Translations under genes and position numbers: made by a program | The notes under the pieces: generated by a model | Told to the model about the DNA's origin: nothing | The model's input: the letters and a program-made list of their open reading frames with translations, nothing else | Database searches by the model: none | From: Phycisphaerae bacterium | GTDB taxonomy: Bacteria; Planctomycetota; Phycisphaerae; Sedimentisphaerales; SM23-30 | Direction of reading: 5' to 3' | Length of the DNA: 60,669 nucleotides | NCBI GenBank assembly: GCA_016342495.1 | Contig: JAEIOG010000019.1 | Location: forward strand, 1 to 60,669 | In this document: positions 1 through 60,669 of the stretch, one piece after another | Position numbering within the stretch: the stretch's first letter is position 1 | Layout: every line of letters begins with the position of its first letter

Positions 1-35
1 CATAATAAATATATCCTCGCCCTCAAGTCTAATTA

Positions 36-974
36 ATGACAAGGAATTGTCTCACCCATTCTGGCACAGAGGGTAATCAATATCACTACTTGCCTATTAA
101 TGACAAGTGTATTGACTGGGACTTATATTTGACAGGTATCGGTACGGCCTCTATCGAAGCTAATTCCAGCTATCCGCCACAAGGTCATCCGGGTATTTAT
201 GACTTTAATTGGAACAAAGGTAGAGTCCTGCCTGAATATCAAATATTATACATTTCTGAGGGCAGTGGGAGCTTTGAATCATCAGCCACAGGGGTCATTG
301 AGGTGTATGCCGGCTCGATTATGATATTATTCCCTGAGGTATGGCATCGCTATAAACCCGATATAGGAACCGGCTGGAAAGAAAACTGGATCAGTATTAA
401 TGGAGAATATTTATACAGACTGGCCAATCGCAAATTAATCTGCCCAGAAAATGCAGTTTTGCATTTGGAAAACTCTGAACAGGTTTTAGATGCCTATCGC
501 AAAATATGGAAAAAACTGCTGGACCAACAGATGCAGAATTCCTTTTTACTCTCGGCATATGCAATGGAAATACTGGCATTGGCAATTGATTCTGCCGAGC
601 CGATAGGCAGCAAAGAGACTTATACGAACAAAGCGGCCAATCGTGAAGAAGTAGTAAAAGATCAGTTACTTGCCGAAGCAATTCATTATATATGGAGTCA
701 TAGCCATCGTAATACTTCAATTGACGACATTGTCAAGAATCTGTCAGTAACACGCAGAACTCTGGAAAGAAAATTTAATCAGATACTTGGTTATTCAATT
801 GGCCAGGAGATAACCTACTGTCGCATCGAACGTGCTAAGCATTTGCTCAGGCACACATCATTACCAATTTCGCATATAGCGTTGGCGGTTGGTTTTTCTG
901 GTTCGGATCGGCTAAGCAAGGTGTTTCGTAAAATTGTTGGTATTACCCCGGGGCAATATCGCAAGAGATCATAG
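36..974 (+). CDS. AraC/XylS-family transcriptional regulator
   Basis: A 312-aa one-component regulator. Residues about 20-190 form a cupin-like sugar-sensing domain, with a beta-rich stretch ending in an EVWHRY-type motif typical of AraC_binding domains. Residues about 210-310 carry the paired helix-turn-helix AraC domain: the first helix set lies around SIDDIVKNLSVTRRTLERKF and the second around PISHIALAVGFSGSDRLSKV, ending in the family signature GITPGQYRKR. It lies directly upstream of rhaA on the same strand with a 245-bp gap, so it probably activates the rhamnose-type operon in response to its sugar; that role is inferred from position. No clear Shine-Dalgarno precedes the ATG at 36, and a start slightly outside the window edge cannot be excluded. 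Confidence 0.9.
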   Translation: MTRNCLTHSGTEGNQYHYLPINDKCIDWDLYLTGIGTASIEANSSYPPQGHPGIYDFNWNKGRVLPEYQILYISEGSGSFESSATGVIEVYAGSIMILFPEVWHRYKPDIGTGWKENWISINGEYLYRLANRKLICPENAVLHLENSEQVLDAYRKIWKKLLDQQMQNSFLLSAYAMEILALAIDSAEPIGSKETYTNKAANREEVVKDQLLAEAIHYIWSHSHRNTSIDDIVKNLSVTRRTLERKFNQILGYSIGQEITYCRIERAKHLLRHTSLPISHIALAVGFSGSDRLSKVFRKIVGITPGQYRKRS

Positions 975-999
975 AAGTACTGTTAATTCAGGCGAATTA

Positions 1000-1016
1000 T
1001 ATCATTTATAATGATA
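1000..1016. promoter_or_regulatory. AT-rich inverted repeat upstream of rhaA
   Basis: TATCATT and AATGATA form a perfect 7-bp inverted repeat around a 3-bp centre, 26 bp after the AraC stop codon. It could be an operator for the rhaA operon or merely an AT-rich hairpin. The remaining sequence to 1219 is AT-rich and shows no convincing -35/-10 pair, which would fit activator-dependent transcription. Confidence 0.25.
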
Positions 1017-1219
1017 AAAATAGCATAAAAGTCATAATTACAACTGACGTTAACATGATGGATCGTTTTAAAAGTTCAACATGTCGCAGAATGGCAATTT
1101 TATGACGCTATTATAGGGTTATATTTACAATAAATATCAACTATAATATCATTAACTGTTTATAAATATTAATCAGGCTTAAAATAAAACCTAACTGTCA
1201 GGACAAATGGCACTATATT

Positions 1220-2491
1220 ATGAAATCAGAATTAATTACAGAACAACAATATCAAAACGCACAGGAACAATACGCAAATTTTGGTGTCGACACCAACCTT
1301 GCATTAAAAAACCTTGCGTCGATACCAATATCAATTCACTGTTGGCAAGGCGACGATGTGGCAGGCTTTGAAAACCGCAACGACACCAATGTCGACAGTT
1401 CAATACAGACAACTGGGGACTACCCCGGCAGAGCTCGAAATATTGAAGAATTGCGTAAGGATTTCGAGTTAGCATTAAAATTAATTCCTGGCAAACACAG
1501 ATTGAACCTTCATGCAAGCTACCTGGAAAACAATGGTAAAGCTGTAGCTCGCAATGAAATTGACATTAAACATTTTGCTGGCTGGGCCGATTGGGGCAAA
1601 GGGAAAATTGCGGGAATTGATTTCAACCCGACTTTTTTTGGCCATCCGAAAGCTATAGATGGTTTTACTTTGAGCCATCCCAACAAGGCTATTCGCCAGT
1701 TTTGGATTGAACACGGGATAGCATGTCGTAAAATCGCTGCCGCATTTGGCAAAGAATTTGGCACAACAACCGTTAATAACTTCTGGGTTCCTGACGGTTT
1801 CAAAGACATACCTGTCGACAGGTATAGCCCAAGAGCACGATTAGCTGATTCGCTTGACACTATTTTTAAAGAAGAATACAGTCAAGATTTATGTCTTGAC
1901 TCTGTTGAATCAAAATTATTTGGTGTGGGATTAGAAAGTTTCACCGTTGGTTCGCACGAATTCTACATGGGATATGCCATGTCTCGAGGGAAAATGCTAT
2001 GCCTTGACTCCGGGCATTTCCATCCAACAGAAATGATTTCAGAAAAGATTTCGGCACTAATGCAATTTTTACCCGAGCTTTTATTACATGTAAGCCGCCC
2101 GGTTCGATGGGACAGTGACCATGTTATTATTCTTAATGACGAGCTTATCGAAATAGCATGTGAAATTATCAGAAGCGGAAAAATTAAAAATATTCATATT
2201 GGACTGGATTTCTTCGATGCCAGCATCAACCGGATTGCCGCATGGGTCATCGGTACCAGGAATATGATCAAAGCTTTGCTTTACGCCCTGCTGGAACCAA
2301 ACCAGCTTTTAATTGAAAAAGAAAACAGTTTTGACTATACTTCACGGTTAGCACTGAAGGAAGAATCAAAAACGATGCCTTTCAATGTGATATGGAACTA
2401 TTATTGCCAGCAAGCCGAAGCACCTGTTGGTATCGAGTGGTTGAATACCGTCAAGACTTATGAAAAAGAAATTCTTAGTAAAAGAGATTGA
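1220..2491 (+). CDS. rhaA: L-rhamnose isomerase
   Basis: Cytoplasmic isomerase converting L-rhamnose to L-rhamnulose; the family also accepts other L-sugars such as L-mannose and L-lyxose. The 423 aa match the usual family length (about 419 in Escherichia coli) and align along their whole length. Recognisable blocks are SIHCWQGDDVAGFE near the N-terminus, DGFTLSHPNKAIRQFWIEH, VESKLFGVG, CLDSGHFHPTE, LLLHVSRPVRWDSDHV and GLDFFDASINRIAAWVIGTR. The metal-binding Glu (VESK), Asp and His (LDSGH) and Asp (GLDFFD) are present. It is the first enzyme gene after the AraC regulator and is followed 20 bp later by the permease gene, so the genes are probably cotranscribed. No alternative function is likely for the fold, but the true substrate could differ given the fucosidase-type GH95 gene downstream. 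Confidence 0.97.
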   Translation: MKSELITEQQYQNAQEQYANFGVDTNLALKNLASIPISIHCWQGDDVAGFENRNDTNVDSSIQTTGDYPGRARNIEELRKDFELALKLIPGKHRLNLHASYLENNGKAVARNEIDIKHFAGWADWGKGKIAGIDFNPTFFGHPKAIDGFTLSHPNKAIRQFWIEHGIACRKIAAAFGKEFGTTTVNNFWVPDGFKDIPVDRYSPRARLADSLDTIFKEEYSQDLCLDSVESKLFGVGLESFTVGSHEFYMGYAMSRGKMLCLDSGHFHPTEMISEKISALMQFLPELLLHVSRPVRWDSDHVIILNDELIEIACEIIRSGKIKNIHIGLDFFDASINRIAAWVIGTRNMIKALLYALLEPNQLLIEKENSFDYTSRLALKEESKTMPFNVIWNYYCQQAEAPVGIEWLNTVKTYEKEILSKRD

Positions 2492-2511
2492 TCAATAAAG
2501 GGATAACTTAA

Positions 2512-4107
2512 ATGAGCAATACCCAAACCGAACAAGAACACGGCGGCCATAATGAATATGAACGTCAACCAGTGCCGGCAAAAGCATTACTGGGATTTAA
2601 AAGCTTCCTTGGTATGTATGCTGGAGAACATTGCGCTGGAACAGAATTAATGATCGGGCCATTGTTCGTTGCAGCAGGTGTAGGCGCATCAGATTTGATA
2701 TGGGGGCTATTGCTGGGTAATGCCCTGGCAGTAATAAGCTGGATGCTATTATGTGGACCAATTGCGACCCGTACAAGACTTACATTATACAATCAGCTGG
2801 AAAAAATATGCGGATTTAAGCTGGTAACGCTTTACAACGTTGCCAATGGTGTGATGTTCTGTTTTTTAGCAGGTGCAATGATAACGGTATCGGCAACCGC
2901 AATTGGTGTTTGGTTTGACATTAAAATGCCAGGACTAAACGATATATATCCAAACAGCGCAGGCTGGGTATTTGCGGTATTAGCTGTCGGTGCGGTCATA
3001 TCCATTGTTGCCGCGTTCGGTTATCATACTGTCGCCAAATTCGCTAATCTTTCGGCCCCGTGGATGGTTTTAGTATTTGTTGCATTTGGTCTTATAGGCC
3101 TGAAGCAATTTATCGATATTAGCGATAAAGAAATTAATTCGGTAGGCTCATTATGGAATCTGGCCAAAACGGAAATATGGAAAGGCGGCGACCCGCAACC
3201 CGGAATGGCTAAATTCACTTTCTGGCATGTTACGTTCTTTGCCTGGTTCTGTAATATGGCCATGCATATCGGGATGAGTGATTTATCGGTTTTGCGATAT
3301 GCAAAAAAAAGCTGGTATGCCATCGCTGCGGGGGCGGGCATGTACATAGGCCATTTCATGGCATGGATCAGCGCATCTATTTTATATGCATACCAACTGC
3401 GATTAGATCCGGCAAACACCGATGTGTTGCCCGGACCGCTGGCATACAAAGCCGCTGGTTTTGCAGGGATTCTTTGCGTAATTATTGCCGGATGGACAAC
3501 GGCAAATCCAACAATATACCGTGCGGGGCTGGCGTTCCAGGCTATCATGCCTAAAAAATCCAGATTCGCGGTAACCCTTTTCACTGGCGCTATTGCAACA
3601 ATTGCCGGGATGTTTCCCGCTTTTGCAATGAAATTATTAGGCTTTGTTTCTTTGTACGGTTTACTGCTGATGCCGATGGGAGCTATCATTTTTGTAGACT
3701 TCTGGTATTTCAAGAAAATCGGTTTACAGCCCAACTTCGCTGAATTGGCAAAGAAAAGCTTTAATTGGGCCGCGGGGCTATCCTGGTTCATAACTTTGGG
3801 AATTAGCTGGTTTGCCGTGCAGCAAGGCTATATACAAATATATTTTGTCTCGCTTCCGGGATGGTTTCTGACCGCATTTCTATATATAATGCTATCGCGA
3901 ATCTATCAGAAACAATTCAAAATAGAATCTCCCTTGCATTTTGCCATTGGATCTATTGGACGATTAGCATTAATTGCTCTGGTTGTAATTGGGGTCATGT
4001 ATTCCCAAGGGAATATAGAATTAGCTCAAACAAAAACCTATATGACAATTATAACCCTAATATGGTTTGGCTGTGCCGGGTTTAACATGATAAAAGAAAA
4101 AAAATGA
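2512..4107 (+). CDS. NCS1-family (cytosine/purine permease-like) transporter, candidate sugar permease
   Basis: A 531-aa polytopic inner-membrane protein with about twelve hydrophobic segments. The N-terminal region (around FKSFLGMYAGEHCAGTELMI, then GLLLGNALAVISWMLL) and the overall layout resemble the CodB/NCS1 nucleobase-cation symporter family. A ribosome-binding site (AAGGGATAA) precedes the ATG. It sits between rhaA and the sugar kinase with gaps of only 20 and 38 bp, and no nucleobase gene is nearby. That context suggests it imports the deoxy-L-sugar used by the operon rather than a purine or pyrimidine. The substrate is inferred only; the family assignment is from recognition, not from a search. 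Confidence 0.75.
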   Translation: MSNTQTEQEHGGHNEYERQPVPAKALLGFKSFLGMYAGEHCAGTELMIGPLFVAAGVGASDLIWGLLLGNALAVISWMLLCGPIATRTRLTLYNQLEKICGFKLVTLYNVANGVMFCFLAGAMITVSATAIGVWFDIKMPGLNDIYPNSAGWVFAVLAVGAVISIVAAFGYHTVAKFANLSAPWMVLVFVAFGLIGLKQFIDISDKEINSVGSLWNLAKTEIWKGGDPQPGMAKFTFWHVTFFAWFCNMAMHIGMSDLSVLRYAKKSWYAIAAGAGMYIGHFMAWISASILYAYQLRLDPANTDVLPGPLAYKAAGFAGILCVIIAGWTTANPTIYRAGLAFQAIMPKKSRFAVTLFTGAIATIAGMFPAFAMKLLGFVSLYGLLLMPMGAIIFVDFWYFKKIGLQPNFAELAKKSFNWAAGLSWFITLGISWFAVQQGYIQIYFVSLPGWFLTAFLYIMLSRIYQKQFKIESPLHFAIGSIGRLALIALVVIGVMYSQGNIELAQTKTYMTIITLIWFGCAGFNMIKEKK

Positions 4108-4145
4108 TACTGCAGATTTATATCTGGGAGAAAAGATAAATATCT

Positions 4146-5714
4146 ATGAAAACCGAAACAACAGCTGTACTTGATATTGGAAAGACAAATAAAAAGGCTA
4201 TCATTTTTGATATGGACCTTAATGCCCTTTCCATAACAACAAAGCAGTTTCCTGAAATTGACAATCATGGTTTTTTGGTTGAACAACCTGAGGCTATTTT
4301 TCAATGGTTTCTTGAAACCCTCAGCGAAAAAAGTGACATATATGATATTAAAGCAATATCAATAACAACACACGGTGCATCAATAGTATGTATTGACCAG
4401 AAGGGGGAACTGACAACACCAACCCTTTGCTATACGAATAAAGCTGATCAGCATTTTGCTCAAAGATTTTACGACAAATATGGTTCACGCGAACTGCTCC
4501 ATCGCCATACTGTGACACCAGAAGTTGGTCATCTGGTAAATTCGGCTAAATTGATATATTTCATGCAAGAGCAATTCCCCAAACAATTCGCCAAAACTCA
4601 ACAGATATTGTTTTATCCGCAATATTTTGTATATAAACTGACTGGCAGTTTATGCGTTGAGCCGACAATGCTGGGTTGCCACACCTATCTTTATGATCCG
4701 AAAATTAAACATTATTCTTCGGTAGCAAAACAGCTTGGGGTTTCAGATTTAATGCCCAGAACTATCAGAAAATCATGGGAATCTGCCGGAAAAATCCGCA
4801 ATGAAATTGCCAGGAAGTACAATCTGTCTTCTGACTGCATTGTAACAATGGGTATTCATGACTCAAATTCAAGTTTGCTGCCCTATCGACTATCCTTAAA
4901 AAAAGATTTTGTGCTTAACTCTACCGGCACCTGGTGCGTAACAATGCGTCCCTGTAATTCAGTCGAAATAAAAGATGACCAGTTAAACAAAATGGTGTTT
5001 TATAATTTTGATGTTTTTGAACAGCCTGTCAAAACCAGTATGTTTATGGGTGGTAAGGAATATGAAAAATATATGGAAATTTTAAATAATATTCATCATC
5101 AAAATGATCAACCAGAATTTGATGCCAATATTTATGATAATATTTTCAATAATGCTGATACCTTTATATTGCCTACTATCACCAAAGGGACTGGCTTATT
5201 CCCTAATCACCCGGCAGCTGTAATCGAAGGAGAGCGATACATTCGTTACCAAGACATTATTAACAAGAAAGCTGTTCCGGAGTTCTTCTATGATTATCAA
5301 CATGCCACCGCTGTGCTGAATATCTCATTGGCAATTCAGACCTCTATCGCAATCAAGCACATCGGCTATACCGATAGCGATACGGTTTATGTTGAGGGTG
5401 GATTTACCAAAAATATTCCTTACCTGAAAATTCTTGCTTGCCTGCTGCCAAAAAGCAAAATCATGACATCATCGATGCCTCAGGCCACCGCTACTGGCGC
5501 AGCAATCCTGGGATTATCTGCTTTAGCCAATACCGCTCCAGATGAACTGACTATAAAACCATTAATACAGAGCAGACATATTCAGAATAACATTAATCTT
5601 AATACGGACAAATATGTGGCTAATTTTATTGATTCGCTAAATAATACTTGTATGCCACTCAACCAAAATTTGGCATACATTGACCCATCTAACAAATTAC
5701 AAGGAATTCAATGA
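4146..5714 (+). CDS. FGGY-family carbohydrate kinase (probable rhamnulokinase-type)
   Basis: A 522-aa ATP-dependent sugar kinase with the actin-like FGGY fold. The N-terminal phosphate-binding loop is VLDIGKTNKKAIIFD (residues about 8-22). The catalytic Asp lies in MGIHDSNSSL near residue 240, the second ATP loop in LNSTGTWCVTM, and the C-terminal adenosine-binding loop in VEGGFTKNIPYLK followed by QATATGAAILG. Because it follows rhaA, it most likely phosphorylates L-rhamnulose or a related L-ketose (L-fuculose is possible). Its stop codon overlaps the start of the GH95 gene as ATGA, indicating translational coupling. It is more divergent from enterobacterial RhaB than RhaA is from its counterpart, so no gene symbol is given. 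Confidence 0.85.
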   Translation: MKTETTAVLDIGKTNKKAIIFDMDLNALSITTKQFPEIDNHGFLVEQPEAIFQWFLETLSEKSDIYDIKAISITTHGASIVCIDQKGELTTPTLCYTNKADQHFAQRFYDKYGSRELLHRHTVTPEVGHLVNSAKLIYFMQEQFPKQFAKTQQILFYPQYFVYKLTGSLCVEPTMLGCHTYLYDPKIKHYSSVAKQLGVSDLMPRTIRKSWESAGKIRNEIARKYNLSSDCIVTMGIHDSNSSLLPYRLSLKKDFVLNSTGTWCVTMRPCNSVEIKDDQLNKMVFYNFDVFEQPVKTSMFMGGKEYEKYMEILNNIHHQNDQPEFDANIYDNIFNNADTFILPTITKGTGLFPNHPAAVIEGERYIRYQDIINKKAVPEFFYDYQHATAVLNISLAIQTSIAIKHIGYTDSDTVYVEGGFTKNIPYLKILACLLPKSKIMTSSMPQATATGAAILGLSALANTAPDELTIKPLIQSRHIQNNINLNTDKYVANFIDSLNNTCMPLNQNLAYIDPSNKLQGIQ

Positions 5715-8206
5715 TGTTTGAAAAAACCGCAGTTTTATGCTATACACTTATTATTTTCACATTTATCCTGACTTCATACTCATCGGCTTTGGCTAAAGAT
5801 TTACCTGTGCCGCAGCGTGGTTTTATCAGCACCGATCCCGCTGATAACTGGGAATATGGCCTTATCAGTGGCAATGGCACATTAGGTGCGAATGTATTTG
5901 GCCAACCATTGGATGAAACGGTTGTGTTCACACATGAACGATTGTTTATGCCTCAAGGTGCCCCTACGATGCCGCCAGCTAATGGGCAGCGTTTATTTGA
6001 AATACGCAATCTTATCGACCGTGGGCTATATAAACAGGCTACTGAACTGGCATTTAACTTCTCTGGTCAGGACGGTTTCATGTACCCGGATCCTTTCGTC
6101 CCAGCTTTTGATTTTAAGATTAAGATGGAATCTAAAGGTGACGCGAAAGAATACATGCGATCTCTGGATTTTCAGACCGGCCAATCGACTGTCCAATGGT
6201 CTGATGACCGTGGCACATTCCAACGTCATTTGTTTGTTTCAAGGGCAGATGGCCTGGCTGTTATGCAAATCAGCGGTTCGGGTAAAGGTTTGATTAATTG
6301 TCGACTGGAATTGATGCCACGTAATCCAAGCCCTGAACTATTAAGCTGGAACAGAAAGAAAGACCAGGCTGAGCGATCAGCTAAGGCATTTAAGGAATAT
6401 GTTTCTAATGTGAAAATCACAGCTGAGCAATCAACACTAACTATCAGAGAGGATTTTGCCCTGGCTTATCCTGGCAGCATCCATGGTCTGGAAGGGGTCG
6501 CTAAGGTCATAGCCACAAATGGCACAATAACAGTTAATGGCCAAGAACTGGTTATTGCTGATGCTGACGAAGTATTGATTTATATCGATGTCGAAATGGT
6601 TTACGACCCTGACCAAACAGTTATATCAAAAATCAAAAGACAGATGGATGGTCTTTCGAAGGATTATGCCACCCTGCTCAATCGCCATGCGATTATTCAT
6701 GGCGAAATTTTTAACCGGGTAAAACTGGATATCGGTGGTGATTCAGACCACAATTTGACCAGCGAAGAGTTGTTGTCCAAAACTTCAAATGAAAAAGTTA
6801 ATAAAGCTCTTATCGAAAAACTCTTTGATGCCGGAAGGTATAATATTCTCAGCAGTACCGGTGAATTACCACCAACATTGCAGGGACTCTGGGCGGGAAC
6901 TTATGTTCCTGGCTGGGCCAGCGATTATACCCATAATGGCAATTTGCCTTCAGCGATTTCCAGTATATTAATGGGGAATATGCCAGAATTGATGTTGGCT
7001 TATACCTCTTATATGGAATCAATCGTTCCTTACATGGAAATTAATGCCAAAAACATATTTAATGCCAGGGGGATTGTCCTGCCATCACGTTCTACTACCC
7101 ATGGATTCAACAATGCCTTAGCGAATAAATTTGCGGGTGGTTTTTGGGTAGCGGGTGCCCCATGGGCATCTCATTATTTTTATGATTATTATTTGCATAC
7201 CGGCGACAAAAAGTTTTTAGTTGAACATGCTTTACCATTCATGGAAAAAACTGGCTTGTTCTTTGAAGATTATCTCTATGAAGGCAATGATGGCAAATAT
7301 ATTTTCAGTCCAACTCAATCACCAGAAAACACCCCCATCAATACCAACTCGCAAGGTTCTTTTAACGCAACCATGGATGTCGCTGCAGCCAAGGAATTGT
7401 TGATTAGCCTAATAGCTGCTTCGGAAGAATTAAATGTCAACCAGGATAAAATTCCGGTTTGGAAAGCGATGCTGAAGAAAATGCCGCCTTATATGATTAG
7501 CTCAGAAGGTATGGTAAAAGAATGGCTTACCTCTAAGCTGGATGATAACAATAATCATCGTCACGCATCACATCTCTACCCGCTTTACGATGGCGTACCT
7601 GAAGAAATCGCCAACAGTCCAGAACTCCAGAAAGCATTCAAAAACATTATTGAGTATAAGCTCAATGAACACTGGAGAAAAGGTTCCGGCTATATGTCAT
7701 TTGGTCTGGTGCAATTGGGGCAGGCCGCCACTGGTCTGGGCGAAAGTGAATTAGCATATTATTGTCTGACCCATCTGGTCAATCGTTTCTGGCTAAACAA
7801 TTTGGCTTCTACGCATAATCACAAACAACTGTTTAATATGGATGTCAGCGGCGGTATGCCCTCGGTGATTATTAAGATGCTGGTCGCTTCGGAAGCAGGC
7901 AAAGTCCAGCTCATCCCGGCTCTACCAAAAGATTGGCCTGTCGGAACAATTGAAGGTGTTTTATGCCGTGGTCAGATTGAAGTAAAAAGTCTGCAATGGT
8001 CTAAGGGAAAGGTGCTGGCTAAACTGGTATCAGCCAAAGATCAGACAATAACTCTGGAAATGCCTTCAGAAATTAGCAGTTATTCTGTTAAAAACGGCAA
8101 TGCTAAGTTGAACAAAACTGATAATAAATACAGACTTAAACTTTCTCTGCCAGCTGGGAAGGAAGTTTCGTTGGAAATAATAATGCTACCGGATCAAAAC
8201 CGGTAG
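5711..8206 (+). CDS. Secreted glycoside hydrolase family 95 (alpha-L-fucosidase/alpha-L-galactosidase type)
   Basis: An 831-aa exported enzyme. The first 29 residues are a signal peptide (hydrophobic core near residues 6-22, A-x-A-like end before KDLPVPQRG). Next come the GH65N_2-like beta-sandwich (residues about 35-280), an (alpha/alpha)6 barrel (about 330-740) and a small C-terminal beta domain. GH95 catalytic features are visible: GELPPTLQGLW near 384, the Asn pair HNGN at N409 and N411, the general-acid Glu in SPEN at E539, and the base Asp in FNMDVSGG at D711, by analogy with Bifidobacterium AfcA. It would release alpha-1,2-linked L-fucose or L-galactose from glycans. Its start overlaps the kinase stop, so it belongs to the sugar operon; the stop codon lies inside the terminator stem. 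Confidence 0.88.
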   Translation: MMFEKTAVLCYTLIIFTFILTSYSSALAKDLPVPQRGFISTDPADNWEYGLISGNGTLGANVFGQPLDETVVFTHERLFMPQGAPTMPPANGQRLFEIRNLIDRGLYKQATELAFNFSGQDGFMYPDPFVPAFDFKIKMESKGDAKEYMRSLDFQTGQSTVQWSDDRGTFQRHLFVSRADGLAVMQISGSGKGLINCRLELMPRNPSPELLSWNRKKDQAERSAKAFKEYVSNVKITAEQSTLTIREDFALAYPGSIHGLEGVAKVIATNGTITVNGQELVIADADEVLIYIDVEMVYDPDQTVISKIKRQMDGLSKDYATLLNRHAIIHGEIFNRVKLDIGGDSDHNLTSEELLSKTSNEKVNKALIEKLFDAGRYNILSSTGELPPTLQGLWAGTYVPGWASDYTHNGNLPSAISSILMGNMPELMLAYTSYMESIVPYMEINAKNIFNARGIVLPSRSTTHGFNNALANKFAGGFWVAGAPWASHYFYDYYLHTGDKKFLVEHALPFMEKTGLFFEDYLYEGNDGKYIFSPTQSPENTPINTNSQGSFNATMDVAAAKELLISLIAASEELNVNQDKIPVWKAMLKKMPPYMISSEGMVKEWLTSKLDDNNNHRHASHLYPLYDGVPEEIANSPELQKAFKNIIEYKLNEHWRKGSGYMSFGLVQLGQAATGLGESELAYYCLTHLVNRFWLNNLASTHNHKQLFNMDVSGGMPSVIIKMLVASEAGKVQLIPALPKDWPVGTIEGVLCRGQIEVKSLQWSKGKVLAKLVSAKDQTITLEMPSEISSYSVKNGNAKLNKTDNKYRLKLSLPAGKEVSLEIIMLPDQNR

Positions 8207-8210
8207 TTTT
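8186..8210 (+). terminator. Rho-independent terminator of the rhaA-GH95 operon
   Basis: CTACCGG and CCGGTAG form a 7-bp stem around a 7-nt loop, followed by TTTT. The UAG stop codon of the GH95 gene is the last three bases of the downstream arm, so coding sequence and terminator overlap. Confidence 0.8.
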
Positions 8211-8261
8211 CTTAGCTGATGTAAACAAATAATTCTGTTTAACTGTTTCAAGATGCTAATA

Positions 8262-9338
8262 TCACTGGTCAAAGAAGATGTGAGTCTTTTTATGGTTTAG
8301 CCACAAAGTGATATTATCGCCAGGTTTTAATTGGGTCTGGACTTTGGTATTGACAGCAAACTCGTTTCCAAAAAAATCTTTGAGATAGACAATCATTCGA
8401 TGGCCATGGAACTCCAGTGATTGGATTTTGGCTTTGATGGTATTCTCAGAGCAATTATTGTCGGGGAGTTCTATATCTTCAGGCCTGATACCCAAAATGG
8501 TTTTCTGATCAAGATATTTATCTTTATCGAGGTCGGGCTTTAATGTAACTGAGATACTATCATTTATCATGAAGGCTATGCTACCGTTATTTTTCCGAAC
8601 CGTACCGCCAAAAAAGTTCATCGGCGGTGAACCAATAAACTCACCAGCAAAGCGATTGGCCGGTTTATTATAGATTTCAAAAGGTGTACCGGCCTGAATA
8701 ATGGTACCTTTATTCATCAGAAAAATATTCTGGGCCATGGCCATCGCTTCGTCCTGATCGTGGGTAACATATAAAGTCGTCCAGTTTCGTTTATGATGGA
8801 GATGCCTGATTTTATTACGGATATCAACTCTGACCTGGGCATCAAGATTACTGAGCGGTTCATCAAAAAGACATATCGCCGGTTCCCGAACTATGGTCTT
8901 TGCTATTGCTACCAGTTGCTTTTGGCCACCGGAGAGGGTATGGGGCATACGCTTAAGCAGGTGAGTAATATCCAAAGCCTCTGCAGCATCATCGATTCGG
9001 GCATTAATCTGACTTTTAGACAAATTGTTCATTTTAAGAGCAAAAGCAATATTATTTTCTACATTTATATGTGGGTAGAGCTGATAGGTCTGAAAGACCA
9101 TGGCAATATTACGATTTTCCGGTAAGATATTATCTACAATATTGCCATCAATGCTGATTGAGCCAGCATCAGCTTTTTCCAGGCCAGCGATCAAGCGAAG
9201 GATAGTGCTTTTGCCACAGCCAGAAGGGCCAAGAATTACAGCTAACTGCCCTGCTTCAATGTTAAGGGATATATCAGATACGGCCTTGACATTACTACGA
9301 TAAACTTTAGAAATATTTTTAAGCTCAATATTGGCCAT
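8262..9338 (-). CDS. Sugar-type (CUT1, MsmK/UgpC-like) ABC transporter ATP-binding protein
   Basis: ATPase subunit of an ABC importer, acting on the cytoplasmic face of the membrane. From the chosen start (MANIELKNISKVY) the protein has 358 aa; an upstream in-frame ATG would add 21 hydrophobic residues that do not fit the family. Motifs in order are Walker A GPSGCGKST, Q-loop VFQTYQLYPH, signature LSGGQKQL (the usual LSGGQQQR is altered), Walker B CLFDEPLSNLD, H-loop VTHDQDE, then the PPMNFFGG junction and a TOBE/MalK regulatory domain. It is the only gene on this strand between two plus-strand operons. It may serve the ATPase-less importer genes at 11481-14956, or, like MsmK, energise sugar importers encoded elsewhere. 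The TOBE region and PPMNF motif favour a sugar importer. Confidence 0.9.
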   Translation of the reverse strand: MANIELKNISKVYRSNVKAVSDISLNIEAGQLAVILGPSGCGKSTILRLIAGLEKADAGSISIDGNIVDNILPENRNIAMVFQTYQLYPHINVENNIAFALKMNNLSKSQINARIDDAAEALDITHLLKRMPHTLSGGQKQLVAIAKTIVREPAICLFDEPLSNLDAQVRVDIRNKIRHLHHKRNWTTLYVTHDQDEAMAMAQNIFLMNKGTIIQAGTPFEIYNKPANRFAGEFIGSPPMNFFGGTVRKNNGSIAFMINDSISVTLKPDLDKDKYLDQKTILGIRPEDIELPDNNCSENTIKAKIQSLEFHGHRMIVYLKDFFGNEFAVNTKVQTQLKPGDNITLWLNHKKTHIFFDQ

Positions 9339-9456
9339 TACGATACATACCAAGGTGATTTTTACAATACTTATCTTTACATAGAAAAGCTCGTTCAGCA
9401 ATTATAACATGCATATTATCAAGGACAAGCAATTATAATTGAATAAATAAAGACAA

Positions 9457-9485
9457 TTGACATATAGTAATAAATACATTATATT
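9457..9485 (+). promoter_or_regulatory. Predicted sigma70-type promoter for the MoxR/VWA island
   Basis: TTGACA at 9457-9462 and TATATT at 9480-9485 are separated by 17 bp. It lies about 200 bp upstream of the first gene of the plus-strand run and leaves a long 5' leader. The rest of the 9339-9691 gap is AT-rich with no further element that I can support. Confidence 0.6.
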
Positions 9486-9691
9486 TCGATAATAATGATA
9501 CTTGGTTTTCGGTCAAAAACTGTCGAAGTTGTCAACCGACTATTGAATATGCGGTAATACTGTGGGGATAAACATAAAAAAATTAATTATATCGAAACAA
9601 ATCGATAATTAGAGCGTCTAAATTATGTGCTGGATGGTTTTATAGCTACTGGAAGTAAAGCTGTAACATAAAACAAGAAAGATTTACGGAT

Positions 9692-11380
9692 ATGCCCAAA
9701 ATATTTGAAAAAAAGCTCCGACAGGCCCGAATCCGATGCGGTATTAATCGTTTTCTTGAGATATTTGCGTTTACAGCGTTATTATTCGGGATTCTGGGAG
9801 TTCTGGCAATATTGGCCGAAAAATTATTAGCCCTGCCCATCTTTACAGAACCATTTGTCGTAGGATTAACAGAGCGGGGACGGTGGATTATTTATTCAGC
9901 CGTGGCTGTTGGATTGATTATCATATTTACGATCTGGGTAGTCAAATTTCCGAAAAAGATGGCGATTGCTCTTGATATTGACCAGAAAATGGACCTCAAA
10001 GAAAGATTCAGTAGTACCATTTCTTTTTATAAGCAGACTCAGCAAAATAACCCATTTGTCCAGGCTTTCAAGGAACAAACTATGAAAATGGTGGGAGATT
10101 TGAAAGTTTCAGAGCATTTTCCGATCAGATTTTCCCGGAAATGGATGCATGCTATTGGGGTATGGATTATCGCTGGGGTTCTGGTGGCAACCTTGCCTCA
10201 AAAAGATCTTTTAGGGGTATTTAATGAGGAAAAAGAAGAAAAAAAGCGGAAAGAAGTGGCAACTCAGGCCAAAAAAGATATAGAAACCGTTACAAAACCA
10301 GTCGAAGCGGCCCTCGATAAGCTGGGTGAAGGGGAGATGGCCGATGCGTTGGCTGACCTGAAACGCCTGGAAAATGCCAGCGGAACAGCCGCCAAACGGC
10401 AGGCAATTAAGAAACTGGGCGAGATTTCCGATGCGATAAAAAATAAACAAAGTGAAAAATCGCTGGAATCAGTAAAAATGATGCAGGCGATGCTCAAGCA
10501 GATCAAGCCAACAGCAGATGTATCATCACAAAAACTATCGCAACAGTTAGCCAAAGGTGAGTTTGCCAAAGCCAATGAAACGCTCAGGCAGATGCAAAAA
10601 CAACTTCAAAATGAAAATATGTCACCCCAACAGCAAAAAGAGTTGCAAAAACAGATGAGCGACCTTGCAAAACAATTGAAAAAACTTGCCCAAAGGGATA
10701 AAAAGCTGGAAGAAGAACTGGAAAAGGCCGGGATGAAAAAGAAGCTGGCCCAGCGAACCAAAGAGCAAGTCAGAAAAGAACTTGAAGAAGCGGGACTGGA
10801 TAAGAAAAAAATTGAAGAGCTAATGAAGAAATTAGCTGCCAGCAATATGGCAAAGGAAAGTCTGGCAAAAATGGCTAATGCGATGGCAAGTATGGGAGAA
10901 GGTAAAAATGGGCTGACAGGTGAAGAACTGAGTGAATTGATGAACCAGCTTGATGAACTGGAATCCCTGAAAGATCAGATCAAACTATCGCAGGCGGTAA
11001 TGGACGAGATCGCACGGGCCAGCGAAGCCATGGGGCAGGGAATGGGAAACATGCCCGGACAAGGTAAAGGAGACGGGGCTGGGCCCGGTGGTATAGGCAG
11101 AGGCTATGGCGAGCGTGAAAGTGACACCAGTGGCCAAGTAGCTACAAAAAATACTAAATTAGAAAATGAATCAAAAGATGGCCCGGCAGTTGCGAGCTGG
11201 TACTTTAAAGGTCAGCAAGTTAAAGGCAAAGCACAATTAGGTTATTCTGAGGCAGTACAGGCAGGACGTGATAATGCAGCAGAAGCCATAAGTGATAATA
11301 AAGTGCCGCGTCGTTATGAACAAACGGTAAAGAATTATTTTGGCAATCTTGAAAAACAGCAGCCAAAGGATAGCGAATAA
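9692..11380 (+). CDS. Membrane protein with long coiled coil, first gene of the MoxR/VWA island
   Basis: A 562-aa protein of unknown function. Two transmembrane segments lie at about 22-46 and 64-86 and a third at about 152-171. From residue 175 to about 430 there is an extended, highly charged Lys/Glu/Gln-rich helical region predicted to be coiled coil, then a Gly-rich linker (about 445-480), and a C-terminal motif PRRYEQTVKNYFGNLEK. This layout resembles DUF4175-like proteins found next to MoxR/DUF58/VWA genes; that likeness is from memory. It is separated by 100 bp from the substrate-binding lipoprotein gene and probably starts the transcript. The coiled coil would face the cytoplasm or periplasm depending on topology and could act as a scaffold. 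Confidence 0.8.
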   Translation: MPKIFEKKLRQARIRCGINRFLEIFAFTALLFGILGVLAILAEKLLALPIFTEPFVVGLTERGRWIIYSAVAVGLIIIFTIWVVKFPKKMAIALDIDQKMDLKERFSSTISFYKQTQQNNPFVQAFKEQTMKMVGDLKVSEHFPIRFSRKWMHAIGVWIIAGVLVATLPQKDLLGVFNEEKEEKKRKEVATQAKKDIETVTKPVEAALDKLGEGEMADALADLKRLENASGTAAKRQAIKKLGEISDAIKNKQSEKSLESVKMMQAMLKQIKPTADVSSQKLSQQLAKGEFAKANETLRQMQKQLQNENMSPQQQKELQKQMSDLAKQLKKLAQRDKKLEEELEKAGMKKKLAQRTKEQVRKELEEAGLDKKKIEELMKKLAASNMAKESLAKMANAMASMGEGKNGLTGEELSELMNQLDELESLKDQIKLSQAVMDEIARASEAMGQGMGNMPGQGKGDGAGPGGIGRGYGERESDTSGQVATKNTKLENESKDGPAVASWYFKGQQVKGKAQLGYSEAVQAGRDNAAEAISDNKVPRRYEQTVKNYFGNLEKQQPKDSE

Positions 11381-11480
11381 CTGGTCGGGAAATGAAAAAT
11401 TTGTGGTTACATCGTCAGTGGGCTACTCCGTAGACCACTGCCACCCCACCGAATTTAAGATTTTATGGAGAAAAATAATT

Positions 11481-12527
11481 ATGCGATTGGTTATGAGCAA
11501 AATAATTGTGCTGGTTTGTCTATTAGTGCTGAGTTCATGCGGTTCAAGAGATAGTGAAACCAGGCAAGCAGATCAGGCGATTGCAGAGCCTATAATTGAG
11601 GAAGTTGTTCTTTATTGTTCAGCAGATCTGGCGATTGCAGAGCCTATAATTGAGGAATTTGAGAAAGTATCGGGGATTAAGGTTCTTGCCAGGTATGATA
11701 CTGAGGCAAGCAAAACGGTTGGTTTGGTGCAAAAGATTCGGGCAGAAGCGGACAAACCTTTTTGTGATGTATTCTGGTCCAGTGAAGTATTCCATACCAT
11801 ACAGATGGCAAATGAAGGATTACTGGTGAAATACTCTGGGATTAATCCTGCTGACTGGCCTAAAACTTATCGGGACGATGGCGGAATGTGGTTTGGTTTT
11901 GGGGTTCGCAGCCGGGTGATAGCGTATAATACAGATAAAATCAGCGAGGCAGATGCACCCAAAACTTTAGAAGATTTATTAAAACCGGAATTTAAGGGAC
12001 GTATCGCAATGGCAAGGCCAGTTGCCGGGACAACAATTGGCGATGTGGCCAGCTGGTTTGTGCATTATGGCGATGAACGCGGCAAAGAAATATTGCAGGG
12101 GCTCAAAGATAATAAAGTATTACTGGTGGATGGTAATAGTACCGCGGTAAGAATGATCGCAACTTCACAGGCTGATATATGCCTGACTGATACCGATGAT
12201 GTTTATGCCGGGCAGCGAAATGGCTGGACTATCAAGATGAATATGCTGGATCAAGGCGGCGATGGTGCTCTGGCGATACCTAATACCGCAGCGATGATTA
12301 AAAGTGGGCCTAATCCAGAAGCCGCAAAAATATTAATGGATTTCCTTTTGAGTAAAAGGCTGGAAGAAATGTTAATTGAAAGCGACTCTCATAACAGCCC
12401 GCTTAATAAAGATTTACAGCAAGAACACCCTGAATATTCTATTGTCAAACCTTTGGAAATAGAGTTTGAACAAGTAGCAAAAAAAATGCCTGACGCAATT
12501 AAAGCGGCTTTGGAGATACTGGATTGA
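11481..12527 (+). CDS. ABC transporter substrate-binding lipoprotein (AfuA/FbpA-like)
   Basis: Periplasmic binding protein of an importer. The start at 11481 is chosen because GGAG lies 10 bp upstream and it yields a lipoprotein signal (MRLVMSKIIVLVCLLVLSSC), with the lipidated Cys at residue 20; the open frame extends further upstream but into the preceding gene. The 348 aa contain a type II periplasmic-binding fold: VVLYCSADLAIAEPIIEEFE at the mature N-terminus, DVFWSSE, GFGVRSRVIAYNTD, LLKPEFKGRIAMARP, and the TSQADICLTDTDD hinge region. This matches the ferric-iron/thiamine/2-aminoethylphosphonate group. Just after the lipobox, an 18-codon stretch is tandemly duplicated in frame (11568-11657). 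Its stop codon overlaps the TTG start of the permease gene by four bases. The ligand is unknown. Confidence 0.88.
   Translation: MRLVMSKIIVLVCLLVLSSCGSRDSETRQADQAIAEPIIEEVVLYCSADLAIAEPIIEEFEKVSGIKVLARYDTEASKTVGLVQKIRAEADKPFCDVFWSSEVFHTIQMANEGLLVKYSGINPADWPKTYRDDGGMWFGFGVRSRVIAYNTDKISEADAPKTLEDLLKPEFKGRIAMARPVAGTTIGDVASWFVHYGDERGKEILQGLKDNKVLLVDGNSTAVRMIATSQADICLTDTDDVYAGQRNGWTIKMNMLDQGGDGALAIPNTAAMIKSGPNPEAAKILMDFLLSKRLEEMLIESDSHNSPLNKDLQQEHPEYSIVKPLEIEFEQVAKKMPDAIKAALEILD
11568..11657 (+). repeat. In-frame tandem duplication inside the substrate-binding protein gene
   Basis: Two 36-bp copies at 11568-11603 and 11622-11657 differ at a single base (GATCAGG versus GATCTGG) and are offset by exactly 54 bp (18 codons). 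They encode ADQAIAEPIIEE and ADLAIAEPIIEE. The second copy is the native start of the binding fold; the first adds residues between lipid anchor and domain. Confidence 0.9.
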
Positions 12528-14956
12528 AATTGAGGCATTGCATAATTCCATCAATAAAGAGTTTGTCGGTAAGCAGTTGGCTATTGCTGACGGTGGTGCC
12601 TTTAGTCGTGCTGGCTATTGGCGCATTTTCATCGACGGACAATAGCAAAAGCTTTATGGAATTCTGCAGTTATTCGATGTATTTTCAATGTTTTGGTTTA
12701 TCGTTTTTAATAGCTTTAGTAGCTGTTGTTCTTGGTTATATCCCAGCTAAATTATTTGGCAATGTCAATAAACCAATATTATTGTTATTGTTCATTCTGC
12801 CATTGATCATGCCCAGATATGTGTTGTATTATGCCTGGAGCTTATTATTGAGCATGGATGGTATGAATGTTGCGGCCAACAATATAGCCACATCCAGGCT
12901 ATTGCAGAAATTGATATCGACAGGTGCATTGATAACCTGGTATTGGCCACTAGCGGCTTTGCTTATCAGTCAGGGTTGGCGGAATATCGACAAGCAGTTG
13001 CTGGATAATGCCCGATGTGAAGCATCTAAATGGAAGATATTTACTAAGCTGGAACTGCCAATGCTAAGGCCATCTATATTGATGGCTTTCGGTGTGTGTT
13101 TTGTGATGTCAATGGCAGAATTTACGACATTTCATTTAGCCGGAGTGGAAACAATCGGCACCCGATTCGCAATTATGTATGATCTTTCTGGTGATGAGAA
13201 CCTAGTAATACGGGCGGCCTGGCCATTGATACTGATGGCTTTTATCGCAGCGGGGATTGTAAGTGTAAATATTCGTTCGTGGAATCGTGGCCATTTGCCT
13301 TCTGGTAATATTAATAAAAAAATGGGATGGAAATACTGGTTCTTTTTTCTTTTACTTGAAGTTTTTTCGGTTATTGTCCCCGTTATCATACTCATAGCCA
13401 ACATTAATTCTCTGAGTGAATTCAGAAGATTTATCGCCCTTCAAGGTGATGGACTTTTGTGGTCTTTCTGCATTGCATCGGTTGGGGCATTTATCGCATG
13501 TTTTATCGCAGGAGGAGCGTTATGGCTCAACAAAGCAGTTAAAAGCAATGTTTTCGGTACAATTCTCAGCGGTTCAGTATTTGCTGTTATGTTTCTGCCG
13601 GCATCGATAACTGCCGTATGCTTATTAAAGACCATGCCGGCTTTAATTCGTCATGGGTGGGCGATTGTTTCGATGGGACTGGCGATGAGATATGCGGGGA
13701 TTGGGCTGGTAATTTTTACATTAACTAATATTTCAGCTAATAAAGAGCTAGGCCAGATAGCGGCTTTGGATGGTGCATCAAAAATTAATGTGTGGCGGTA
13801 TATTCATTTGCCAAGAATCTGGCCGATGCTACTTGGTGCATTTTGTTTAATAATAATATTTGGTATAACAGAAATCGCATCAACAATGATATTGCTGCCT
13901 GCAGGACTGCCAAATTATGCACAACGGCTTTTAAATCAGATGCACTATGCCCGCGATCAGCAGGTTATCGCTTCGTGCCTTTTGTTAATAGGTGTATTTA
14001 CAATTGGGGCTGTGGTTTTAACCGGCATATTCAGACTTTCTGCTTTCAGAGGCTTTGCGAGCGTGATATTGATGGCAGGAATGCTGACTTGTACCGGCTG
14101 CGACGAAGAGCAAAGTCAACAAATGAATATTATCAGTGTATTTGGCCAAACAGGTAAAGGTCAATGTGAATTCATGTATCCAAGGGCAATTGATATTTCT
14201 CCAGATGGGTATTTGCATATTGTTGACAAAGCCGGTAGAATACAGCGTATTAGTACCAAAGGAATATATGTAAGTGAAATAAAGACACCTAAAATAGATG
14301 CCGGTAAACCTGTAGGGCTTAAATTTGGCCCGGATGGTAATTTATATGTAGCAGATACTCATTATCATCGGGTGCTTATCTATAACGTTGATGGTGAATT
14401 AATTAATCAATTTGGTAAATATGGTGAAGAAGACGGAAGTTTTATCTATCCGACCGATGTGGCGTTTTCGCCGGATGGCAGAATTTATGTAAGTGAATAT
14501 GGCGGTAATGACAGGGTCAGTGTTTTTAACAGTCAATGTGAATTTTTATTCAGCTTTGGCAGTTATGGCCAAAATGAAGGGCAGTTCATGCGTCCGGCGG
14601 CAATGGAAATTGATGCTGATAATAATTTGTTGTATATTGCAGATGCCTGCAATCATCGCATAGCAGTTTATGACTTCGATGGCAATCTTCAAAGATATTT
14701 CGGCTCTTTAGGAACAAAACCAGGTAAGATAAGATATCCTTATGATATTTGTTTGATAAATAATAAACTTGCGGTCTGCGAATATGGTAATAATCGTTTG
14801 CAGGTTTTTTCCTTAGATGGTCAATCGCTGGGGATTTATGGCAAAGCCGGCAGAGATGCCGGAAGCCTGGCTTATCCGTGGTCGGTTGTCGCTGGTAATG
14901 ATTATGTATATATAGTTGACTCAGGAAATAATAGAATACAGGTATGGCAATTATGA
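12524..14956 (+). CDS. Double ABC importer permease fused to a six-blade NHL propeller
   Basis: An 810-aa protein. Residues about 15-505 hold two BPD_transp_1-type permease units, as in FbpB/CysTW-like proteins, with EAA-loop-like segments around DNARCEASKWKIFTKLELP and AALDGASKINVWRYIHLP. About twelve transmembrane helices are visible. After the last permease helix comes an extra hydrophobic stretch ending MAGMLTCTGC, a lipobox-like sequence with Cys526. Residues about 535-810 then form six NHL repeats, each with a YPxDVAFSPDGRIYV-like strand and an N-R-I-x-V-type end. It starts at TTG (12524), overlapping the binding-protein stop. The NHL part would be placed outside the cytoplasm. No stop codon or frameshift separates the parts. 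The partner ATPase is not adjacent. Confidence 0.85.
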   Translation: MKLRHCIIPSIKSLSVSSWLLLTVVPLVVLAIGAFSSTDNSKSFMEFCSYSMYFQCFGLSFLIALVAVVLGYIPAKLFGNVNKPILLLLFILPLIMPRYVLYYAWSLLLSMDGMNVAANNIATSRLLQKLISTGALITWYWPLAALLISQGWRNIDKQLLDNARCEASKWKIFTKLELPMLRPSILMAFGVCFVMSMAEFTTFHLAGVETIGTRFAIMYDLSGDENLVIRAAWPLILMAFIAAGIVSVNIRSWNRGHLPSGNINKKMGWKYWFFFLLLEVFSVIVPVIILIANINSLSEFRRFIALQGDGLLWSFCIASVGAFIACFIAGGALWLNKAVKSNVFGTILSGSVFAVMFLPASITAVCLLKTMPALIRHGWAIVSMGLAMRYAGIGLVIFTLTNISANKELGQIAALDGASKINVWRYIHLPRIWPMLLGAFCLIIIFGITEIASTMILLPAGLPNYAQRLLNQMHYARDQQVIASCLLLIGVFTIGAVVLTGIFRLSAFRGFASVILMAGMLTCTGCDEEQSQQMNIISVFGQTGKGQCEFMYPRAIDISPDGYLHIVDKAGRIQRISTKGIYVSEIKTPKIDAGKPVGLKFGPDGNLYVADTHYHRVLIYNVDGELINQFGKYGEEDGSFIYPTDVAFSPDGRIYVSEYGGNDRVSVFNSQCEFLFSFGSYGQNEGQFMRPAAMEIDADNNLLYIADACNHRIAVYDFDGNLQRYFGSLGTKPGKIRYPYDICLINNKLAVCEYGNNRLQVFSLDGQSLGIYGKAGRDAGSLAYPWSVVAGNDYVYIVDSGNNRIQVWQL

Positions 14957-17900
14957 TAGCTGCATATGATTTTTATTTTGCAAAGCCCTGGTGGCTTCTA
15001 GCGTGTGCGTTAATAGTGCCGGCGATATGGATCGCCTGGGCCAATTTAGCATCGCTTGGAAATGTACGCAGATATGTGGCTATAGGTTTGCGCTGCCTTG
15101 TAATATTTCTTTTAGCGGCGATGCTTGCCCGGCCCAAATTAGCTGAAGAAAATCAAACACTGGCGGTGATGGCGGTTATTGATCATAGCTCTTCAGTGCC
15201 AGAGGCATTAAAAAATGCGAGTTTTGACTATCTTGATGAAGTTCTGGCTAAAAAAGAAGCTGAAAATATGCTGGCGGTGGTTGACATCGCTGAGATGGCA
15301 TCAATATCAAGGTTGCCATCCAGAGATACAGAAATTCGCCGACGGAATACTACGCTAAACGGCAGTGCATCGGATCTGGCTAAAGGGTTACAGATGGCTA
15401 TGGCGATATCCCCAGCAGATACGGCAACGCGAATCCTGCTGGTCAGCGATGGCAATGAAACATCAGGCGATCTCAAAGAAGCAGCCAGAATTGCAGCAGC
15501 CAACGGAATACCTATAGATGTTCTGCCTTTGAGATATAATTATGAACATGAAGTCATATTTAAGAAGCTGGCAACACCGGTTCAGGCAAGAAGCGGACAA
15601 ACTGTCAGTTTGAGATTTGTTTTAAGCAGTACAGCCAAAGCATCGGGGAAAATTGTGCTGACCTGCAATGGCAAAGCAGTTATTCTTGATCCTGAAAATG
15701 AAAATATTGCGGCCAACATAGAGCTAACACCAGGTACAAATGTTAAGACAATATCACTGCCGGTGGGAACTCGCGGGATGCATGATTATGAAGCAGTCTT
15801 TATTCCTGATGATGAATCACAGGATATGATAGTTCAGAATAATAAAGCTACCGCGATAACATATGTCAGCGGGCCGGGACATGTTCTGGTATGTGATGCT
15901 GATGGTAAAAGCGGGACATATCTGTTGAATATGCTGAATAGTTCTGATATTGAAGCGCAATATCTTCCGGTCGATTCATTTCCTGATAAGCTGACACAAT
16001 TGATGGATACAGATGCTGTTGTTCTGGTCAATATCGATTGCAGTAATTTCAGCTATCAGCAACAGGAAATGATCGTTAAATATGTCAATGAACTGGGTGG
16101 CGGCCTGGTAATGATAGGAGGAGATAATTCTTTTGGTGCCGGTGGCTGGATCGGTTCTCCTGTAGCTGATATTCTGCCGGTGGATCTTGACCCGCCACAG
16201 AAAAAGCAATTGCCCAAAGGGGCCCTTATGCTGATAATGCATGCCTGCGAAATTCCACAAGGTAACTATTGGGGAAAAAGGATAGCTAAAGAAGCCGTCA
16301 AAACCCTTAGCAGACTGGACTATGCCGGGGTGCTTGCCTATAGCTATAATGGCGATGGAGACTGGGTTTACCCATTTTCCCAGGTTGATGATAAAAAGAA
16401 AATCAACGCAGCAATAGATAATATGGTAATGGGGGATATGCCAAGTCTACATGATCTTGCGCAGCAGGCATATGATAAACTCAAGACCTCAGATGCCGCC
16501 CAAAAACATGTTATAGTTATAAGCGATGGAGACCCGGCACCACCTACCGGTGCCCTGCTGGATTTGTGTAAAAAGGAAGGGATTACGATTACTGGCATTG
16601 GCATAAATCCGCATTCACCCAATGATGTCAATAGTTTAAAATATGTAGCACAAAAAACCGGCGGGCGTTTTTACCATGTTAAAAACCCCAATGATCTGCC
16701 TAAGATATTTATCAAAGAAGCTCAGGTTATCAAAAGAGCACTTATTATCGAAGAGCCATTTATACCCCAAATTACATATTCATTAAATGAAATCACCAAA
16801 GGTTTACCATCACCACTACCGAAGCTGGATGGCTATATTTTCACAGGGCCTAAGAGTGGACTTAGCCAGGTTATTTTTGTCAGCGATAAATCTGACCCGA
16901 TCCTTGCAACCTGCCAATCCGGTCTGGGGCGCTGTGTGGCATTTACCAGCTCGATTGATAGTCGCTGGGGGTCAAGCTGGCTGGGGTGGCCATCAAATGA
17001 AAGATTCTGGGAGCAGGTAACAAGATGGGCATGCAAGTCATCTTCAAGCAAATCATCAGATTGCGATGCCTATGTTGAAATTAATGGCCAGGAAGTCAGT
17101 TTGAATGTTGAAGCTATTGATTCCGATGGAAGTTTTATTCAACTGGCGAATATTGATGGACGGGTAATAACACCGGATTTCAATACGAGTAATATGAAAT
17201 TATCGCAGAATGGACCGGGTGAATACAGCGGCAAATTCAAAGCGAATGGGCCGGGTAGCTATATCATAAATCTGCAATATAGAAAGATAGGCGATAAAGA
17301 ACCACGTTTAACGCAAATACCCGTCTCGGTGCCATTTGCTCCGGAATTCAGGGAACTTAGCGACAATTCGGCTTTGCTGAAAGAGATTTGTGATATTTCT
17401 GGAGGTCGTTTGCTGGATGTGCCTTGGGAAGCGGGCGACGATTTTGATAAAGTCCTTGATGAAGCAAATTTATATGATACGGCCAATATAAAATTTCCTC
17501 AAAGTGAGTTGTCTATTGCACGGTATCTGATGTATGCCTGGCTGGTATTGTTCCTGCTGGATATTGCGGTGCGCAGAGTTTCGCTGAATATAATTGCGAT
17601 GATCAGGAAGCTTTATCTGAAGATGGCTAAATTACTTATGCCAAAACACAAGAGCGAAGAAAATATTAATAAACTCAAAGAAGTTCGTGAAAAAATCAAA
17701 AAAGATTATACCAAACGTTCTGAAAGTGAATTTTCGGCAAAACGTTATCAGGCAGATACAACAACTGAAATAGAAATGCCGAAAAATATTGAAGAGCCGG
17801 AAAAAGAGGCTAAGCTTAGCCAACCTGAGAAAAAAGAGAAACCGGTAAAAGATAATGCCAAAGAAGATGGCACAGATACTGATCAGTCACATATTAATAA

Positions 17901-17958
17901 ACTGCTAAAGGCTAAAAGAAAATTTACTGATAACTATAAAGAAAAAGATGAGAAATAA
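14953..17958 (+). CDS. Large VWA/GATase-like inner-membrane protein
   Basis: About 1,000 aa. The start at 14953 (ATGA overlap with the previous stop) is preferred to the ATG at 14944, which would overlap by 13 bp. Two N-terminal transmembrane helices (about 10-27 and 40-60) are followed by a von Willebrand A domain with an Asp-Ser MIDAS start (VIDHSSSVPEAL). Next is a glutamine-amidotransferase-like segment (VKYVNELGGGLVMIGGDNSF), then a second VWA-like region (HVIVISDGDPAPP, then GGRFYHVKNPNDLPKIF). A transmembrane helix near 860-880 and a long Lys/Glu-rich cytoplasmic tail (about 900-1,000) close the protein. The layout matches VWA partners of MoxR ATPases in planctomycetes; the exact role is unknown. 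The tail could contact MoxR (inference). Confidence 0.85.
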   Translation: MIAAYDFYFAKPWWLLACALIVPAIWIAWANLASLGNVRRYVAIGLRCLVIFLLAAMLARPKLAEENQTLAVMAVIDHSSSVPEALKNASFDYLDEVLAKKEAENMLAVVDIAEMASISRLPSRDTEIRRRNTTLNGSASDLAKGLQMAMAISPADTATRILLVSDGNETSGDLKEAARIAAANGIPIDVLPLRYNYEHEVIFKKLATPVQARSGQTVSLRFVLSSTAKASGKIVLTCNGKAVILDPENENIAANIELTPGTNVKTISLPVGTRGMHDYEAVFIPDDESQDMIVQNNKATAITYVSGPGHVLVCDADGKSGTYLLNMLNSSDIEAQYLPVDSFPDKLTQLMDTDAVVLVNIDCSNFSYQQQEMIVKYVNELGGGLVMIGGDNSFGAGGWIGSPVADILPVDLDPPQKKQLPKGALMLIMHACEIPQGNYWGKRIAKEAVKTLSRLDYAGVLAYSYNGDGDWVYPFSQVDDKKKINAAIDNMVMGDMPSLHDLAQQAYDKLKTSDAAQKHVIVISDGDPAPPTGALLDLCKKEGITITGIGINPHSPNDVNSLKYVAQKTGGRFYHVKNPNDLPKIFIKEAQVIKRALIIEEPFIPQITYSLNEITKGLPSPLPKLDGYIFTGPKSGLSQVIFVSDKSDPILATCQSGLGRCVAFTSSIDSRWGSSWLGWPSNERFWEQVTRWACKSSSSKSSDCDAYVEINGQEVSLNVEAIDSDGSFIQLANIDGRVITPDFNTSNMKLSQNGPGEYSGKFKANGPGSYIINLQYRKIGDKEPRLTQIPVSVPFAPEFRELSDNSALLKEICDISGGRLLDVPWEAGDDFDKVLDEANLYDTANIKFPQSELSIARYLMYAWLVLFLLDIAVRRVSLNIIAMIRKLYLKMAKLLMPKHKSEENINKLKEVREKIKKDYTKRSESEFSAKRYQADTTTEIEMPKNIEEPEKEAKLSQPEKKEKPVKDNAKEDGTDTDQSHINKLLKAKRKFTDNYKEKDEK

Positions 17959-17979
17959 ATATTGTCATAGGAGATAGAA

Positions 17980-19008
17980 ATGCCAGAGAATAAATCCAAT
18001 GAATCGGTAACAAATGAAAATATCGAGCAGAAATGCAAAGAATTCTGCGATGTATTTAAGAAAATGCATACTGAAATATCAAAGGTAATTGTAGGCCACG
18101 AAGAAATTATCGAAAATGTGCTGATTAGTCTGTTCAGTGGCGGGCATGTGCTTTTGGAAAGTGTTCCGGGGCTGGGCAAGACTTTGCTGGTAAGGACGCT
18201 TAGCGATGCTTTGTCCTTAAAATTCGGACGAATCCAGTTTACGCCGGACTTGATGCCAGCGGATATTATTGGCACAAATATCGTGATGGAAGATCATGAA
18301 ACCGGTCGCAGACAATTCAAGTTTGAATCAGGGCCGATATTTAACCAGATTATTCTGGCCGATGAAATTAATCGGGCGACACCAAAAACCCAATCAGCGA
18401 TGCTGGAAGCTATGCAGGAACAGTCTGTAACCAGCGGCGGCAATGTATATAAGCTTCCTGACCCGTTTATTGTGATGGCGACCCAGAACCCTATCGAGCA
18501 GGAAGGAACATACCCTCTTCCTGAAGCACAACTGGACAGATTTTTCTTCAAGCTTATTGTGCCATACAGCAACCGTGAAGAACTGCGAACTATACTTGAC
18601 CGGACGACCGCAGGTGATATGCCCACAGCAGAGCCAATAATGTCTGGGCCGGAGATCGTTGCAGCCCGCAGACTGATAAAACAGGTAGCGGTCGCTGAGC
18701 ATGTTCAGGATTATGCTATAAGACTGGTTCTGGCGACACATCCGGATGGAGAATTCGCACCAGAGATAGCCAAACGCTATATCAGATTTGGCTCATCGCC
18801 GCGTGGAGTACAAGCGGTAATTCTGGCCAGCAAAGTAAGAGCTATGCTTTCTGGACGCTACCATGTTGGATTTGATGATATAATAAGTTCCTATCTGCCA
18901 GCGATGCGACACAGGATATTGCTGAATTTTGAAGGGCAGGCCGAAGGAATCGATAATGACCAGTTACTGACAAGTATTATAGAACAAACTCCAAAGAGTC
19001 TGGATTAA
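17980..19008 (+). CDS. MoxR-family AAA+ ATPase
   Basis: A 342-aa cytoplasmic AAA+ ATPase of the MoxR group, chaperone-like partners of VWA-domain proteins. The Walker A is SVPGLGKTLLVRTL (residues about 57-70), Walker B IILADEINRATPKTQSAMLEAMQE (about 125-148), sensor 1 VMATQNPIEQEGTYPLPEAQLDRF (about 165-190), and the C-terminal lid contains SPRGVQAVILASKVRA. The length is usual for the family. A Shine-Dalgarno (AGGAGA) precedes the ATG. It lies 21 bp after the large VWA gene and one base before the DUF58 gene, a standard MoxR-DUF58-VWA order. Confidence 0.95.
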   Translation: MPENKSNESVTNENIEQKCKEFCDVFKKMHTEISKVIVGHEEIIENVLISLFSGGHVLLESVPGLGKTLLVRTLSDALSLKFGRIQFTPDLMPADIIGTNIVMEDHETGRRQFKFESGPIFNQIILADEINRATPKTQSAMLEAMQEQSVTSGGNVYKLPDPFIVMATQNPIEQEGTYPLPEAQLDRFFFKLIVPYSNREELRTILDRTTAGDMPTAEPIMSGPEIVAARRLIKQVAVAEHVQDYAIRLVLATHPDGEFAPEIAKRYIRFGSSPRGVQAVILASKVRAMLSGRYHVGFDDIISSYLPAMRHRILLNFEGQAEGIDNDQLLTSIIEQTPKSLD

Positions 19009-19009
19009 G

Positions 19010-19930
19010 ATGGCTAAAACACTTAGAAAAATCACACAATTGCTTGAGCCGGAATTTATGGCCAAGCTTGATACGCTGGATGTGCTCAGCAGAAAGATAC
19101 ATCATGGCAGACTGCAAGGTGAACGCCGCTCGCGTCGTCGCGGGCAAAGCGTGGAATTTGCTGACCACCGACCTTATGTTGTTGGCGATGACCTGCGATT
19201 TGTAGACTGGAATATATATGCCCGCCTGGAACAGCTTTTTTTGAAGATGTTTTTGGAAGAACAGGATTTAACTGTTCATATCATGGTAGATGTCAGCGGA
19301 TCGGTTGGCTCGAATATTTCGGATCAGGCCGCGGATATGGATATGCGAGAAAAATATATCAAAAAGCTCGCTGCGGCATTGGGCTATGTATCTATGGTTA
19401 ATAATAATCGTGTAACCATGAGCACCTTTGCCAATGGAGTTGTGGGCCAGTTAGCTAACATGCGAGGGAGGAACTATCTGCCGGAAATGGCGGAATTCCT
19501 GCTTAGTGCGACCTGTTCGGGGGCATCGAATTTTGATAGTACATGCAAACAAGCAGTCAGCGGGCGAATTGGATCGGGGATAATGATCGTATTAAGTGAT
19601 TTTATGTTTAAGGAAGGATACGAACAAGGACTGCGAAGGCTCATCGGGCAAAAATATGATTTGTATGCTATACAGGTTTTGACTCCAGATGAACTGGAAC
19701 CAAAAATAAGCGGGGATTTGAAGCTGGTAGATATTGAAGATTCAGATACAGCTGAGATAACGGTCAGTTCGGCCCTGTTGAAATATTACAAACGCAATCT
19801 CAGTGCATACTGTAATGAACTAAAAGAATTTTGTACAAGACGCGGCGGCGTATATGTACTGGCAAATGCGTCTGATGCCGTAGAAACGATGGTATTAAAA
19901 TACCTGCAACGTGTCAGCCTGTTACATTAA
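19010..19930 (+). CDS. DUF58 domain protein (MoxR partner)
   Basis: A 306-aa protein with the DUF58 core: GERRSRRRGQSVEFADHRPYVVGDDLRFVDW (residues about 36-68) and a VWA-like half beginning MVDVSGSVGSN (about 93-103), where the DxSGS start of the MIDAS site is intact. It has no transmembrane helix, unlike many DUF58 proteins, so it is likely cytoplasmic or peripheral. The gene starts one base after the moxR-type stop codon. The downstream VWA reading frame also overlaps its end, but the better start of that gene lies at 19953. Confidence 0.93.
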   Translation: MAKTLRKITQLLEPEFMAKLDTLDVLSRKIHHGRLQGERRSRRRGQSVEFADHRPYVVGDDLRFVDWNIYARLEQLFLKMFLEEQDLTVHIMVDVSGSVGSNISDQAADMDMREKYIKKLAAALGYVSMVNNNRVTMSTFANGVVGQLANMRGRNYLPEMAEFLLSATCSGASNFDSTCKQAVSGRIGSGIMIVLSDFMFKEGYEQGLRRLIGQKYDLYAIQVLTPDELEPKISGDLKLVDIEDSDTAEITVSSALLKYYKRNLSAYCNELKEFCTRRGGVYVLANASDAVETMVLKYLQRVSLLH

Positions 19931-19952
19931 CCAAGGAATAAGAGTAAAAAAT

Positions 19953-21950
19953 ATGGAATGGCTTACACCATTATCTGGAATATATGCGGCGGCATTTGCG
20001 ATACCAACATTGCTTTTGCTATATTTTCTCAAGCTGAAAAGACGTGAGAAGGTAATTGGCTGCACATTGCTTTGGAAAAGAGCTGTGCAGGATTTGCAGG
20101 TAAACGCACCCTTCCAAAAGCTACGGCGGAATATTTTGTTGCTGTTTCAGTTGCTTGCGATACTTGGGATACTGGCCGCTATTGCAGGGCCAGTTTTGTC
20201 ATTGGATACCGCACCGGTGGGAAGATATGTAATACTTGTCGATCATTCGGGTAGTATGAACGCTACCGATATTCCATCAAGCCGCCTGGAAGAAGCTAAA
20301 AAACAGGCCAGGGATTTTGTAGAAAGCCTGCGTGGTGAATCATTTTTTGGTGTGAAAGACAATGCTGATCAAGCGATGGTAATAGCGTTTAATTCCAGCA
20401 GTAAAGTTATGTGCAACTTTGTTTCAGATAAAAAGCAACTGCTAAGAGCTATAGATGACATCAAACCAACAGATGGCAAATCATTACTTAAAGAAACATT
20501 GCAGGTTGCCCAGGCATTTGCCCAGTCACCGGGGGTGGAAACGAATAATCGAAGCAGCCTTGAACCCGCAAAAATAGTATTGTTCAGTGATGGCAAAATC
20601 ATCGGAGTAGATGACCTTGCCGTTGGAAGCGATGTGATTTATCACCAGATCGGCAAAGAAGCGGACAATCTGGGCGTAACAGCCATGCAGGCCAAACGAA
20701 GTTATGAACACCCCGAAGAAGTCAGCGTATTTGCGACTATAGCGAATTATTCAGAAACCGAGCAAGGCTGCGATATACAGCTTAGCATAGATAACAATGT
20801 TAAGAAGGTAAAATTTGCATCTATTCCGCCATCGGGTTCTACGGAATTAGATTCTAAAAAGAAAGATCCCGGCAAAGTTTCAGTATCTTTTTCACTGGAA
20901 CATCCCGGCGCAGGTGTGGTCGAAGTCAGGTGCATACCGACTAATGATAGCGATAATGATTTTGTGGATTATCTTGCCGCCGATGATGCGGCATGGTCGA
21001 TATTACCGCCACCCAAGAAATTATCAGTGATGCTGGTAACTGAAGGTAATCCCGCATTGGAATCAGCTTTTGGAGCCTGTCCGCTTGCCAAGCTTGAAAT
21101 TACCAATTCAAATGTTTTTATTCAGAATTCGGATAACAAGACCTTTGAAGATACTGCAGCAGATTATGATGTGATTATACTGGACAATACCTTGCCGGAA
21201 AAATTACCACGAGGCCGCTATCTAATATTTGGCGAACCTCCTGAAGGCATTGGCGTTGAAGTAACTGGTGAAATTCAAAATCAGACTATCGTAGATTGGC
21301 GTTGGCAACATTCCTTGTTAAAATATGTAGATATGAATAATCTTTATGCTGCTAAATGTGTAGAAATGACACTGCCACGAGATGCTGAAGTTCTGGCTGA
21401 ATTTAATGAAACACCAGCGATATCGATATTGCGTAGAAATGGCAGTGCATTTATTCTTGCTGGCTTTGATGTTATGGATACTAATTGGCCATTTGAAACC
21501 AGTTTTATTCTTTTCTGCTATAATTCGATGGCCTATCTTGGCACTGAAATGGATACTTTAGACAAGGCAAATATGCTTGTAAGCCAAATAATTATGGTCG
21601 ATGATTTAATAAGCCAAAAAGAATATAAAATTGCAGGGCCGGATTTTGATAGTGAGAAATTATTAGCCAGCAAGACCGGAGCAATTCGTTTTTCTGGGAC
21701 AGAGCGAGCTGGGATTTATAGCATTGATATCCCGGAAAAAGAAACGAAAATATTTGCCGTCAATATGCTGAGTGAATCTGAAAGCAATATCGCACCAGCA
21801 AATAATATTGAATTTTCAGACAAGGAAGTTGCCGCCCAGGAAAGTGCCGCAGGCAATAGCAATATACCGATATGGCCATATTTGGCTTTTGTGGCATTGA
21901 TACTCATTTTTGTTGAATGGTTAATATATAACTCGAAAATGAGATTATAA
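19953..21950 (+). CDS. BatA-like membrane protein with VWA domain
   Basis: About 665 aa from the chosen ATG at 19953; the frame is open from 19911 but the added 14 residues lack family character. Residues 1-90 are the BatA N-terminal module: a membrane segment (SGIYAAAFAIPTLLLLYFLK), the basic KLKRREKVIGCTLLWKRA stretch, and a second helix (ILLLFQLLAILGILAAIAGP). A VWA domain with MIDAS motif VDHSGSMNATD follows (about 95-250). The middle contains CARDB-like and GATase-like beta regions, and a C-terminal helix (WPYLAFVALILIFVEWLIY) anchors the protein. It is the membrane VWA partner expected for MoxR, with most of its mass in the periplasm. Confidence 0.9.
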   Translation: MEWLTPLSGIYAAAFAIPTLLLLYFLKLKRREKVIGCTLLWKRAVQDLQVNAPFQKLRRNILLLFQLLAILGILAAIAGPVLSLDTAPVGRYVILVDHSGSMNATDIPSSRLEEAKKQARDFVESLRGESFFGVKDNADQAMVIAFNSSSKVMCNFVSDKKQLLRAIDDIKPTDGKSLLKETLQVAQAFAQSPGVETNNRSSLEPAKIVLFSDGKIIGVDDLAVGSDVIYHQIGKEADNLGVTAMQAKRSYEHPEEVSVFATIANYSETEQGCDIQLSIDNNVKKVKFASIPPSGSTELDSKKKDPGKVSVSFSLEHPGAGVVEVRCIPTNDSDNDFVDYLAADDAAWSILPPPKKLSVMLVTEGNPALESAFGACPLAKLEITNSNVFIQNSDNKTFEDTAADYDVIILDNTLPEKLPRGRYLIFGEPPEGIGVEVTGEIQNQTIVDWRWQHSLLKYVDMNNLYAAKCVEMTLPRDAEVLAEFNETPAISILRRNGSAFILAGFDVMDTNWPFETSFILFCYNSMAYLGTEMDTLDKANMLVSQIIMVDDLISQKEYKIAGPDFDSEKLLASKTGAIRFSGTERAGIYSIDIPEKETKIFAVNMLSESESNIAPANNIEFSDKEVAAQESAAGNSNIPIWPYLAFVALILIFVEWLIYNSKMRL

Positions 21951-21990
21951 GCAAAAAGAAAAAATAGTGATTCTTAATGAGGGAAATCAT

Positions 21991-24123
21991 ATGAAAAGAT
22001 TTTTATTATTGATATGTATACTTAAATTCATCGCTGGTGATGCCCTGGCAGCGGAAAAGGATTATAATGTCGATTGCAGTTTTGGCTGGTCCGGTTGCAT
22101 AAGGCCAATGGAATGGACTCCGGTTGACATAAGGATAAACACTTTTCTAAAAGAGCCCTTTGATGGTATTTTACATTTATCATGTCAACAAGACGGCTTG
22201 AACAATCTCACTGTATCGCAACAATTTGTGGTATCGCCGGATATGAGTGTTAATGTGCCTATGATTACCAAAATGGCATTTAGCGCAGAAGATTGCGAAT
22301 TAAGGTTAACCAATCCCAATGGGCGGTCGGTATGGAGTTATAAATATCCATTAAATGACTATAACCGTTCACAAAAAGGATGCACAATTGTTTATGATAA
22401 TGACAGTCTAATCGGCGTAATTGGCGATAATAAGTTTGGTTTAAGAAATCTGGAAAAACAGGCTATATCAAAATACAATTCAAAAGCTCATCAGGAAACT
22501 TATAATAGCGACCAGGGTTCGGTTTATGTAAAAAGCAAAATGGTTAATATGGCTCCCTGGGACTGGACAGGATATTGCAGCATTGACTTGCTTGTTCTGT
22601 ACAATCCGGATTGGCGTGAATTTAGAAAAGATCAGCTGGAAGCTATAGTCAAATGGGTATCAAATGGCGGCAAGTTATTTATCATTATGGGATCACACCC
22701 GTTTGAAAGTGGAAATCCAATTGGAGATATGCTGCCTTTTAAGCTCGATGAGATCAAAGAGTGCCAGCTTGATGACAGTTTATTATCTACCTGGGATTTA
22801 CAGGTTAATGAGACCGAAGCGATTGCGACCTGGCCCATCGCTCAAAATGATGATGATACGTTTAATTATGAATGCAATAAAGATGGCATTTGTTTGTTTG
22901 CCAGCGGGCCGATTGGATTTGGGCGAGTAGGGGTTATGACTTTTGACCCGGCAAATCTATCAGAAAAGCAGAAAGCCGCAAGTGGCGATTTCTGGATTAA
23001 TCGCATATCTAACACAATAGAAGATGGTAAGGAACTGTTAAGTGCTCGCAGTATCAGTAAAATTGATAAAAATGCTAAACAAGATGAAAACTATACAAAT
23101 TATTATCAATATAATCCTGGTCTGGCATCGCAGGGAAGCAATGCAGTTATGGAATATCTTTATAATATCAAAGAGCTTGAACCTCTAAGTATATGGTGGG
23201 TGATTCTATTATTGACAGGAATGGCATTTTTGCTGGGACCAATTGACTATATTGTTCTGAAACGAAAAGGTCATCTGCCATTGACCTGGGTAACATCGGC
23301 ATGCTGGATTTTGTTATTTACTGTAGTAGCATATTATGGAGTTCAGGCCTTACGTGGCGGTTCAATGCAAATGCGGGTAGTAACATTACAGGATTCTGTT
23401 GGCCTTACCGGGCATAACTGGCAGACTTCCTATATGGGCATGTTCGCCCCTAAAAGTGATAGATATTATTTAGATTTAAATGAAACCGGCAATAATCAAC
23501 AGTGGTTTTCCGGGGCGTGCCCGGTAGAAGATTATATGTCTTATTATAGCCAACGAACTGCTATGAGAAATATTGATTGCATTCAACATGATGGCAGCAA
23601 TCTTCCATATTCACTGCCGATAAATATCTGGACTATGCAGACCATGATGACAGAATCAAAAGAAAATGCATTTCCATTCAGAGCCGATGTTCAGCGGGAT
23701 AATGATAAATTAATCCTTAATATAACCAATTTATCAGAAAGTGGGATTACCAATGGATTCATAACAATAAAAGGTAATATGGGAATGCCATTTGGTGAAG
23801 TTGGGCCGATGGAATCAAAAGAATTCATCCTCAGCGACAAAGGGGATATGAAAATCAAATGGAGTTATGACCATCTGACATCAGGAGACATGTACTATAG
23901 TCAATCACGCAGAAGAAACTCTTCACAAAGAGATATTTGCACTAATGCCTTTTGGGCCCAGGGCTCTCTTAAACGAACTGATGCCATGATGAGCTATATA
24001 GAAAAAGGTAATGCTGTCGTATGTGCGAAATATGATGACATGCCAGTGCCAACCAGAATAAAAAATGTTAAATGTGAATATACCCATGTGTATATGGCTC
24101 GACAAGTTGTATCTATAGATTAA
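21991..24123 (+). CDS. Exported membrane protein of the MoxR/ABC island, function unknown
   Basis: About 710 aa. The ATG at 21991 is chosen because GAGGGA precedes it and MKRFLLLICILKFIAGDALA is a clean signal peptide; the frame is open from a GTG at 21967. The periplasmic part (about 25-400) contains a GATase-like stretch (DLLVLYNPDWREFRKDQLE, then VKWVSNGGKLFIIMGSHP). It is followed by two transmembrane helices (LSIWWVILLLTGMAFLLGPIDYIVL and TWVTSACWILLFTVVAYYGV) and a second extracytoplasmic beta-rich part. The domain order resembles auxiliary proteins of GldG-type ABC exporters. It precedes the exporter ATPase gene by 51 bp. I do not recognise a named family. Confidence 0.8.
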   Translation: MKRFLLLICILKFIAGDALAAEKDYNVDCSFGWSGCIRPMEWTPVDIRINTFLKEPFDGILHLSCQQDGLNNLTVSQQFVVSPDMSVNVPMITKMAFSAEDCELRLTNPNGRSVWSYKYPLNDYNRSQKGCTIVYDNDSLIGVIGDNKFGLRNLEKQAISKYNSKAHQETYNSDQGSVYVKSKMVNMAPWDWTGYCSIDLLVLYNPDWREFRKDQLEAIVKWVSNGGKLFIIMGSHPFESGNPIGDMLPFKLDEIKECQLDDSLLSTWDLQVNETEAIATWPIAQNDDDTFNYECNKDGICLFASGPIGFGRVGVMTFDPANLSEKQKAASGDFWINRISNTIEDGKELLSARSISKIDKNAKQDENYTNYYQYNPGLASQGSNAVMEYLYNIKELEPLSIWWVILLLTGMAFLLGPIDYIVLKRKGHLPLTWVTSACWILLFTVVAYYGVQALRGGSMQMRVVTLQDSVGLTGHNWQTSYMGMFAPKSDRYYLDLNETGNNQQWFSGACPVEDYMSYYSQRTAMRNIDCIQHDGSNLPYSLPINIWTMQTMMTESKENAFPFRADVQRDNDKLILNITNLSESGITNGFITIKGNMGMPFGEVGPMESKEFILSDKGDMKIKWSYDHLTSGDMYYSQSRRRNSSQRDICTNAFWAQGSLKRTDAMMSYIEKGNAVVCAKYDDMPVPTRIKNVKCEYTHVYMARQVVSID

Positions 24124-24174
24124 TTAAAAAGACAAACTCAATTGTTATGAGTATAAAATTGATATAAGGAATTG

Positions 24175-25107
24175 ATGATGATAGAAACAAAAAATCTTAC
24201 AAAATATTATGGATCACTTGCGGCTTTGCAGAATCTGGATCTACACATAGGGGCGGGTGAAATATTTGGATTTATTGGCCCCAATGGTGCAGGCAAAACC
24301 ACCAGTATGCGAATATTGGCTACCTTGCTGGACCAGACCAGCGGAACAGCTTTTATCGATGGCATGAATGTAAATAAAAATGGTAAAAAGATACGCAAGC
24401 TCGTCGGATATATGCCCGATTTTATGGGTGTTTATGATGATCTGAAAGTATTTGAATATCTGGAGTTTTTTGCCGCAGCATTTAGTATTGAACGCAAACA
24501 AAGAAAAAGCATCGTCCAGGGAGTGCTGGAGCTTACTGACCTGCAAGGCAAAAGCCATGCAGCGGTTGATTCACTGTCACGAGGCATGCAGCAAAGACTG
24601 GGACTGGCTAGAGTTCTTATCCATGACCCGAAAGTATTAATCCTTGATGAGCCAGCAAGTGGACTAGACCCACGCGCCCGTATAGAAATCAGAGGTTTAT
24701 TACGCGAATTAAAAAATATGGGTAAGACAATCATGATTTCAAGCCATATTCTTAGCGAGCTGGAAGAAATATGCGATCAGGTTGGAATTATCGAATGCGG
24801 TCAACTGGTTTTTAATGGCAGCATGGAAGATATTCGCCAAAAGATGGGTGTGAATCGCAAAGTTCGAGTTCAGGTGGCAGATGGTCAAAAAGATATTGCC
24901 GTAAAACTCTTGAATAACATAGAAGACATTGAAAACATTAACACCGAAAATTCTCATATAGCCATTACTTTACGAGAAACAAAGAAAAACGAAGGTATCA
25001 TCGCTAAAACGCTGGTTAACGGTGATATTAATATCATTTCGATTGAACCGGAACAGCTGAATCTGGATGATGCATTTTTGCATTTAACAAAAGGATTAGT
25101 AAACTAA
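24175..25107 (+). CDS. ABC exporter ATP-binding protein (ABC-2 type, CcmA/GldA-like)
   Basis: A 310-aa ATPase; the start is one of two adjacent ATG codons after AAGGA, and the frame also has an unneeded TTG three bases upstream. Walker A is GPNGAGKTTSMR (about 38-49), the Q-loop region YMPDFMGVYDDLKVFEYL, signature LSRGMQQRLGLARVL, Walker B VLILDEPASGLDPRARIE, and H-loop ISSHILSELEEICD. The C-terminal 80 residues carry the extra domain typical of ABC-2 exporters of the DrrA/GldA group. It is followed 8 bp later by the first of three ABC-2 permease genes, so it very likely drives them. The substrate is unknown. Confidence 0.93.
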   Translation: MMIETKNLTKYYGSLAALQNLDLHIGAGEIFGFIGPNGAGKTTSMRILATLLDQTSGTAFIDGMNVNKNGKKIRKLVGYMPDFMGVYDDLKVFEYLEFFAAAFSIERKQRKSIVQGVLELTDLQGKSHAAVDSLSRGMQQRLGLARVLIHDPKVLILDEPASGLDPRARIEIRGLLRELKNMGKTIMISSHILSELEEICDQVGIIECGQLVFNGSMEDIRQKMGVNRKVRVQVADGQKDIAVKLLNNIEDIENINTENSHIAITLRETKKNEGIIAKTLVNGDINIISIEPEQLNLDDAFLHLTKGLVN

Positions 25108-25115
25108 GGTAAAAA

Positions 25116-26846
25116 ATGATTAGCAAAATTTCAAAACTAAATCTGTTTTATCTAACTGGTCCGATTCTGGAAAAGGAGATGACCGTTAGAAGCCGTCGAA
25201 AAGGAATGTACTGGCAAAGATTTATGTATATCGCCATTTTGACTTTGATAATTGGTATTGCAGGATATGCTATCTCGGAACGAAGTATTTCATCAGCCTT
25301 TCAAATATCACGAATGAGTGCAATTGTCGCCACCATTACAACGACATTATTATGGGTACAATTTCTTGCCATGCAGCTTTTGGTGGTCAGTACTCTGAGC
25401 ACTTCGATAAATGAGGAAATATATCGAAAGACCCTGGGGGTGCTGATGACAACACCGATTAACAGTATGCAGATTGTCCTGGGCAAGCTCTTTAGCGGCG
25501 TCTTCCAGTTGTTGTTATTATTGGCTATTTCCATGCCCATACTGGCAATCATAAGAGTTTATGGCGGCGTCGATATCGGCTATGTGATTTCCGGGGTCTG
25601 CATAACTATTACCGCAATGTTATTTGCCGGTGCGATATCATTATCTTTTTCAGTGAAAACCCGACGAGGCCGGGATGCCGCTTCAAAAACGGTTGGTCTG
25701 CTTGCTATTGCTTACTGGGTGTTACCGATGCTCATGATGCTATTAATGCAATTTGGAAGCAGATTCTGGTCGGTCATAGCGACAAAGCTGATGGCCTATA
25801 TATATTATGTAAATCCATTTTTTGCGATGCAATCTGAAACTACCAATAAATTTGGTTTTGGAGCAACAACGATTCAATGGCAGTTTCATTGCCTGACCAT
25901 GCTGGCATTGACAACTGTGATCTTAGCATATACGATCAAACGCGTGCGTAAGGCAGCCCTGGGGCAAATCAACGGGGCTGAACACGGTAAAATCGAAAAA
26001 TTGCTAAGTAAAAAAAGTGATAATCGAGATTTACGCACAGTTAAAGGTTCGCCAATTATATGGAAAGAATTGATGGCTCCGCAGGGGTCCAAAAACAAAT
26101 TAGTCAAGAAGCTGACAAGAATACTTACTGCATTAGTGATATTTGGTATCTATGGCCTGGGATTTTATTTTGAATGGCTTTACGAAGCTGAAGCCCATAT
26201 CCCGATCATTATTATCTATGTGTCTTTGGGAATTTTAAGCTCTATGAATAATGTCGCCGGGACGATTACCACTGAAAAAGAAGCCCGAACTTTGCCAATT
26301 TTGCTTTGCAGCCCTTTATCAAACAGGCATATTATTTTTGGTAAGCTCATCGGTGCAATGCGACGTAGTTTATGGATATGGATTTTAATGACTATACATA
26401 TAATCGTATTTATCCTGGCAGGAAAAATTAATCCGGCAATATTAATCCTGCTGCCATTTGCGATATTTACCGGTCTTATCGTCACTTGCAGTATTGCCAT
26501 GCATTGCAGTGTGAATCGCAAATCCACATCTTCAGCGATTAATACAACTGTAGCAGTTCTGGCGGTGCTATATATATTAATTCCGATTATATGGGCGTTG
26601 ATCGCAAGGGGACCAGGCACAGAATTCATTCTTCAAGCCAACCCCATGGTTTTAATGGGAATAGTATTGGAAGGTGTCACAAATGATTCCTTGCGTTTCA
26701 GGGTTTTTGACAATAGTGTAGGTTTTAATGGAATGTTGGGGTATCTATTGTTCTGGTTTATAATATATAGTTTTCTCGGTTATTTGCTTTTGGTTCTATC
26801 GCAAGAAAACTTGCGCAAAAATATATTTTCGGCGGCTAAGAAATAG
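25116..26846 (+). CDS. ABC-2 type permease, paralogue 1
   Basis: A 576-aa membrane protein with about twelve hydrophobic segments arranged as two ABC-2 units. Each unit has the characteristic sequence after the second helix: IYRKTLGVLMTTPINSMQIV in the first half and TTEKEARTLPILLCSPLSNR in the second, both exporter coupling regions. The N-terminus LTGPILEKEMTVRSRRKGMYWQR is shared with the next two genes, so all three arose by duplication. It forms the membrane part of the exporter with the upstream ATPase. Confidence 0.88.
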   Translation: MISKISKLNLFYLTGPILEKEMTVRSRRKGMYWQRFMYIAILTLIIGIAGYAISERSISSAFQISRMSAIVATITTTLLWVQFLAMQLLVVSTLSTSINEEIYRKTLGVLMTTPINSMQIVLGKLFSGVFQLLLLLAISMPILAIIRVYGGVDIGYVISGVCITITAMLFAGAISLSFSVKTRRGRDAASKTVGLLAIAYWVLPMLMMLLMQFGSRFWSVIATKLMAYIYYVNPFFAMQSETTNKFGFGATTIQWQFHCLTMLALTTVILAYTIKRVRKAALGQINGAEHGKIEKLLSKKSDNRDLRTVKGSPIIWKELMAPQGSKNKLVKKLTRILTALVIFGIYGLGFYFEWLYEAEAHIPIIIIYVSLGILSSMNNVAGTITTEKEARTLPILLCSPLSNRHIIFGKLIGAMRRSLWIWILMTIHIIVFILAGKINPAILILLPFAIFTGLIVTCSIAMHCSVNRKSTSSAINTTVAVLAVLYILIPIIWALIARGPGTEFILQANPMVLMGIVLEGVTNDSLRFRVFDNSVGFNGMLGYLLFWFIIYSFLGYLLLVLSQENLRKNIFSAAKK

Positions 26847-26851
26847 GCATT

Positions 26852-28657
26852 ATGATTGAAACAACCAAAAAAATAATATCTTTCGAATGGCTAACCGGGC
26901 CCATATTTGGAAAAGAGCTGCGTATATCCAGCCGGAGAAAACGTAATTATATTCTCAGGACGGTATATCTATTGCTTATGATGCTTTTTGTCGTTCTGGT
27001 GTGGAATGCTACTATGGTTTTTAGCCCCGGTAAAGCTGGCGACTATACATATATAGCATCCCGCATGGCCGAAGCTGGCAAATACATCATAACAACCATT
27101 ACAATTTTTCAGTTTTGCACAATGCCAATTCTTGCCATCATTATGCTATGTACTTCGATAAGCGATGAAATATATAATAAAACTCTGGGCGTGCTGATGA
27201 CTACGCCGATTAATAGTTTTCAGATTGTTATGGGCAAACTCTTAAGTAAAATCCTTCAGATTGTGCTGCTACTGGCTATCAGTTTGCCATTAATGGCTGT
27301 TGTGCGAGTTTTTGGGGGGATACCATGGATATATCTGCTTTCAAGCTTATGCCTTACCTTAACAACAATATTATTTACCGGGTCGCTCACCATACTTTTT
27401 TCGATCAGTGGTCGCAAAAGCTATGCTGTAATATTAAAAACCATAGCGGTTCTGGCGATTTTATTTGGCTTCATCCCAGCATTAATTGCTGTAATTGCAA
27501 GATCAATACTGTCAGACCCTGACGGTCCACCTCAACTTTTTATGGCATGTCTATATTATACTAATCCATTATTTGCGATGCACATTAATGTTATCAATAT
27601 GCTTGAAGTATCATTTCCATTTTCTGGCGGGCTATATTGGCCGGTTCACTGTATTATTATGCTGGGGATGACTTTGGCTGTACTTGCAATTACAGTTAAG
27701 AGGGTCAGAAAAACCGCATTAGCACAAATCACCGGTCAGGAAACCGGGACCACAAAGAAAAAGAAAAAGAATGCCTTATTAAATGATGGAGCTGAACTTG
27801 ATTACAGCAATGCAACAATCAGGTCAGTAAAGGGCTGCCCGCTGGTCTGGAAGGAATTACGCACACCTATTATTAAAGGCAGCCGCAAGACAAATATTAT
27901 CGCTTTGGCTATTACAATTACAGTGCTTCTGATAACTTATGTTATAAATCATGTTCAAGACGCTCTGGACGAGTCGATATTTCAGGAATTTTATATAAAT
28001 GTATTTGCTATAATTGGACTGGTTACCAGCATCGCCCTTTCAGCAACCACGATAACCACCGAAAAGGAATCTCGTTCATGGCCAATTCTGCTGGCGACAA
28101 CCATGACTGACAGACAGATAATTATCGCCAAAGCAATCGGCGTATTTCGACGTTGTCTGCCAATATGGTTATTGCTTTTTGGTCATGTTATTTTATTTAT
28201 TTTTATTGGATATCTCAACAAGGCCAGTTTTATCCCAATATTTTTAATTATAACATATCTGATTATTTTCTTCAGTGGGACTGGTTTATATTTCAGTAGT
28301 CGCTTTAAACGCACTACAACATCGGTTTGTGCTAATTTTGGACTGGCAATTATACTTTGGCTGATCCTGCCAATAATTTTCACTATCATTGGCGAAATCA
28401 CCCATAAACAAACAAGATTTTCATCTTTCAATAATATAAACCCTGTGGTTCAAATTTCATCAATTGCCAACGGTGCAGGTGGTTCCAGGCATTCAATGGA
28501 ATCATTCTCTCGTCTGCGATTCAACTGGTCAGGTGGAAAAAAATCTTATAGTGACTCACTCGTCTTTATATCCACTACAGCGGTATGCTATTCATCTATT
28601 GGCATATTCCTTCTGTGGCGTGCCAAAGCGAGATTGAGAAAAAATATTTTTAATTAG
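26852..28657 (+). CDS. ABC-2 type permease, paralogue 2
   Basis: A 601-aa paralogue of its neighbours, starting 5 bp after the previous stop. It shares LTGPIFGKELRISSRRKRNY, IYNKTLGVLMTTPINSFQIVMGKL and TTEKESRSWPILLATTMTDR with the third copy more closely than with the first. A Lys-rich cytoplasmic loop (TTKKKKKN) separates the two halves. About twelve membrane segments are visible. Confidence 0.88.
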   Translation: MIETTKKIISFEWLTGPIFGKELRISSRRKRNYILRTVYLLLMMLFVVLVWNATMVFSPGKAGDYTYIASRMAEAGKYIITTITIFQFCTMPILAIIMLCTSISDEIYNKTLGVLMTTPINSFQIVMGKLLSKILQIVLLLAISLPLMAVVRVFGGIPWIYLLSSLCLTLTTILFTGSLTILFSISGRKSYAVILKTIAVLAILFGFIPALIAVIARSILSDPDGPPQLFMACLYYTNPLFAMHINVINMLEVSFPFSGGLYWPVHCIIMLGMTLAVLAITVKRVRKTALAQITGQETGTTKKKKKNALLNDGAELDYSNATIRSVKGCPLVWKELRTPIIKGSRKTNIIALAITITVLLITYVINHVQDALDESIFQEFYINVFAIIGLVTSIALSATTITTEKESRSWPILLATTMTDRQIIIAKAIGVFRRCLPIWLLLFGHVILFIFIGYLNKASFIPIFLIITYLIIFFSGTGLYFSSRFKRTTTSVCANFGLAIILWLILPIIFTIIGEITHKQTRFSSFNNINPVVQISSIANGAGGSRHSMESFSRLRFNWSGGKKSYSDSLVFISTTAVCYSSIGIFLLWRAKARLRKNIFN

Positions 28658-28674
28658 ATAAACTGGGAGTATAC

Positions 28675-30426
28675 ATGGGAAAAATCAAAAATATCATTTC
28701 AATGAACTGGCTTACAGGGCCTATATTTGATAAAGAGCTGAGAGTATCCAGCAGGCGGAAACGCAATTATGTAACACGTTTTATCTATATAGTCATATTA
28801 ATACTGTTTATTACTCTAATATGGGTACAAACGGTAAGCCGGTATTACGGGAGCGCAACTTATCAGGCATCGCGGATGTCCAGAGCTGGAATCGAAATAA
28901 CAACACTTATCATCTGGATTCAGTTTTGCTGTACCCAGCTATTTACCCTTGTCATGCTCAGCACCGCTATCGGCGATGAAATCTATAACAAAACCCTTGG
29001 TGCCTTAATGACCACCCCGATCAATAGTTTCCAGATTGTCATGGGAAAATTATTGAGTAAGCTGTTACAGATATTTCTTATCATTTGTATTTCTCTGCCG
29101 ATTCTAGCTGTAATACGTGTTTTTGGCGGTGTTCAATGGGGCTTTATTATATCCAGCTTTTTTATAAATATTACAACTGTCATATTTATTGGCTCTTTGA
29201 CAATATTCTTTTCCATATTCAGTCGAAAGTCTTATGTTGTTATTATTTTTACATTATTATCAATGGGGGCAATATTTTTGCTGTTCCCGCTTGCTGTTGG
29301 CTTTTTAACTGACTGGACTAATGACGACGCTATATTAAAACCATTATTTTATGCTAATCCCTATGTCGTTTTAGGTGCTAACACAGAAGGAATGATGAGC
29401 AGCAGGCAATGGCTATCCTTTTCTACGGCTATCCACTGCGTTTTTATGCTCACAGCTTCAGCAGTTGTCCTGACTTTTGTTGTAACACAGGTAAGAAAAG
29501 TAGCACTTCGGCAGATTACCGGCCAGGCAATTTTTGCAAAAAAACCCTCTAAAAAAAATGCAAAAGATTTTGCGGGCCAAAAAATTACAGACATACCGAT
29601 TGGCAAGATAAAGAAATCTCCAGTTTTATGGCGGGAATTACGCAATTCGGTATTTCGCCGCCATAAAAAGTTGTCTATTATCTTTGGCAGCCTGCTATTG
29701 TTAATTATTGCTATTGTCTATCTGGTATGCGCTAGTGAAAATGGTTTTCGGGATAATGACACCCATAAGGTCTTTTCATGTATTTATTTTGCACTTGCCC
29801 TGCTGTTTACAATTGTACTGCCTGCGACATGCATCACAACGGAAAAAGAAGCCCGATCATGGCCTATTTTGCTGGCTACAACATTATCCAGCCATCAAAT
29901 TTTATGGGGAAAAATTATCGGGGTAGTAAAACGTATCTCTATTACATGGGTATTATTATTTGCCCATGTAGGGGTGTTTGTATTTTTAAACAATATTCAC
30001 TGGTTGGCACTTTTCATGCTTGGCATTATATCATTTGGCATTACAGCTTTATTTACTGGTAGTGGCTTATATTTCAGCAGTCGATTCAAAAAGAGTACCA
30101 CAGCAGTCATTATGAATTTTGTACTTGGAATTATTTTATTCGCCGCCATTCCTTTTATATTATATATTTCATTAGAACTGTCAAACTCAAGCGATGATCT
30201 GGCTGATACATATTGCAACAGTATCCCATTTGTTCAGGTTGTGATGGCTATTGCGCATACGACAAAATATAATTCTTCTACATTAATAGACCGCTATTGG
30301 CCCAGCGGTGAGCTCCATGCGTTCGATGGACTGGCGGTCATGGTATTTTTCATGTTCGTCAACTGCATATTAGGCATGATTATGGCACTTATAGCAAAAA
30401 GAAACTTCCGCAAAAGGATATTCTGA
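28675..30426 (+). CDS. ABC-2 type permease, paralogue 3
   Basis: A 583-aa paralogue and the last gene of the run, with GGGAG before its ATG. It carries LTGPIFDKELRVSSRRKRNY, IYNKTLGALMTTPINSFQIVMGKL and TTEKEARSWPILLATTLSSH. Its closeness to paralogue 2 suggests the most recent duplication was between these two. Three permeases for one ATPase implies either alternative heterodimers or a multi-part channel (inference). Confidence 0.88.
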   Translation: MGKIKNIISMNWLTGPIFDKELRVSSRRKRNYVTRFIYIVILILFITLIWVQTVSRYYGSATYQASRMSRAGIEITTLIIWIQFCCTQLFTLVMLSTAIGDEIYNKTLGALMTTPINSFQIVMGKLLSKLLQIFLIICISLPILAVIRVFGGVQWGFIISSFFINITTVIFIGSLTIFFSIFSRKSYVVIIFTLLSMGAIFLLFPLAVGFLTDWTNDDAILKPLFYANPYVVLGANTEGMMSSRQWLSFSTAIHCVFMLTASAVVLTFVVTQVRKVALRQITGQAIFAKKPSKKNAKDFAGQKITDIPIGKIKKSPVLWRELRNSVFRRHKKLSIIFGSLLLLIIAIVYLVCASENGFRDNDTHKVFSCIYFALALLFTIVLPATCITTEKEARSWPILLATTLSSHQILWGKIIGVVKRISITWVLLFAHVGVFVFLNNIHWLALFMLGIISFGITALFTGSGLYFSSRFKKSTTAVIMNFVLGIILFAAIPFILYISLELSNSSDDLADTYCNSIPFVQVVMAIAHTTKYNSSTLIDRYWPSGELHAFDGLAVMVFFMFVNCILGMIMALIAKRNFRKRIF

Positions 30427-30597
30427 TGTTGTATAGGAAAAATAAATGTTACAGAAATAGTAACACTTTAGCAATGTGAAGCAACCAGCGATAATTGGCC
30501 AACAAACAGCGGCCAGCCTCAGCGACCTGCTAAATAATCATGATATAAAGTTGGATGCTAGAATTGTTTAGTCACCATAGAATGGGATGTTTGGCCC

Positions 30598-30627
30598 TAG
30601 CACGGCGCTGCCGCTTCGTGCTATTTT
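30598..30627 (+). terminator. Probable terminator after the ABC-2 permease genes
   Basis: TAGCACG and CGTGCTA form a 7-bp stem around a 12-nt GC-rich loop, followed by TTTT. It lies 170 bp after the last permease stop and would end the 21-kb plus-strand transcript. The intervening sequence shows no gene. Confidence 0.5.
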
Positions 30628-30660
30628 GCTTCAAATGGCTAAAATGTTACCAGAAATATA

Positions 30661-31260
30661 TTATTTGCCTTTGCGGAAGGGACGGAAAAGACTCATATAT
30701 TTATTAATATCTTCTGTTCCTTCCGGCAATAAAGCCTCTTTTTCCACAAAACCAACCTCTTCAATAGAATAAAAAGCTCTGGGGTTGAAAACTTTGATCT
30801 GGGCAACGATATTGTTGACTTCTTTTCGGGGAACAATAGTAAAGAGGATTTTAACTTCCCCAACTTTGCCATGGCCATCAACAATTGTCAATCCATATTT
30901 TTGCTGTTTAAAATGTTCAATCAAATCGGTGGAATCTCTTTTTGTAATAACTCTAATAAGGACAACGCCAAGTGAAAGTTTTTCTACAATCCACATTCCT
31001 ACGAAATTACCGGTAGCAAAACCCGCGGCATAGGCGATATAACAAAGCGGGTTAGAAAGGTTTTTCATAATCTGTCCCATAGCCAAAAGCCAGATAAGTA
31101 CTTCAAAGAACCCAACAATTGGAGCCAGGTATTTCATGCCTCTGGCCACAAAAATTAACCGGACAGTACCAATAGTAACGTCAGTGATTCGCGACAGAAA
31201 AATCAAAATCGGTAAAATAACCCAAGCAAAAAAATCAAAATTAGAGGCTAAAGCCAGCAT
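30661..31260 (-). CDS. DUF2179/UPF0316 family membrane protein
   Basis: A 199-aa protein with three N-terminal transmembrane helices (about 12-32, 42-62, 72-95) and a C-terminal cytoplasmic DUF2179 domain (about 110-175, around VVLIRVITKRDSTDLIEHFK and FTIVPRKEVNNIVAQIKVFN). The family signature SRITDVTIGTVRLIFVARG is clear. The function of this family is unknown. It is a single gene on the minus strand, convergent with the ABC-2 permease run. Confidence 0.9.
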   Translation of the reverse strand: MLALASNFDFFAWVILPILIFLSRITDVTIGTVRLIFVARGMKYLAPIVGFFEVLIWLLAMGQIMKNLSNPLCYIAYAAGFATGNFVGMWIVEKLSLGVVLIRVITKRDSTDLIEHFKQQKYGLTIVDGHGKVGEVKILFTIVPRKEVNNIVAQIKVFNPRAFYSIEEVGFVEKEALLPEGTEDINKYMSLFRPFRKGK

Positions 31261-31450
31261 ATTATAGTTTCCTTCAGGAAGTCAACTTCCTATAAGACAG
31301 AAAATGGCACTTTTAATGAATAAGTTGGTTATGTTATCAATCAAAATGAGATATTCAAGGTTAAACTGAGAAGAATTGCCCAAAAGTTGGCAGAATGATT
31401 TCTCTTAACTGAAATAATATTGACAGGAACGATTTTGACTATAGGACAAT

Positions 31451-31675
31451 TTCATATATTAGACCTGCTAATATTGATAGGGGCAATGACATGAAATCCC
31501 CATCCTTGTTTTTGGCTCAAAATCGATGCTAAATCAAATAAGTTGACCTTGTCATCCCCGCGCAGGCGGGGATCCAGAAAACGCAAACCATGATTTTGGA
31601 TCGAAAACTGGATTCCCGCCTGCGCGGGAATGACATAATTAAATTTCATATATTAGCTTTACTAATAGTGATTAG
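31451..31675. repeat. Imperfect direct repeats flanking the inverted-repeat element
   Basis: TTCATATATTAG is identical at 31451 and 31645, and the match continues imperfectly for about 18 bp (CTAATA-TGAT in both). The copies bracket the inverted-repeat element with about 70 bp on its left and 10 bp on its right. Confidence 0.6.
31551..31634. repeat. Nested inverted-repeat (REP/MITE-like) element
   Basis: Two 27-bp arms (31551-31577 and 31608-31634) are inverted copies differing at two positions. Each arm is itself a hairpin: ATCCCCGC-GCAG-GCGGGGAT on the left and ATTCCCGC-CTGC-GCGGGAAT on the right. The two differences are paired within each arm, so both hairpins stay perfect. Sequences of this kind are widespread short repeats in bacteria and produce spurious 'IPAQAGIQ'-type open frames, one of which is seen here on the minus strand. 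No target-site duplication is evident. Confidence 0.85.
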
Positions 31676-31679
31676 TTAT

Positions 31680-31707
31680 TTGACAAAACCGTGGTATAAT
31701 CTATAAT
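31680..31707 (+). promoter_or_regulatory. Consensus sigma70-type promoter of valS
   Basis: TTGACA at 31680-31685 and TATAAT at 31702-31707 are separated by 16 bp; both hexamers are perfect. The predicted leader is about 100 nt. I see no T-box features in it. Confidence 0.75.
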
Positions 31708-31815
31708 TATCGTTAATAAACACGTGCAACCTCTAAAAAGGATTTCTACAGTTATGGCCGGATTTGTGTGGGGCCAAAACCATTAAATCAATAATGATAG
31801 GACAGGCAAAGAGAA

Positions 31816-34524
31816 ATGACCGAACAATTATCAACAGTATATGAACCTAAGGAACTGGAAACTACCGCTTATAAGCAGTGGCTAGCCTTAAACGCTTTTC
31901 ATGCAGAACCGCCTGCAAACCCTGACGATAAAACTTTACCATATTGCATAATGATACCGCCACCAAATGTTACAGGTGCCCTGCACATGGGCCATGCGCT
32001 GGATAATACCTTACAGGATATACTGATCCGCTATCGTCGCATGCAAGGTTATAACACTCTGTGGATGCCTGGGACGGATCATGCCGGGATTGCAACTCAA
32101 ACTGTCGTTGAAAAACAGGTTTTAGCACAAGATGGTAAAACCAGACATGAACTTGGCCGCGATGAACTACTCAAACGCATCTGGAGCTGGAAAGATCAAT
32201 ATGGCAATCAGATTCTTGACCAGCTTAAAGGCTTGGGTGCCAGTTGTGATTGGGAAAGAACCCGTTTTACACTCGATGATACTTGCGCCAAAGCTGTACG
32301 AAAAACTTTCGTAAAATTATTTGAAGATGGCTTGATCTATCGCGGCAAAAGAATCGTAAACTGGGACCCGGTAACTCAAACCGCCCTGGCTGACGATGAA
32401 GTAGAACATCAAGAAGTTAAGGGCCATTTCTGGCATATTAAATATCCCTTAGCTGATGGCAGCGGCCATGTTGTTGTAGCTACCACCCGGCCTGAAACGA
32501 TGCTGGGAGATACAGCCGTTGCGATAAATCCAAAAGATGATCGTGCGGCTGAATTAGTTGGCAAAACGATTATGCTTCCATTAATGAACCGTGAGATTCC
32601 GATTATTGCAGATGACCATGTCAAACGCGATGAAGGCACAGGCTGCCTGAAAGTCACCCCAGCTCATGATCCAAACGATTACGCTATCGGGCTAAGACAT
32701 AATCTCGAACAGATTAATGTAATGAACCCTGACGCTTCTATTAATGAGCTAGGCGGTAAATATCAGGGAATGGACCGCTACGAAGCGAGAAAAGCTGTTA
32801 TCGCTGATCTCGAAGCCCAGGGGCTATTGGTAAAGGTTGTCGATCATATTCATCAGGTTGGCCATAGCTATCGCAGCCATGCGGTTATTGAACCATATCT
32901 TTCGGATCAATGGTATGTCAAAGTCGGCCCGCTGGCTAAACCTGGGATTAAAGCGGTTGAAGATGGCAAAATCAAATTCCACCCGGCTCGCTATAGCGAC
33001 ACCTATTTGAATTGGCTCAAAGGCATTCGTGACTGGTGTATTAGTCGACAGCTCTGGTGGGGACATAGAATACCAATCTGGTATTGTGCTGATTGTGATG
33101 AATTGACAACCGGCATTGAAGACCCAACTGAATGCCAACATTGTAAAAGCAAAAATATCGAACAAGACCCAGATGTTCTTGACACCTGGTTTTCCAGCTC
33201 GCTGTGGCCCTTCAGTACACTGGGTTGGCCTGAAGAAACCCCGGAATTGAAATATTATTACCCTACCAGCACTCTGGTTACAGGTCGTGATATTATTACG
33301 CTTTGGGTTTCTCGCATGGTAATGCTTGGCATCTACAATATGGGCGATGTGCCATTTAAAGATGTTTTCATTCATGGCACAATTCTGGATGGCAAAGGTG
33401 AACGTATGAGCAAAAGTAAAGGCAATGGCGTTGATCCTCTGGCTATTATCGATAGCTATGGTGCTGATGCGATGCGGTTCAGTCTGGCTCAGATGACCAC
33501 CGAAAGCCAGGATATGCGTATGCCAGTGACTCAAGACGAAAATGGCATGAATAAAAGCGAGAAATTCGATATTGGACGCAACTTCTGCAATAAGCTTTGG
33601 AACGCTTCACGCTTTGCGATGATGAATCTGGAAAACATGTCAGAAAAGCCAGTTACCGCAGCAGATTTGAAATTTGAAGATAAATGGATTTTGTCGCGAT
33701 TAAATGATTCTATCAAGGCTATCAATGTCCAACTGGATGAATTTAAATTCAGTGATCCAGCTAATTCGCTTTATAAATTCTTTTGGACCGAACTTTGTGA
33801 CTGGTATCTGGAACTTATTAAGCCACGCATGCGTGATGAAAGCCAAAAGCATGTCGCCCAACAGGTATTGGCATTGGTGCTGGATGGGTGTTTAAGATTG
33901 ATGCATCCGTTTATGCCTTTTATAACCGAGGGGATATTCCAGAGCTTAAATGGCCTATGCAAAAACCGCGGCATCGAAGGGGTTATGTCTCTTAAAAGCA
34001 GTGATAATCTGATTAATGCCCATTGGCCGGAATTAAACGATAGCCTGATTGATTGCGAACTGGAACAGCAAATGAACCAGATTCAAACGGTTATTCGTCT
34101 GCTTCGCGATATTCGCACCCGTTATCAGGTTGCGCCCAGAGATAGCGTTAATATTACCATCAAAGCTGCGCAAGAAACCGCAAATATATTCGAAAGTCAA
34201 AAACATTTAATTGCGAATCTGGCTAATATTGCAGAAGCAAATATTGGGCCAGATGTCCAAAAGCCCGCCAATGCCGCAACAGCTGTTGATGGCGAAGTTG
34301 AGGTTTTTGTTGAAGGCGTTGTTGATGTCGAAGCTGAACGTAGCAGACTAAGCAAACAACTGGAAACTGTTATGAAAGGTTTCAATGGCTGTCAGGCTAA
34401 ATTAAATAATGAGAATTTCGTCAGCCGGGCCAAGCCCGAAGTGGTCGAAAGTGAAAAGCAGCGATTGGAACAACTGCGAGAGCAGGTTCAGACGATTCAG
34501 AAAAATATTGATGATTTAGGATAA
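31816..34524 (+). CDS. valS: Valyl-tRNA synthetase
   Basis: A 902-aa class I aminoacyl-tRNA synthetase that charges tRNA-Val in the cytoplasm. The HIGH motif lies in PPNVTGALHMGHAL (about 48-61) and the KMSKS loop reads GERMSKSKGNG (about 527-537). The editing domain between them contains TTRPETMLGDTAVAINP and DEGTGCLKVTPAHDPNDY. The C-terminus has the valine-enzyme coiled-coil arm (around VDVEAERSRLSKQLETV and PEVVESEKQRLEQLREQV). The length is normal for the family. It is a single-gene unit with its own promoter and no frame defects. Confidence 0.97.
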   Translation: MTEQLSTVYEPKELETTAYKQWLALNAFHAEPPANPDDKTLPYCIMIPPPNVTGALHMGHALDNTLQDILIRYRRMQGYNTLWMPGTDHAGIATQTVVEKQVLAQDGKTRHELGRDELLKRIWSWKDQYGNQILDQLKGLGASCDWERTRFTLDDTCAKAVRKTFVKLFEDGLIYRGKRIVNWDPVTQTALADDEVEHQEVKGHFWHIKYPLADGSGHVVVATTRPETMLGDTAVAINPKDDRAAELVGKTIMLPLMNREIPIIADDHVKRDEGTGCLKVTPAHDPNDYAIGLRHNLEQINVMNPDASINELGGKYQGMDRYEARKAVIADLEAQGLLVKVVDHIHQVGHSYRSHAVIEPYLSDQWYVKVGPLAKPGIKAVEDGKIKFHPARYSDTYLNWLKGIRDWCISRQLWWGHRIPIWYCADCDELTTGIEDPTECQHCKSKNIEQDPDVLDTWFSSSLWPFSTLGWPEETPELKYYYPTSTLVTGRDIITLWVSRMVMLGIYNMGDVPFKDVFIHGTILDGKGERMSKSKGNGVDPLAIIDSYGADAMRFSLAQMTTESQDMRMPVTQDENGMNKSEKFDIGRNFCNKLWNASRFAMMNLENMSEKPVTAADLKFEDKWILSRLNDSIKAINVQLDEFKFSDPANSLYKFFWTELCDWYLELIKPRMRDESQKHVAQQVLALVLDGCLRLMHPFMPFITEGIFQSLNGLCKNRGIEGVMSLKSSDNLINAHWPELNDSLIDCELEQQMNQIQTVIRLLRDIRTRYQVAPRDSVNITIKAAQETANIFESQKHLIANLANIAEANIGPDVQKPANAATAVDGEVEVFVEGVVDVEAERSRLSKQLETVMKGFNGCQAKLNNENFVSRAKPEVVESEKQRLEQLREQVQTIQKNIDDLG

Positions 34525-34618
34525 AAAAAACAGCTTACCCGTAAGGCGTTGATGATAATTCGTTGTGATCCAGGGTATAAGACGAATTATCACTACGCTT
34601 TTTGATACGGGTAAGCTG
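34523..34618 (-). terminator. Long structured hairpin terminator of the pilus operon
   Basis: Outer arms CAGCTTACCCGT (34531-34542) and ACGGGTAAGCTG (34607-34618) pair perfectly over 12 bp. An inner stem GATAATTCGT (34554-34563) with ACGAATTATC (34582-34591) pairs over 10 bp, with GC-rich partial pairing between them. Read on the minus strand, the outer arm is followed by eight T residues, so it should terminate the pseudopilin genes. On the plus strand no T tract follows, so it is a poor terminator for valS. An 88-nt stem is unusually long for a plain terminator. Confidence 0.75.
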
Positions 34619-34645
34619 ATGATCCTAATTTATTGGGTTGTCTAT

Positions 34646-35191
34646 TTATCTATAAATAACATTTCTTGGCACAGCAGATGCACTTATGGTTCGGGAAACT
34701 GAGCCATTGGTTACTGCAAATTTAACCCGAACAACGCCTACGGTACCTGTTGGCAAGGTAGCATCCAGAGGCAACGAAGCGGTAAAAACCGGCTGGCCTG
34801 AAATAGCGGAAACATTATCGAGAACGGTATACCAGGTGCCATTGTCGATACGGGTTTTCAATGTAGAGTCACCTGTGTCATAAGCATAGTCCACCACTCG
34901 CCCCGCAGAATCAACCATTGTCATACTCATGCCATCAAAAGCCACATCAATAGTATCACTGTCAGGGTCATTAGAAGCAGAACGCACTATCGCACAAAAC
35001 TGTGAAAGAGCATTGCGTGATGAAGCCGATGCGCCGGTCATTTCATTATTAGCCTTATAGCTGTCAAAAGCTGAACTAAAAGCGGTCGCAACAGCAACCA
35101 GCATAATAGCAGTAATCGCTAAAGCCATCAATAATTCTACCAGAGTCACACCTCTGCGACATTTATTTTTTATGTATTTTTGTGTTATCAT
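34646..35191 (-). CDS. Prepilin-type protein (PilW/GspJ-like pseudopilin)
   Basis: A 181-aa secreted pseudopilin. The class III signal is short and basic (MITQKYIKNKCRRG) and is cleaved before VTLVELLMALAITAIMLVAVA, with the conserved Glu at mature position 5. The remainder (about 40-181) is a beta-rich globular domain containing DPDSDTIDVAFDGMSMTMVD, as in minor pilins of the PilW/GspJ type. It is the last gene of the minus-strand pilus operon, 4 bp after the PilX-like gene. Confidence 0.85.
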   Translation of the reverse strand: MITQKYIKNKCRRGVTLVELLMALAITAIMLVAVATAFSSAFDSYKANNEMTGASASSRNALSQFCAIVRSASNDPDSDTIDVAFDGMSMTMVDSAGRVVDYAYDTGDSTLKTRIDNGTWYTVLDNVSAISGQPVFTASLPLDATLPTGTVGVVRVKFAVTNGSVSRTISASAVPRNVIYR

Positions 35192-35195
35192 TTTT

Positions 35196-36800
35196 TTATA
35201 GTTCTAAGTAAGTGCCACTGTTTTTCTTAATAACAATTGGAGTTTTGATGCCGCTGGGCAACATTTTTTCCTGATCAGGTCTAATATTAATTATACCAAT
35301 ATCGCCTATTTCGGTAGTTTCAGAACCGCCATCACTAAGAGTTACACCAATATTAGTTACATAACCGCTGGTCCACTGGGTGGTATCAGTCATAGAGATA
35401 ATCGTGCCATCAATTTGAGCATTGCCGCGAACATCAACAATACCGCCAATAACTGCACCGGTTAGCTGATTATTGGTACCGGTAGCGGCGTTAGCATTAC
35501 CAAGGTTGACATTAAAATTAGGAGCCAGAATTGTAGCTTCTTCCATAGCCTGATTATTAAACACAGCATCACCAGTGAAATACAGACAGTTATATTGCCA
35601 CTTAAGTACACTTGGAACATCGGTTACAATCACACCATTGAAAGTGCAGTCATCAAATCTGACATTATTGTAATAACTTGAAGTACTCTTATAACAATCA
35701 ACATAAAGAACACCTTCAAATGTACAATTTTTGAAAAGTGCATTTCTGTTATCAGGAAGCCTTACATCTTTAAAGTGTACGCCATCATAAACATGACGAT
35801 AAAGTTTAAGGCTGGAAGAATATTTAGGAGCATTGTAGTTTCCTGCAGCATGAGGAAAATATTCAACACTGGTATAGCTGGCTGAAGGAATATCAGGCAA
35901 TCCCTGCCGATACATATCCGTATTGTAATCATTAATATTCATGCCGGGCACATTAGATTCGACACCATAGTTAATACCTTCATGGTGACCCTGTACCTCG
36001 TCAATTGAGCTATAAACTCTGTTACCATCATCATCAAAAATGGCGTTGCCATCTTCGTCGAGAGTTTCCAGCTGCCAGGATGCATCATCAGCCTGCTCTT
36101 TAGTAAAAACGGTATTGATTGTACCATTAATTTTTGAATCGCTGGTCATATTAAATGGAGCACAGGCGGGATTATCCCAATCGGTATAGACATCGCCATC
36201 GATGGTCGAATCACCGGTAAGCCAAATACGGCCCCGGCTGGCAATAGCATAATTTAATACATCAGCATCTTTGGCAATACTAAATTCCATAGTAATAGCT
36301 TTGGTGGAATCTCCGGCAACGCCAAGGCTGGTTACGGACATTTTATGAGGGGTTACAGAATCACCAGCCTGGAATTGAAATACTAGGCTGAAACCTTCAC
36401 TGGCTGAATCCAGCTTAATCGCTCCGGCAGAAGGTAGCTTAATCGTGTTCGAGGAAGAGCTATAGCTTATAGATAAGCCCGACATCAATGGCGAACCCGA
36501 CATTTGACTTACCACATGGTCTTTGAAGTAGCCAAAGCTGGTTAAAGCTTCATTTTCACTGACAACATTATAATAGGTATAAACATCAGAGGGAGGATCA
36601 TAGTTATTAACCAGATAAATCGCATAGTTCAGGCCCGATTCAGCGGCGGCCTGAGCCTTGGTTAAATGGCTATGATTTTCCGACATTTTTACATTCAGCG
36701 AACTCATGTGGGCAAATGAGATAGCTAATGCCGAAAACAGCAAAATGAAAAACATCGCCATTATTGAGCTAAATCCAGAATTATATATTTTAGTTTTCAT
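35196..36800 (-). CDS. PilX-like pilus protein with beta-helix or polymer-forming region
   Basis: A 534-aa exported protein. The N-terminus (GFSSIMAMFFILLFSALAISFAHM) is a PilX_N-type membrane helix and is followed by an AEQALAESGLNYA-like segment (TKAQAAAESGLNYAIYLVNN). The rest is extracytoplasmic. Several stretches (LTGDSTIDGDVYTD, TSDSKINGTINT, RGNAQIDGTIISM) have the short hydrophobic-Gly-Asp periodicity of bactofilin-like or right-handed beta-helix folds, here about residues 195-500. Typical PilX is about 200 aa, so this one is much enlarged. It lies between two pseudopilin genes and probably belongs to the pilus tip complex. Confidence 0.75.
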   Translation of the reverse strand: MKTKIYNSGFSSIMAMFFILLFSALAISFAHMSSLNVKMSENHSHLTKAQAAAESGLNYAIYLVNNYDPPSDVYTYYNVVSENEALTSFGYFKDHVVSQMSGSPLMSGLSISYSSSSNTIKLPSAGAIKLDSASEGFSLVFQFQAGDSVTPHKMSVTSLGVAGDSTKAITMEFSIAKDADVLNYAIASRGRIWLTGDSTIDGDVYTDWDNPACAPFNMTSDSKINGTINTVFTKEQADDASWQLETLDEDGNAIFDDDGNRVYSSIDEVQGHHEGINYGVESNVPGMNINDYNTDMYRQGLPDIPSASYTSVEYFPHAAGNYNAPKYSSSLKLYRHVYDGVHFKDVRLPDNRNALFKNCTFEGVLYVDCYKSTSSYYNNVRFDDCTFNGVIVTDVPSVLKWQYNCLYFTGDAVFNNQAMEEATILAPNFNVNLGNANAATGTNNQLTGAVIGGIVDVRGNAQIDGTIISMTDTTQWTSGYVTNIGVTLSDGGSETTEIGDIGIINIRPDQEKMLPSGIKTPIVIKKNSGTYLEL

Positions 36801-36848
36801 GAGAATCTCGTTTCTTCTAACGTTTCAGTGCTAAACAACCACGCAAGA

Positions 36849-37268
36849 TTATTTCACACGCAGCCAGGTTACCTCGGTAATATTTTTCCCGCTCTGGGCA
36901 ATACTTGCAGTAAGCAAAACCGCTTGTGGATTTGAACCTGTATATGTATTCATAGAATAAGGATCAACATAAACAGCAGATATGCTTTGCTGATAATTAT
37001 TCATTCCTTCAATCGAATCGCCCATAGCGTCAACACCATCAAAGGTCAAACCATTGTATTGAGTAAGAACATCAAAAGGTTCCTCATCGGTCATGGAACG
37101 TATCTGATCAGCTAAAAACACCGAAGCGGCCAAATCATTGCCAAACTTGTTGACCTGGGTACCTGTAGCCATCATCAGCATTAAACCAGTAATACCAAAA
37201 CCAACAATTATGACCGCTAATAAAACTTCTATTAACGTAAAACCTTTTTGTTTGCATTTGTAACACAT
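36849..37268 (-). CDS. Prepilin-type N-methylation protein (PilV/GspI-like)
   Basis: About 139 aa from the ATG at 37268, chosen because AGGTAAA precedes it and it gives a correct class III prepilin leader; the longer open frame (to 37400) would overlap pilC. The leader MCYKCKQKG is cleaved before FTLIEVLLAVIIVGFGITGLMLMMATG. The remainder includes DQIRSMTDEEPFDVL, typical of PilV/GspI minor pseudopilins. It sits downstream of pilC. Confidence 0.85.
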   Translation of the reverse strand: MCYKCKQKGFTLIEVLLAVIIVGFGITGLMLMMATGTQVNKFGNDLAASVFLADQIRSMTDEEPFDVLTQYNGLTFDGVDAMGDSIEGMNNYQQSISAVYVDPYSMNTYTGSNPQAVLLTASIAQSGKNITEVTWLRVK

Positions 37269-37326
37269 AATATTTACCTGAAATAATTTAACACTTTCAA
37301 ACATTGACACCTTCAAACTTTTTTTC

Positions 37327-38556
37327 TCAACCACCTTTGGCCAGTGTCGAAAGTTTGAAAACAGGCAGCATAATAGCCATCGCAATAAAACCAACGACAA
37401 AACCCATCAGGACAATCATAATAGGCTCTATCATGGCGGTAACGGCACGAATAACAGCTTTAAGCTCTTTTTGATAATAGCCACTGACATCCTGTAAGAC
37501 ATCGGCCAACTTACCACTTTCTTCGCCAGAACTGATCATCTGAACAACACTGGAAGGTAATTCCTTGCTATTGGTCAACGTAAATGAAATTTTCTTACCT
37601 TCTTTGACAGCCAGAAAAACTCTTTTCCACATTTTTTTATAGACAGTATTACCCGAAATTTTACCGGTGATAGAAATTGTATCGAGCATAGGTACTCCGG
37701 CATTAACCAATTCACCCATAGTATGTAGCGAACGGGAGATATAGAGACAACGACAAAGTTTTTTGATAACAGGGATTTTAAGTTTTAACGCATCCCACCA
37801 TTGACGGCCATTTTCGGTATTAGTAAAATACAGAAATCCCCAGATGGCACCACCGTTACCCAGAATCAATATATACCAGTATGTACGGATTGTTTCGCTC
37901 AGGAAAAGGATAAACTTGGTGGGAGCAGGCAGCATATCTTCTTTACCTTCAAAAATTCCGACAAACTTAGGCAACACAAAGGTAAGCAGGAAAATAGTTG
38001 AAGATACAGCCATAAACGCGATAATCATAGGATAGATCATTGCACCTTTGACCTGGCTGCGGGTTTCGATCTGCTGGGACATATAACCTGCGATTCGATC
38101 AAGCATAGAACCAAACGAACCAGAAAGTTCAGATGCCCGCACCATGTTAATATAAAGTGGATTAAAAACTTTTGGGTATTTTGATAATGACTCTGAAAAT
38201 GATTTACCACCTTCAATATCCCGACGAATAGTATGTAAAATTTCGCGGAATTTTTCATTTTCAGTCTGTTCAGCGATACCTTCTAATGCTGCGCGAATAC
38301 TGATACCAGCTTTGATCATTACAGCCAACTGATTCGTGAAATTCAGGATATCCTTATCTCTGGGGCCCCGTTCGACCTTAAAATTAAGAATACTCTGCAA
38401 TGTTGACTGCTTAGCCTGGCCATCTTCAGTCAGGGAAATCACATAACCGCCTTGACCTTTGAGCATTGTTGCCGCCGCCGTTGCGGTTGCTGCGGTTACC
38501 ACACCAGCTTGCATCTGACCAGTAGACTGTTTTATTTCATAACGATAATTAGGCAT
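37327..38556 (-). CDS. pilC: Type IV pilus inner-membrane platform protein PilC/GspF
   Basis: A 409-aa polytopic protein with two T2SSF domains (about 70-195 and 272-395) and three transmembrane helices (about 170-190, 222-242, 378-400). The N-terminal MPNYRYEIKQSTGQMQAGVV and the GGKSFSESLSKYPKVFNPLYINMVRASELSGSF block are family hallmarks. It couples the ATPases PilB and PilT to the pilus base. The gene is the sixth or later of the minus-strand operon and follows pilT. Confidence 0.93.
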   Translation of the reverse strand: MPNYRYEIKQSTGQMQAGVVTAATATAAATMLKGQGGYVISLTEDGQAKQSTLQSILNFKVERGPRDKDILNFTNQLAVMIKAGISIRAALEGIAEQTENEKFREILHTIRRDIEGGKSFSESLSKYPKVFNPLYINMVRASELSGSFGSMLDRIAGYMSQQIETRSQVKGAMIYPMIIAFMAVSSTIFLLTFVLPKFVGIFEGKEDMLPAPTKFILFLSETIRTYWYILILGNGGAIWGFLYFTNTENGRQWWDALKLKIPVIKKLCRCLYISRSLHTMGELVNAGVPMLDTISITGKISGNTVYKKMWKRVFLAVKEGKKISFTLTNSKELPSSVVQMISSGEESGKLADVLQDVSGYYQKELKAVIRAVTAMIEPIMIVLMGFVVGFIAMAIMLPVFKLSTLAKGG

Positions 38557-38649
38557 TTAGCACCTCGAAATTTTATGTATATAATAATACTTTTTTTCGC
38601 AGTGCCTCATTTGGCCAGCGTTTATCTTTAATTTTAATTTACAACTTAT

Positions 38650-39708
38650 TTATGCACACAAAGCACGGTTGAGCTTTTCTGGATTAGCAGCACTGGCCAA
38701 GGCATCTTCCTTGGAAATATGACCATTCATGAATAATTGAGCAATGCAATAATCCATGGTCTGCATACCAATACCACGCGATGTTTCGATAATATTAGGA
38801 ATTTCGAAAATTCTGTTTTCGCGAATACAGTTACGCACCGCAGGGGTACAAAGCAATATTTCAACACCCGGTATCATACCGGAAAAATCAATACGTTTGA
38901 AAAGTGTCATACTGATAACTGCCTGTAAGGTATTGGCTAACATTGAACGAACCTGATTCTGCTGACCGGTAGGATAAATATCAATAATACGTTCAATAGT
39001 CTGGGAAGCACTCATGGTATGTAGCGTGCTTAAGACCAAATGGCCAGTTTCGGCAGCTGTTATTGCTGACGCGGTAGTTTCCAGGTCACGCATTTCACCA
39101 ACCAATATCACATCAGGATCCTGACGTAAGGCATGTTTCAGGCCAGAAGCAAAAGAAAGACAATCGGTTCCGATTTCACGCTGTTCGATTGCACATTTAT
39201 TTGAAGTTAAAACATACTCGACGGGGTCTTCCAGTGTTATGATATGCCTGTTATATCTATTATTGATAGAATTAACCATGCTAGCCATAGTGGTAGATTT
39301 ACCAGAACCGGTATCACCAGTAACCAGAACTAAGCCACGGGCCAGATTGGTAAGCTGACTTACCGCATCAGGTAAATTCAAACCTGCGATATCGGGAACA
39401 TCATCTTTAATGGTACGAAAAGCGATGGCAGCTGTGCCACGTTGAAAGTGGGCATTAACACGAAAACGCCCTTTATCTGGCACTTCAGCTGAAAAATCAA
39501 GATCACGTTTTTCCAGAAATTCATTAAAACGATCTTCTGTCAGCATTTCCCGAACCAATGCCAATGCACTATCTGGAGTAATAATAGGGAAATCCGCTTC
39601 AACCAATGCGGTATGAATACGCAACAAAGGCCTGGAATTAACCATGATATGTACATCAGATGCATTGTTTTCAATTGCTGTTATTAATATTTTTTGTAAT
39701 TCTGACAT
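38650..39708 (-). CDS. pilT: Type IV pilus retraction ATPase PilT
   Basis: A 352-aa hexameric cytoplasmic ATPase that depolymerises pili. The Walker A is GDTGSGKSTTM near residue 132, the Asp box ITLEDPVEYVL, Walker B LRQDPDVILVGEMRD, and the His box GHLVLSTLHT. The N-terminal SDVHIMVNSRPLLRI is typical. The length is standard. It lies between pilB and pilC, so retraction is probably part of this system. Confidence 0.94.
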   Translation of the reverse strand: MSELQKILITAIENNASDVHIMVNSRPLLRIHTALVEADFPIITPDSALALVREMLTEDRFNEFLEKRDLDFSAEVPDKGRFRVNAHFQRGTAAIAFRTIKDDVPDIAGLNLPDAVSQLTNLARGLVLVTGDTGSGKSTTMASMVNSINNRYNRHIITLEDPVEYVLTSNKCAIEQREIGTDCLSFASGLKHALRQDPDVILVGEMRDLETTASAITAAETGHLVLSTLHTMSASQTIERIIDIYPTGQQNQVRSMLANTLQAVISMTLFKRIDFSGMIPGVEILLCTPAVRNCIRENRIFEIPNIIETSRGIGMQTMDYCIAQLFMNGHISKEDALASAANPEKLNRALCA

Positions 39709-39770
39709 AAGTCGTCTTTCAATTTATTTTATTATTTTTCACTAGCTTACTCACTTGCACACCGAATTAA

Positions 39771-41582
39771 TTATACAGTGCTTTCAGTCACACGCATAAC
39801 TTCTTCGACTGTAGTTAAACCCGCTTGAACTTTTCTGAAGCCATCATCACGTAATGTCACCATACCTCTTTCCTGGCAAACTCTGCGGAGCTCAGAAACC
39901 GTTGGGTTTTTAGTTACAATGTCACGATAAGAATCATCTAGTGACATCAATTCATACAAACCGACACGGCCAGCATAACCGGTGTGGCGACATGCCGGGC
40001 AACCTTTACCTTTAAATAAATTAGCACTGCTGAATCCATACATACTTAAAAATGCCGCGTGCTCCGGTTCAGGTTCAAAATTCTCTTTACATTTTTGACA
40101 AATACGTCTTGCTAAACGCTGAGCCAGAATTGCATTAATAGAAGCGGCGACTAAAAATGGTTCAACACCAATATTGACTAATCGTGTAATACTGCTTGGA
40201 GCATCATTGGTATGTAAAGTCGATAGCACCAGATGGCCTGTAAGAGAGGCCTGTACCGCAATTTTGGCAGTTTCGCCATCACGAATTTCACCAACCATAA
40301 TAACATCAGGGTCCTGTCGTAATAATGAACGCAGGGCAGCGCCGAAGGTCATACCAATTTTATCATGCACCTGCACCTGAGTAATACCTGGGACCTGGAA
40401 TTCGACGGGATCTTCTACTGTAGAAACATTCATCTTTTGAAGATCAAGCGTTCTAAGAGCCGAATAAAGCGTGGTACTTTTGCCCGAACCGGTTGGTCCG
40501 GTAACAAGAATAATGCCATGAGGCTGATGAATCTGATGATTTAAAATCGCAAGGGTGTCTTCTTCCATACCGATATTATGCAGGCCCAAAGAACTGCCAG
40601 CACCATCTAATATACGAATAACAACTTTTTCACCATGACAGGTAGGAAGTGTAGAAACACGCATATCGACATTGCCGCCGTTCATCATAACCCGGATACG
40701 ACCATCCTGAGGCAAACGCCTTTCAGCAATATCAAGATTAGCCATAATCTTGATACGCGAAACAATCGCAGGATGCATATTGTGAGGAGGCGTCAACATC
40801 GTAAATAATACACCATCAATACGATCACGAACTACCAGCTTTTTATCGCCGGGTTCGATATGAATATCTGATGCTTTTTCCTTTACAGCTTGCATTATCA
40901 GATAATTAACGAATTTAATGATAGGAGAATCGCCGGCCTGCCGTTCCAGGTCAGAAATATCTTCCTGTTCGGTTTCGACGAGTTCTACGTCCTGATCATC
41001 AACATCCTGAATGATATCATCGACCTGATAATCTATCGATGTATCTTCATCATCCTCATCTTTTATAATATTTTTAATATCTTCCGGGCTACAAACATGT
41101 ATAACCAGAAATAAACCTGTTTTCCTTTTTATTTCATCCTGCAAGAAAATATTGGCAGGATCGCTCATTGCTACCACTAATTTGCCATCATCCAGTTTGT
41201 ATGGCAGTACATTATGATTTTCAATAAAAGCTTTATCCAGTAAACCAAAAGCTTCGGAGTCTACCATGCTCTCTTCGAGTTTAACAAATGGTAAACTATA
41301 TTGCTGAGCTAAGCACTTCAGCAAGTCAACTTCAGTAACAGCACCCATTTCCAGCAAGATCTCACCGAGCTTTTTACGCGGCATCTTTTCTAGAATTGTC
41401 TGGGCCTCTGTCAGCTGTTCATCAGAAACAGTAGCATCACGACACAGACGCTGTTCAAAACTAATGACAGCTGTTTCGCTTTGCTGTTCGGGCTGCCACA
41501 GATCACAAAGATCATTAGTAGCCTTACTATTGCTGTTAATGTTGTTCAACAGCCAACGGTCTGTTGAATTTTTGTCTATCAT
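39771..41582 (-). CDS. pilB: Type IV pilus assembly ATPase PilB/GspE
   Basis: A 603-aa cytoplasmic polymerisation ATPase. An N-terminal MshEN (GSPII_E_N) domain spans about 65-165, followed by an acidic linker. Walker A is GPTGSGKSTTLYSAL near residue 360, the Asp box VSTVEDPVEFQVPG, Walker B RQDPDVIMVGEIRDGET, and His box GHLVLSTLHTND. The tetra-Cys zinc site is present as CQKC and CPAC. It drives pilus extension together with PilC. It is downstream of the PilM-N-O genes. Confidence 0.95.
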   Translation of the reverse strand: MIDKNSTDRWLLNNINSNSKATNDLCDLWQPEQQSETAVISFEQRLCRDATVSDEQLTEAQTILEKMPRKKLGEILLEMGAVTEVDLLKCLAQQYSLPFVKLEESMVDSEAFGLLDKAFIENHNVLPYKLDDGKLVVAMSDPANIFLQDEIKRKTGLFLVIHVCSPEDIKNIIKDEDDEDTSIDYQVDDIIQDVDDQDVELVETEQEDISDLERQAGDSPIIKFVNYLIMQAVKEKASDIHIEPGDKKLVVRDRIDGVLFTMLTPPHNMHPAIVSRIKIMANLDIAERRLPQDGRIRVMMNGGNVDMRVSTLPTCHGEKVVIRILDGAGSSLGLHNIGMEEDTLAILNHQIHQPHGIILVTGPTGSGKSTTLYSALRTLDLQKMNVSTVEDPVEFQVPGITQVQVHDKIGMTFGAALRSLLRQDPDVIMVGEIRDGETAKIAVQASLTGHLVLSTLHTNDAPSSITRLVNIGVEPFLVAASINAILAQRLARRICQKCKENFEPEPEHAAFLSMYGFSSANLFKGKGCPACRHTGYAGRVGLYELMSLDDSYRDIVTKNPTVSELRRVCQERGMVTLRDDGFRKVQAGLTTVEEVMRVTESTV

Positions 41583-41677
41583 ACTGTGCCTTTCCCTGAA
41601 AAAAGCATCTTATTGATGTTTCAAAGGCGAACTCGGTAATATTCGTGGATCAGACAATTATTACCTTTATATTTAGA

Positions 41678-42367
41678 TTAAAGCCTTAATACAAAATCCA
41701 TATCATCAGCTTCTAACACAACTTTTTCGGCAGCAATTTCAGTTATCTTAAATAATCCAACTTGCTGGTCTGAACTATATAATTCATCATCTATCATGCA
41801 ACGTGAATTTTTTGCACTGAATGCAATTGATTGCAATTTCAGCAATGCAAAGGCATTTTGCAACTCATTTTTTCTATTATTTTCAGCCTGAGCAGCCTGA
41901 GCGGTCTGAATAGATGTAGCTTCCTCAGTAGAAGCCGACTGCTGCTGAACCCATGCAAATGGATTCTTTCTGAGATCATCAAGAGAAACCTGTTGATTCA
42001 TTGGATAATCATAAAAGGTTTTTACTATCTTGCCAACTGCCTGAGCATTATTTTTAATATTCTTATCGCCGGTCAGTTTAGCAAGAGCAACATCAATCCT
42101 GGCCTCGTTTTGAACCTGCTCGTCACTGGCTGGGGTAGGCTTTTGTTTTATGCCAAAGAAATACAATCCTATCATTCCGGCAAAAGCACATGCCAACATA
42201 ATCAGCATAGGCCTCCCTGTTGATTTGGCATCACCTTGCCAGTCGAAAGCTTCTTGAGGATCTTCATAGTTTTCCGCTTCAGTTGAACCGGTAAGCCATT
42301 GTGGTGGACCGGATTTTACATTTTTTTCGGCTTCATTTTGCATTTCATTTGTCCCTGAATTTAACAT
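41678..42367 (-). CDS. Inner-membrane protein in PilP position
   Basis: A 229-aa single-pass membrane protein. The N-terminus is cytoplasmic (about 1-52), one transmembrane helix lies at about 53-70 (PMLIMLACAFAGMIGLYFFG), and the rest is extracytoplasmic. The C-terminal 50 residues form a small beta domain (LQSIAFSAKNSRCMIDDELY, then LFKITEIAAEKVVLEADDMDFVLRL) that resembles the PilP/GspC HR domain contacting the secretin. It follows pilO. I do not recognise a named family, so the PilP role is inferred from position and domain type; it lacks the lipobox of classical PilP. Confidence 0.6.
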   Translation of the reverse strand: MLNSGTNEMQNEAEKNVKSGPPQWLTGSTEAENYEDPQEAFDWQGDAKSTGRPMLIMLACAFAGMIGLYFFGIKQKPTPASDEQVQNEARIDVALAKLTGDKNIKNNAQAVGKIVKTFYDYPMNQQVSLDDLRKNPFAWVQQQSASTEEATSIQTAQAAQAENNRKNELQNAFALLKLQSIAFSAKNSRCMIDDELYSSDQQVGLFKITEIAAEKVVLEADDMDFVLRL

Positions 42368-42405
42368 ATTAATACTCGCTAAAATTTAAATGTTTATATA
42401 TTATT

Positions 42406-42951
42406 CTATTTGACTAATACTAATTGTGTATCAAAAAAGATTCTTAACTCAAGAAATATCTCTGTTATGCCATCATTATTTTTATCTTTGACCAGGTTCA
42501 TCTTGGTGATTTTGGTAAGCCTTGGTAATTTTTCCAATTCCAGCTGAAATTTATAATAATCAGCGAAATCTCCATAAAAACCCATTTCTATAGGTAGTTC
42601 ACAATAATCAGCGAATGGCTCCGGTTTTAGAATCTTAAATTGACGGGTTTCTAAATGAAATTTTTCGGCTATCTGGGAAACCTGTGACAAAACCTTATCC
42701 ATTTCATGTTCTGCTGGAAGCTTGCGTTCGAAAAATGCTACGGCTTCGGTCAACTCAGTAACCTGCTTATTAAGATCATCGATACCTTTTGATGCATTTT
42801 TAAGATCAGCAAGCTTTTGCTGCTTAAGCTGCATATCTTTTTGATGCTGCTGCCAATTATCATTTGCTTTACGGAAAACCCAGCCATAAGATAGTGCTGG
42901 TATTGCCAACAATAATATTAAAAATAAGAATTCTCTAAAACCAACTTTCAT
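42406..42951 (-). CDS. pilO: Type IV pilus alignment protein PilO-like
   Basis: A 181-aa inner-membrane protein with one N-terminal helix (about 8-26), a coiled-coil stretch (about 30-78) and a small ferredoxin-like periplasmic domain (about 85-181). The block GFYGDFADYYKFQLELEKLPRLTKITKMNLV is typical of PilO. It would pair with PilN to link PilM to the outer-membrane parts. Confidence 0.85.
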   Translation of the reverse strand: MKVGFREFLFLILLLAIPALSYGWVFRKANDNWQQHQKDMQLKQQKLADLKNASKGIDDLNKQVTELTEAVAFFERKLPAEHEMDKVLSQVSQIAEKFHLETRQFKILKPEPFADYCELPIEMGFYGDFADYYKFQLELEKLPRLTKITKMNLVKDKNNDGITEIFLELRIFFDTQLVLVK

Positions 42952-43008
42952 TGCATTTACCTCTATTTGTATATTAAGAAGTTTCGTTCTACCTTGATTT
43001 ACGATTCA

Positions 43009-43722
43009 TTACATGCTTTTTATGTGCTGTGACTGGGCCCAGCGAACATCATCTTCGGATGCTTTGGCTTTAGGGTCTAATATCGCAACAACATTAAACT
43101 TACGGACTTTCTCATCTTCGCTGTCATCCTTTTTGATTTTATGCTCTTCGGAATAGGTCAAATATACCTGAGAGAAAAGATCTGATGTTTTCAGATTTGA
43201 TACCAACTGAGCTACCTGCTGATCTGAATAAGAAATCCCGGTAAACCTTATCACAGTCTGGAATTTTTTGATTTCGGCTTGCGTGGAAACTTCTTTGGCA
43301 TTTTCCTTGCGGCGACTCTTGGTTTTTGACACTGCTGACTTAGCTTGTTTTACTTCTTTGCAACTTAAATCATAATCCAGCAAAGATACACCTTCTGGTA
43401 AATTATTAGTCAAAGTCGCCACCAAAAGTGAACGCGGCACAGGCTCCATCAGCATCTGAGTAACTTCAGCTTTGGCCAACATCTCATTTTTCTTTTTTTC
43501 AAGGATATCCAGTGTATGTAATGCCGCACTGGCTTTTGTCATCTTGTTATTAATCGCCGAAGATTCCTGATTCATTACAGCATTACGCTGATTAGTTATC
43601 CAGAAACCAACTCCCACAGCTCCAACAACCAAAACAAATAGAACCAGGCATATCATATTGGTCCTTTTTTGCGTTTTACGTTGAACATAATCTTCGGGTA
43701 AAAAATTCATATCATTAGCCAT
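43009..43722 (-). CDS. pilN: Type IV pilus alignment protein PilN-like
   Basis: A 237-aa protein. The N-terminal cytoplasmic peptide (MANDMNFLPEDYVQRK) corresponds to the PilM-binding INLLP motif (here NFLPEDY). A transmembrane helix follows at about 23-43, then a coiled coil and a periplasmic ferredoxin-like domain. A basic loop (KSAVSKTKSRRKEN) interrupts the periplasmic part. It is between pilM and pilO. Confidence 0.85.
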   Translation of the reverse strand: MANDMNFLPEDYVQRKTQKRTNMICLVLFVLVVGAVGVGFWITNQRNAVMNQESSAINNKMTKASAALHTLDILEKKKNEMLAKAEVTQMLMEPVPRSLLVATLTNNLPEGVSLLDYDLSCKEVKQAKSAVSKTKSRRKENAKEVSTQAEIKKFQTVIRFTGISYSDQQVAQLVSNLKTSDLFSQVYLTYSEEHKIKKDDSEDEKVRKFNVVAILDPKAKASEDDVRWAQSQHIKSM

Positions 43723-43785
43723 AAAAAACCTCTCATTTGCTACCAGTATTAAAATCCGGTTTTGTACAAGTATGGACGGACCAGA

Positions 43786-44868
43786 TCATATCCTCTGGTT
43801 ATAACTTAGACCAAAAGCAACTGTCCACTGCGGATTTACATTTTGGGGATCAATATCATTAGGAATATTATCTGAAATCTCAATTTTTCTTAACGGGTCG
43901 CCAATCTGTGCCGATAAACCCAGGCTTCTGGCAATATTCTGACAGAATCTCTTATCACGAGCCTGACCGCCTACAAAAACAACCTTTGAAACCGGTTGAG
44001 AAGCAAACATGAGATCATGATAACGTATACAACTTCGCAGTTCACTTACCAGGATATCACAGATTGGTTCAATTGCTTCCAAAACTTCATTTGCAACAGC
44101 AACATTAGCATCATTTTCCTGAGACAGAATACCCGTAGAATTTTCAATATATCTTTGTTCTGCCTGACTTTGTGCCATTGGCATTAAGCTTGTGATCGAC
44201 TGGCAAATATTTTCAACACCCAGTTTTACCGTTCTGCAAAATGTTATCTCCTGGGCATGAGCAATAACGACCTTACTGGAGCAATAGCCAAGATCGACAA
44301 TCATAACAGCGGAATCATCAATAGAATCGCTATGACTAAAACTGTCAACAACTGCTAATGCTTCTATATTTATAGCTTCGATTTCAAGCTTTAATTGATT
44401 TATGATTTGCATTTGATGGTTCATTACTACTGCAGGCACAGCCATTACAATCACTTCCTGACGAACTTTATCACCTTCATATACTTCACCAGCTACGATG
44501 TGACGAAGTAAAGATTGATTAACAGGAAATGGGAATTTATCGCCAACGGCAAAAGGCAAAGCAGCCTTGAGCTGATCTGCAGACATTTTGTCCATTAATA
44601 AGTGCTGAGCGACTATATCGCTACCCGGAAGCCCGGTGACAACCTTACGCCCCTTGAAGTTGCCCTGCTTTAATAACTGGGATATTGTTTCAATACGCCA
44701 TTGTAACAATTCCACTGATCTGTTCCTCAGTTCAATCGGAGCCTGGGCACTGGCGGCATCTATTAATGCCAGATTATCGCCATTCTGGGCCAGCTGAAGC
44801 AGTCTGATACCGCTGCGACCAAAGTCGATGCCTATTGGATATGTTTTTTTTCTGAACCAGCTTGCCAT
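43786..44868 (-). CDS. pilM: Type IV pilus assembly protein PilM
   Basis: A 360-aa actin-like cytoplasmic ATPase from the ATG at 44868 (MASWFRKKTYPIGIDFGRSG); the open frame extends 33 codons further but those residues are not family-like. The phosphate-1 loop is GIDFGRSGIRLLQL, and the second loop VIVDLGYCSSKVVIA; the C-terminal VVFVGGQARDKRF is the adenosine loop. PilM recruits the PilN N-terminus. It is the first gene of the pilus operon, so its promoter should lie in the gap to 45777. Confidence 0.9.
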   Translation of the reverse strand: MASWFRKKTYPIGIDFGRSGIRLLQLAQNGDNLALIDAASAQAPIELRNRSVELLQWRIETISQLLKQGNFKGRKVVTGLPGSDIVAQHLLMDKMSADQLKAALPFAVGDKFPFPVNQSLLRHIVAGEVYEGDKVRQEVIVMAVPAVVMNHQMQIINQLKLEIEAINIEALAVVDSFSHSDSIDDSAVMIVDLGYCSSKVVIAHAQEITFCRTVKLGVENICQSITSLMPMAQSQAEQRYIENSTGILSQENDANVAVANEVLEAIEPICDILVSELRSCIRYHDLMFASQPVSKVVFVGGQARDKRFCQNIARSLGLSAQIGDPLRKIEISDNIPNDIDPQNVNPQWTVAFGLSYNQRI

Positions 44869-45777
44869 TGTCTTTATGCCCCGGTTATTATAACTATTAT
44901 TATCATACAGACCTATTTCTATAGATACTGCTGACCAAATATATAATTTAAAAACCATCAAGAGCAAATAAGTTACCCAAAATATCTATATTATCTTGTC
45001 ATTGTTTTTCTTTTTAAATTACCCTACCGAAAAAATCATTACAAACCCTGTAATTCCCACCGAGAAATGAAAATTAGGATAGAACCCTGCTTATATAAGC
45101 AAACCGACAGACTACCTATCTTAACTAAAAATTAAAGTAGACTTTAAATGGGGATTCTGTAGAAATTATATATGAAAATCATCAAATACGGACTGTCCAT
45201 ATATGAATGGTTTATAAAATCCGCAAAAAAACTAAAGTCTACTTTAATTTGAACTATAGGATAATTACTTAAGAATTGTCTTAAAAAATAAAGAGTATTT
45301 GAAGTGCTAGCTAGTGTCCAGATGCTTATTTATGCGCATAAAGAAACCCTGGCGTGATATAGATTCGGTCGGGAGAAGAAAGGAAGGTACCACACCAGAG
45401 TTTTAGGGACAAATTTATATTTAATTTTCAATTATGATTAATCTCTCTTACAAGATTATGCAATATTATTGGCACTTAGTCAAACTAAAAACATTTTTTT
45501 TTAATATTTTTTATTAACTTTTTTCAAATGCCTTCAAGAGTTTGTCACTCTTGTTTTCGCCAGTGAACTTAATCACCAATCATGTTAGGTAATATAACAA
45601 AAAAAAGTTTGATGGTCAAGGCCATTATTCTATTTTTTTCATATTTATTATGAAATTCAATAAAAAATCAAAAACACACTAATAAATCGCTAAAACACAA
45701 ACCCCAAAATAAAGTCTACTTTAATTTTCATGGATGAAATCACATAAAACCCTACTCATCTAACTGACTTTCTCTTA
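44869..45777. other. Gene-free AT-rich region upstream of the pilus operon
   Basis: This 909-bp region lies between pilM and rmuC, both on the minus strand. It contains three copies of a 16-bp palindromic motif (listed separately), a perfect 14-bp palindrome TTTATGCGCATAAA (45329-45342) and a GC-rich 75-bp patch (45332-45406) that could encode a 24-residue peptide. No conventional gene is visible. Confidence 0.7.
45131..45725. repeat. Three copies of the palindromic motif TAAAGTCTACTTTAAT
   Basis: The 14-bp core is at 45133-45146 (inverted orientation), 45233-45246 and 45710-45723. The core is TAAAGT-CT-ACTTTA, a 6-bp inverted repeat around a 2-bp centre. The first two copies are exactly 100 bp apart. 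I found no other copy in the window. The pattern suits a dimeric regulator binding upstream of pilM. Confidence 0.85.
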
Positions 45778-46872
45778 TTATTCCGTATTTTCACTATGTT
45801 CATCAGACATATCAGCAATTCGATCCAGATCAGTCTTAAATCTGTCAATTTTTTTGCCTGCCTGATCATATTTGCCCTGGGCGTTAGCTAAATGTTTGCC
45901 AACCAGGTCATAATCACCGCAAATAACATCCATTTGCCGAACCAGTTTTTTCAAATCACCGATAACTTTGCGGGCATTCTGTTCGATTCTCAACCCATTT
46001 AGCCCAGATGCTATAACCATCAAATAGGCATATAAGGTATTAGGTGAAACAGGTATGACCTTTTTAGCCCTGGCATAATTAGCCAGGGAGTTTGTAGCAT
46101 TGCCATCTTCTATTATTGTATGATAATAGACATTCTCGGCTGGTAAATACATCAAAGCAAAGTCAAGCGTACCTTCTTCCGGCAATATATACTTGCCAGA
46201 TATTTCATCTATGCGGGACTTTACATCTTTGACAAAGGCCCGACGTGCCTTTTGGCGACTTTCAGGCTCCTGGGCATCTATCATCAATTGGAAATTGGGC
46301 AGAGGAAACTTTGCGTCAATACAAACCTTGCCCTGGGCCAACAATACAATCGCATCGACCCTGTTGCCGTCTTTAAAGGTATATTGTGTTTTATAATTCT
46401 GGGCTGGCAAGACATCTGACAACAATTGTTCAAGCGACCACTCCCCCAAGCCACCCCGCAGTTTAGGACTCTGCAATATATCCTGCAATTTGCGAACTTC
46501 ACTGCCTACCTGCATAATATTAGCTGTAGCTTGAGACAACTGGCCCAATTGCCCTTTCAGGTCCGCAATAGTCTTGCCGGCAGAATCAAGTTTCATACCC
46601 ATATCATGCTGAGTTTGCTTGCCCAAAGTCTGCTGCTGGGTAAATTGTTCATTAATAATCGAGGTAAAATCATTAAAGCTCTTACCTACCTGGTCATTAA
46701 TCTTAGCTAAACGCTCATCCTGCCGCCTTAGCGATTCATTGAGTTGACCGCCAAGAATTTCCATAGGTTTTAAAGCATCATCGCCAGGCTTATTGAGTTT
46801 GCTAATCAACACAAAAACCAAAGCCACCAATGCCAGGACAATAACGCACAAAATAATTTCTATTGTAGACAT
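45778..46872 (-). CDS. rmuC: DNA recombination protein RmuC
   Basis: A 364-aa protein with an N-terminal membrane helix (about 4-22), a coiled-coil region (about 30-125) and the RmuC nuclease-like domain (about 135-340). Hallmarks are LRGGLGEWSLEQLLSDVLP, VDAIVLLAQGKVCIDAKFPLPNF and VIPVSPNTLYAYLMVIASGL. In Escherichia coli, RmuC limits inversions at short inverted repeats. It is divergent from the DUF5703 gene and separate from the pilus operon. Confidence 0.93.
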   Translation of the reverse strand: MSTIEIILCVIVLALVALVFVLISKLNKPGDDALKPMEILGGQLNESLRRQDERLAKINDQVGKSFNDFTSIINEQFTQQQTLGKQTQHDMGMKLDSAGKTIADLKGQLGQLSQATANIMQVGSEVRKLQDILQSPKLRGGLGEWSLEQLLSDVLPAQNYKTQYTFKDGNRVDAIVLLAQGKVCIDAKFPLPNFQLMIDAQEPESRQKARRAFVKDVKSRIDEISGKYILPEEGTLDFALMYLPAENVYYHTIIEDGNATNSLANYARAKKVIPVSPNTLYAYLMVIASGLNGLRIEQNARKVIGDLKKLVRQMDVICGDYDLVGKHLANAQGKYDQAGKKIDRFKTDLDRIADMSDEHSENTE

Positions 46873-46943
46873 AGTTAAAGATTATATATAACTATAGTAT
46901 AATTGCCAATTTAATTATTATGACAAAAAATCAGGTTTATCCA

Positions 46944-46971
46944 TTGATTACTACATTCACTAACTTATAAT
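46944..46971 (+). promoter_or_regulatory. Predicted promoter of the DUF5703/GH29 pair
   Basis: TTGATT (46944-46949) and TATAAT (46966-46971) are spaced by 16 bp. They lie about 50 bp before the TTG start of the first gene. Confidence 0.5.
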
Positions 46972-47019
46972 CATATATTCCTGCTTGGCTAATAAAACGT
47001 TTGCTATAGGAGAACGAAA

Positions 47020-49821
47020 TTGAAAAAACACGTCATATTATTAACATCAATAATAATTATTCTTTCATTTAGCCTTAACCAATTATTGGCAGGAGATGCA
47101 ACAAAACCTTTTAATGACCTTGATTCCTACAATGTTCTATGGGATTCACCAAGTAAAGATGCATCTGGGTCAATGCCACTGGGAAATGGTGATATAGGTA
47201 TAAATACTTGGATGCAGGAGAATGGCGACCTGATTATCTATATCAGTAAGACCGATAGCTGGGGGGACAATTCTCGGTTACTGAAAGTGGGTAAGGTCAG
47301 AATTAGTTTTTCTCCTAATATATTAGAAAACCCAGATACCAAATTCAGTCAGGAGCTTAAGCTGAAAAATGGCCAAATCATAATTAGTATTATGCAAGGC
47401 AATAAAAGATTAAAATGCGAAATATGGGTTGATGCCAACAATCCAACCATCAATATTGACACCGCAAGCGACTTTGAATTCACCGCTACCGCTAAAATCG
47501 AATTGTGGCGAAATGATCGCTATGAACTGCCAACTATCGAAGTCAGCGATGTTTACCTGGATAGGTCCAAACCAGAACAAAAGCACGCCGCTACAATAGT
47601 AGAACCTGACACTATCCTGAAAAACCAGAAAAATCGCATTGGATGGTATCATCACAATAGCAAATCGGTAGGCCCAGGATTGACTATGCAAATTCAGGGG
47701 CTAAGCGATTATGAAATGATCGACCCAATACTGAATCGCACTTTCGGAGCCATAGTCAAAACCAATAATGGCACCCGAGTAGATGACCTGACACTTGTTA
47801 CCGCTAAAACAAATTCCAGCAATATAGCCATCCATATCCTGACATCTCATCCGTCCAGCCCCGCTCAATGGCAAAAGGCTATCGAAAAACAAATCGCAAA
47901 GACAGAAAAGACCTCGCATAATATTCGATATAAAAACCATAAAAAATGGTGGGACCAGTTCTGGAGCCGTAGCTGGATTTACGCAACTGAAACATCGACT
48001 GATTCCCCGGCATTAATCCAACCGGGAAAACACCCTGTCCGTATTGGGATTAGTCAAAATGATTCCAATAAATTCATTGGCACCATCGCCAGAGCCAGCC
48101 TCTGGTATAAAGCCCTAAATGAAATGGAAATAGCAAATCTGCATAAGAATAAAAAACAACTTGCCAATATTCCAAACATGCTAGGCTGCTGGAAAGAGGT
48201 AAAATCGGGAACAACCCTGGATAAAATGGAAAAAATCGACACTCTTCCCACTTTAACTTTAGAAGCATGGATTAACCCCAGCGAACTACCTGCTGGCGGA
48301 ATGCGGATATTCGATAAGATCACACCCGGTGGTAGCGACGGATTCCTGCTTGACACTTACCCCGGAAATGGCCTGAGACTGATTACCAAAGCAGCAACGG
48401 TGACCTGCAAAGATTGCCTGAAGCCAAACATCTGGCATCATGTCATAGCAACAATCGATAATGACACCGGAATGAAAATATACCTCGATGACAAAAAAGT
48501 CGCCGAATACAAAAATACACCGATGGACAATGCCAGAGTCGTAACCCAGGGCTATACACTCCAGCGATTCATCACAGCATGTGCCGGGCGGGGCCAATTC
48601 CCGATTAAATTCAATGGCACGATTTTCACTGTCCCATCGCCAGGTGCTCCCGGTGATGGCGACTATCGCCGCTGGGGGCCGGGCTACTGGTGGCAAAACA
48701 CCCGCCTGCCTTATATCAGTATGTGCACATCGGGCGATTTTGATATGATGCGGCCATTATTTGATATGTACGCTGATTCCGTTTTTGAACTTTGCAAATA
48801 TCGCACCCGTCATTACTTTGGCCATGAAGGGGCATATTTCCCTGAATGTATTTATTTCTGGGGGGCTTGTTTCAGCGAAACTTATGGCTGGACCCCTGCC
48901 GAAGAACGTAGCGACAAGCTCCAAACTAGCGGTTGGCACAAATGGGAATGGGTCGCCGGGCCTGAACTGGTTTGTCTGATGCTGGATTATTATGAACACA
49001 CCGGCGATGAAAAATTCCTGAAAGAAAAAACTCTTCCTCTTGCCAAAGAAGTCATGCTGTTTTTTGATAATTATTACAAAACTGAAAACGGCAAGCTTGT
49101 TATGCACCCTTCCCAAGCGGTAGAAACCTGGTGGAAATGCACTAACCCTCAACCAGAAGTCGCAGGCCTGCGGGCCGTTACGCATCGAATATTGGAATTA
49201 CCAGAAGACCTGACGGATACAAACTTAAGGCAATATTGCCGGGAATTCCGCAAGAGAACTCCTGAAATCCCAACCTGGGAAAAAGATGGTGTCAAGTTGC
49301 TGGCCCCAGCTGAAAAATTTGAACAAAAGTCAAACGTTGAAAACCCTGAGCTTTACGCTGTGTACCCATTCCGCCAGATTGCTATCGGCAAGCCAAATAT
49401 TGAACTAGGTATTAACGCCCTGAACAATCGTTGGGACAGGGGCAATTTCGGTTGGCGTCAAGATGATATTTTTATGGCTTACCTGGGCCTTACCCAACAG
49501 GCCAAAGAAAACCTCGTTGGCCGGGCTAAAAACTATGACAAGAATTCACGCTTTCCGGCTTTCTGGGGGCCAAATTATGACTGGGTTCCAGACCAGGACC
49601 ATGGCGGCATCTTAATGAAAGCATTCCAGTCTATGCTGATTCAGACCGATGGTAAAAAAATCTACCTAATCCCAGCCTGGCCGGATAACTGGAATGCCAA
49701 CTTCAAAGTCCACGCTCCTTTCAATACCACCATTGAAGGAAAAGTGGTAAGTGGTAAAATCACAGATTTAAAAGTAATTCCTGAAATCCGTAAAGCTGAT
49801 ATTATTATGATTGCACAATAA
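47020..49821 (+). CDS. Secreted DUF5703 glycoside-hydrolase-like enzyme with inserted LamG module
   Basis: A 933-aa exported protein starting at TTG (47020) behind AGGAGA. The signal peptide is KKHVILLTSIIIILSFSLNQ with cleavage after LLAG. Residues about 35-310 are the N-terminal beta-sandwich (SMPLGNGDIGINTWM). A LamG/concanavalin-like module interrupts the protein at about 337-500, and an (alpha/alpha)6-like barrel follows (about 510-880). The end aligns in style with the GH95 gene: MHPSQAVETWW (E702) matches the acid site and PDQDHGG (D860) the base site. It is therefore likely a retaining or inverting hydrolase of the same clan; the substrate is unknown. It is followed 14 bp later by the GH29 gene. 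Confidence 0.75.
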   Translation: MKKHVILLTSIIIILSFSLNQLLAGDATKPFNDLDSYNVLWDSPSKDASGSMPLGNGDIGINTWMQENGDLIIYISKTDSWGDNSRLLKVGKVRISFSPNILENPDTKFSQELKLKNGQIIISIMQGNKRLKCEIWVDANNPTINIDTASDFEFTATAKIELWRNDRYELPTIEVSDVYLDRSKPEQKHAATIVEPDTILKNQKNRIGWYHHNSKSVGPGLTMQIQGLSDYEMIDPILNRTFGAIVKTNNGTRVDDLTLVTAKTNSSNIAIHILTSHPSSPAQWQKAIEKQIAKTEKTSHNIRYKNHKKWWDQFWSRSWIYATETSTDSPALIQPGKHPVRIGISQNDSNKFIGTIARASLWYKALNEMEIANLHKNKKQLANIPNMLGCWKEVKSGTTLDKMEKIDTLPTLTLEAWINPSELPAGGMRIFDKITPGGSDGFLLDTYPGNGLRLITKAATVTCKDCLKPNIWHHVIATIDNDTGMKIYLDDKKVAEYKNTPMDNARVVTQGYTLQRFITACAGRGQFPIKFNGTIFTVPSPGAPGDGDYRRWGPGYWWQNTRLPYISMCTSGDFDMMRPLFDMYADSVFELCKYRTRHYFGHEGAYFPECIYFWGACFSETYGWTPAEERSDKLQTSGWHKWEWVAGPELVCLMLDYYEHTGDEKFLKEKTLPLAKEVMLFFDNYYKTENGKLVMHPSQAVETWWKCTNPQPEVAGLRAVTHRILELPEDLTDTNLRQYCREFRKRTPEIPTWEKDGVKLLAPAEKFEQKSNVENPELYAVYPFRQIAIGKPNIELGINALNNRWDRGNFGWRQDDIFMAYLGLTQQAKENLVGRAKNYDKNSRFPAFWGPNYDWVPDQDHGGILMKAFQSMLIQTDGKKIYLIPAWPDNWNANFKVHAPFNTTIEGKVVSGKITDLKVIPEIRKADIIMIAQ

Positions 49822-49835
49822 AGAAGGGAAATATT

Positions 49836-51515
49836 ATGAATAAATTCACAATTCTAACAATAGCTATAATTGTTTTCAGCAATGTTTTTTCGGATAATCT
49901 ATCCGCCGATGATGCCAAGATCACACGAGGCCTACCCAGCGCCGAGCAAATCGCCTGGCATGAAATGGAAATCATAATGTTTGTCCATTTCAGTCCGGCT
50001 ACCTGGCAAAACCGTGAATATGACAATAAATCAACCCCACTTTCCGAGATTAACCCGACTAAACTGGATACCGACCAATGGTGTCAGGTCGCTGAATCAT
50101 TTGGGGCCAAACAAATTATTTTCGTTGCCAAGCACGTAGGTGATTTCTGCTGGTTCCAAACCGATTCCACTGAATACAGCATAAAAAATACACCATATCA
50201 AAATGGTAAAGGCGATGTTCTGGCTGACTTATCCAAAAGCTGTAAAAAATACGGGCTGAAACTGGGAGTTTATATCTACCCCGGTAATGAAGAACTCGGG
50301 GCTGGAATTGGCAGTGGCGGAAAAACCAAAGACCCGGCAAACCAGAAAAAAGCAGAAGAATTTTTACGCCAACAATGGACTGAAGTTTTGACCCGCTATG
50401 GCAAAATATCTGAACTATGGTTTGATGGCAGCTGCGTCGTTTATTTAGATGATATCATAAAAAAATACGCTCCCAAAGCTATGGTTTTCCAGGGCCCTCT
50501 TGCGACTCTGCGCTGGCCAGGAAATGAAGCGGGCATCGCACCATATCCAACCTGGCAAACCGTTAAAACCAAAGATAAACTTACCGGGGTTTCCACCGGA
50601 AGACACAGTGACCCCGATGGCGATGCCTGGCTACCTATGGAAATGGATGTTACTTTTCTGAATCACTACTGGTTCTGGAAACCCAATAGCGATAAAAAAA
50701 TGAGATCAGTAGATCAATTAATGGATATTTATTATAAATCAGTTGGTCGCGGCTGTGTCTTACTTCTCAATTCAACGCCAGATACTACCGGTCTAATCCC
50801 GGAATCTCATGTCAAACGATATAAAGAATTTGGCCGTGCAATTAATAATATATACCAGAATAAGGTTGGCTCAACTTTCGGACCAAGCAAAACATTGACA
50901 ATCAATTTTGATAAACCAACTGCTGTCAACCATATTATAACCATGGAAGATATACGTCTGGGGCATATTGTACGTAAATACCAGATTGAAGGACTTATCA
51001 AAAATAAATGGCAAAAACTAATTGATGGCTATTCGGTTGGCTACAAAAAAATTGATGTCATTGATACTGTTGAAGTCATGGCATTAAGATTTACCGCAAC
51101 TGAGTCTGTTGATACACCTGTAATAAAAAACTTTACAGCCTACAATGTCAAAGATATAACCAAAATCCAAAAAGAACAGGATAACAAAGCTGAGTGGATA
51201 CGCGTGGATACCTGGCAAACTTCAAAACTGGCAAAATCCTGGGAAACCATTGATATTGATTTAACTAAATATATTCAGGCACCAGGCCAATATGAAATCA
51301 AATTTGGTGGGATTGAAATCAAAAAAGCTGTTGCGGTTATGGGCCAGACTGAAACACCAAGACTAACCGAAAAAAGCATCGAAACTCTAACCTGGAATAT
51401 AAACCGCACTGCCACAGTCACCAATGACCTTAAAGGCCAAACATTATTCCGAATCCAAGCCAGAAAAACAAATGATAATTCAAAACCAGTTCTTTACATC
51501 CGCAATAACAAGTAA
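49836..51515 (+). CDS. Secreted alpha-L-fucosidase, glycoside hydrolase family 29
   Basis: A 559-aa enzyme that releases alpha-linked L-fucose. A signal peptide (about 1-24) is followed by a (beta/alpha)8 barrel (about 30-335). Family features include MFVHFSPATWQNREY near the N-terminus, KHVGDFCWFQT, and the catalytic nucleophile Asp197 in ELWFDGS. The C-terminal part (about 345-440) is the beta-sandwich domain common in GH29, and a further beta domain of about 110 residues ends the protein. It forms a two-gene unit with the DUF5703 enzyme and ends at a strong terminator. Confidence 0.92.
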   Translation: MNKFTILTIAIIVFSNVFSDNLSADDAKITRGLPSAEQIAWHEMEIIMFVHFSPATWQNREYDNKSTPLSEINPTKLDTDQWCQVAESFGAKQIIFVAKHVGDFCWFQTDSTEYSIKNTPYQNGKGDVLADLSKSCKKYGLKLGVYIYPGNEELGAGIGSGGKTKDPANQKKAEEFLRQQWTEVLTRYGKISELWFDGSCVVYLDDIIKKYAPKAMVFQGPLATLRWPGNEAGIAPYPTWQTVKTKDKLTGVSTGRHSDPDGDAWLPMEMDVTFLNHYWFWKPNSDKKMRSVDQLMDIYYKSVGRGCVLLLNSTPDTTGLIPESHVKRYKEFGRAINNIYQNKVGSTFGPSKTLTINFDKPTAVNHIITMEDIRLGHIVRKYQIEGLIKNKWQKLIDGYSVGYKKIDVIDTVEVMALRFTATESVDTPVIKNFTAYNVKDITKIQKEQDNKAEWIRVDTWQTSKLAKSWETIDIDLTKYIQAPGQYEIKFGGIEIKKAVAVMGQTETPRLTEKSIETLTWNINRTATVTNDLKGQTLFRIQARKTNDNSKPVLYIRNNK

Positions 51516-51541
51516 AACCTTGCGACTCAAACTTAAAATAA

Positions 51542-51577
51542 AAAGCCCGTGAACTACTGTCACGGGCTTTATTTTTT
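51542..51577. terminator. Bidirectional terminator between GH29 and TPR genes
   Basis: AAAGCCCGTGA (51542-51552) and TCACGGGCTTT (51560-51570) form an 11-bp perfect stem around a 7-nt loop. An ATTTTTT tract follows on the plus strand and an A-rich tract precedes it, so it can serve both convergent genes. Confidence 0.92.
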
Positions 51578-51605
51578 ACATAACAATTTTAAGATAGTCG
51601 TATTT

Positions 51606-52958
51606 TTAATTTTTCTGGAATATTTTCAAAGGCTGCTTAACCTTCTGAATTGTGCGTCTAAGCCGCAACGTACGCATCAATTGCTTGACCTTGGGCTCAT
51701 CAGGATCAAACTGCTGGGCCAGTTGACCATACATATATGCTTTTGAATAATTTTTCTTTTGGCAATAAGCATAAGCTAAGTTATGCAATGTTTCTGCATG
51801 ATTTGGTAAAAGTTGCAATACCTGCAATGACATTTCAATGCCGGCATCAATCTTGCCATTTTTATAATAGCACAGACTCAAATTATAAAAACCTTCGATA
51901 TCATCAGGTCGGGCATCAATCACAGTCAAAAGCATATCAACAGCCTGATTAAACGCCCCAGCTTCTGAAAGCATACAACCTAATTCCATCTGCACCTCAA
52001 TCTGCATTGGAGCCAGTCGATATTCAGCTATTAAATGTTCATGAGCATTAGCCTTTTGGCCTAAACGCAAAAAACACTGACCTAATCGATAATGTGGGCC
52101 ATTCAGTTTAGGATTATATTCTATCGCAAAATAGAATTCTTCGATTGCCTGCTGGTACCGACCTGCATCAAGATATATCTCACCCATATAATGGTGGGCC
52201 TGAGCATGACGCGGATATAATTCTAAAATACGTCTTAACTTCTCTTTGGCACCTTCCAGATCGTTCATCTCCAGCATCAAAATACCTGAATCCAGCAATA
52301 CATCAATATCGCCAGGATTGCGTCTCAACTCGGATATAAAATATTCATATGCCTGCTGATGTTTACCCATGGCCCAATAAGCCTGGGCAATACGATATTC
52401 TATTTGGGGATGATTAGAGTCCAGCTCATAAGTCTGTTTCCAGCACCAGATCGCTTTTTCATATTGGCTGCGAGCAAATAATGAATTACCGATATTATAA
52501 TAGCAAAGCGGACAATGCTCTTTTAGCTGACGAGCCATATAAAACATCGATTCGGCTTCTTCATGACAGCCCATTTCGGTATATGTGATAATCCGATTGC
52601 AATAGCCCGGCTCAAAATCCTGATCCAAAGCTTCCAGCTTTTCAAAAGTAGTCAAAGCCTGATCATAACGGCCCAAACGGGTATAATCTACGCCCAGACA
52701 ATTCAATATCTCAGGATCACTGGGGTTAAGTTCTGCTGCCTGTTCAAAGGCATCCACGGCATCATGATAACGCCCCAATGTATCAAGGGTAAGTCCCATA
52801 TTAAAACGCCAATCAGCATTTGTCGGATTAATATCAATGGCCGCTTCCAGTTCACGCAATGCATCTGGCCAACGCCCTACTTCATAATAATCCCGCGCCT
52901 GCTCTATATGGCGTTCAGAATCGGACCAATCATCGGAATACAAGCTGTCTTTGAACAT
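51606..52958 (-). CDS. Tetratricopeptide-repeat protein
   Basis: A 450-aa protein made almost entirely of TPR units, about eleven or twelve, beginning near residue 18. Repeats such as ADWRFNMGLTLDTLGRYHDAVDAFEQAAELNPSD and HYMGEIYLDAGRYQQAIEEFYFAIEYNP fit the 34-residue consensus. There is no signal peptide or membrane helix, so it is probably cytoplasmic. A run of basic residues ends the protein. It is a single gene divergent from the SecA-like gene; its partner is unknown. Confidence 0.9.
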   Translation of the reverse strand: MFKDSLYSDDWSDSERHIEQARDYYEVGRWPDALRELEAAIDINPTNADWRFNMGLTLDTLGRYHDAVDAFEQAAELNPSDPEILNCLGVDYTRLGRYDQALTTFEKLEALDQDFEPGYCNRIITYTEMGCHEEAESMFYMARQLKEHCPLCYYNIGNSLFARSQYEKAIWCWKQTYELDSNHPQIEYRIAQAYWAMGKHQQAYEYFISELRRNPGDIDVLLDSGILMLEMNDLEGAKEKLRRILELYPRHAQAHHYMGEIYLDAGRYQQAIEEFYFAIEYNPKLNGPHYRLGQCFLRLGQKANAHEHLIAEYRLAPMQIEVQMELGCMLSEAGAFNQAVDMLLTVIDARPDDIEGFYNLSLCYYKNGKIDAGIEMSLQVLQLLPNHAETLHNLAYAYCQKKNYSKAYMYGQLAQQFDPDEPKVKQLMRTLRLRRTIQKVKQPLKIFQKN

Positions 52959-53162
52959 AAATTTGCCTCGAAGTTATATACCCATGCTAATATACATGGT
53001 TTGACAGTATTTATATCGTCCAGATTACTGTTTGACTGTTATTGCGATTGCATTAAAGTCACGTAAAAGGCCTGTAAATGTATTTTTTAAGGCTACTAAC
53101 CCGAAAATAACTAATTATATGGACCCTCTAAATATTACAATCGGTTTAATCGATATAATCTA

Positions 53163-53192
53163 TTGACAAAAAAACGGTTTTCAGGGAATATA
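53163..53192 (+). promoter_or_regulatory. Possible promoter of the SecA-like gene
   Basis: TTGACA at 53163-53168 is followed after 17-18 bp by GAATATA. The -10 is only a fair match. The GTG start lies about 35 bp further on. Confidence 0.4.
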
Positions 53193-53226
53193 TCAGCTTA
53201 ATTTTTAATAAAAAATAGGAGTTATT

Positions 53227-55143
53227 GTGGATTTATTCTATACATTTTTCAGATCTGCCTGGCAAAACAAGCAAAAAAGCCGCTATTTACGTATAATAAA
53301 AAAAACCAATCAGCTTGAAACATATATCAGCGTTCTAAGCGATGATGACCTTAATAGAAAAATCAAAGACCTTGACATCAAGGCCCAGAGCCTTAAAAGC
53401 CTGGGCCCTATTCTAAGCGAAGCTCTGGCCATCGGTCGTGAAGTTTCTAAACGTCAGCTCGATATGCGGCATTATGACGTACAGCTGATGGGTACGTTGG
53501 CACTCTATGAAGGCCACATAGCCGAAATGAATACTGGTGAAGGCAAAACCCTGATGGCTCCGTTGGCGGCCTACCTGCACCATCTGGGCAACTATGACAA
53601 AAGTGTCCACATCGTAACTGCCAACGAATACTTAGCTGCCCGTGACGCTCAATGGATGGCCCCTTTCCTCAAAGCTCTAAACCTCAGTGTGGGTCTTATT
53701 CTCCCGGGGATGCCTGCCGACCAGCGGGTAGCGGCTTATGAAAGAGATGTTTTATATTCTACCGGCAAAGAAATAGTTTTTGACAGCCTGCGAGAACCCA
53801 TGAAACAAAAAAAACTCACAGCTGCCGATTCTATATTAAGGCCCAAAATCCAAAATCAAATTAATGCAAAATATGATTTCGCTATCGTCGATGAGGTCGA
53901 CAGCGTTCTGATCGATCAGGCCCGTAGCCCGCTTTCCATTGGTTCAGATAGTGGCATATCCGCTCAAATCGAGCTATATAAAGCTGCTGATGCCATCGCA
54001 GGCCAAATGGTCCGGGGCACCCACTATCGTTTAATGAATGATGACCGCAAAATAGAAATGAAAGATCAGGGCAAAGCCGAAGCACGCAGTAAAGCCGGTT
54101 CCGCTTTGCGATTATTACCTGTCGGCCATAAATGGGAACGATATGTTACCTGCGCACTTGCCGCTCGATATATTTACAAACTCGATCAGCATTATGTCGT
54201 TCGCCAGGAGAAAATCGTCTTAATTGACGAATCTACTGGGCGTATGATGCCCGGAAGACAGCTTCCCGATGGCATCCATCAGGCAATTGAGGTTTTCAAC
54301 AACATTGCTCCAACTTCAGAAATCAAAGGCAATTATCAAACTACCTACCAGACTTTCTTCAGAAAATATAAAAAACTTGCTGGTATGACCGGTACAGCTA
54401 CTATTGCTTCCAGAGAATTTCTTCACGTATATAATCAAAGAATCGTCCCTATCCCGACCAATAAACCTTCCAGAAGAGAAATTCACCCTGATCTGGTTTA
54501 TCGCAATAAAAGCAGTAAATTTGATGCTCTAATCCAAAAAATCTGCGAAATCCACGAAACGGGACGTCCTATTCTTATTGGTACAGGTTCTGTTCTGGAA
54601 TCCGAGCATGTTGGCCAACTTCTAGAAGAACAAAATCTTCCTCATGCCATACTCAATGCCAAAAATCATGCTAAGGAAGCGGAAATCATCACCAATGCTG
54701 GTCAACGAGGCACAATCACTGTCATCACCAATATGGCTGGACGCGGTGTCGATATCAAACTGGGCGAAGGCATCGCCGAAATCGGAGGCATGTACCTCTT
54801 CAGTACCGACCGCCTTTCACTGCGTCGTATCGATCAACAGCTGACAGGTCGTGTGGGCCGCCAGGGTGACCCGGGTGATTGTCAGTTCTACCTGTCTCTT
54901 AGAGATGACCTGATGCGTTCAACGGCTGATTACAAAAAGAAAATTGCAAAATTACGTATTAAAACCCGTAAAAATCGTAAAGCCCCCATATCTGACCCGG
55001 CAGCTGCTAATCTTTTCAAAAAAGCCCAAAGTCATCTAAATAAAATTTCCAGTAATCATAGAAAAATGGTCTTCCGCAATGAAAAACATCGTGAACAACT
55101 GCGTAGCGAAGGTATGTGGCAAGACTGGATGGATATGCGATAA
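53227..55143 (+). CDS. SecA-like ATPase, short form
   Basis: A 638-aa DEAD-box motor of the SecA family, starting at GTG with AGGAG in front. Walker A is MNTGEGKTLM with Lys107, Walker B is the DEVD box at residues 222-225 (VDEVDSVLIDQARSPL), then the preprotein cross-linking domain, and motor domain 2 with TNMAGRGVDIKLGEG and RRIDQQLTGRVGRQGDPGDCQFYLSLRDDLMR. The protein ends inside the helical scaffold: the HWD, two-helix finger and C-terminal zinc-binding tail of ordinary SecA (about 900 aa) are missing. In several motifs conserved residues are changed (LIDQARSP instead of LIDEARTP). It is probably a second, specialised SecA rather than the housekeeping one, which is not in this window. 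Confidence 0.88.
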   Translation: MDLFYTFFRSAWQNKQKSRYLRIIKKTNQLETYISVLSDDDLNRKIKDLDIKAQSLKSLGPILSEALAIGREVSKRQLDMRHYDVQLMGTLALYEGHIAEMNTGEGKTLMAPLAAYLHHLGNYDKSVHIVTANEYLAARDAQWMAPFLKALNLSVGLILPGMPADQRVAAYERDVLYSTGKEIVFDSLREPMKQKKLTAADSILRPKIQNQINAKYDFAIVDEVDSVLIDQARSPLSIGSDSGISAQIELYKAADAIAGQMVRGTHYRLMNDDRKIEMKDQGKAEARSKAGSALRLLPVGHKWERYVTCALAARYIYKLDQHYVVRQEKIVLIDESTGRMMPGRQLPDGIHQAIEVFNNIAPTSEIKGNYQTTYQTFFRKYKKLAGMTGTATIASREFLHVYNQRIVPIPTNKPSRREIHPDLVYRNKSSKFDALIQKICEIHETGRPILIGTGSVLESEHVGQLLEEQNLPHAILNAKNHAKEAEIITNAGQRGTITVITNMAGRGVDIKLGEGIAEIGGMYLFSTDRLSLRRIDQQLTGRVGRQGDPGDCQFYLSLRDDLMRSTADYKKKIAKLRIKTRKNRKAPISDPAAANLFKKAQSHLNKISSNHRKMVFRNEKHREQLRSEGMWQDWMDMR

Positions 55144-55473
55144 TTGCCCAAAGAACAAAGTCCATCTACCAAAGTAGCGTAAGCTTCCAGCTTGCGATTA
55201 TTCCCAACCGAGCCCGCAATAAAATTAATCTCAAGCAATAACCACCCGCCACAATTTCAGGCCTGTAAGGCCGGTATAACCCCAGGGATTGATTATATTA
55301 CCCTTACAGGAGATAAGTTTATCCATTTGTCTCACCGATCAGTTTATTTACCGCAAGGCTACCTTATTATTATTTTTTTGCGCAAGACTTGCCAAACACT
55401 TGATTATCTGCTAAAATATCTTGCCCTCGCGGTGGTTGTGGGCTTTTTTGAATTTTGCAGACAGGAATGATAT
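55144..55473. other. Intergenic region with hairpins and gltA promoter
   Basis: The 330-bp gap contains a hairpin CGTAAGC-TTCCA-GCTTGCG (55178-55196) that looks like a short dispersed repeat. It also has a perfect 9-bp inverted repeat, CCTGTAAGG (55262-55270) with CCTTACAGG (55302-55310), and the gltA promoter. No gene is visible. Confidence 0.65.
55389..55417 (+). promoter_or_regulatory. Predicted promoter of gltA
   Basis: TTGCCA (55389-55394) and TAAAAT (55412-55417) have the ideal 17-bp spacing and lie about 55 bp before the citrate synthase ATG. Confidence 0.6.
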
Positions 55474-56760
55474 ATGAAAAACAAAGCTATATTACAAATT
55501 GATGAACAAAAATACCCACTGCCAATCATAACTGGCAGCGAAGGTGAAAAAGGTATTGACATATCCAAACTGCGTAGCCAGACTGGTTATGTTACCCTCG
55601 ACCCGGGTTTTGCTAACACAGGTTCTTCAACCAGCAATATCACCTTTATTGATGGCGATAAAGGGATTCTTAAATATCGAGGCTATGATATTGAAGACCT
55701 TGCGGCCAATAGTCGTTTTGTTGAGGTGGCATATTTATTAATATGGGGCGAACTGCCTACTACTGAACAACTAAGAGCTTTTTCGGAAATGCTGACCGAC
55801 AATGCATTGATTCATGAAAACCTTAAAAATCACTTTGAAGGTTTTCCCTGGAATGCTCACCCGATGGCCATGCTTTCGGCGATGATCAACGCCCTTAGCT
55901 GTTATCATCCTGAGCTTGTTGACCCTGAAAATCGTAAAGAAGAATTAAAGGCCGCTGCTCGATTGATGAGTAAGATAAGAACCATTGCGGCTTTTTCTTA
56001 TAAAATGTCGCTGGGAGAGCCATTTATCTATCCTGATCCGAATCGGCGTTATGTAGCAAATCTTTTGCACATGATGTTTTCGGTGCCCCACCAAAGGTAT
56101 GAATGTGTGCCGGAAATCGCAAAGGCATTAGATAAAATTATGATGCTGCACGCTGACCATGAACAAAACTGCAGCACATCAACCGTGCGAATGGTAGCGT
56201 CAGCTGGATCCAACCTGTTTTCGTCAATTTCCGCTGGCGTTTGTGCTCTATGGGGCAATCTTCATGGTGGAGCAAACATGGGAGTAATTTCCATGCTCAA
56301 GCAAATTCATGAAGGCGGTATGGATATCAAGAAATGTATCGAGATGGCAAAAGACAAAAACAGCGAATTTCGTCTGATGGGTTTTGGTCATCGTGTTTAT
56401 AAAAATTATGACCCACGCGCAAAAATCCTCAAAGAACAGGCAGATAAGGTCTTCAGTATATTAAAGCATAATGACCCATTACTGGATATTGCCAGAAACC
56501 TTGAAGAAGCCGCGTTAAAAGACAGCTATTTCCAGGATCGAAAACTATATCCAAATGTCGATTTTTACAGTGGCTTGATCATGCGAGCAGTTGGCATCCC
56601 AACAGATATGTTTACTGTACTGTTTGCAATCGGGCGTCTGCCGGGATGGATAGCTCATTGGCGTGAAGTCAATGATGATCCCAATGGTCGCATCTCCAGA
56701 CCACGCCAGATATATACCGGCCAGACCCAACGTAAATATATACCTATCGAGCAAAGATAA
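55474..56760 (+). CDS. gltA: Citrate synthase
   Basis: A 428-aa TCA-cycle enzyme that condenses oxaloacetate and acetyl-CoA. The N-terminal beta domain (about 1-55) marks the hexameric type. Catalytic regions are visible: MMLHADHEQNCSTSTVRMVASAG, LWGNLHGGANMGVISML, and MGFGHRVYKNYDPRAKILKE, with the Asp site in YPNVDFYSGL. The length matches the family. It has its own promoter and a strong terminator, so it is a single-gene unit. Confidence 0.97.
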   Translation: MKNKAILQIDEQKYPLPIITGSEGEKGIDISKLRSQTGYVTLDPGFANTGSSTSNITFIDGDKGILKYRGYDIEDLAANSRFVEVAYLLIWGELPTTEQLRAFSEMLTDNALIHENLKNHFEGFPWNAHPMAMLSAMINALSCYHPELVDPENRKEELKAAARLMSKIRTIAAFSYKMSLGEPFIYPDPNRRYVANLLHMMFSVPHQRYECVPEIAKALDKIMMLHADHEQNCSTSTVRMVASAGSNLFSSISAGVCALWGNLHGGANMGVISMLKQIHEGGMDIKKCIEMAKDKNSEFRLMGFGHRVYKNYDPRAKILKEQADKVFSILKHNDPLLDIARNLEEAALKDSYFQDRKLYPNVDFYSGLIMRAVGIPTDMFTVLFAIGRLPGWIAHWREVNDDPNGRISRPRQIYTGQTQRKYIPIEQR

Positions 56761-56765
56761 AAAAA

Positions 56766-56799
56766 GGCGTGGAGTTTTGAGCTCCACGCCTTTTTTTTT
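56766..56799. terminator. Strong terminator after gltA
   Basis: GGCGTGGAG (56766-56774) pairs with CTCCACGCC (56782-56790) and is followed by nine T residues. The preceding A run makes it bidirectional, serving the convergent gene as well. Confidence 0.94.
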
Positions 56800-56804
56800 G
56801 CTGA

Positions 56805-59102
56805 TTATTTAATTGTTATTTCATCAATGAACAGCCATGCGTCGCCACCGGGGGTGCTATGCCAATCGGGGTTATGGGCAGTATTTTTGGCTATAACCCA
56901 GAGATAACGAACATTGGAATTAACATTGGCTTTGACATTCTTTATCGAAGGCCATGACTCATATTCGTCCGGGACGAAAGAAGCTGTTGTAACATTTCGC
57001 CAGTTGCGACCATCGGTTGACACCATATAGACAACCTGCTTAGGCAGATATATCCATGATGCACTGTCAGCTAAGAAATCAGCTTCGATAGAAGAAATCA
57101 TACGAGGCGAACCTAAATCAATTTTGATATTGAGGTCATCAACTTCAAAGCCTATCCAGTTCATATCGGTATAGTCATCAATGGCAGTTTTGCCATCCAT
57201 TAATGCTTTGGGAAAACCCGGATCATATTGCATTGAACATTTGGTATCGAAAGTATAAGTTTTGCCACCAACAGCAACTACATTATTTCGAGGTGTAGCG
57301 ACAGGAGAAGCAGAACTGCTGCCGTGACTGGATTCAACTTCATGGGCAGTAAACATGTTAATAATTATCGGGGCCAATTCTGGAATCGAAGGAACATTGT
57401 TCATCGCATAATTAATGCCCATGCTATTGTCTGATGTGTTTAGACCGATGACAATATTGGTACCCTTTAAGGTATTGTACATATCCTGAAATGCCTGATT
57501 CTGATTGGCATTGAGATTTTCATGTTCGGCAATAGCTAAGTGGAACATTTTACTTGCACCACCTAAGTCAACAAGAACAGCATTGGTCGCATTTTTATTA
57601 AGACTGGCTATAGAACCGGCAAGTGGACCAGTTGTGATATTCTTGCGGGTACGGCAAGCACTCAGACATTTATTAATTTGAGCTTTTTCCAGAGCAATGA
57701 CAGTGGAGCTACCAACCTGGCTCAGAGATATGGTCGCTTTGCGATCTTCTTTAGAACGCCAGTCCTGCCATGCGGCAATGGTAAAAGTATCTGCATTGGT
57801 GTTAATCATCAAAGGCTCATTGGGAGCTGCCATCATTCTTATGGCTGCATCTGGAATAGCAAGAAGCTGACTTAACACTTGACGGGTTTTAGCTGGATTG
57901 TCACTGGTGATCGCCAGGCCCAGACCTGACATCAAAGTTGAGCTTTCTTTATAAATATCATTATTGGTTAAATTATCAACTGGCGGGGTCATAAAAATAG
58001 TTATCTGGTTGATATTAGCAAATAGTTCACGCAAGATATCCATACCAGCAAAGCGGCCAACCTTTGTTTGACCTAAGGCGTCAGTATTAGCCTGTCCTAA
58101 AGCGAAACTTATCATACCAACGGTATCGGCAGGAACTGCTTCAAAGCCCGCAGGAGTAAGCGCTGGCATACGCAACAAATCCAATGCCAGACATTGATGC
58201 CCATCTTTATAGTTTACCGCAATATCAAGAACCGCAGAATCTTGCGGGAGTTTAACAGTCACGCACATATCATCAAGATTATCAATATCGGCAAATCCCA
58301 TAATTCCCATTTCGGCTACTCCAACAGACATTCTTCTGCCATTATTTTTTGATTCTTTCATCATTTTGCGGAAGTTCGTCAGAATATCTCGATATATCTT
58401 CCCATTAATACGGAAAGTTATAAGATTGGATTTGCGGTTTTTGGCATTAAGCTTGCCAGTGTGATAGGCATTATCTGTATTCAGCATAGAATTAGATGAA
58501 TTACCTTTATAACGATTTATCGCTCCGCTAAGAGTGTCTTTTGAAGTAGCGAAGATATAAGCATCATTATCATAAGCAATATTAAGCTCAAAAGGCATAT
58601 CACGATTAGCGATGACCATGGTACTCATATTCATCAATTTATCGCCAGCTTTACCTTGGGAACCAAGAAAGCCCTGCAGCATCATCTTGAGCATATTGCT
58701 CTGTCCAGGATAAAGGACAGCGACTCCATTAATAACCGGGCCCTGACGATCATCGACAATAGTAATATTGGCCCCGATAGCAAAGCCTTTAATACGGCTA
58801 AACTCATCTCGCATTGCCGGGTTCATAAATCCGTTGACCATGGCAAGGCCCTGCTCCATATCAGAATCTACTCCTTCGGGTAATTCAATATCAGCCAGCA
58901 TTGGGCCACCTTCTTTGCCGGCAATCCAATCGAAAATCTGGGCAAAATGCTCACCGGGTGAGCCTATTTCCATATAAATAGTGGCATCTGGCGGCATGAT
59001 CGAAGCTGGATCAGGCAAATTAGCTGTTTCGTTCTGGGCCCACAATGGGCTAACTAGCATCAGCATCAAAACCAATAACAATGAGATTTTGATTTTCTTC
59101 AT
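56805..59102 (-). CDS. Exported protein with C-terminal discoidin-like domain
   Basis: A 765-aa protein of unknown function, preceded by AAAGGAG. The signal peptide is MKKIKISLLLVLMLMLVSPLWA. Residues about 30-590 form an uncharacterised region starting ASIMPPDATIYMEIGSPGEH, reminiscent of DUF3352-like periplasmic proteins. A Ser/Pro linker near 598-608 leads to a C-terminal beta-sandwich (about 612-765) of F5/8-type C character, with the last strand DAWLFIDEITIK and the loop NPDWHSTPGG. Discoidin-like domains bind sugars. It is alone on its strand and convergent with gltA. Confidence 0.75.
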   Translation of the reverse strand: MKKIKISLLLVLMLMLVSPLWAQNETANLPDPASIMPPDATIYMEIGSPGEHFAQIFDWIAGKEGGPMLADIELPEGVDSDMEQGLAMVNGFMNPAMRDEFSRIKGFAIGANITIVDDRQGPVINGVAVLYPGQSNMLKMMLQGFLGSQGKAGDKLMNMSTMVIANRDMPFELNIAYDNDAYIFATSKDTLSGAINRYKGNSSNSMLNTDNAYHTGKLNAKNRKSNLITFRINGKIYRDILTNFRKMMKESKNNGRRMSVGVAEMGIMGFADIDNLDDMCVTVKLPQDSAVLDIAVNYKDGHQCLALDLLRMPALTPAGFEAVPADTVGMISFALGQANTDALGQTKVGRFAGMDILRELFANINQITIFMTPPVDNLTNNDIYKESSTLMSGLGLAITSDNPAKTRQVLSQLLAIPDAAIRMMAAPNEPLMINTNADTFTIAAWQDWRSKEDRKATISLSQVGSSTVIALEKAQINKCLSACRTRKNITTGPLAGSIASLNKNATNAVLVDLGGASKMFHLAIAEHENLNANQNQAFQDMYNTLKGTNIVIGLNTSDNSMGINYAMNNVPSIPELAPIIINMFTAHEVESSHGSSSASPVATPRNNVVAVGGKTYTFDTKCSMQYDPGFPKALMDGKTAIDDYTDMNWIGFEVDDLNIKIDLGSPRMISSIEADFLADSASWIYLPKQVVYMVSTDGRNWRNVTTASFVPDEYESWPSIKNVKANVNSNVRYLWVIAKNTAHNPDWHSTPGGDAWLFIDEITIK

Positions 59103-59239
59103 AATATACTCCTTTAAATTGGGGGGATTAATTGTTCTTTATGAACTTATGCATTTAATATCGACCATGAATGTTACGGCTATGTTACCGGTTAAACAAT
59201 TATTAACGCTTTTTTGATCCAAACATTCGACTCTTAACA

Positions 59240-59269
59240 TTTATACTATTGCTATGGTTATTTTGTCAA
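59240..59269 (-). promoter_or_regulatory. Predicted promoter of the discoidin-tailed protein
   Basis: Read on the minus strand, TTGACA (59264-59269) and TATAAA (59240-59245) are spaced by 18 bp, about 140 bp before the ATG at 59102. Confidence 0.55.
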
Positions 59270-59303
59270 GTGATAATCCTCAATATTCAGATAGGACGGT
59301 AAT

Positions 59304-59611
59304 TTAGTTAAAAGTTGCAATAATTTGCAATAAATTCTTAGCCCGAAAATCTATATATAATATATTTTTATCTTTGTTTTCTTTGTTTACATTGTTGTTA
59401 GTTGCCCTTTGCTTGCCCAGCGTCTGCCCACTGCTTGCCTTTTGCTTGCCCTGGCTGAATTTCTTATTTTGATAAGTCTCCCAGTAACATATAGTTATGA
59501 GCCTGCCACTATTTGTCGATTTATTGACGAGAAATCCGTATTTCTCAAACCTTCGCAAAGCTGTTCTGATAATTTCCGATGTAGTAAAATAAATCTTTTA
59601 TTCATCTTCAT
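59304..59611 (-). pseudogene. Remnant of a replication-initiator/HTH-type gene with internal deletion
   Basis: Two fragments in different frames are joined. From the ATG at 59611, preceded by AAAGGGTG, the start MKMNKRFILLHRKLSE resembles the N-terminus of winged-helix replisome-organiser-like proteins. A second frame then reads SEIIRTALRRFEKYGF and continues to LVNKSTNSGRLITICYWETYQNKK and an Asn/Lys-rich tail, as in the C-terminus of the same family. About 50 or more codons of the middle are missing. Family likeness is from memory. It may be a phage or plasmid relic. Confidence 0.55.
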
Positions 59612-60000
59612 TCCACACCCTTTCACTAACTGATTAAAGTTGAAAATATTAATCAAATACTTAACTATACCTCAAAAGAGTTAATCAGACAAATAATTTT
59701 GTGATATTTTTATTATCTGCTTAACTAAATAAACAATCAACGAGTCCCAAGAGTTCCACCAGTAATAGTTCTTAGGCGAACCAGAGCAAAATCGCCCCTG
59801 TAAATATCAGTAAATTTTTATTTTATACCTAAGATTTTGCAAAATAATCGGAATGTATTATATCTGATGGCGCTTATGTCTGTTTATCTGGCCATGATTA
59901 TGAATATGGGTTTAGTTTCGTGATTTATTTAAGGAAAGTGTGTTTATAAGGAGTGAAATGTTCATTCCTGTATGTAAATGTTTTTTATAGAAGGAGTTAG
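59612..60000. other. Gene-free AT-rich region before the final gene
   Basis: Apart from a small hairpin just before the last gene (AGGAGTGAA with TTCATTCCT around 59950-59970) and the GAAGGAG ribosome-binding site at its right edge, I see nothing that I can support as a gene or RNA. Confidence 0.5.
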
Positions 60001-60597
60001 ATGATGAAAATGAAAATGTGGTTTAGTATGTTTATTGTAAGTTTGATGGTCGGTTTAAGTAATGCCAGCATCGTAAAACCTGTCGCTGTTACCGGAAATA
60101 TCGCTGGCGATGCCGGTTCCAGTGTAAATTGGCTATTAGATGATAATGGCAATCAGGCTCTTCCTGGACTTTCTGATGCTACAGGCGCAGCGATTACTCT
60201 TGAAACCGGTGATACTCTGGCTAAAGCGTTAAGCACATATCACCTGCGTAGCGGTATAGGACATGAAGAATCATGGACCTATGGCACTGGTGCTGGTAAT
60301 CCTGAATTTATCTTTGATCTGGGTACAGAAACTACTATTGGTTCTATCGTTCTTTGGCAATATGGCAATAATGGCGGCGGAGCTGGTTATGGTGGCAATA
60401 GCACCAAAGATTTTGAAATTATCTTCCATACCGCAGCAGAAGGTAATGTTTTTGATTTTGGTAGCGAAACTGTTGAATTCAGCGGTACGATGGATGAGAT
60501 TTACGAAATAACCACGCTTGATAATATCGCACAATTTTTTGGTTTTGATTCTGAAGTATCAGCACAATATGTTGGATTGAGAATTGCTACTAATTAG
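60001..60597 (+). CDS. Secreted discoidin-like domain protein
   Basis: A 198-aa exported protein with a strong GAAGGAG site and a signal peptide ending before SIVKPVAVTGN. The rest is a single beta-sandwich of discoidin/F5-8 type, with PEFIFDLGTETTIGSIVLWQYGNN as the characteristic strand and VGLRIATN at the end. Proteins of this kind in the PVC group usually continue into a PEP-CTERM anchor; here the frame stops at TAG before any such tail. It could be a complete short protein or a truncated one. Confidence 0.75.
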   Translation: MMKMKMWFSMFIVSLMVGLSNASIVKPVAVTGNIAGDAGSSVNWLLDDNGNQALPGLSDATGAAITLETGDTLAKALSTYHLRSGIGHEESWTYGTGAGNPEFIFDLGTETTIGSIVLWQYGNNGGGAGYGGNSTKDFEIIFHTAAEGNVFDFGSETVEFSGTMDEIYEITTLDNIAQFFGFDSEVSAQYVGLRIATN

Positions 60598-60669
60598 GGC
60601 TTGCTCAAAAACGCAATAAATGGTTCAGGAAATATTTATTTGTATGATTTTCATTGTATTGGCATGGCG

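Follow-up and report, generated by a model that had tools for sequence, protein, structure and literature searches.

Organization of the locus

The DNA analyzed here, referred to as the window, is a 60,669-nucleotide stretch from a Phycisphaerae bacterium (contig JAEIOG010000019.1, positions 1 to 60,669). It carries an operon in which an ABC importer permease continues in frame into a six-bladed NHL propeller. The genes of this operon and a divergent neighbor are listed below, with the parts of the fused gene placed beneath it.

8262-9401, minus strand: divergent MalK/UgpC-type ABC ATPase, the best match within its own genome to the operon ATPase of another family
9692-11380, plus strand: coiled-coil membrane protein, the conserved first gene of the operon
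11340-12527, plus strand: solute-binding protein with its own lipoprotein signal (LVLSSC), resembling ferric-iron and aminoethylphosphonate binding proteins
12524-14956, plus strand: fused gene, a single open frame of 810 amino acids
12524-14038, plus strand: ABC importer permease part, FbpB/MalG-like, residues 1-505, in two six-helix halves, with EAA-type coupling loops near residues 149-183 and 399-438
14039-14101, plus strand: internal lipoprotein-type signal segment, residues 506-526, with an Arg-containing n-region, about 16 uncharged residues and T-G-C at 524-526
14099-14101, plus strand: codon of Cys526, which is predicted to become the lipidated Cys at +1 once the chain is cut and is invariant in every fused relative
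14126-14953, plus strand: six-bladed NHL propeller, residues 535-810
14944-17958, plus strand: vWA/GATase1-like membrane protein, its start overlapping the propeller stop
17980-19008, plus strand: MoxR AAA+ ATPase
19010-19930, plus strand: DUF58 protein
19911-21950, plus strand: BatA/VWA_2 protein

The fused gene begins with a TTG that overlaps the stop codon of the upstream gene for the binding protein; the true start of that upstream gene probably lies downstream of its listed TTG. The conserved gene order runs from the coiled-coil protein through the binding protein, the permease, an ATPase in some cases (in other families its gene lies between permease and propeller), the NHL propeller, the vWA protein, MoxR and DUF58 to the BatA-type vWA protein.

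Architecture of the fused protein

An earlier note on this DNA had described a permease and six NHL repeats sharing one frame, a description on which ORF translation (no internal stops), Pfam, AlphaFold2 and Foldseek now agree. Pfam recognizes BPD_transp_1 at residues 67-245 (30.4 bits against a cut-off of 26.4) and NHL repeats at 94.2 bits against a cut-off of 20. Hydropathy and charge across 35 sequences define 12 hydrophobic segments in the permease part with a mostly positive-inside pattern, and the membrane part resembles FbpB of the Thermus ferric importer (9j4r, TMt 0.74 in Foldseek). By its Pfam score and FbpB fold, this part is a binding-protein-dependent ABC importer permease. The propeller resembles six-bladed NHL domains such as that of Drosophila Thin (6xg7, TMt 0.90), and the TRIM71 NHL domain matches it with E values down to 1e-65. 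In the AlphaFold2 model of the fused chain, computed from 35 fused sequences with a mean pLDDT of 85.7, helices extend up to residue 505, a short and weak helix occupies 512-521, confidence is lowest at 521-528, and a well-predicted propeller begins at residue 535.

Recurrence of the fusion among relatives

A frame of this kind could be an artefact if a sequencing or assembly error had deleted a stop codon or merged two genes; the window sits in a 221-contig assembly, and the G050 copy has a frame break within its permease. Dozens of independent genomes with the identical in-frame fusion speak against this. The full-length fusion was found in 7 of 59 relatives at 45-49% identity, strong matches occurred in 34 of 161 genomes of the order and were almost all full-length fused, and a propeller tree of 147 genomes holds 68 that are permease-fused, 11 that are ATPase-fused and 68 in which the propeller is separate. 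The same fusion with the same Gly-Cys pair is present in 8/8 aligned sequences of the first relatives, in 35/35 fused proteins and in 68/68 permease fusions. When contigs were scanned with the window protein, the sole match, in a MAG of Aminicenantes, was to NHL.

Purifying selection also spans the seam. In eight of nine close fused pairs, the 45-47 codons that surround the seam have a pN/pS of 0.20-0.71, compared with 0.12-0.25 for the propeller, while the ninth pair hardly differs around the seam and is too similar for a verdict. The seam is thus translated, under constraint that is weaker yet present. The earlier note had raised the prospect of a sequencing error or missed stop between residues 505 and 535 and of homologues that are always separate genes; no such error was found, and the tree holds fused as well as separate homologues. 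On the strength of the relatives and of pN/pS, an artefact or missed stop is rejected, its probability being practically negligible.

A lipoprotein-type signal at the seam

The junction reads VLTGIFRLSAFRGFASVILMAGMLTCTGC-DEE, with Cys526 as the putative lipidation site. The segment has the makings of a lipoprotein signal, namely a Lys/Arg n-region, a short uncharged h-region and [GAS]C; it ends at residue 526 rather than lying at the precursor N-terminus, where it is found in separate relatives. The lipobox claimed by the earlier note holds up in that its Gly-Cys pair is invariant in fused relatives, but it departs from the canonical form: the window has C-T-G-C, with an unusual Cys at -3 in place of Leu, Val or Ile. 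A strict lipobox, [LVI][ASTVI][GAS]C, is present in 34 of 68 permease fusions and 21 of 58 separate relatives, and the window protein is among those that lack it.

Conservation at this site is sharply focused. When 8 sequences are aligned, no position from residue 488 to 541 is invariant except G525 and C526. Both stay invariant between variable flanks in 35 fused proteins with 27-50% identity to the window protein, in whose permease part only W141, P286 and H474 are invariant. The residue before the Cys is Gly in 65, Ser in 2 and Ala in 1 of the 68 permease-fused proteins, 56% of which have Asp or Glu at +2. In gamma-proteobacteria, Asp at +2 favors retention in the inner membrane, a rule that may not apply to this group.

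A signal-like segment ending in [GSA]C, after Arg/Lys and an uncharged run, is found in 68/68 permease-fused and 11/11 ATPase-fused proteins, counts from a Cys finder that demanded a small residue before the Cys after an uncharged stretch and is biased towards such sites; the Gly-Cys invariance in the 35-protein alignment is independent of that finder. In permease fusions, about 13 residues with almost no charge lie between the Arg-rich stretch and this small residue-Cys pair, and the median uncharged run before the Cys is 16 in permease-fused proteins, 15 in ATPase-fused proteins and 15 in separate lipoproteins. Given the 12 helices and the charge pattern, the Arg-rich stretch is predicted to be cytoplasmic and the Cys to face the periplasm. 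The genome has one LspA gene and two Lgt genes.

Separate and ATPase-fused propellers

The segment had been read as the signal peptide of a former separate lipoprotein. This reading is well supported, as roughly half of the genomes sampled have separate propeller ORFs with a signal peptide and lipobox. Many class- and phylum-wide matches start near profile position 520, where the signal segment lies, and belong to ORFs 300-400 aa long. The separate ORFs mostly have their own signal peptide and lipobox and often directly follow the permease gene. The permease stop mostly precedes the Cys by 15-60 codons and may be in the propeller's frame or in a different one. At seven loci (L072, L073, L120, L125, L126, L134, L141), one in-frame stop alone parts permease and propeller.

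The permease is not the only fusion partner. In 11 genomes from families f50, f22 and f35 (L151, L152, L156-L161, L164, L170, L145), the propeller is fused to the importer ATPase, and a hydrophobic segment and Gly-Cys mark this seam as well. In these proteins a cytoplasmic enzyme is apparently followed by an internal lipoprotein signal. One of them, L145 (G282, family f22, from the window's own class), groups with f50 of another class with support 93, which hints at operon transfer.

On the propeller tree, the permease fusion requires 12 state changes, at least 8 of them forced by well-supported branches; the tree was made by a quick method with a midpoint root, so that gains and losses are not distinguishable, and frameshifts in MAGs could raise the count of split/fused changes. 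Separate propellers with a hydrophobic N-terminal segment and no Cys occur in family f72 (L153, L165, L167) and at L104, and none of the 68 permease-fused and 11 ATPase-fused propellers lacks the Cys. That Cys loss is confined to separate propellers is suggestive only, as these come from few lineages.

A polyprotein model and its alternatives

The probable reading of these patterns is that the fused protein is a polyprotein, from which Lgt and signal peptidase II would yield a free permease and a lipidated propeller anchored in the inner membrane. The permease part is predicted to insert as 12 helices with a cytoplasmic C-terminus. An internal signal would then be formed by the Arg-containing stretch past helix 12, as its n-region, and by the 13-19 uncharged residues that come next, as its h-region. 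On the outer side of the inner membrane, Lgt would lipidate Cys526 and signal peptidase II (LspA) would cut just ahead of it. The products would be an ordinary FbpB-type permease that ends in a short C-terminal tail and an NHL-propeller lipoprotein anchored in the periplasmic leaflet of that membrane. Relatives with separate genes would give the same two products, and fusion may mainly ensure equal, co-translational production of both parts. The propeller would partner the MoxR/vWA/BatA proteins and the importer of the same operon, as its conserved neighborhood and its fusion to transporter subunits suggest.

The chain might instead stay uncut, with the segment after helix 12 acting as a 13th transmembrane helix that tethers the propeller as a periplasmic accessory or sensor domain. 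Extracytoplasmic domains on ABC permeases are known in principle (OpuA-type binding domains), and the fusion is stable over a large clade. A tether has no need of Gly-Cys, yet the pair is present in 79/79 fused proteins; the uncharged stretch of about 16 residues falls short of a typical membrane-spanning helix and has the length seen in separate lipoproteins, and the AlphaFold2 helix here is short and of low confidence. Separate propellers without a lipobox do occur in family f72, whereas fused ones do not. A permanent tether is therefore judged unlikely. The earlier note had left cleavage and tether both standing: cleavage at Cys526 is now favored, since the lipobox is in every fused protein, in two kinds of fusion, and fused and separate states interconvert, although the cut itself is read from sequence. 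Its further suggestion of a built-in ligand or cofactor sensor found no specific support, and the operon ties the propeller to the MoxR/vWA/BatA system instead.

Two products could also come from translation, if an internal start gave the lipoprotein beside a read-through fusion. Most sequences have an in-frame GTG, TTG or ATG upstream of the segment, and all three ATPase fusions examined have a start-like codon with a weak Shine-Dalgarno-like match. The position of the start-like codon is not conserved, a Shine-Dalgarno-like match is found in few of the permease fusions, and the tested stretch of L076, L084 and L138 lacks any start codon; with no stop in the permease frame, the fused chain would be made anyway. 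Internal initiation as the sole source of the propeller is rejected because a conserved start is absent, and its use beside the fusion seems very improbable.

A cut at the seam remains the simplest reading, because the signal is always kept whichever subunit is joined, while the fusion comes and goes. One gene thus probably encodes two separate envelope proteins in dozens of related bacteria. It is also fairly likely that fusing an inner-membrane lipoprotein to an importer permease or ATPase is a recurrent and reversible strategy over a wide bacterial group, with signal peptidase II as the protease processing the internal site.

Lipoprotein signals are generally treated as N-terminal, and prediction tools look for them there. 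If cells do use internal sites behind a 12-helix protein or a cytoplasmic ATPase, annotation is overlooking lipoproteins, and signal peptidase II has a further role as a protease of polyproteins. Recurrent fusion also links an uncharacterized, widely conserved NHL lipoprotein and its MoxR/vWA/BatA operon to an ABC importer, which offers a concrete entry point to their function.

Relation to known systems

A parallel in processing is Bradyrhizobium fbcH, a cytochrome b/c1 polyprotein that is cut at an internal signal sequence. Both join a polytopic membrane protein to an exported protein with an internal signal-sequence cut, predicted in the case of the window protein; the fbcH product is not a lipoprotein, whereas the window site resembles a signal peptidase II site. 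The six-bladed NHL fold is shared with Thin, TRIM71, Brat and the ScyF family (NF035926), whose model scores 144 bits against the propeller, below its cut-off of 350. To our knowledge, none of these NHL proteins is an exported lipoprotein or has been linked to a transporter.

FbpB of ferric importers (FbpBC, PDB 9j4r) likewise has two fused BPD_transp_1-type halves with 12 helices and adjoins an FbpA-like binding protein; FbpB stops after the permease, whereas the window protein continues with the signal segment and propeller. OpuA (PMC11065425) and GlnPQ are importers with fused extracytoplasmic binding domains that stay attached. They share with the window protein an extracytoplasmic domain joined to the permease chain, but theirs is an attached binding domain and here it is an NHL propeller behind a lipobox.

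In MoxR-vWA-beta-propeller ternary systems (PMC7159879; Pfam bpMoxR), the vWA protein itself carries a fused propeller with about four blades. As here, MoxR, vWA and propeller are encoded together; here, the propeller is six-bladed, exported and either separate or transporter-fused, and is accompanied by DUF58, BatA and an ABC importer. Assignment to the ternary systems is rejected because the defining propeller-vWA fusion is absent, with only L190 joining the two. At that locus (528-4703, minus strand), an NHL lipoprotein and the downstream vWA protein form a continuous 1392-aa frame. A literature search returned nothing on point for the NHL/MoxR operon, internal lipoboxes or fbcH.

Operon partners and the importer substrate

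Neither the binding protein nor the permease was detected at L105 (G084), L139 (G236) and L143 (G188), where the coiled-coil protein, NHL lipoprotein and vWA protein are kept, which points to the MoxR/vWA genes as the core link of the propeller. No cognate ATPase gene was found in the window operon or in the long loci of close relatives. The MalK-type ATPase at 8262-9401 is a possible energy partner of the importer, judging from its sequence match; no such gene was found beside the operon in close relatives.

The binding protein resembles proteins that bind ferric iron, 7w3w being its best match (1.8e-25). Its TDTDDVYAG, kept in the binding proteins of close relatives, aligns with VNNYYLPRF of 7w3w and lacks the iron-binding tyrosine pair. 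Iron is therefore not taken as the established substrate, and the importer may carry something other than ferric iron.

Two further gene sets in the window were noted. At 53227-55143 lies a 638-aa SecA-like protein, shorter than usual SecA, in which GEGKT and helicase-like motifs were seen by eye. Downstream of the MoxR/BatA genes, at 24172-30426, an ABC ATPase precedes three membrane proteins of the ABC-2 type that are much alike in length.
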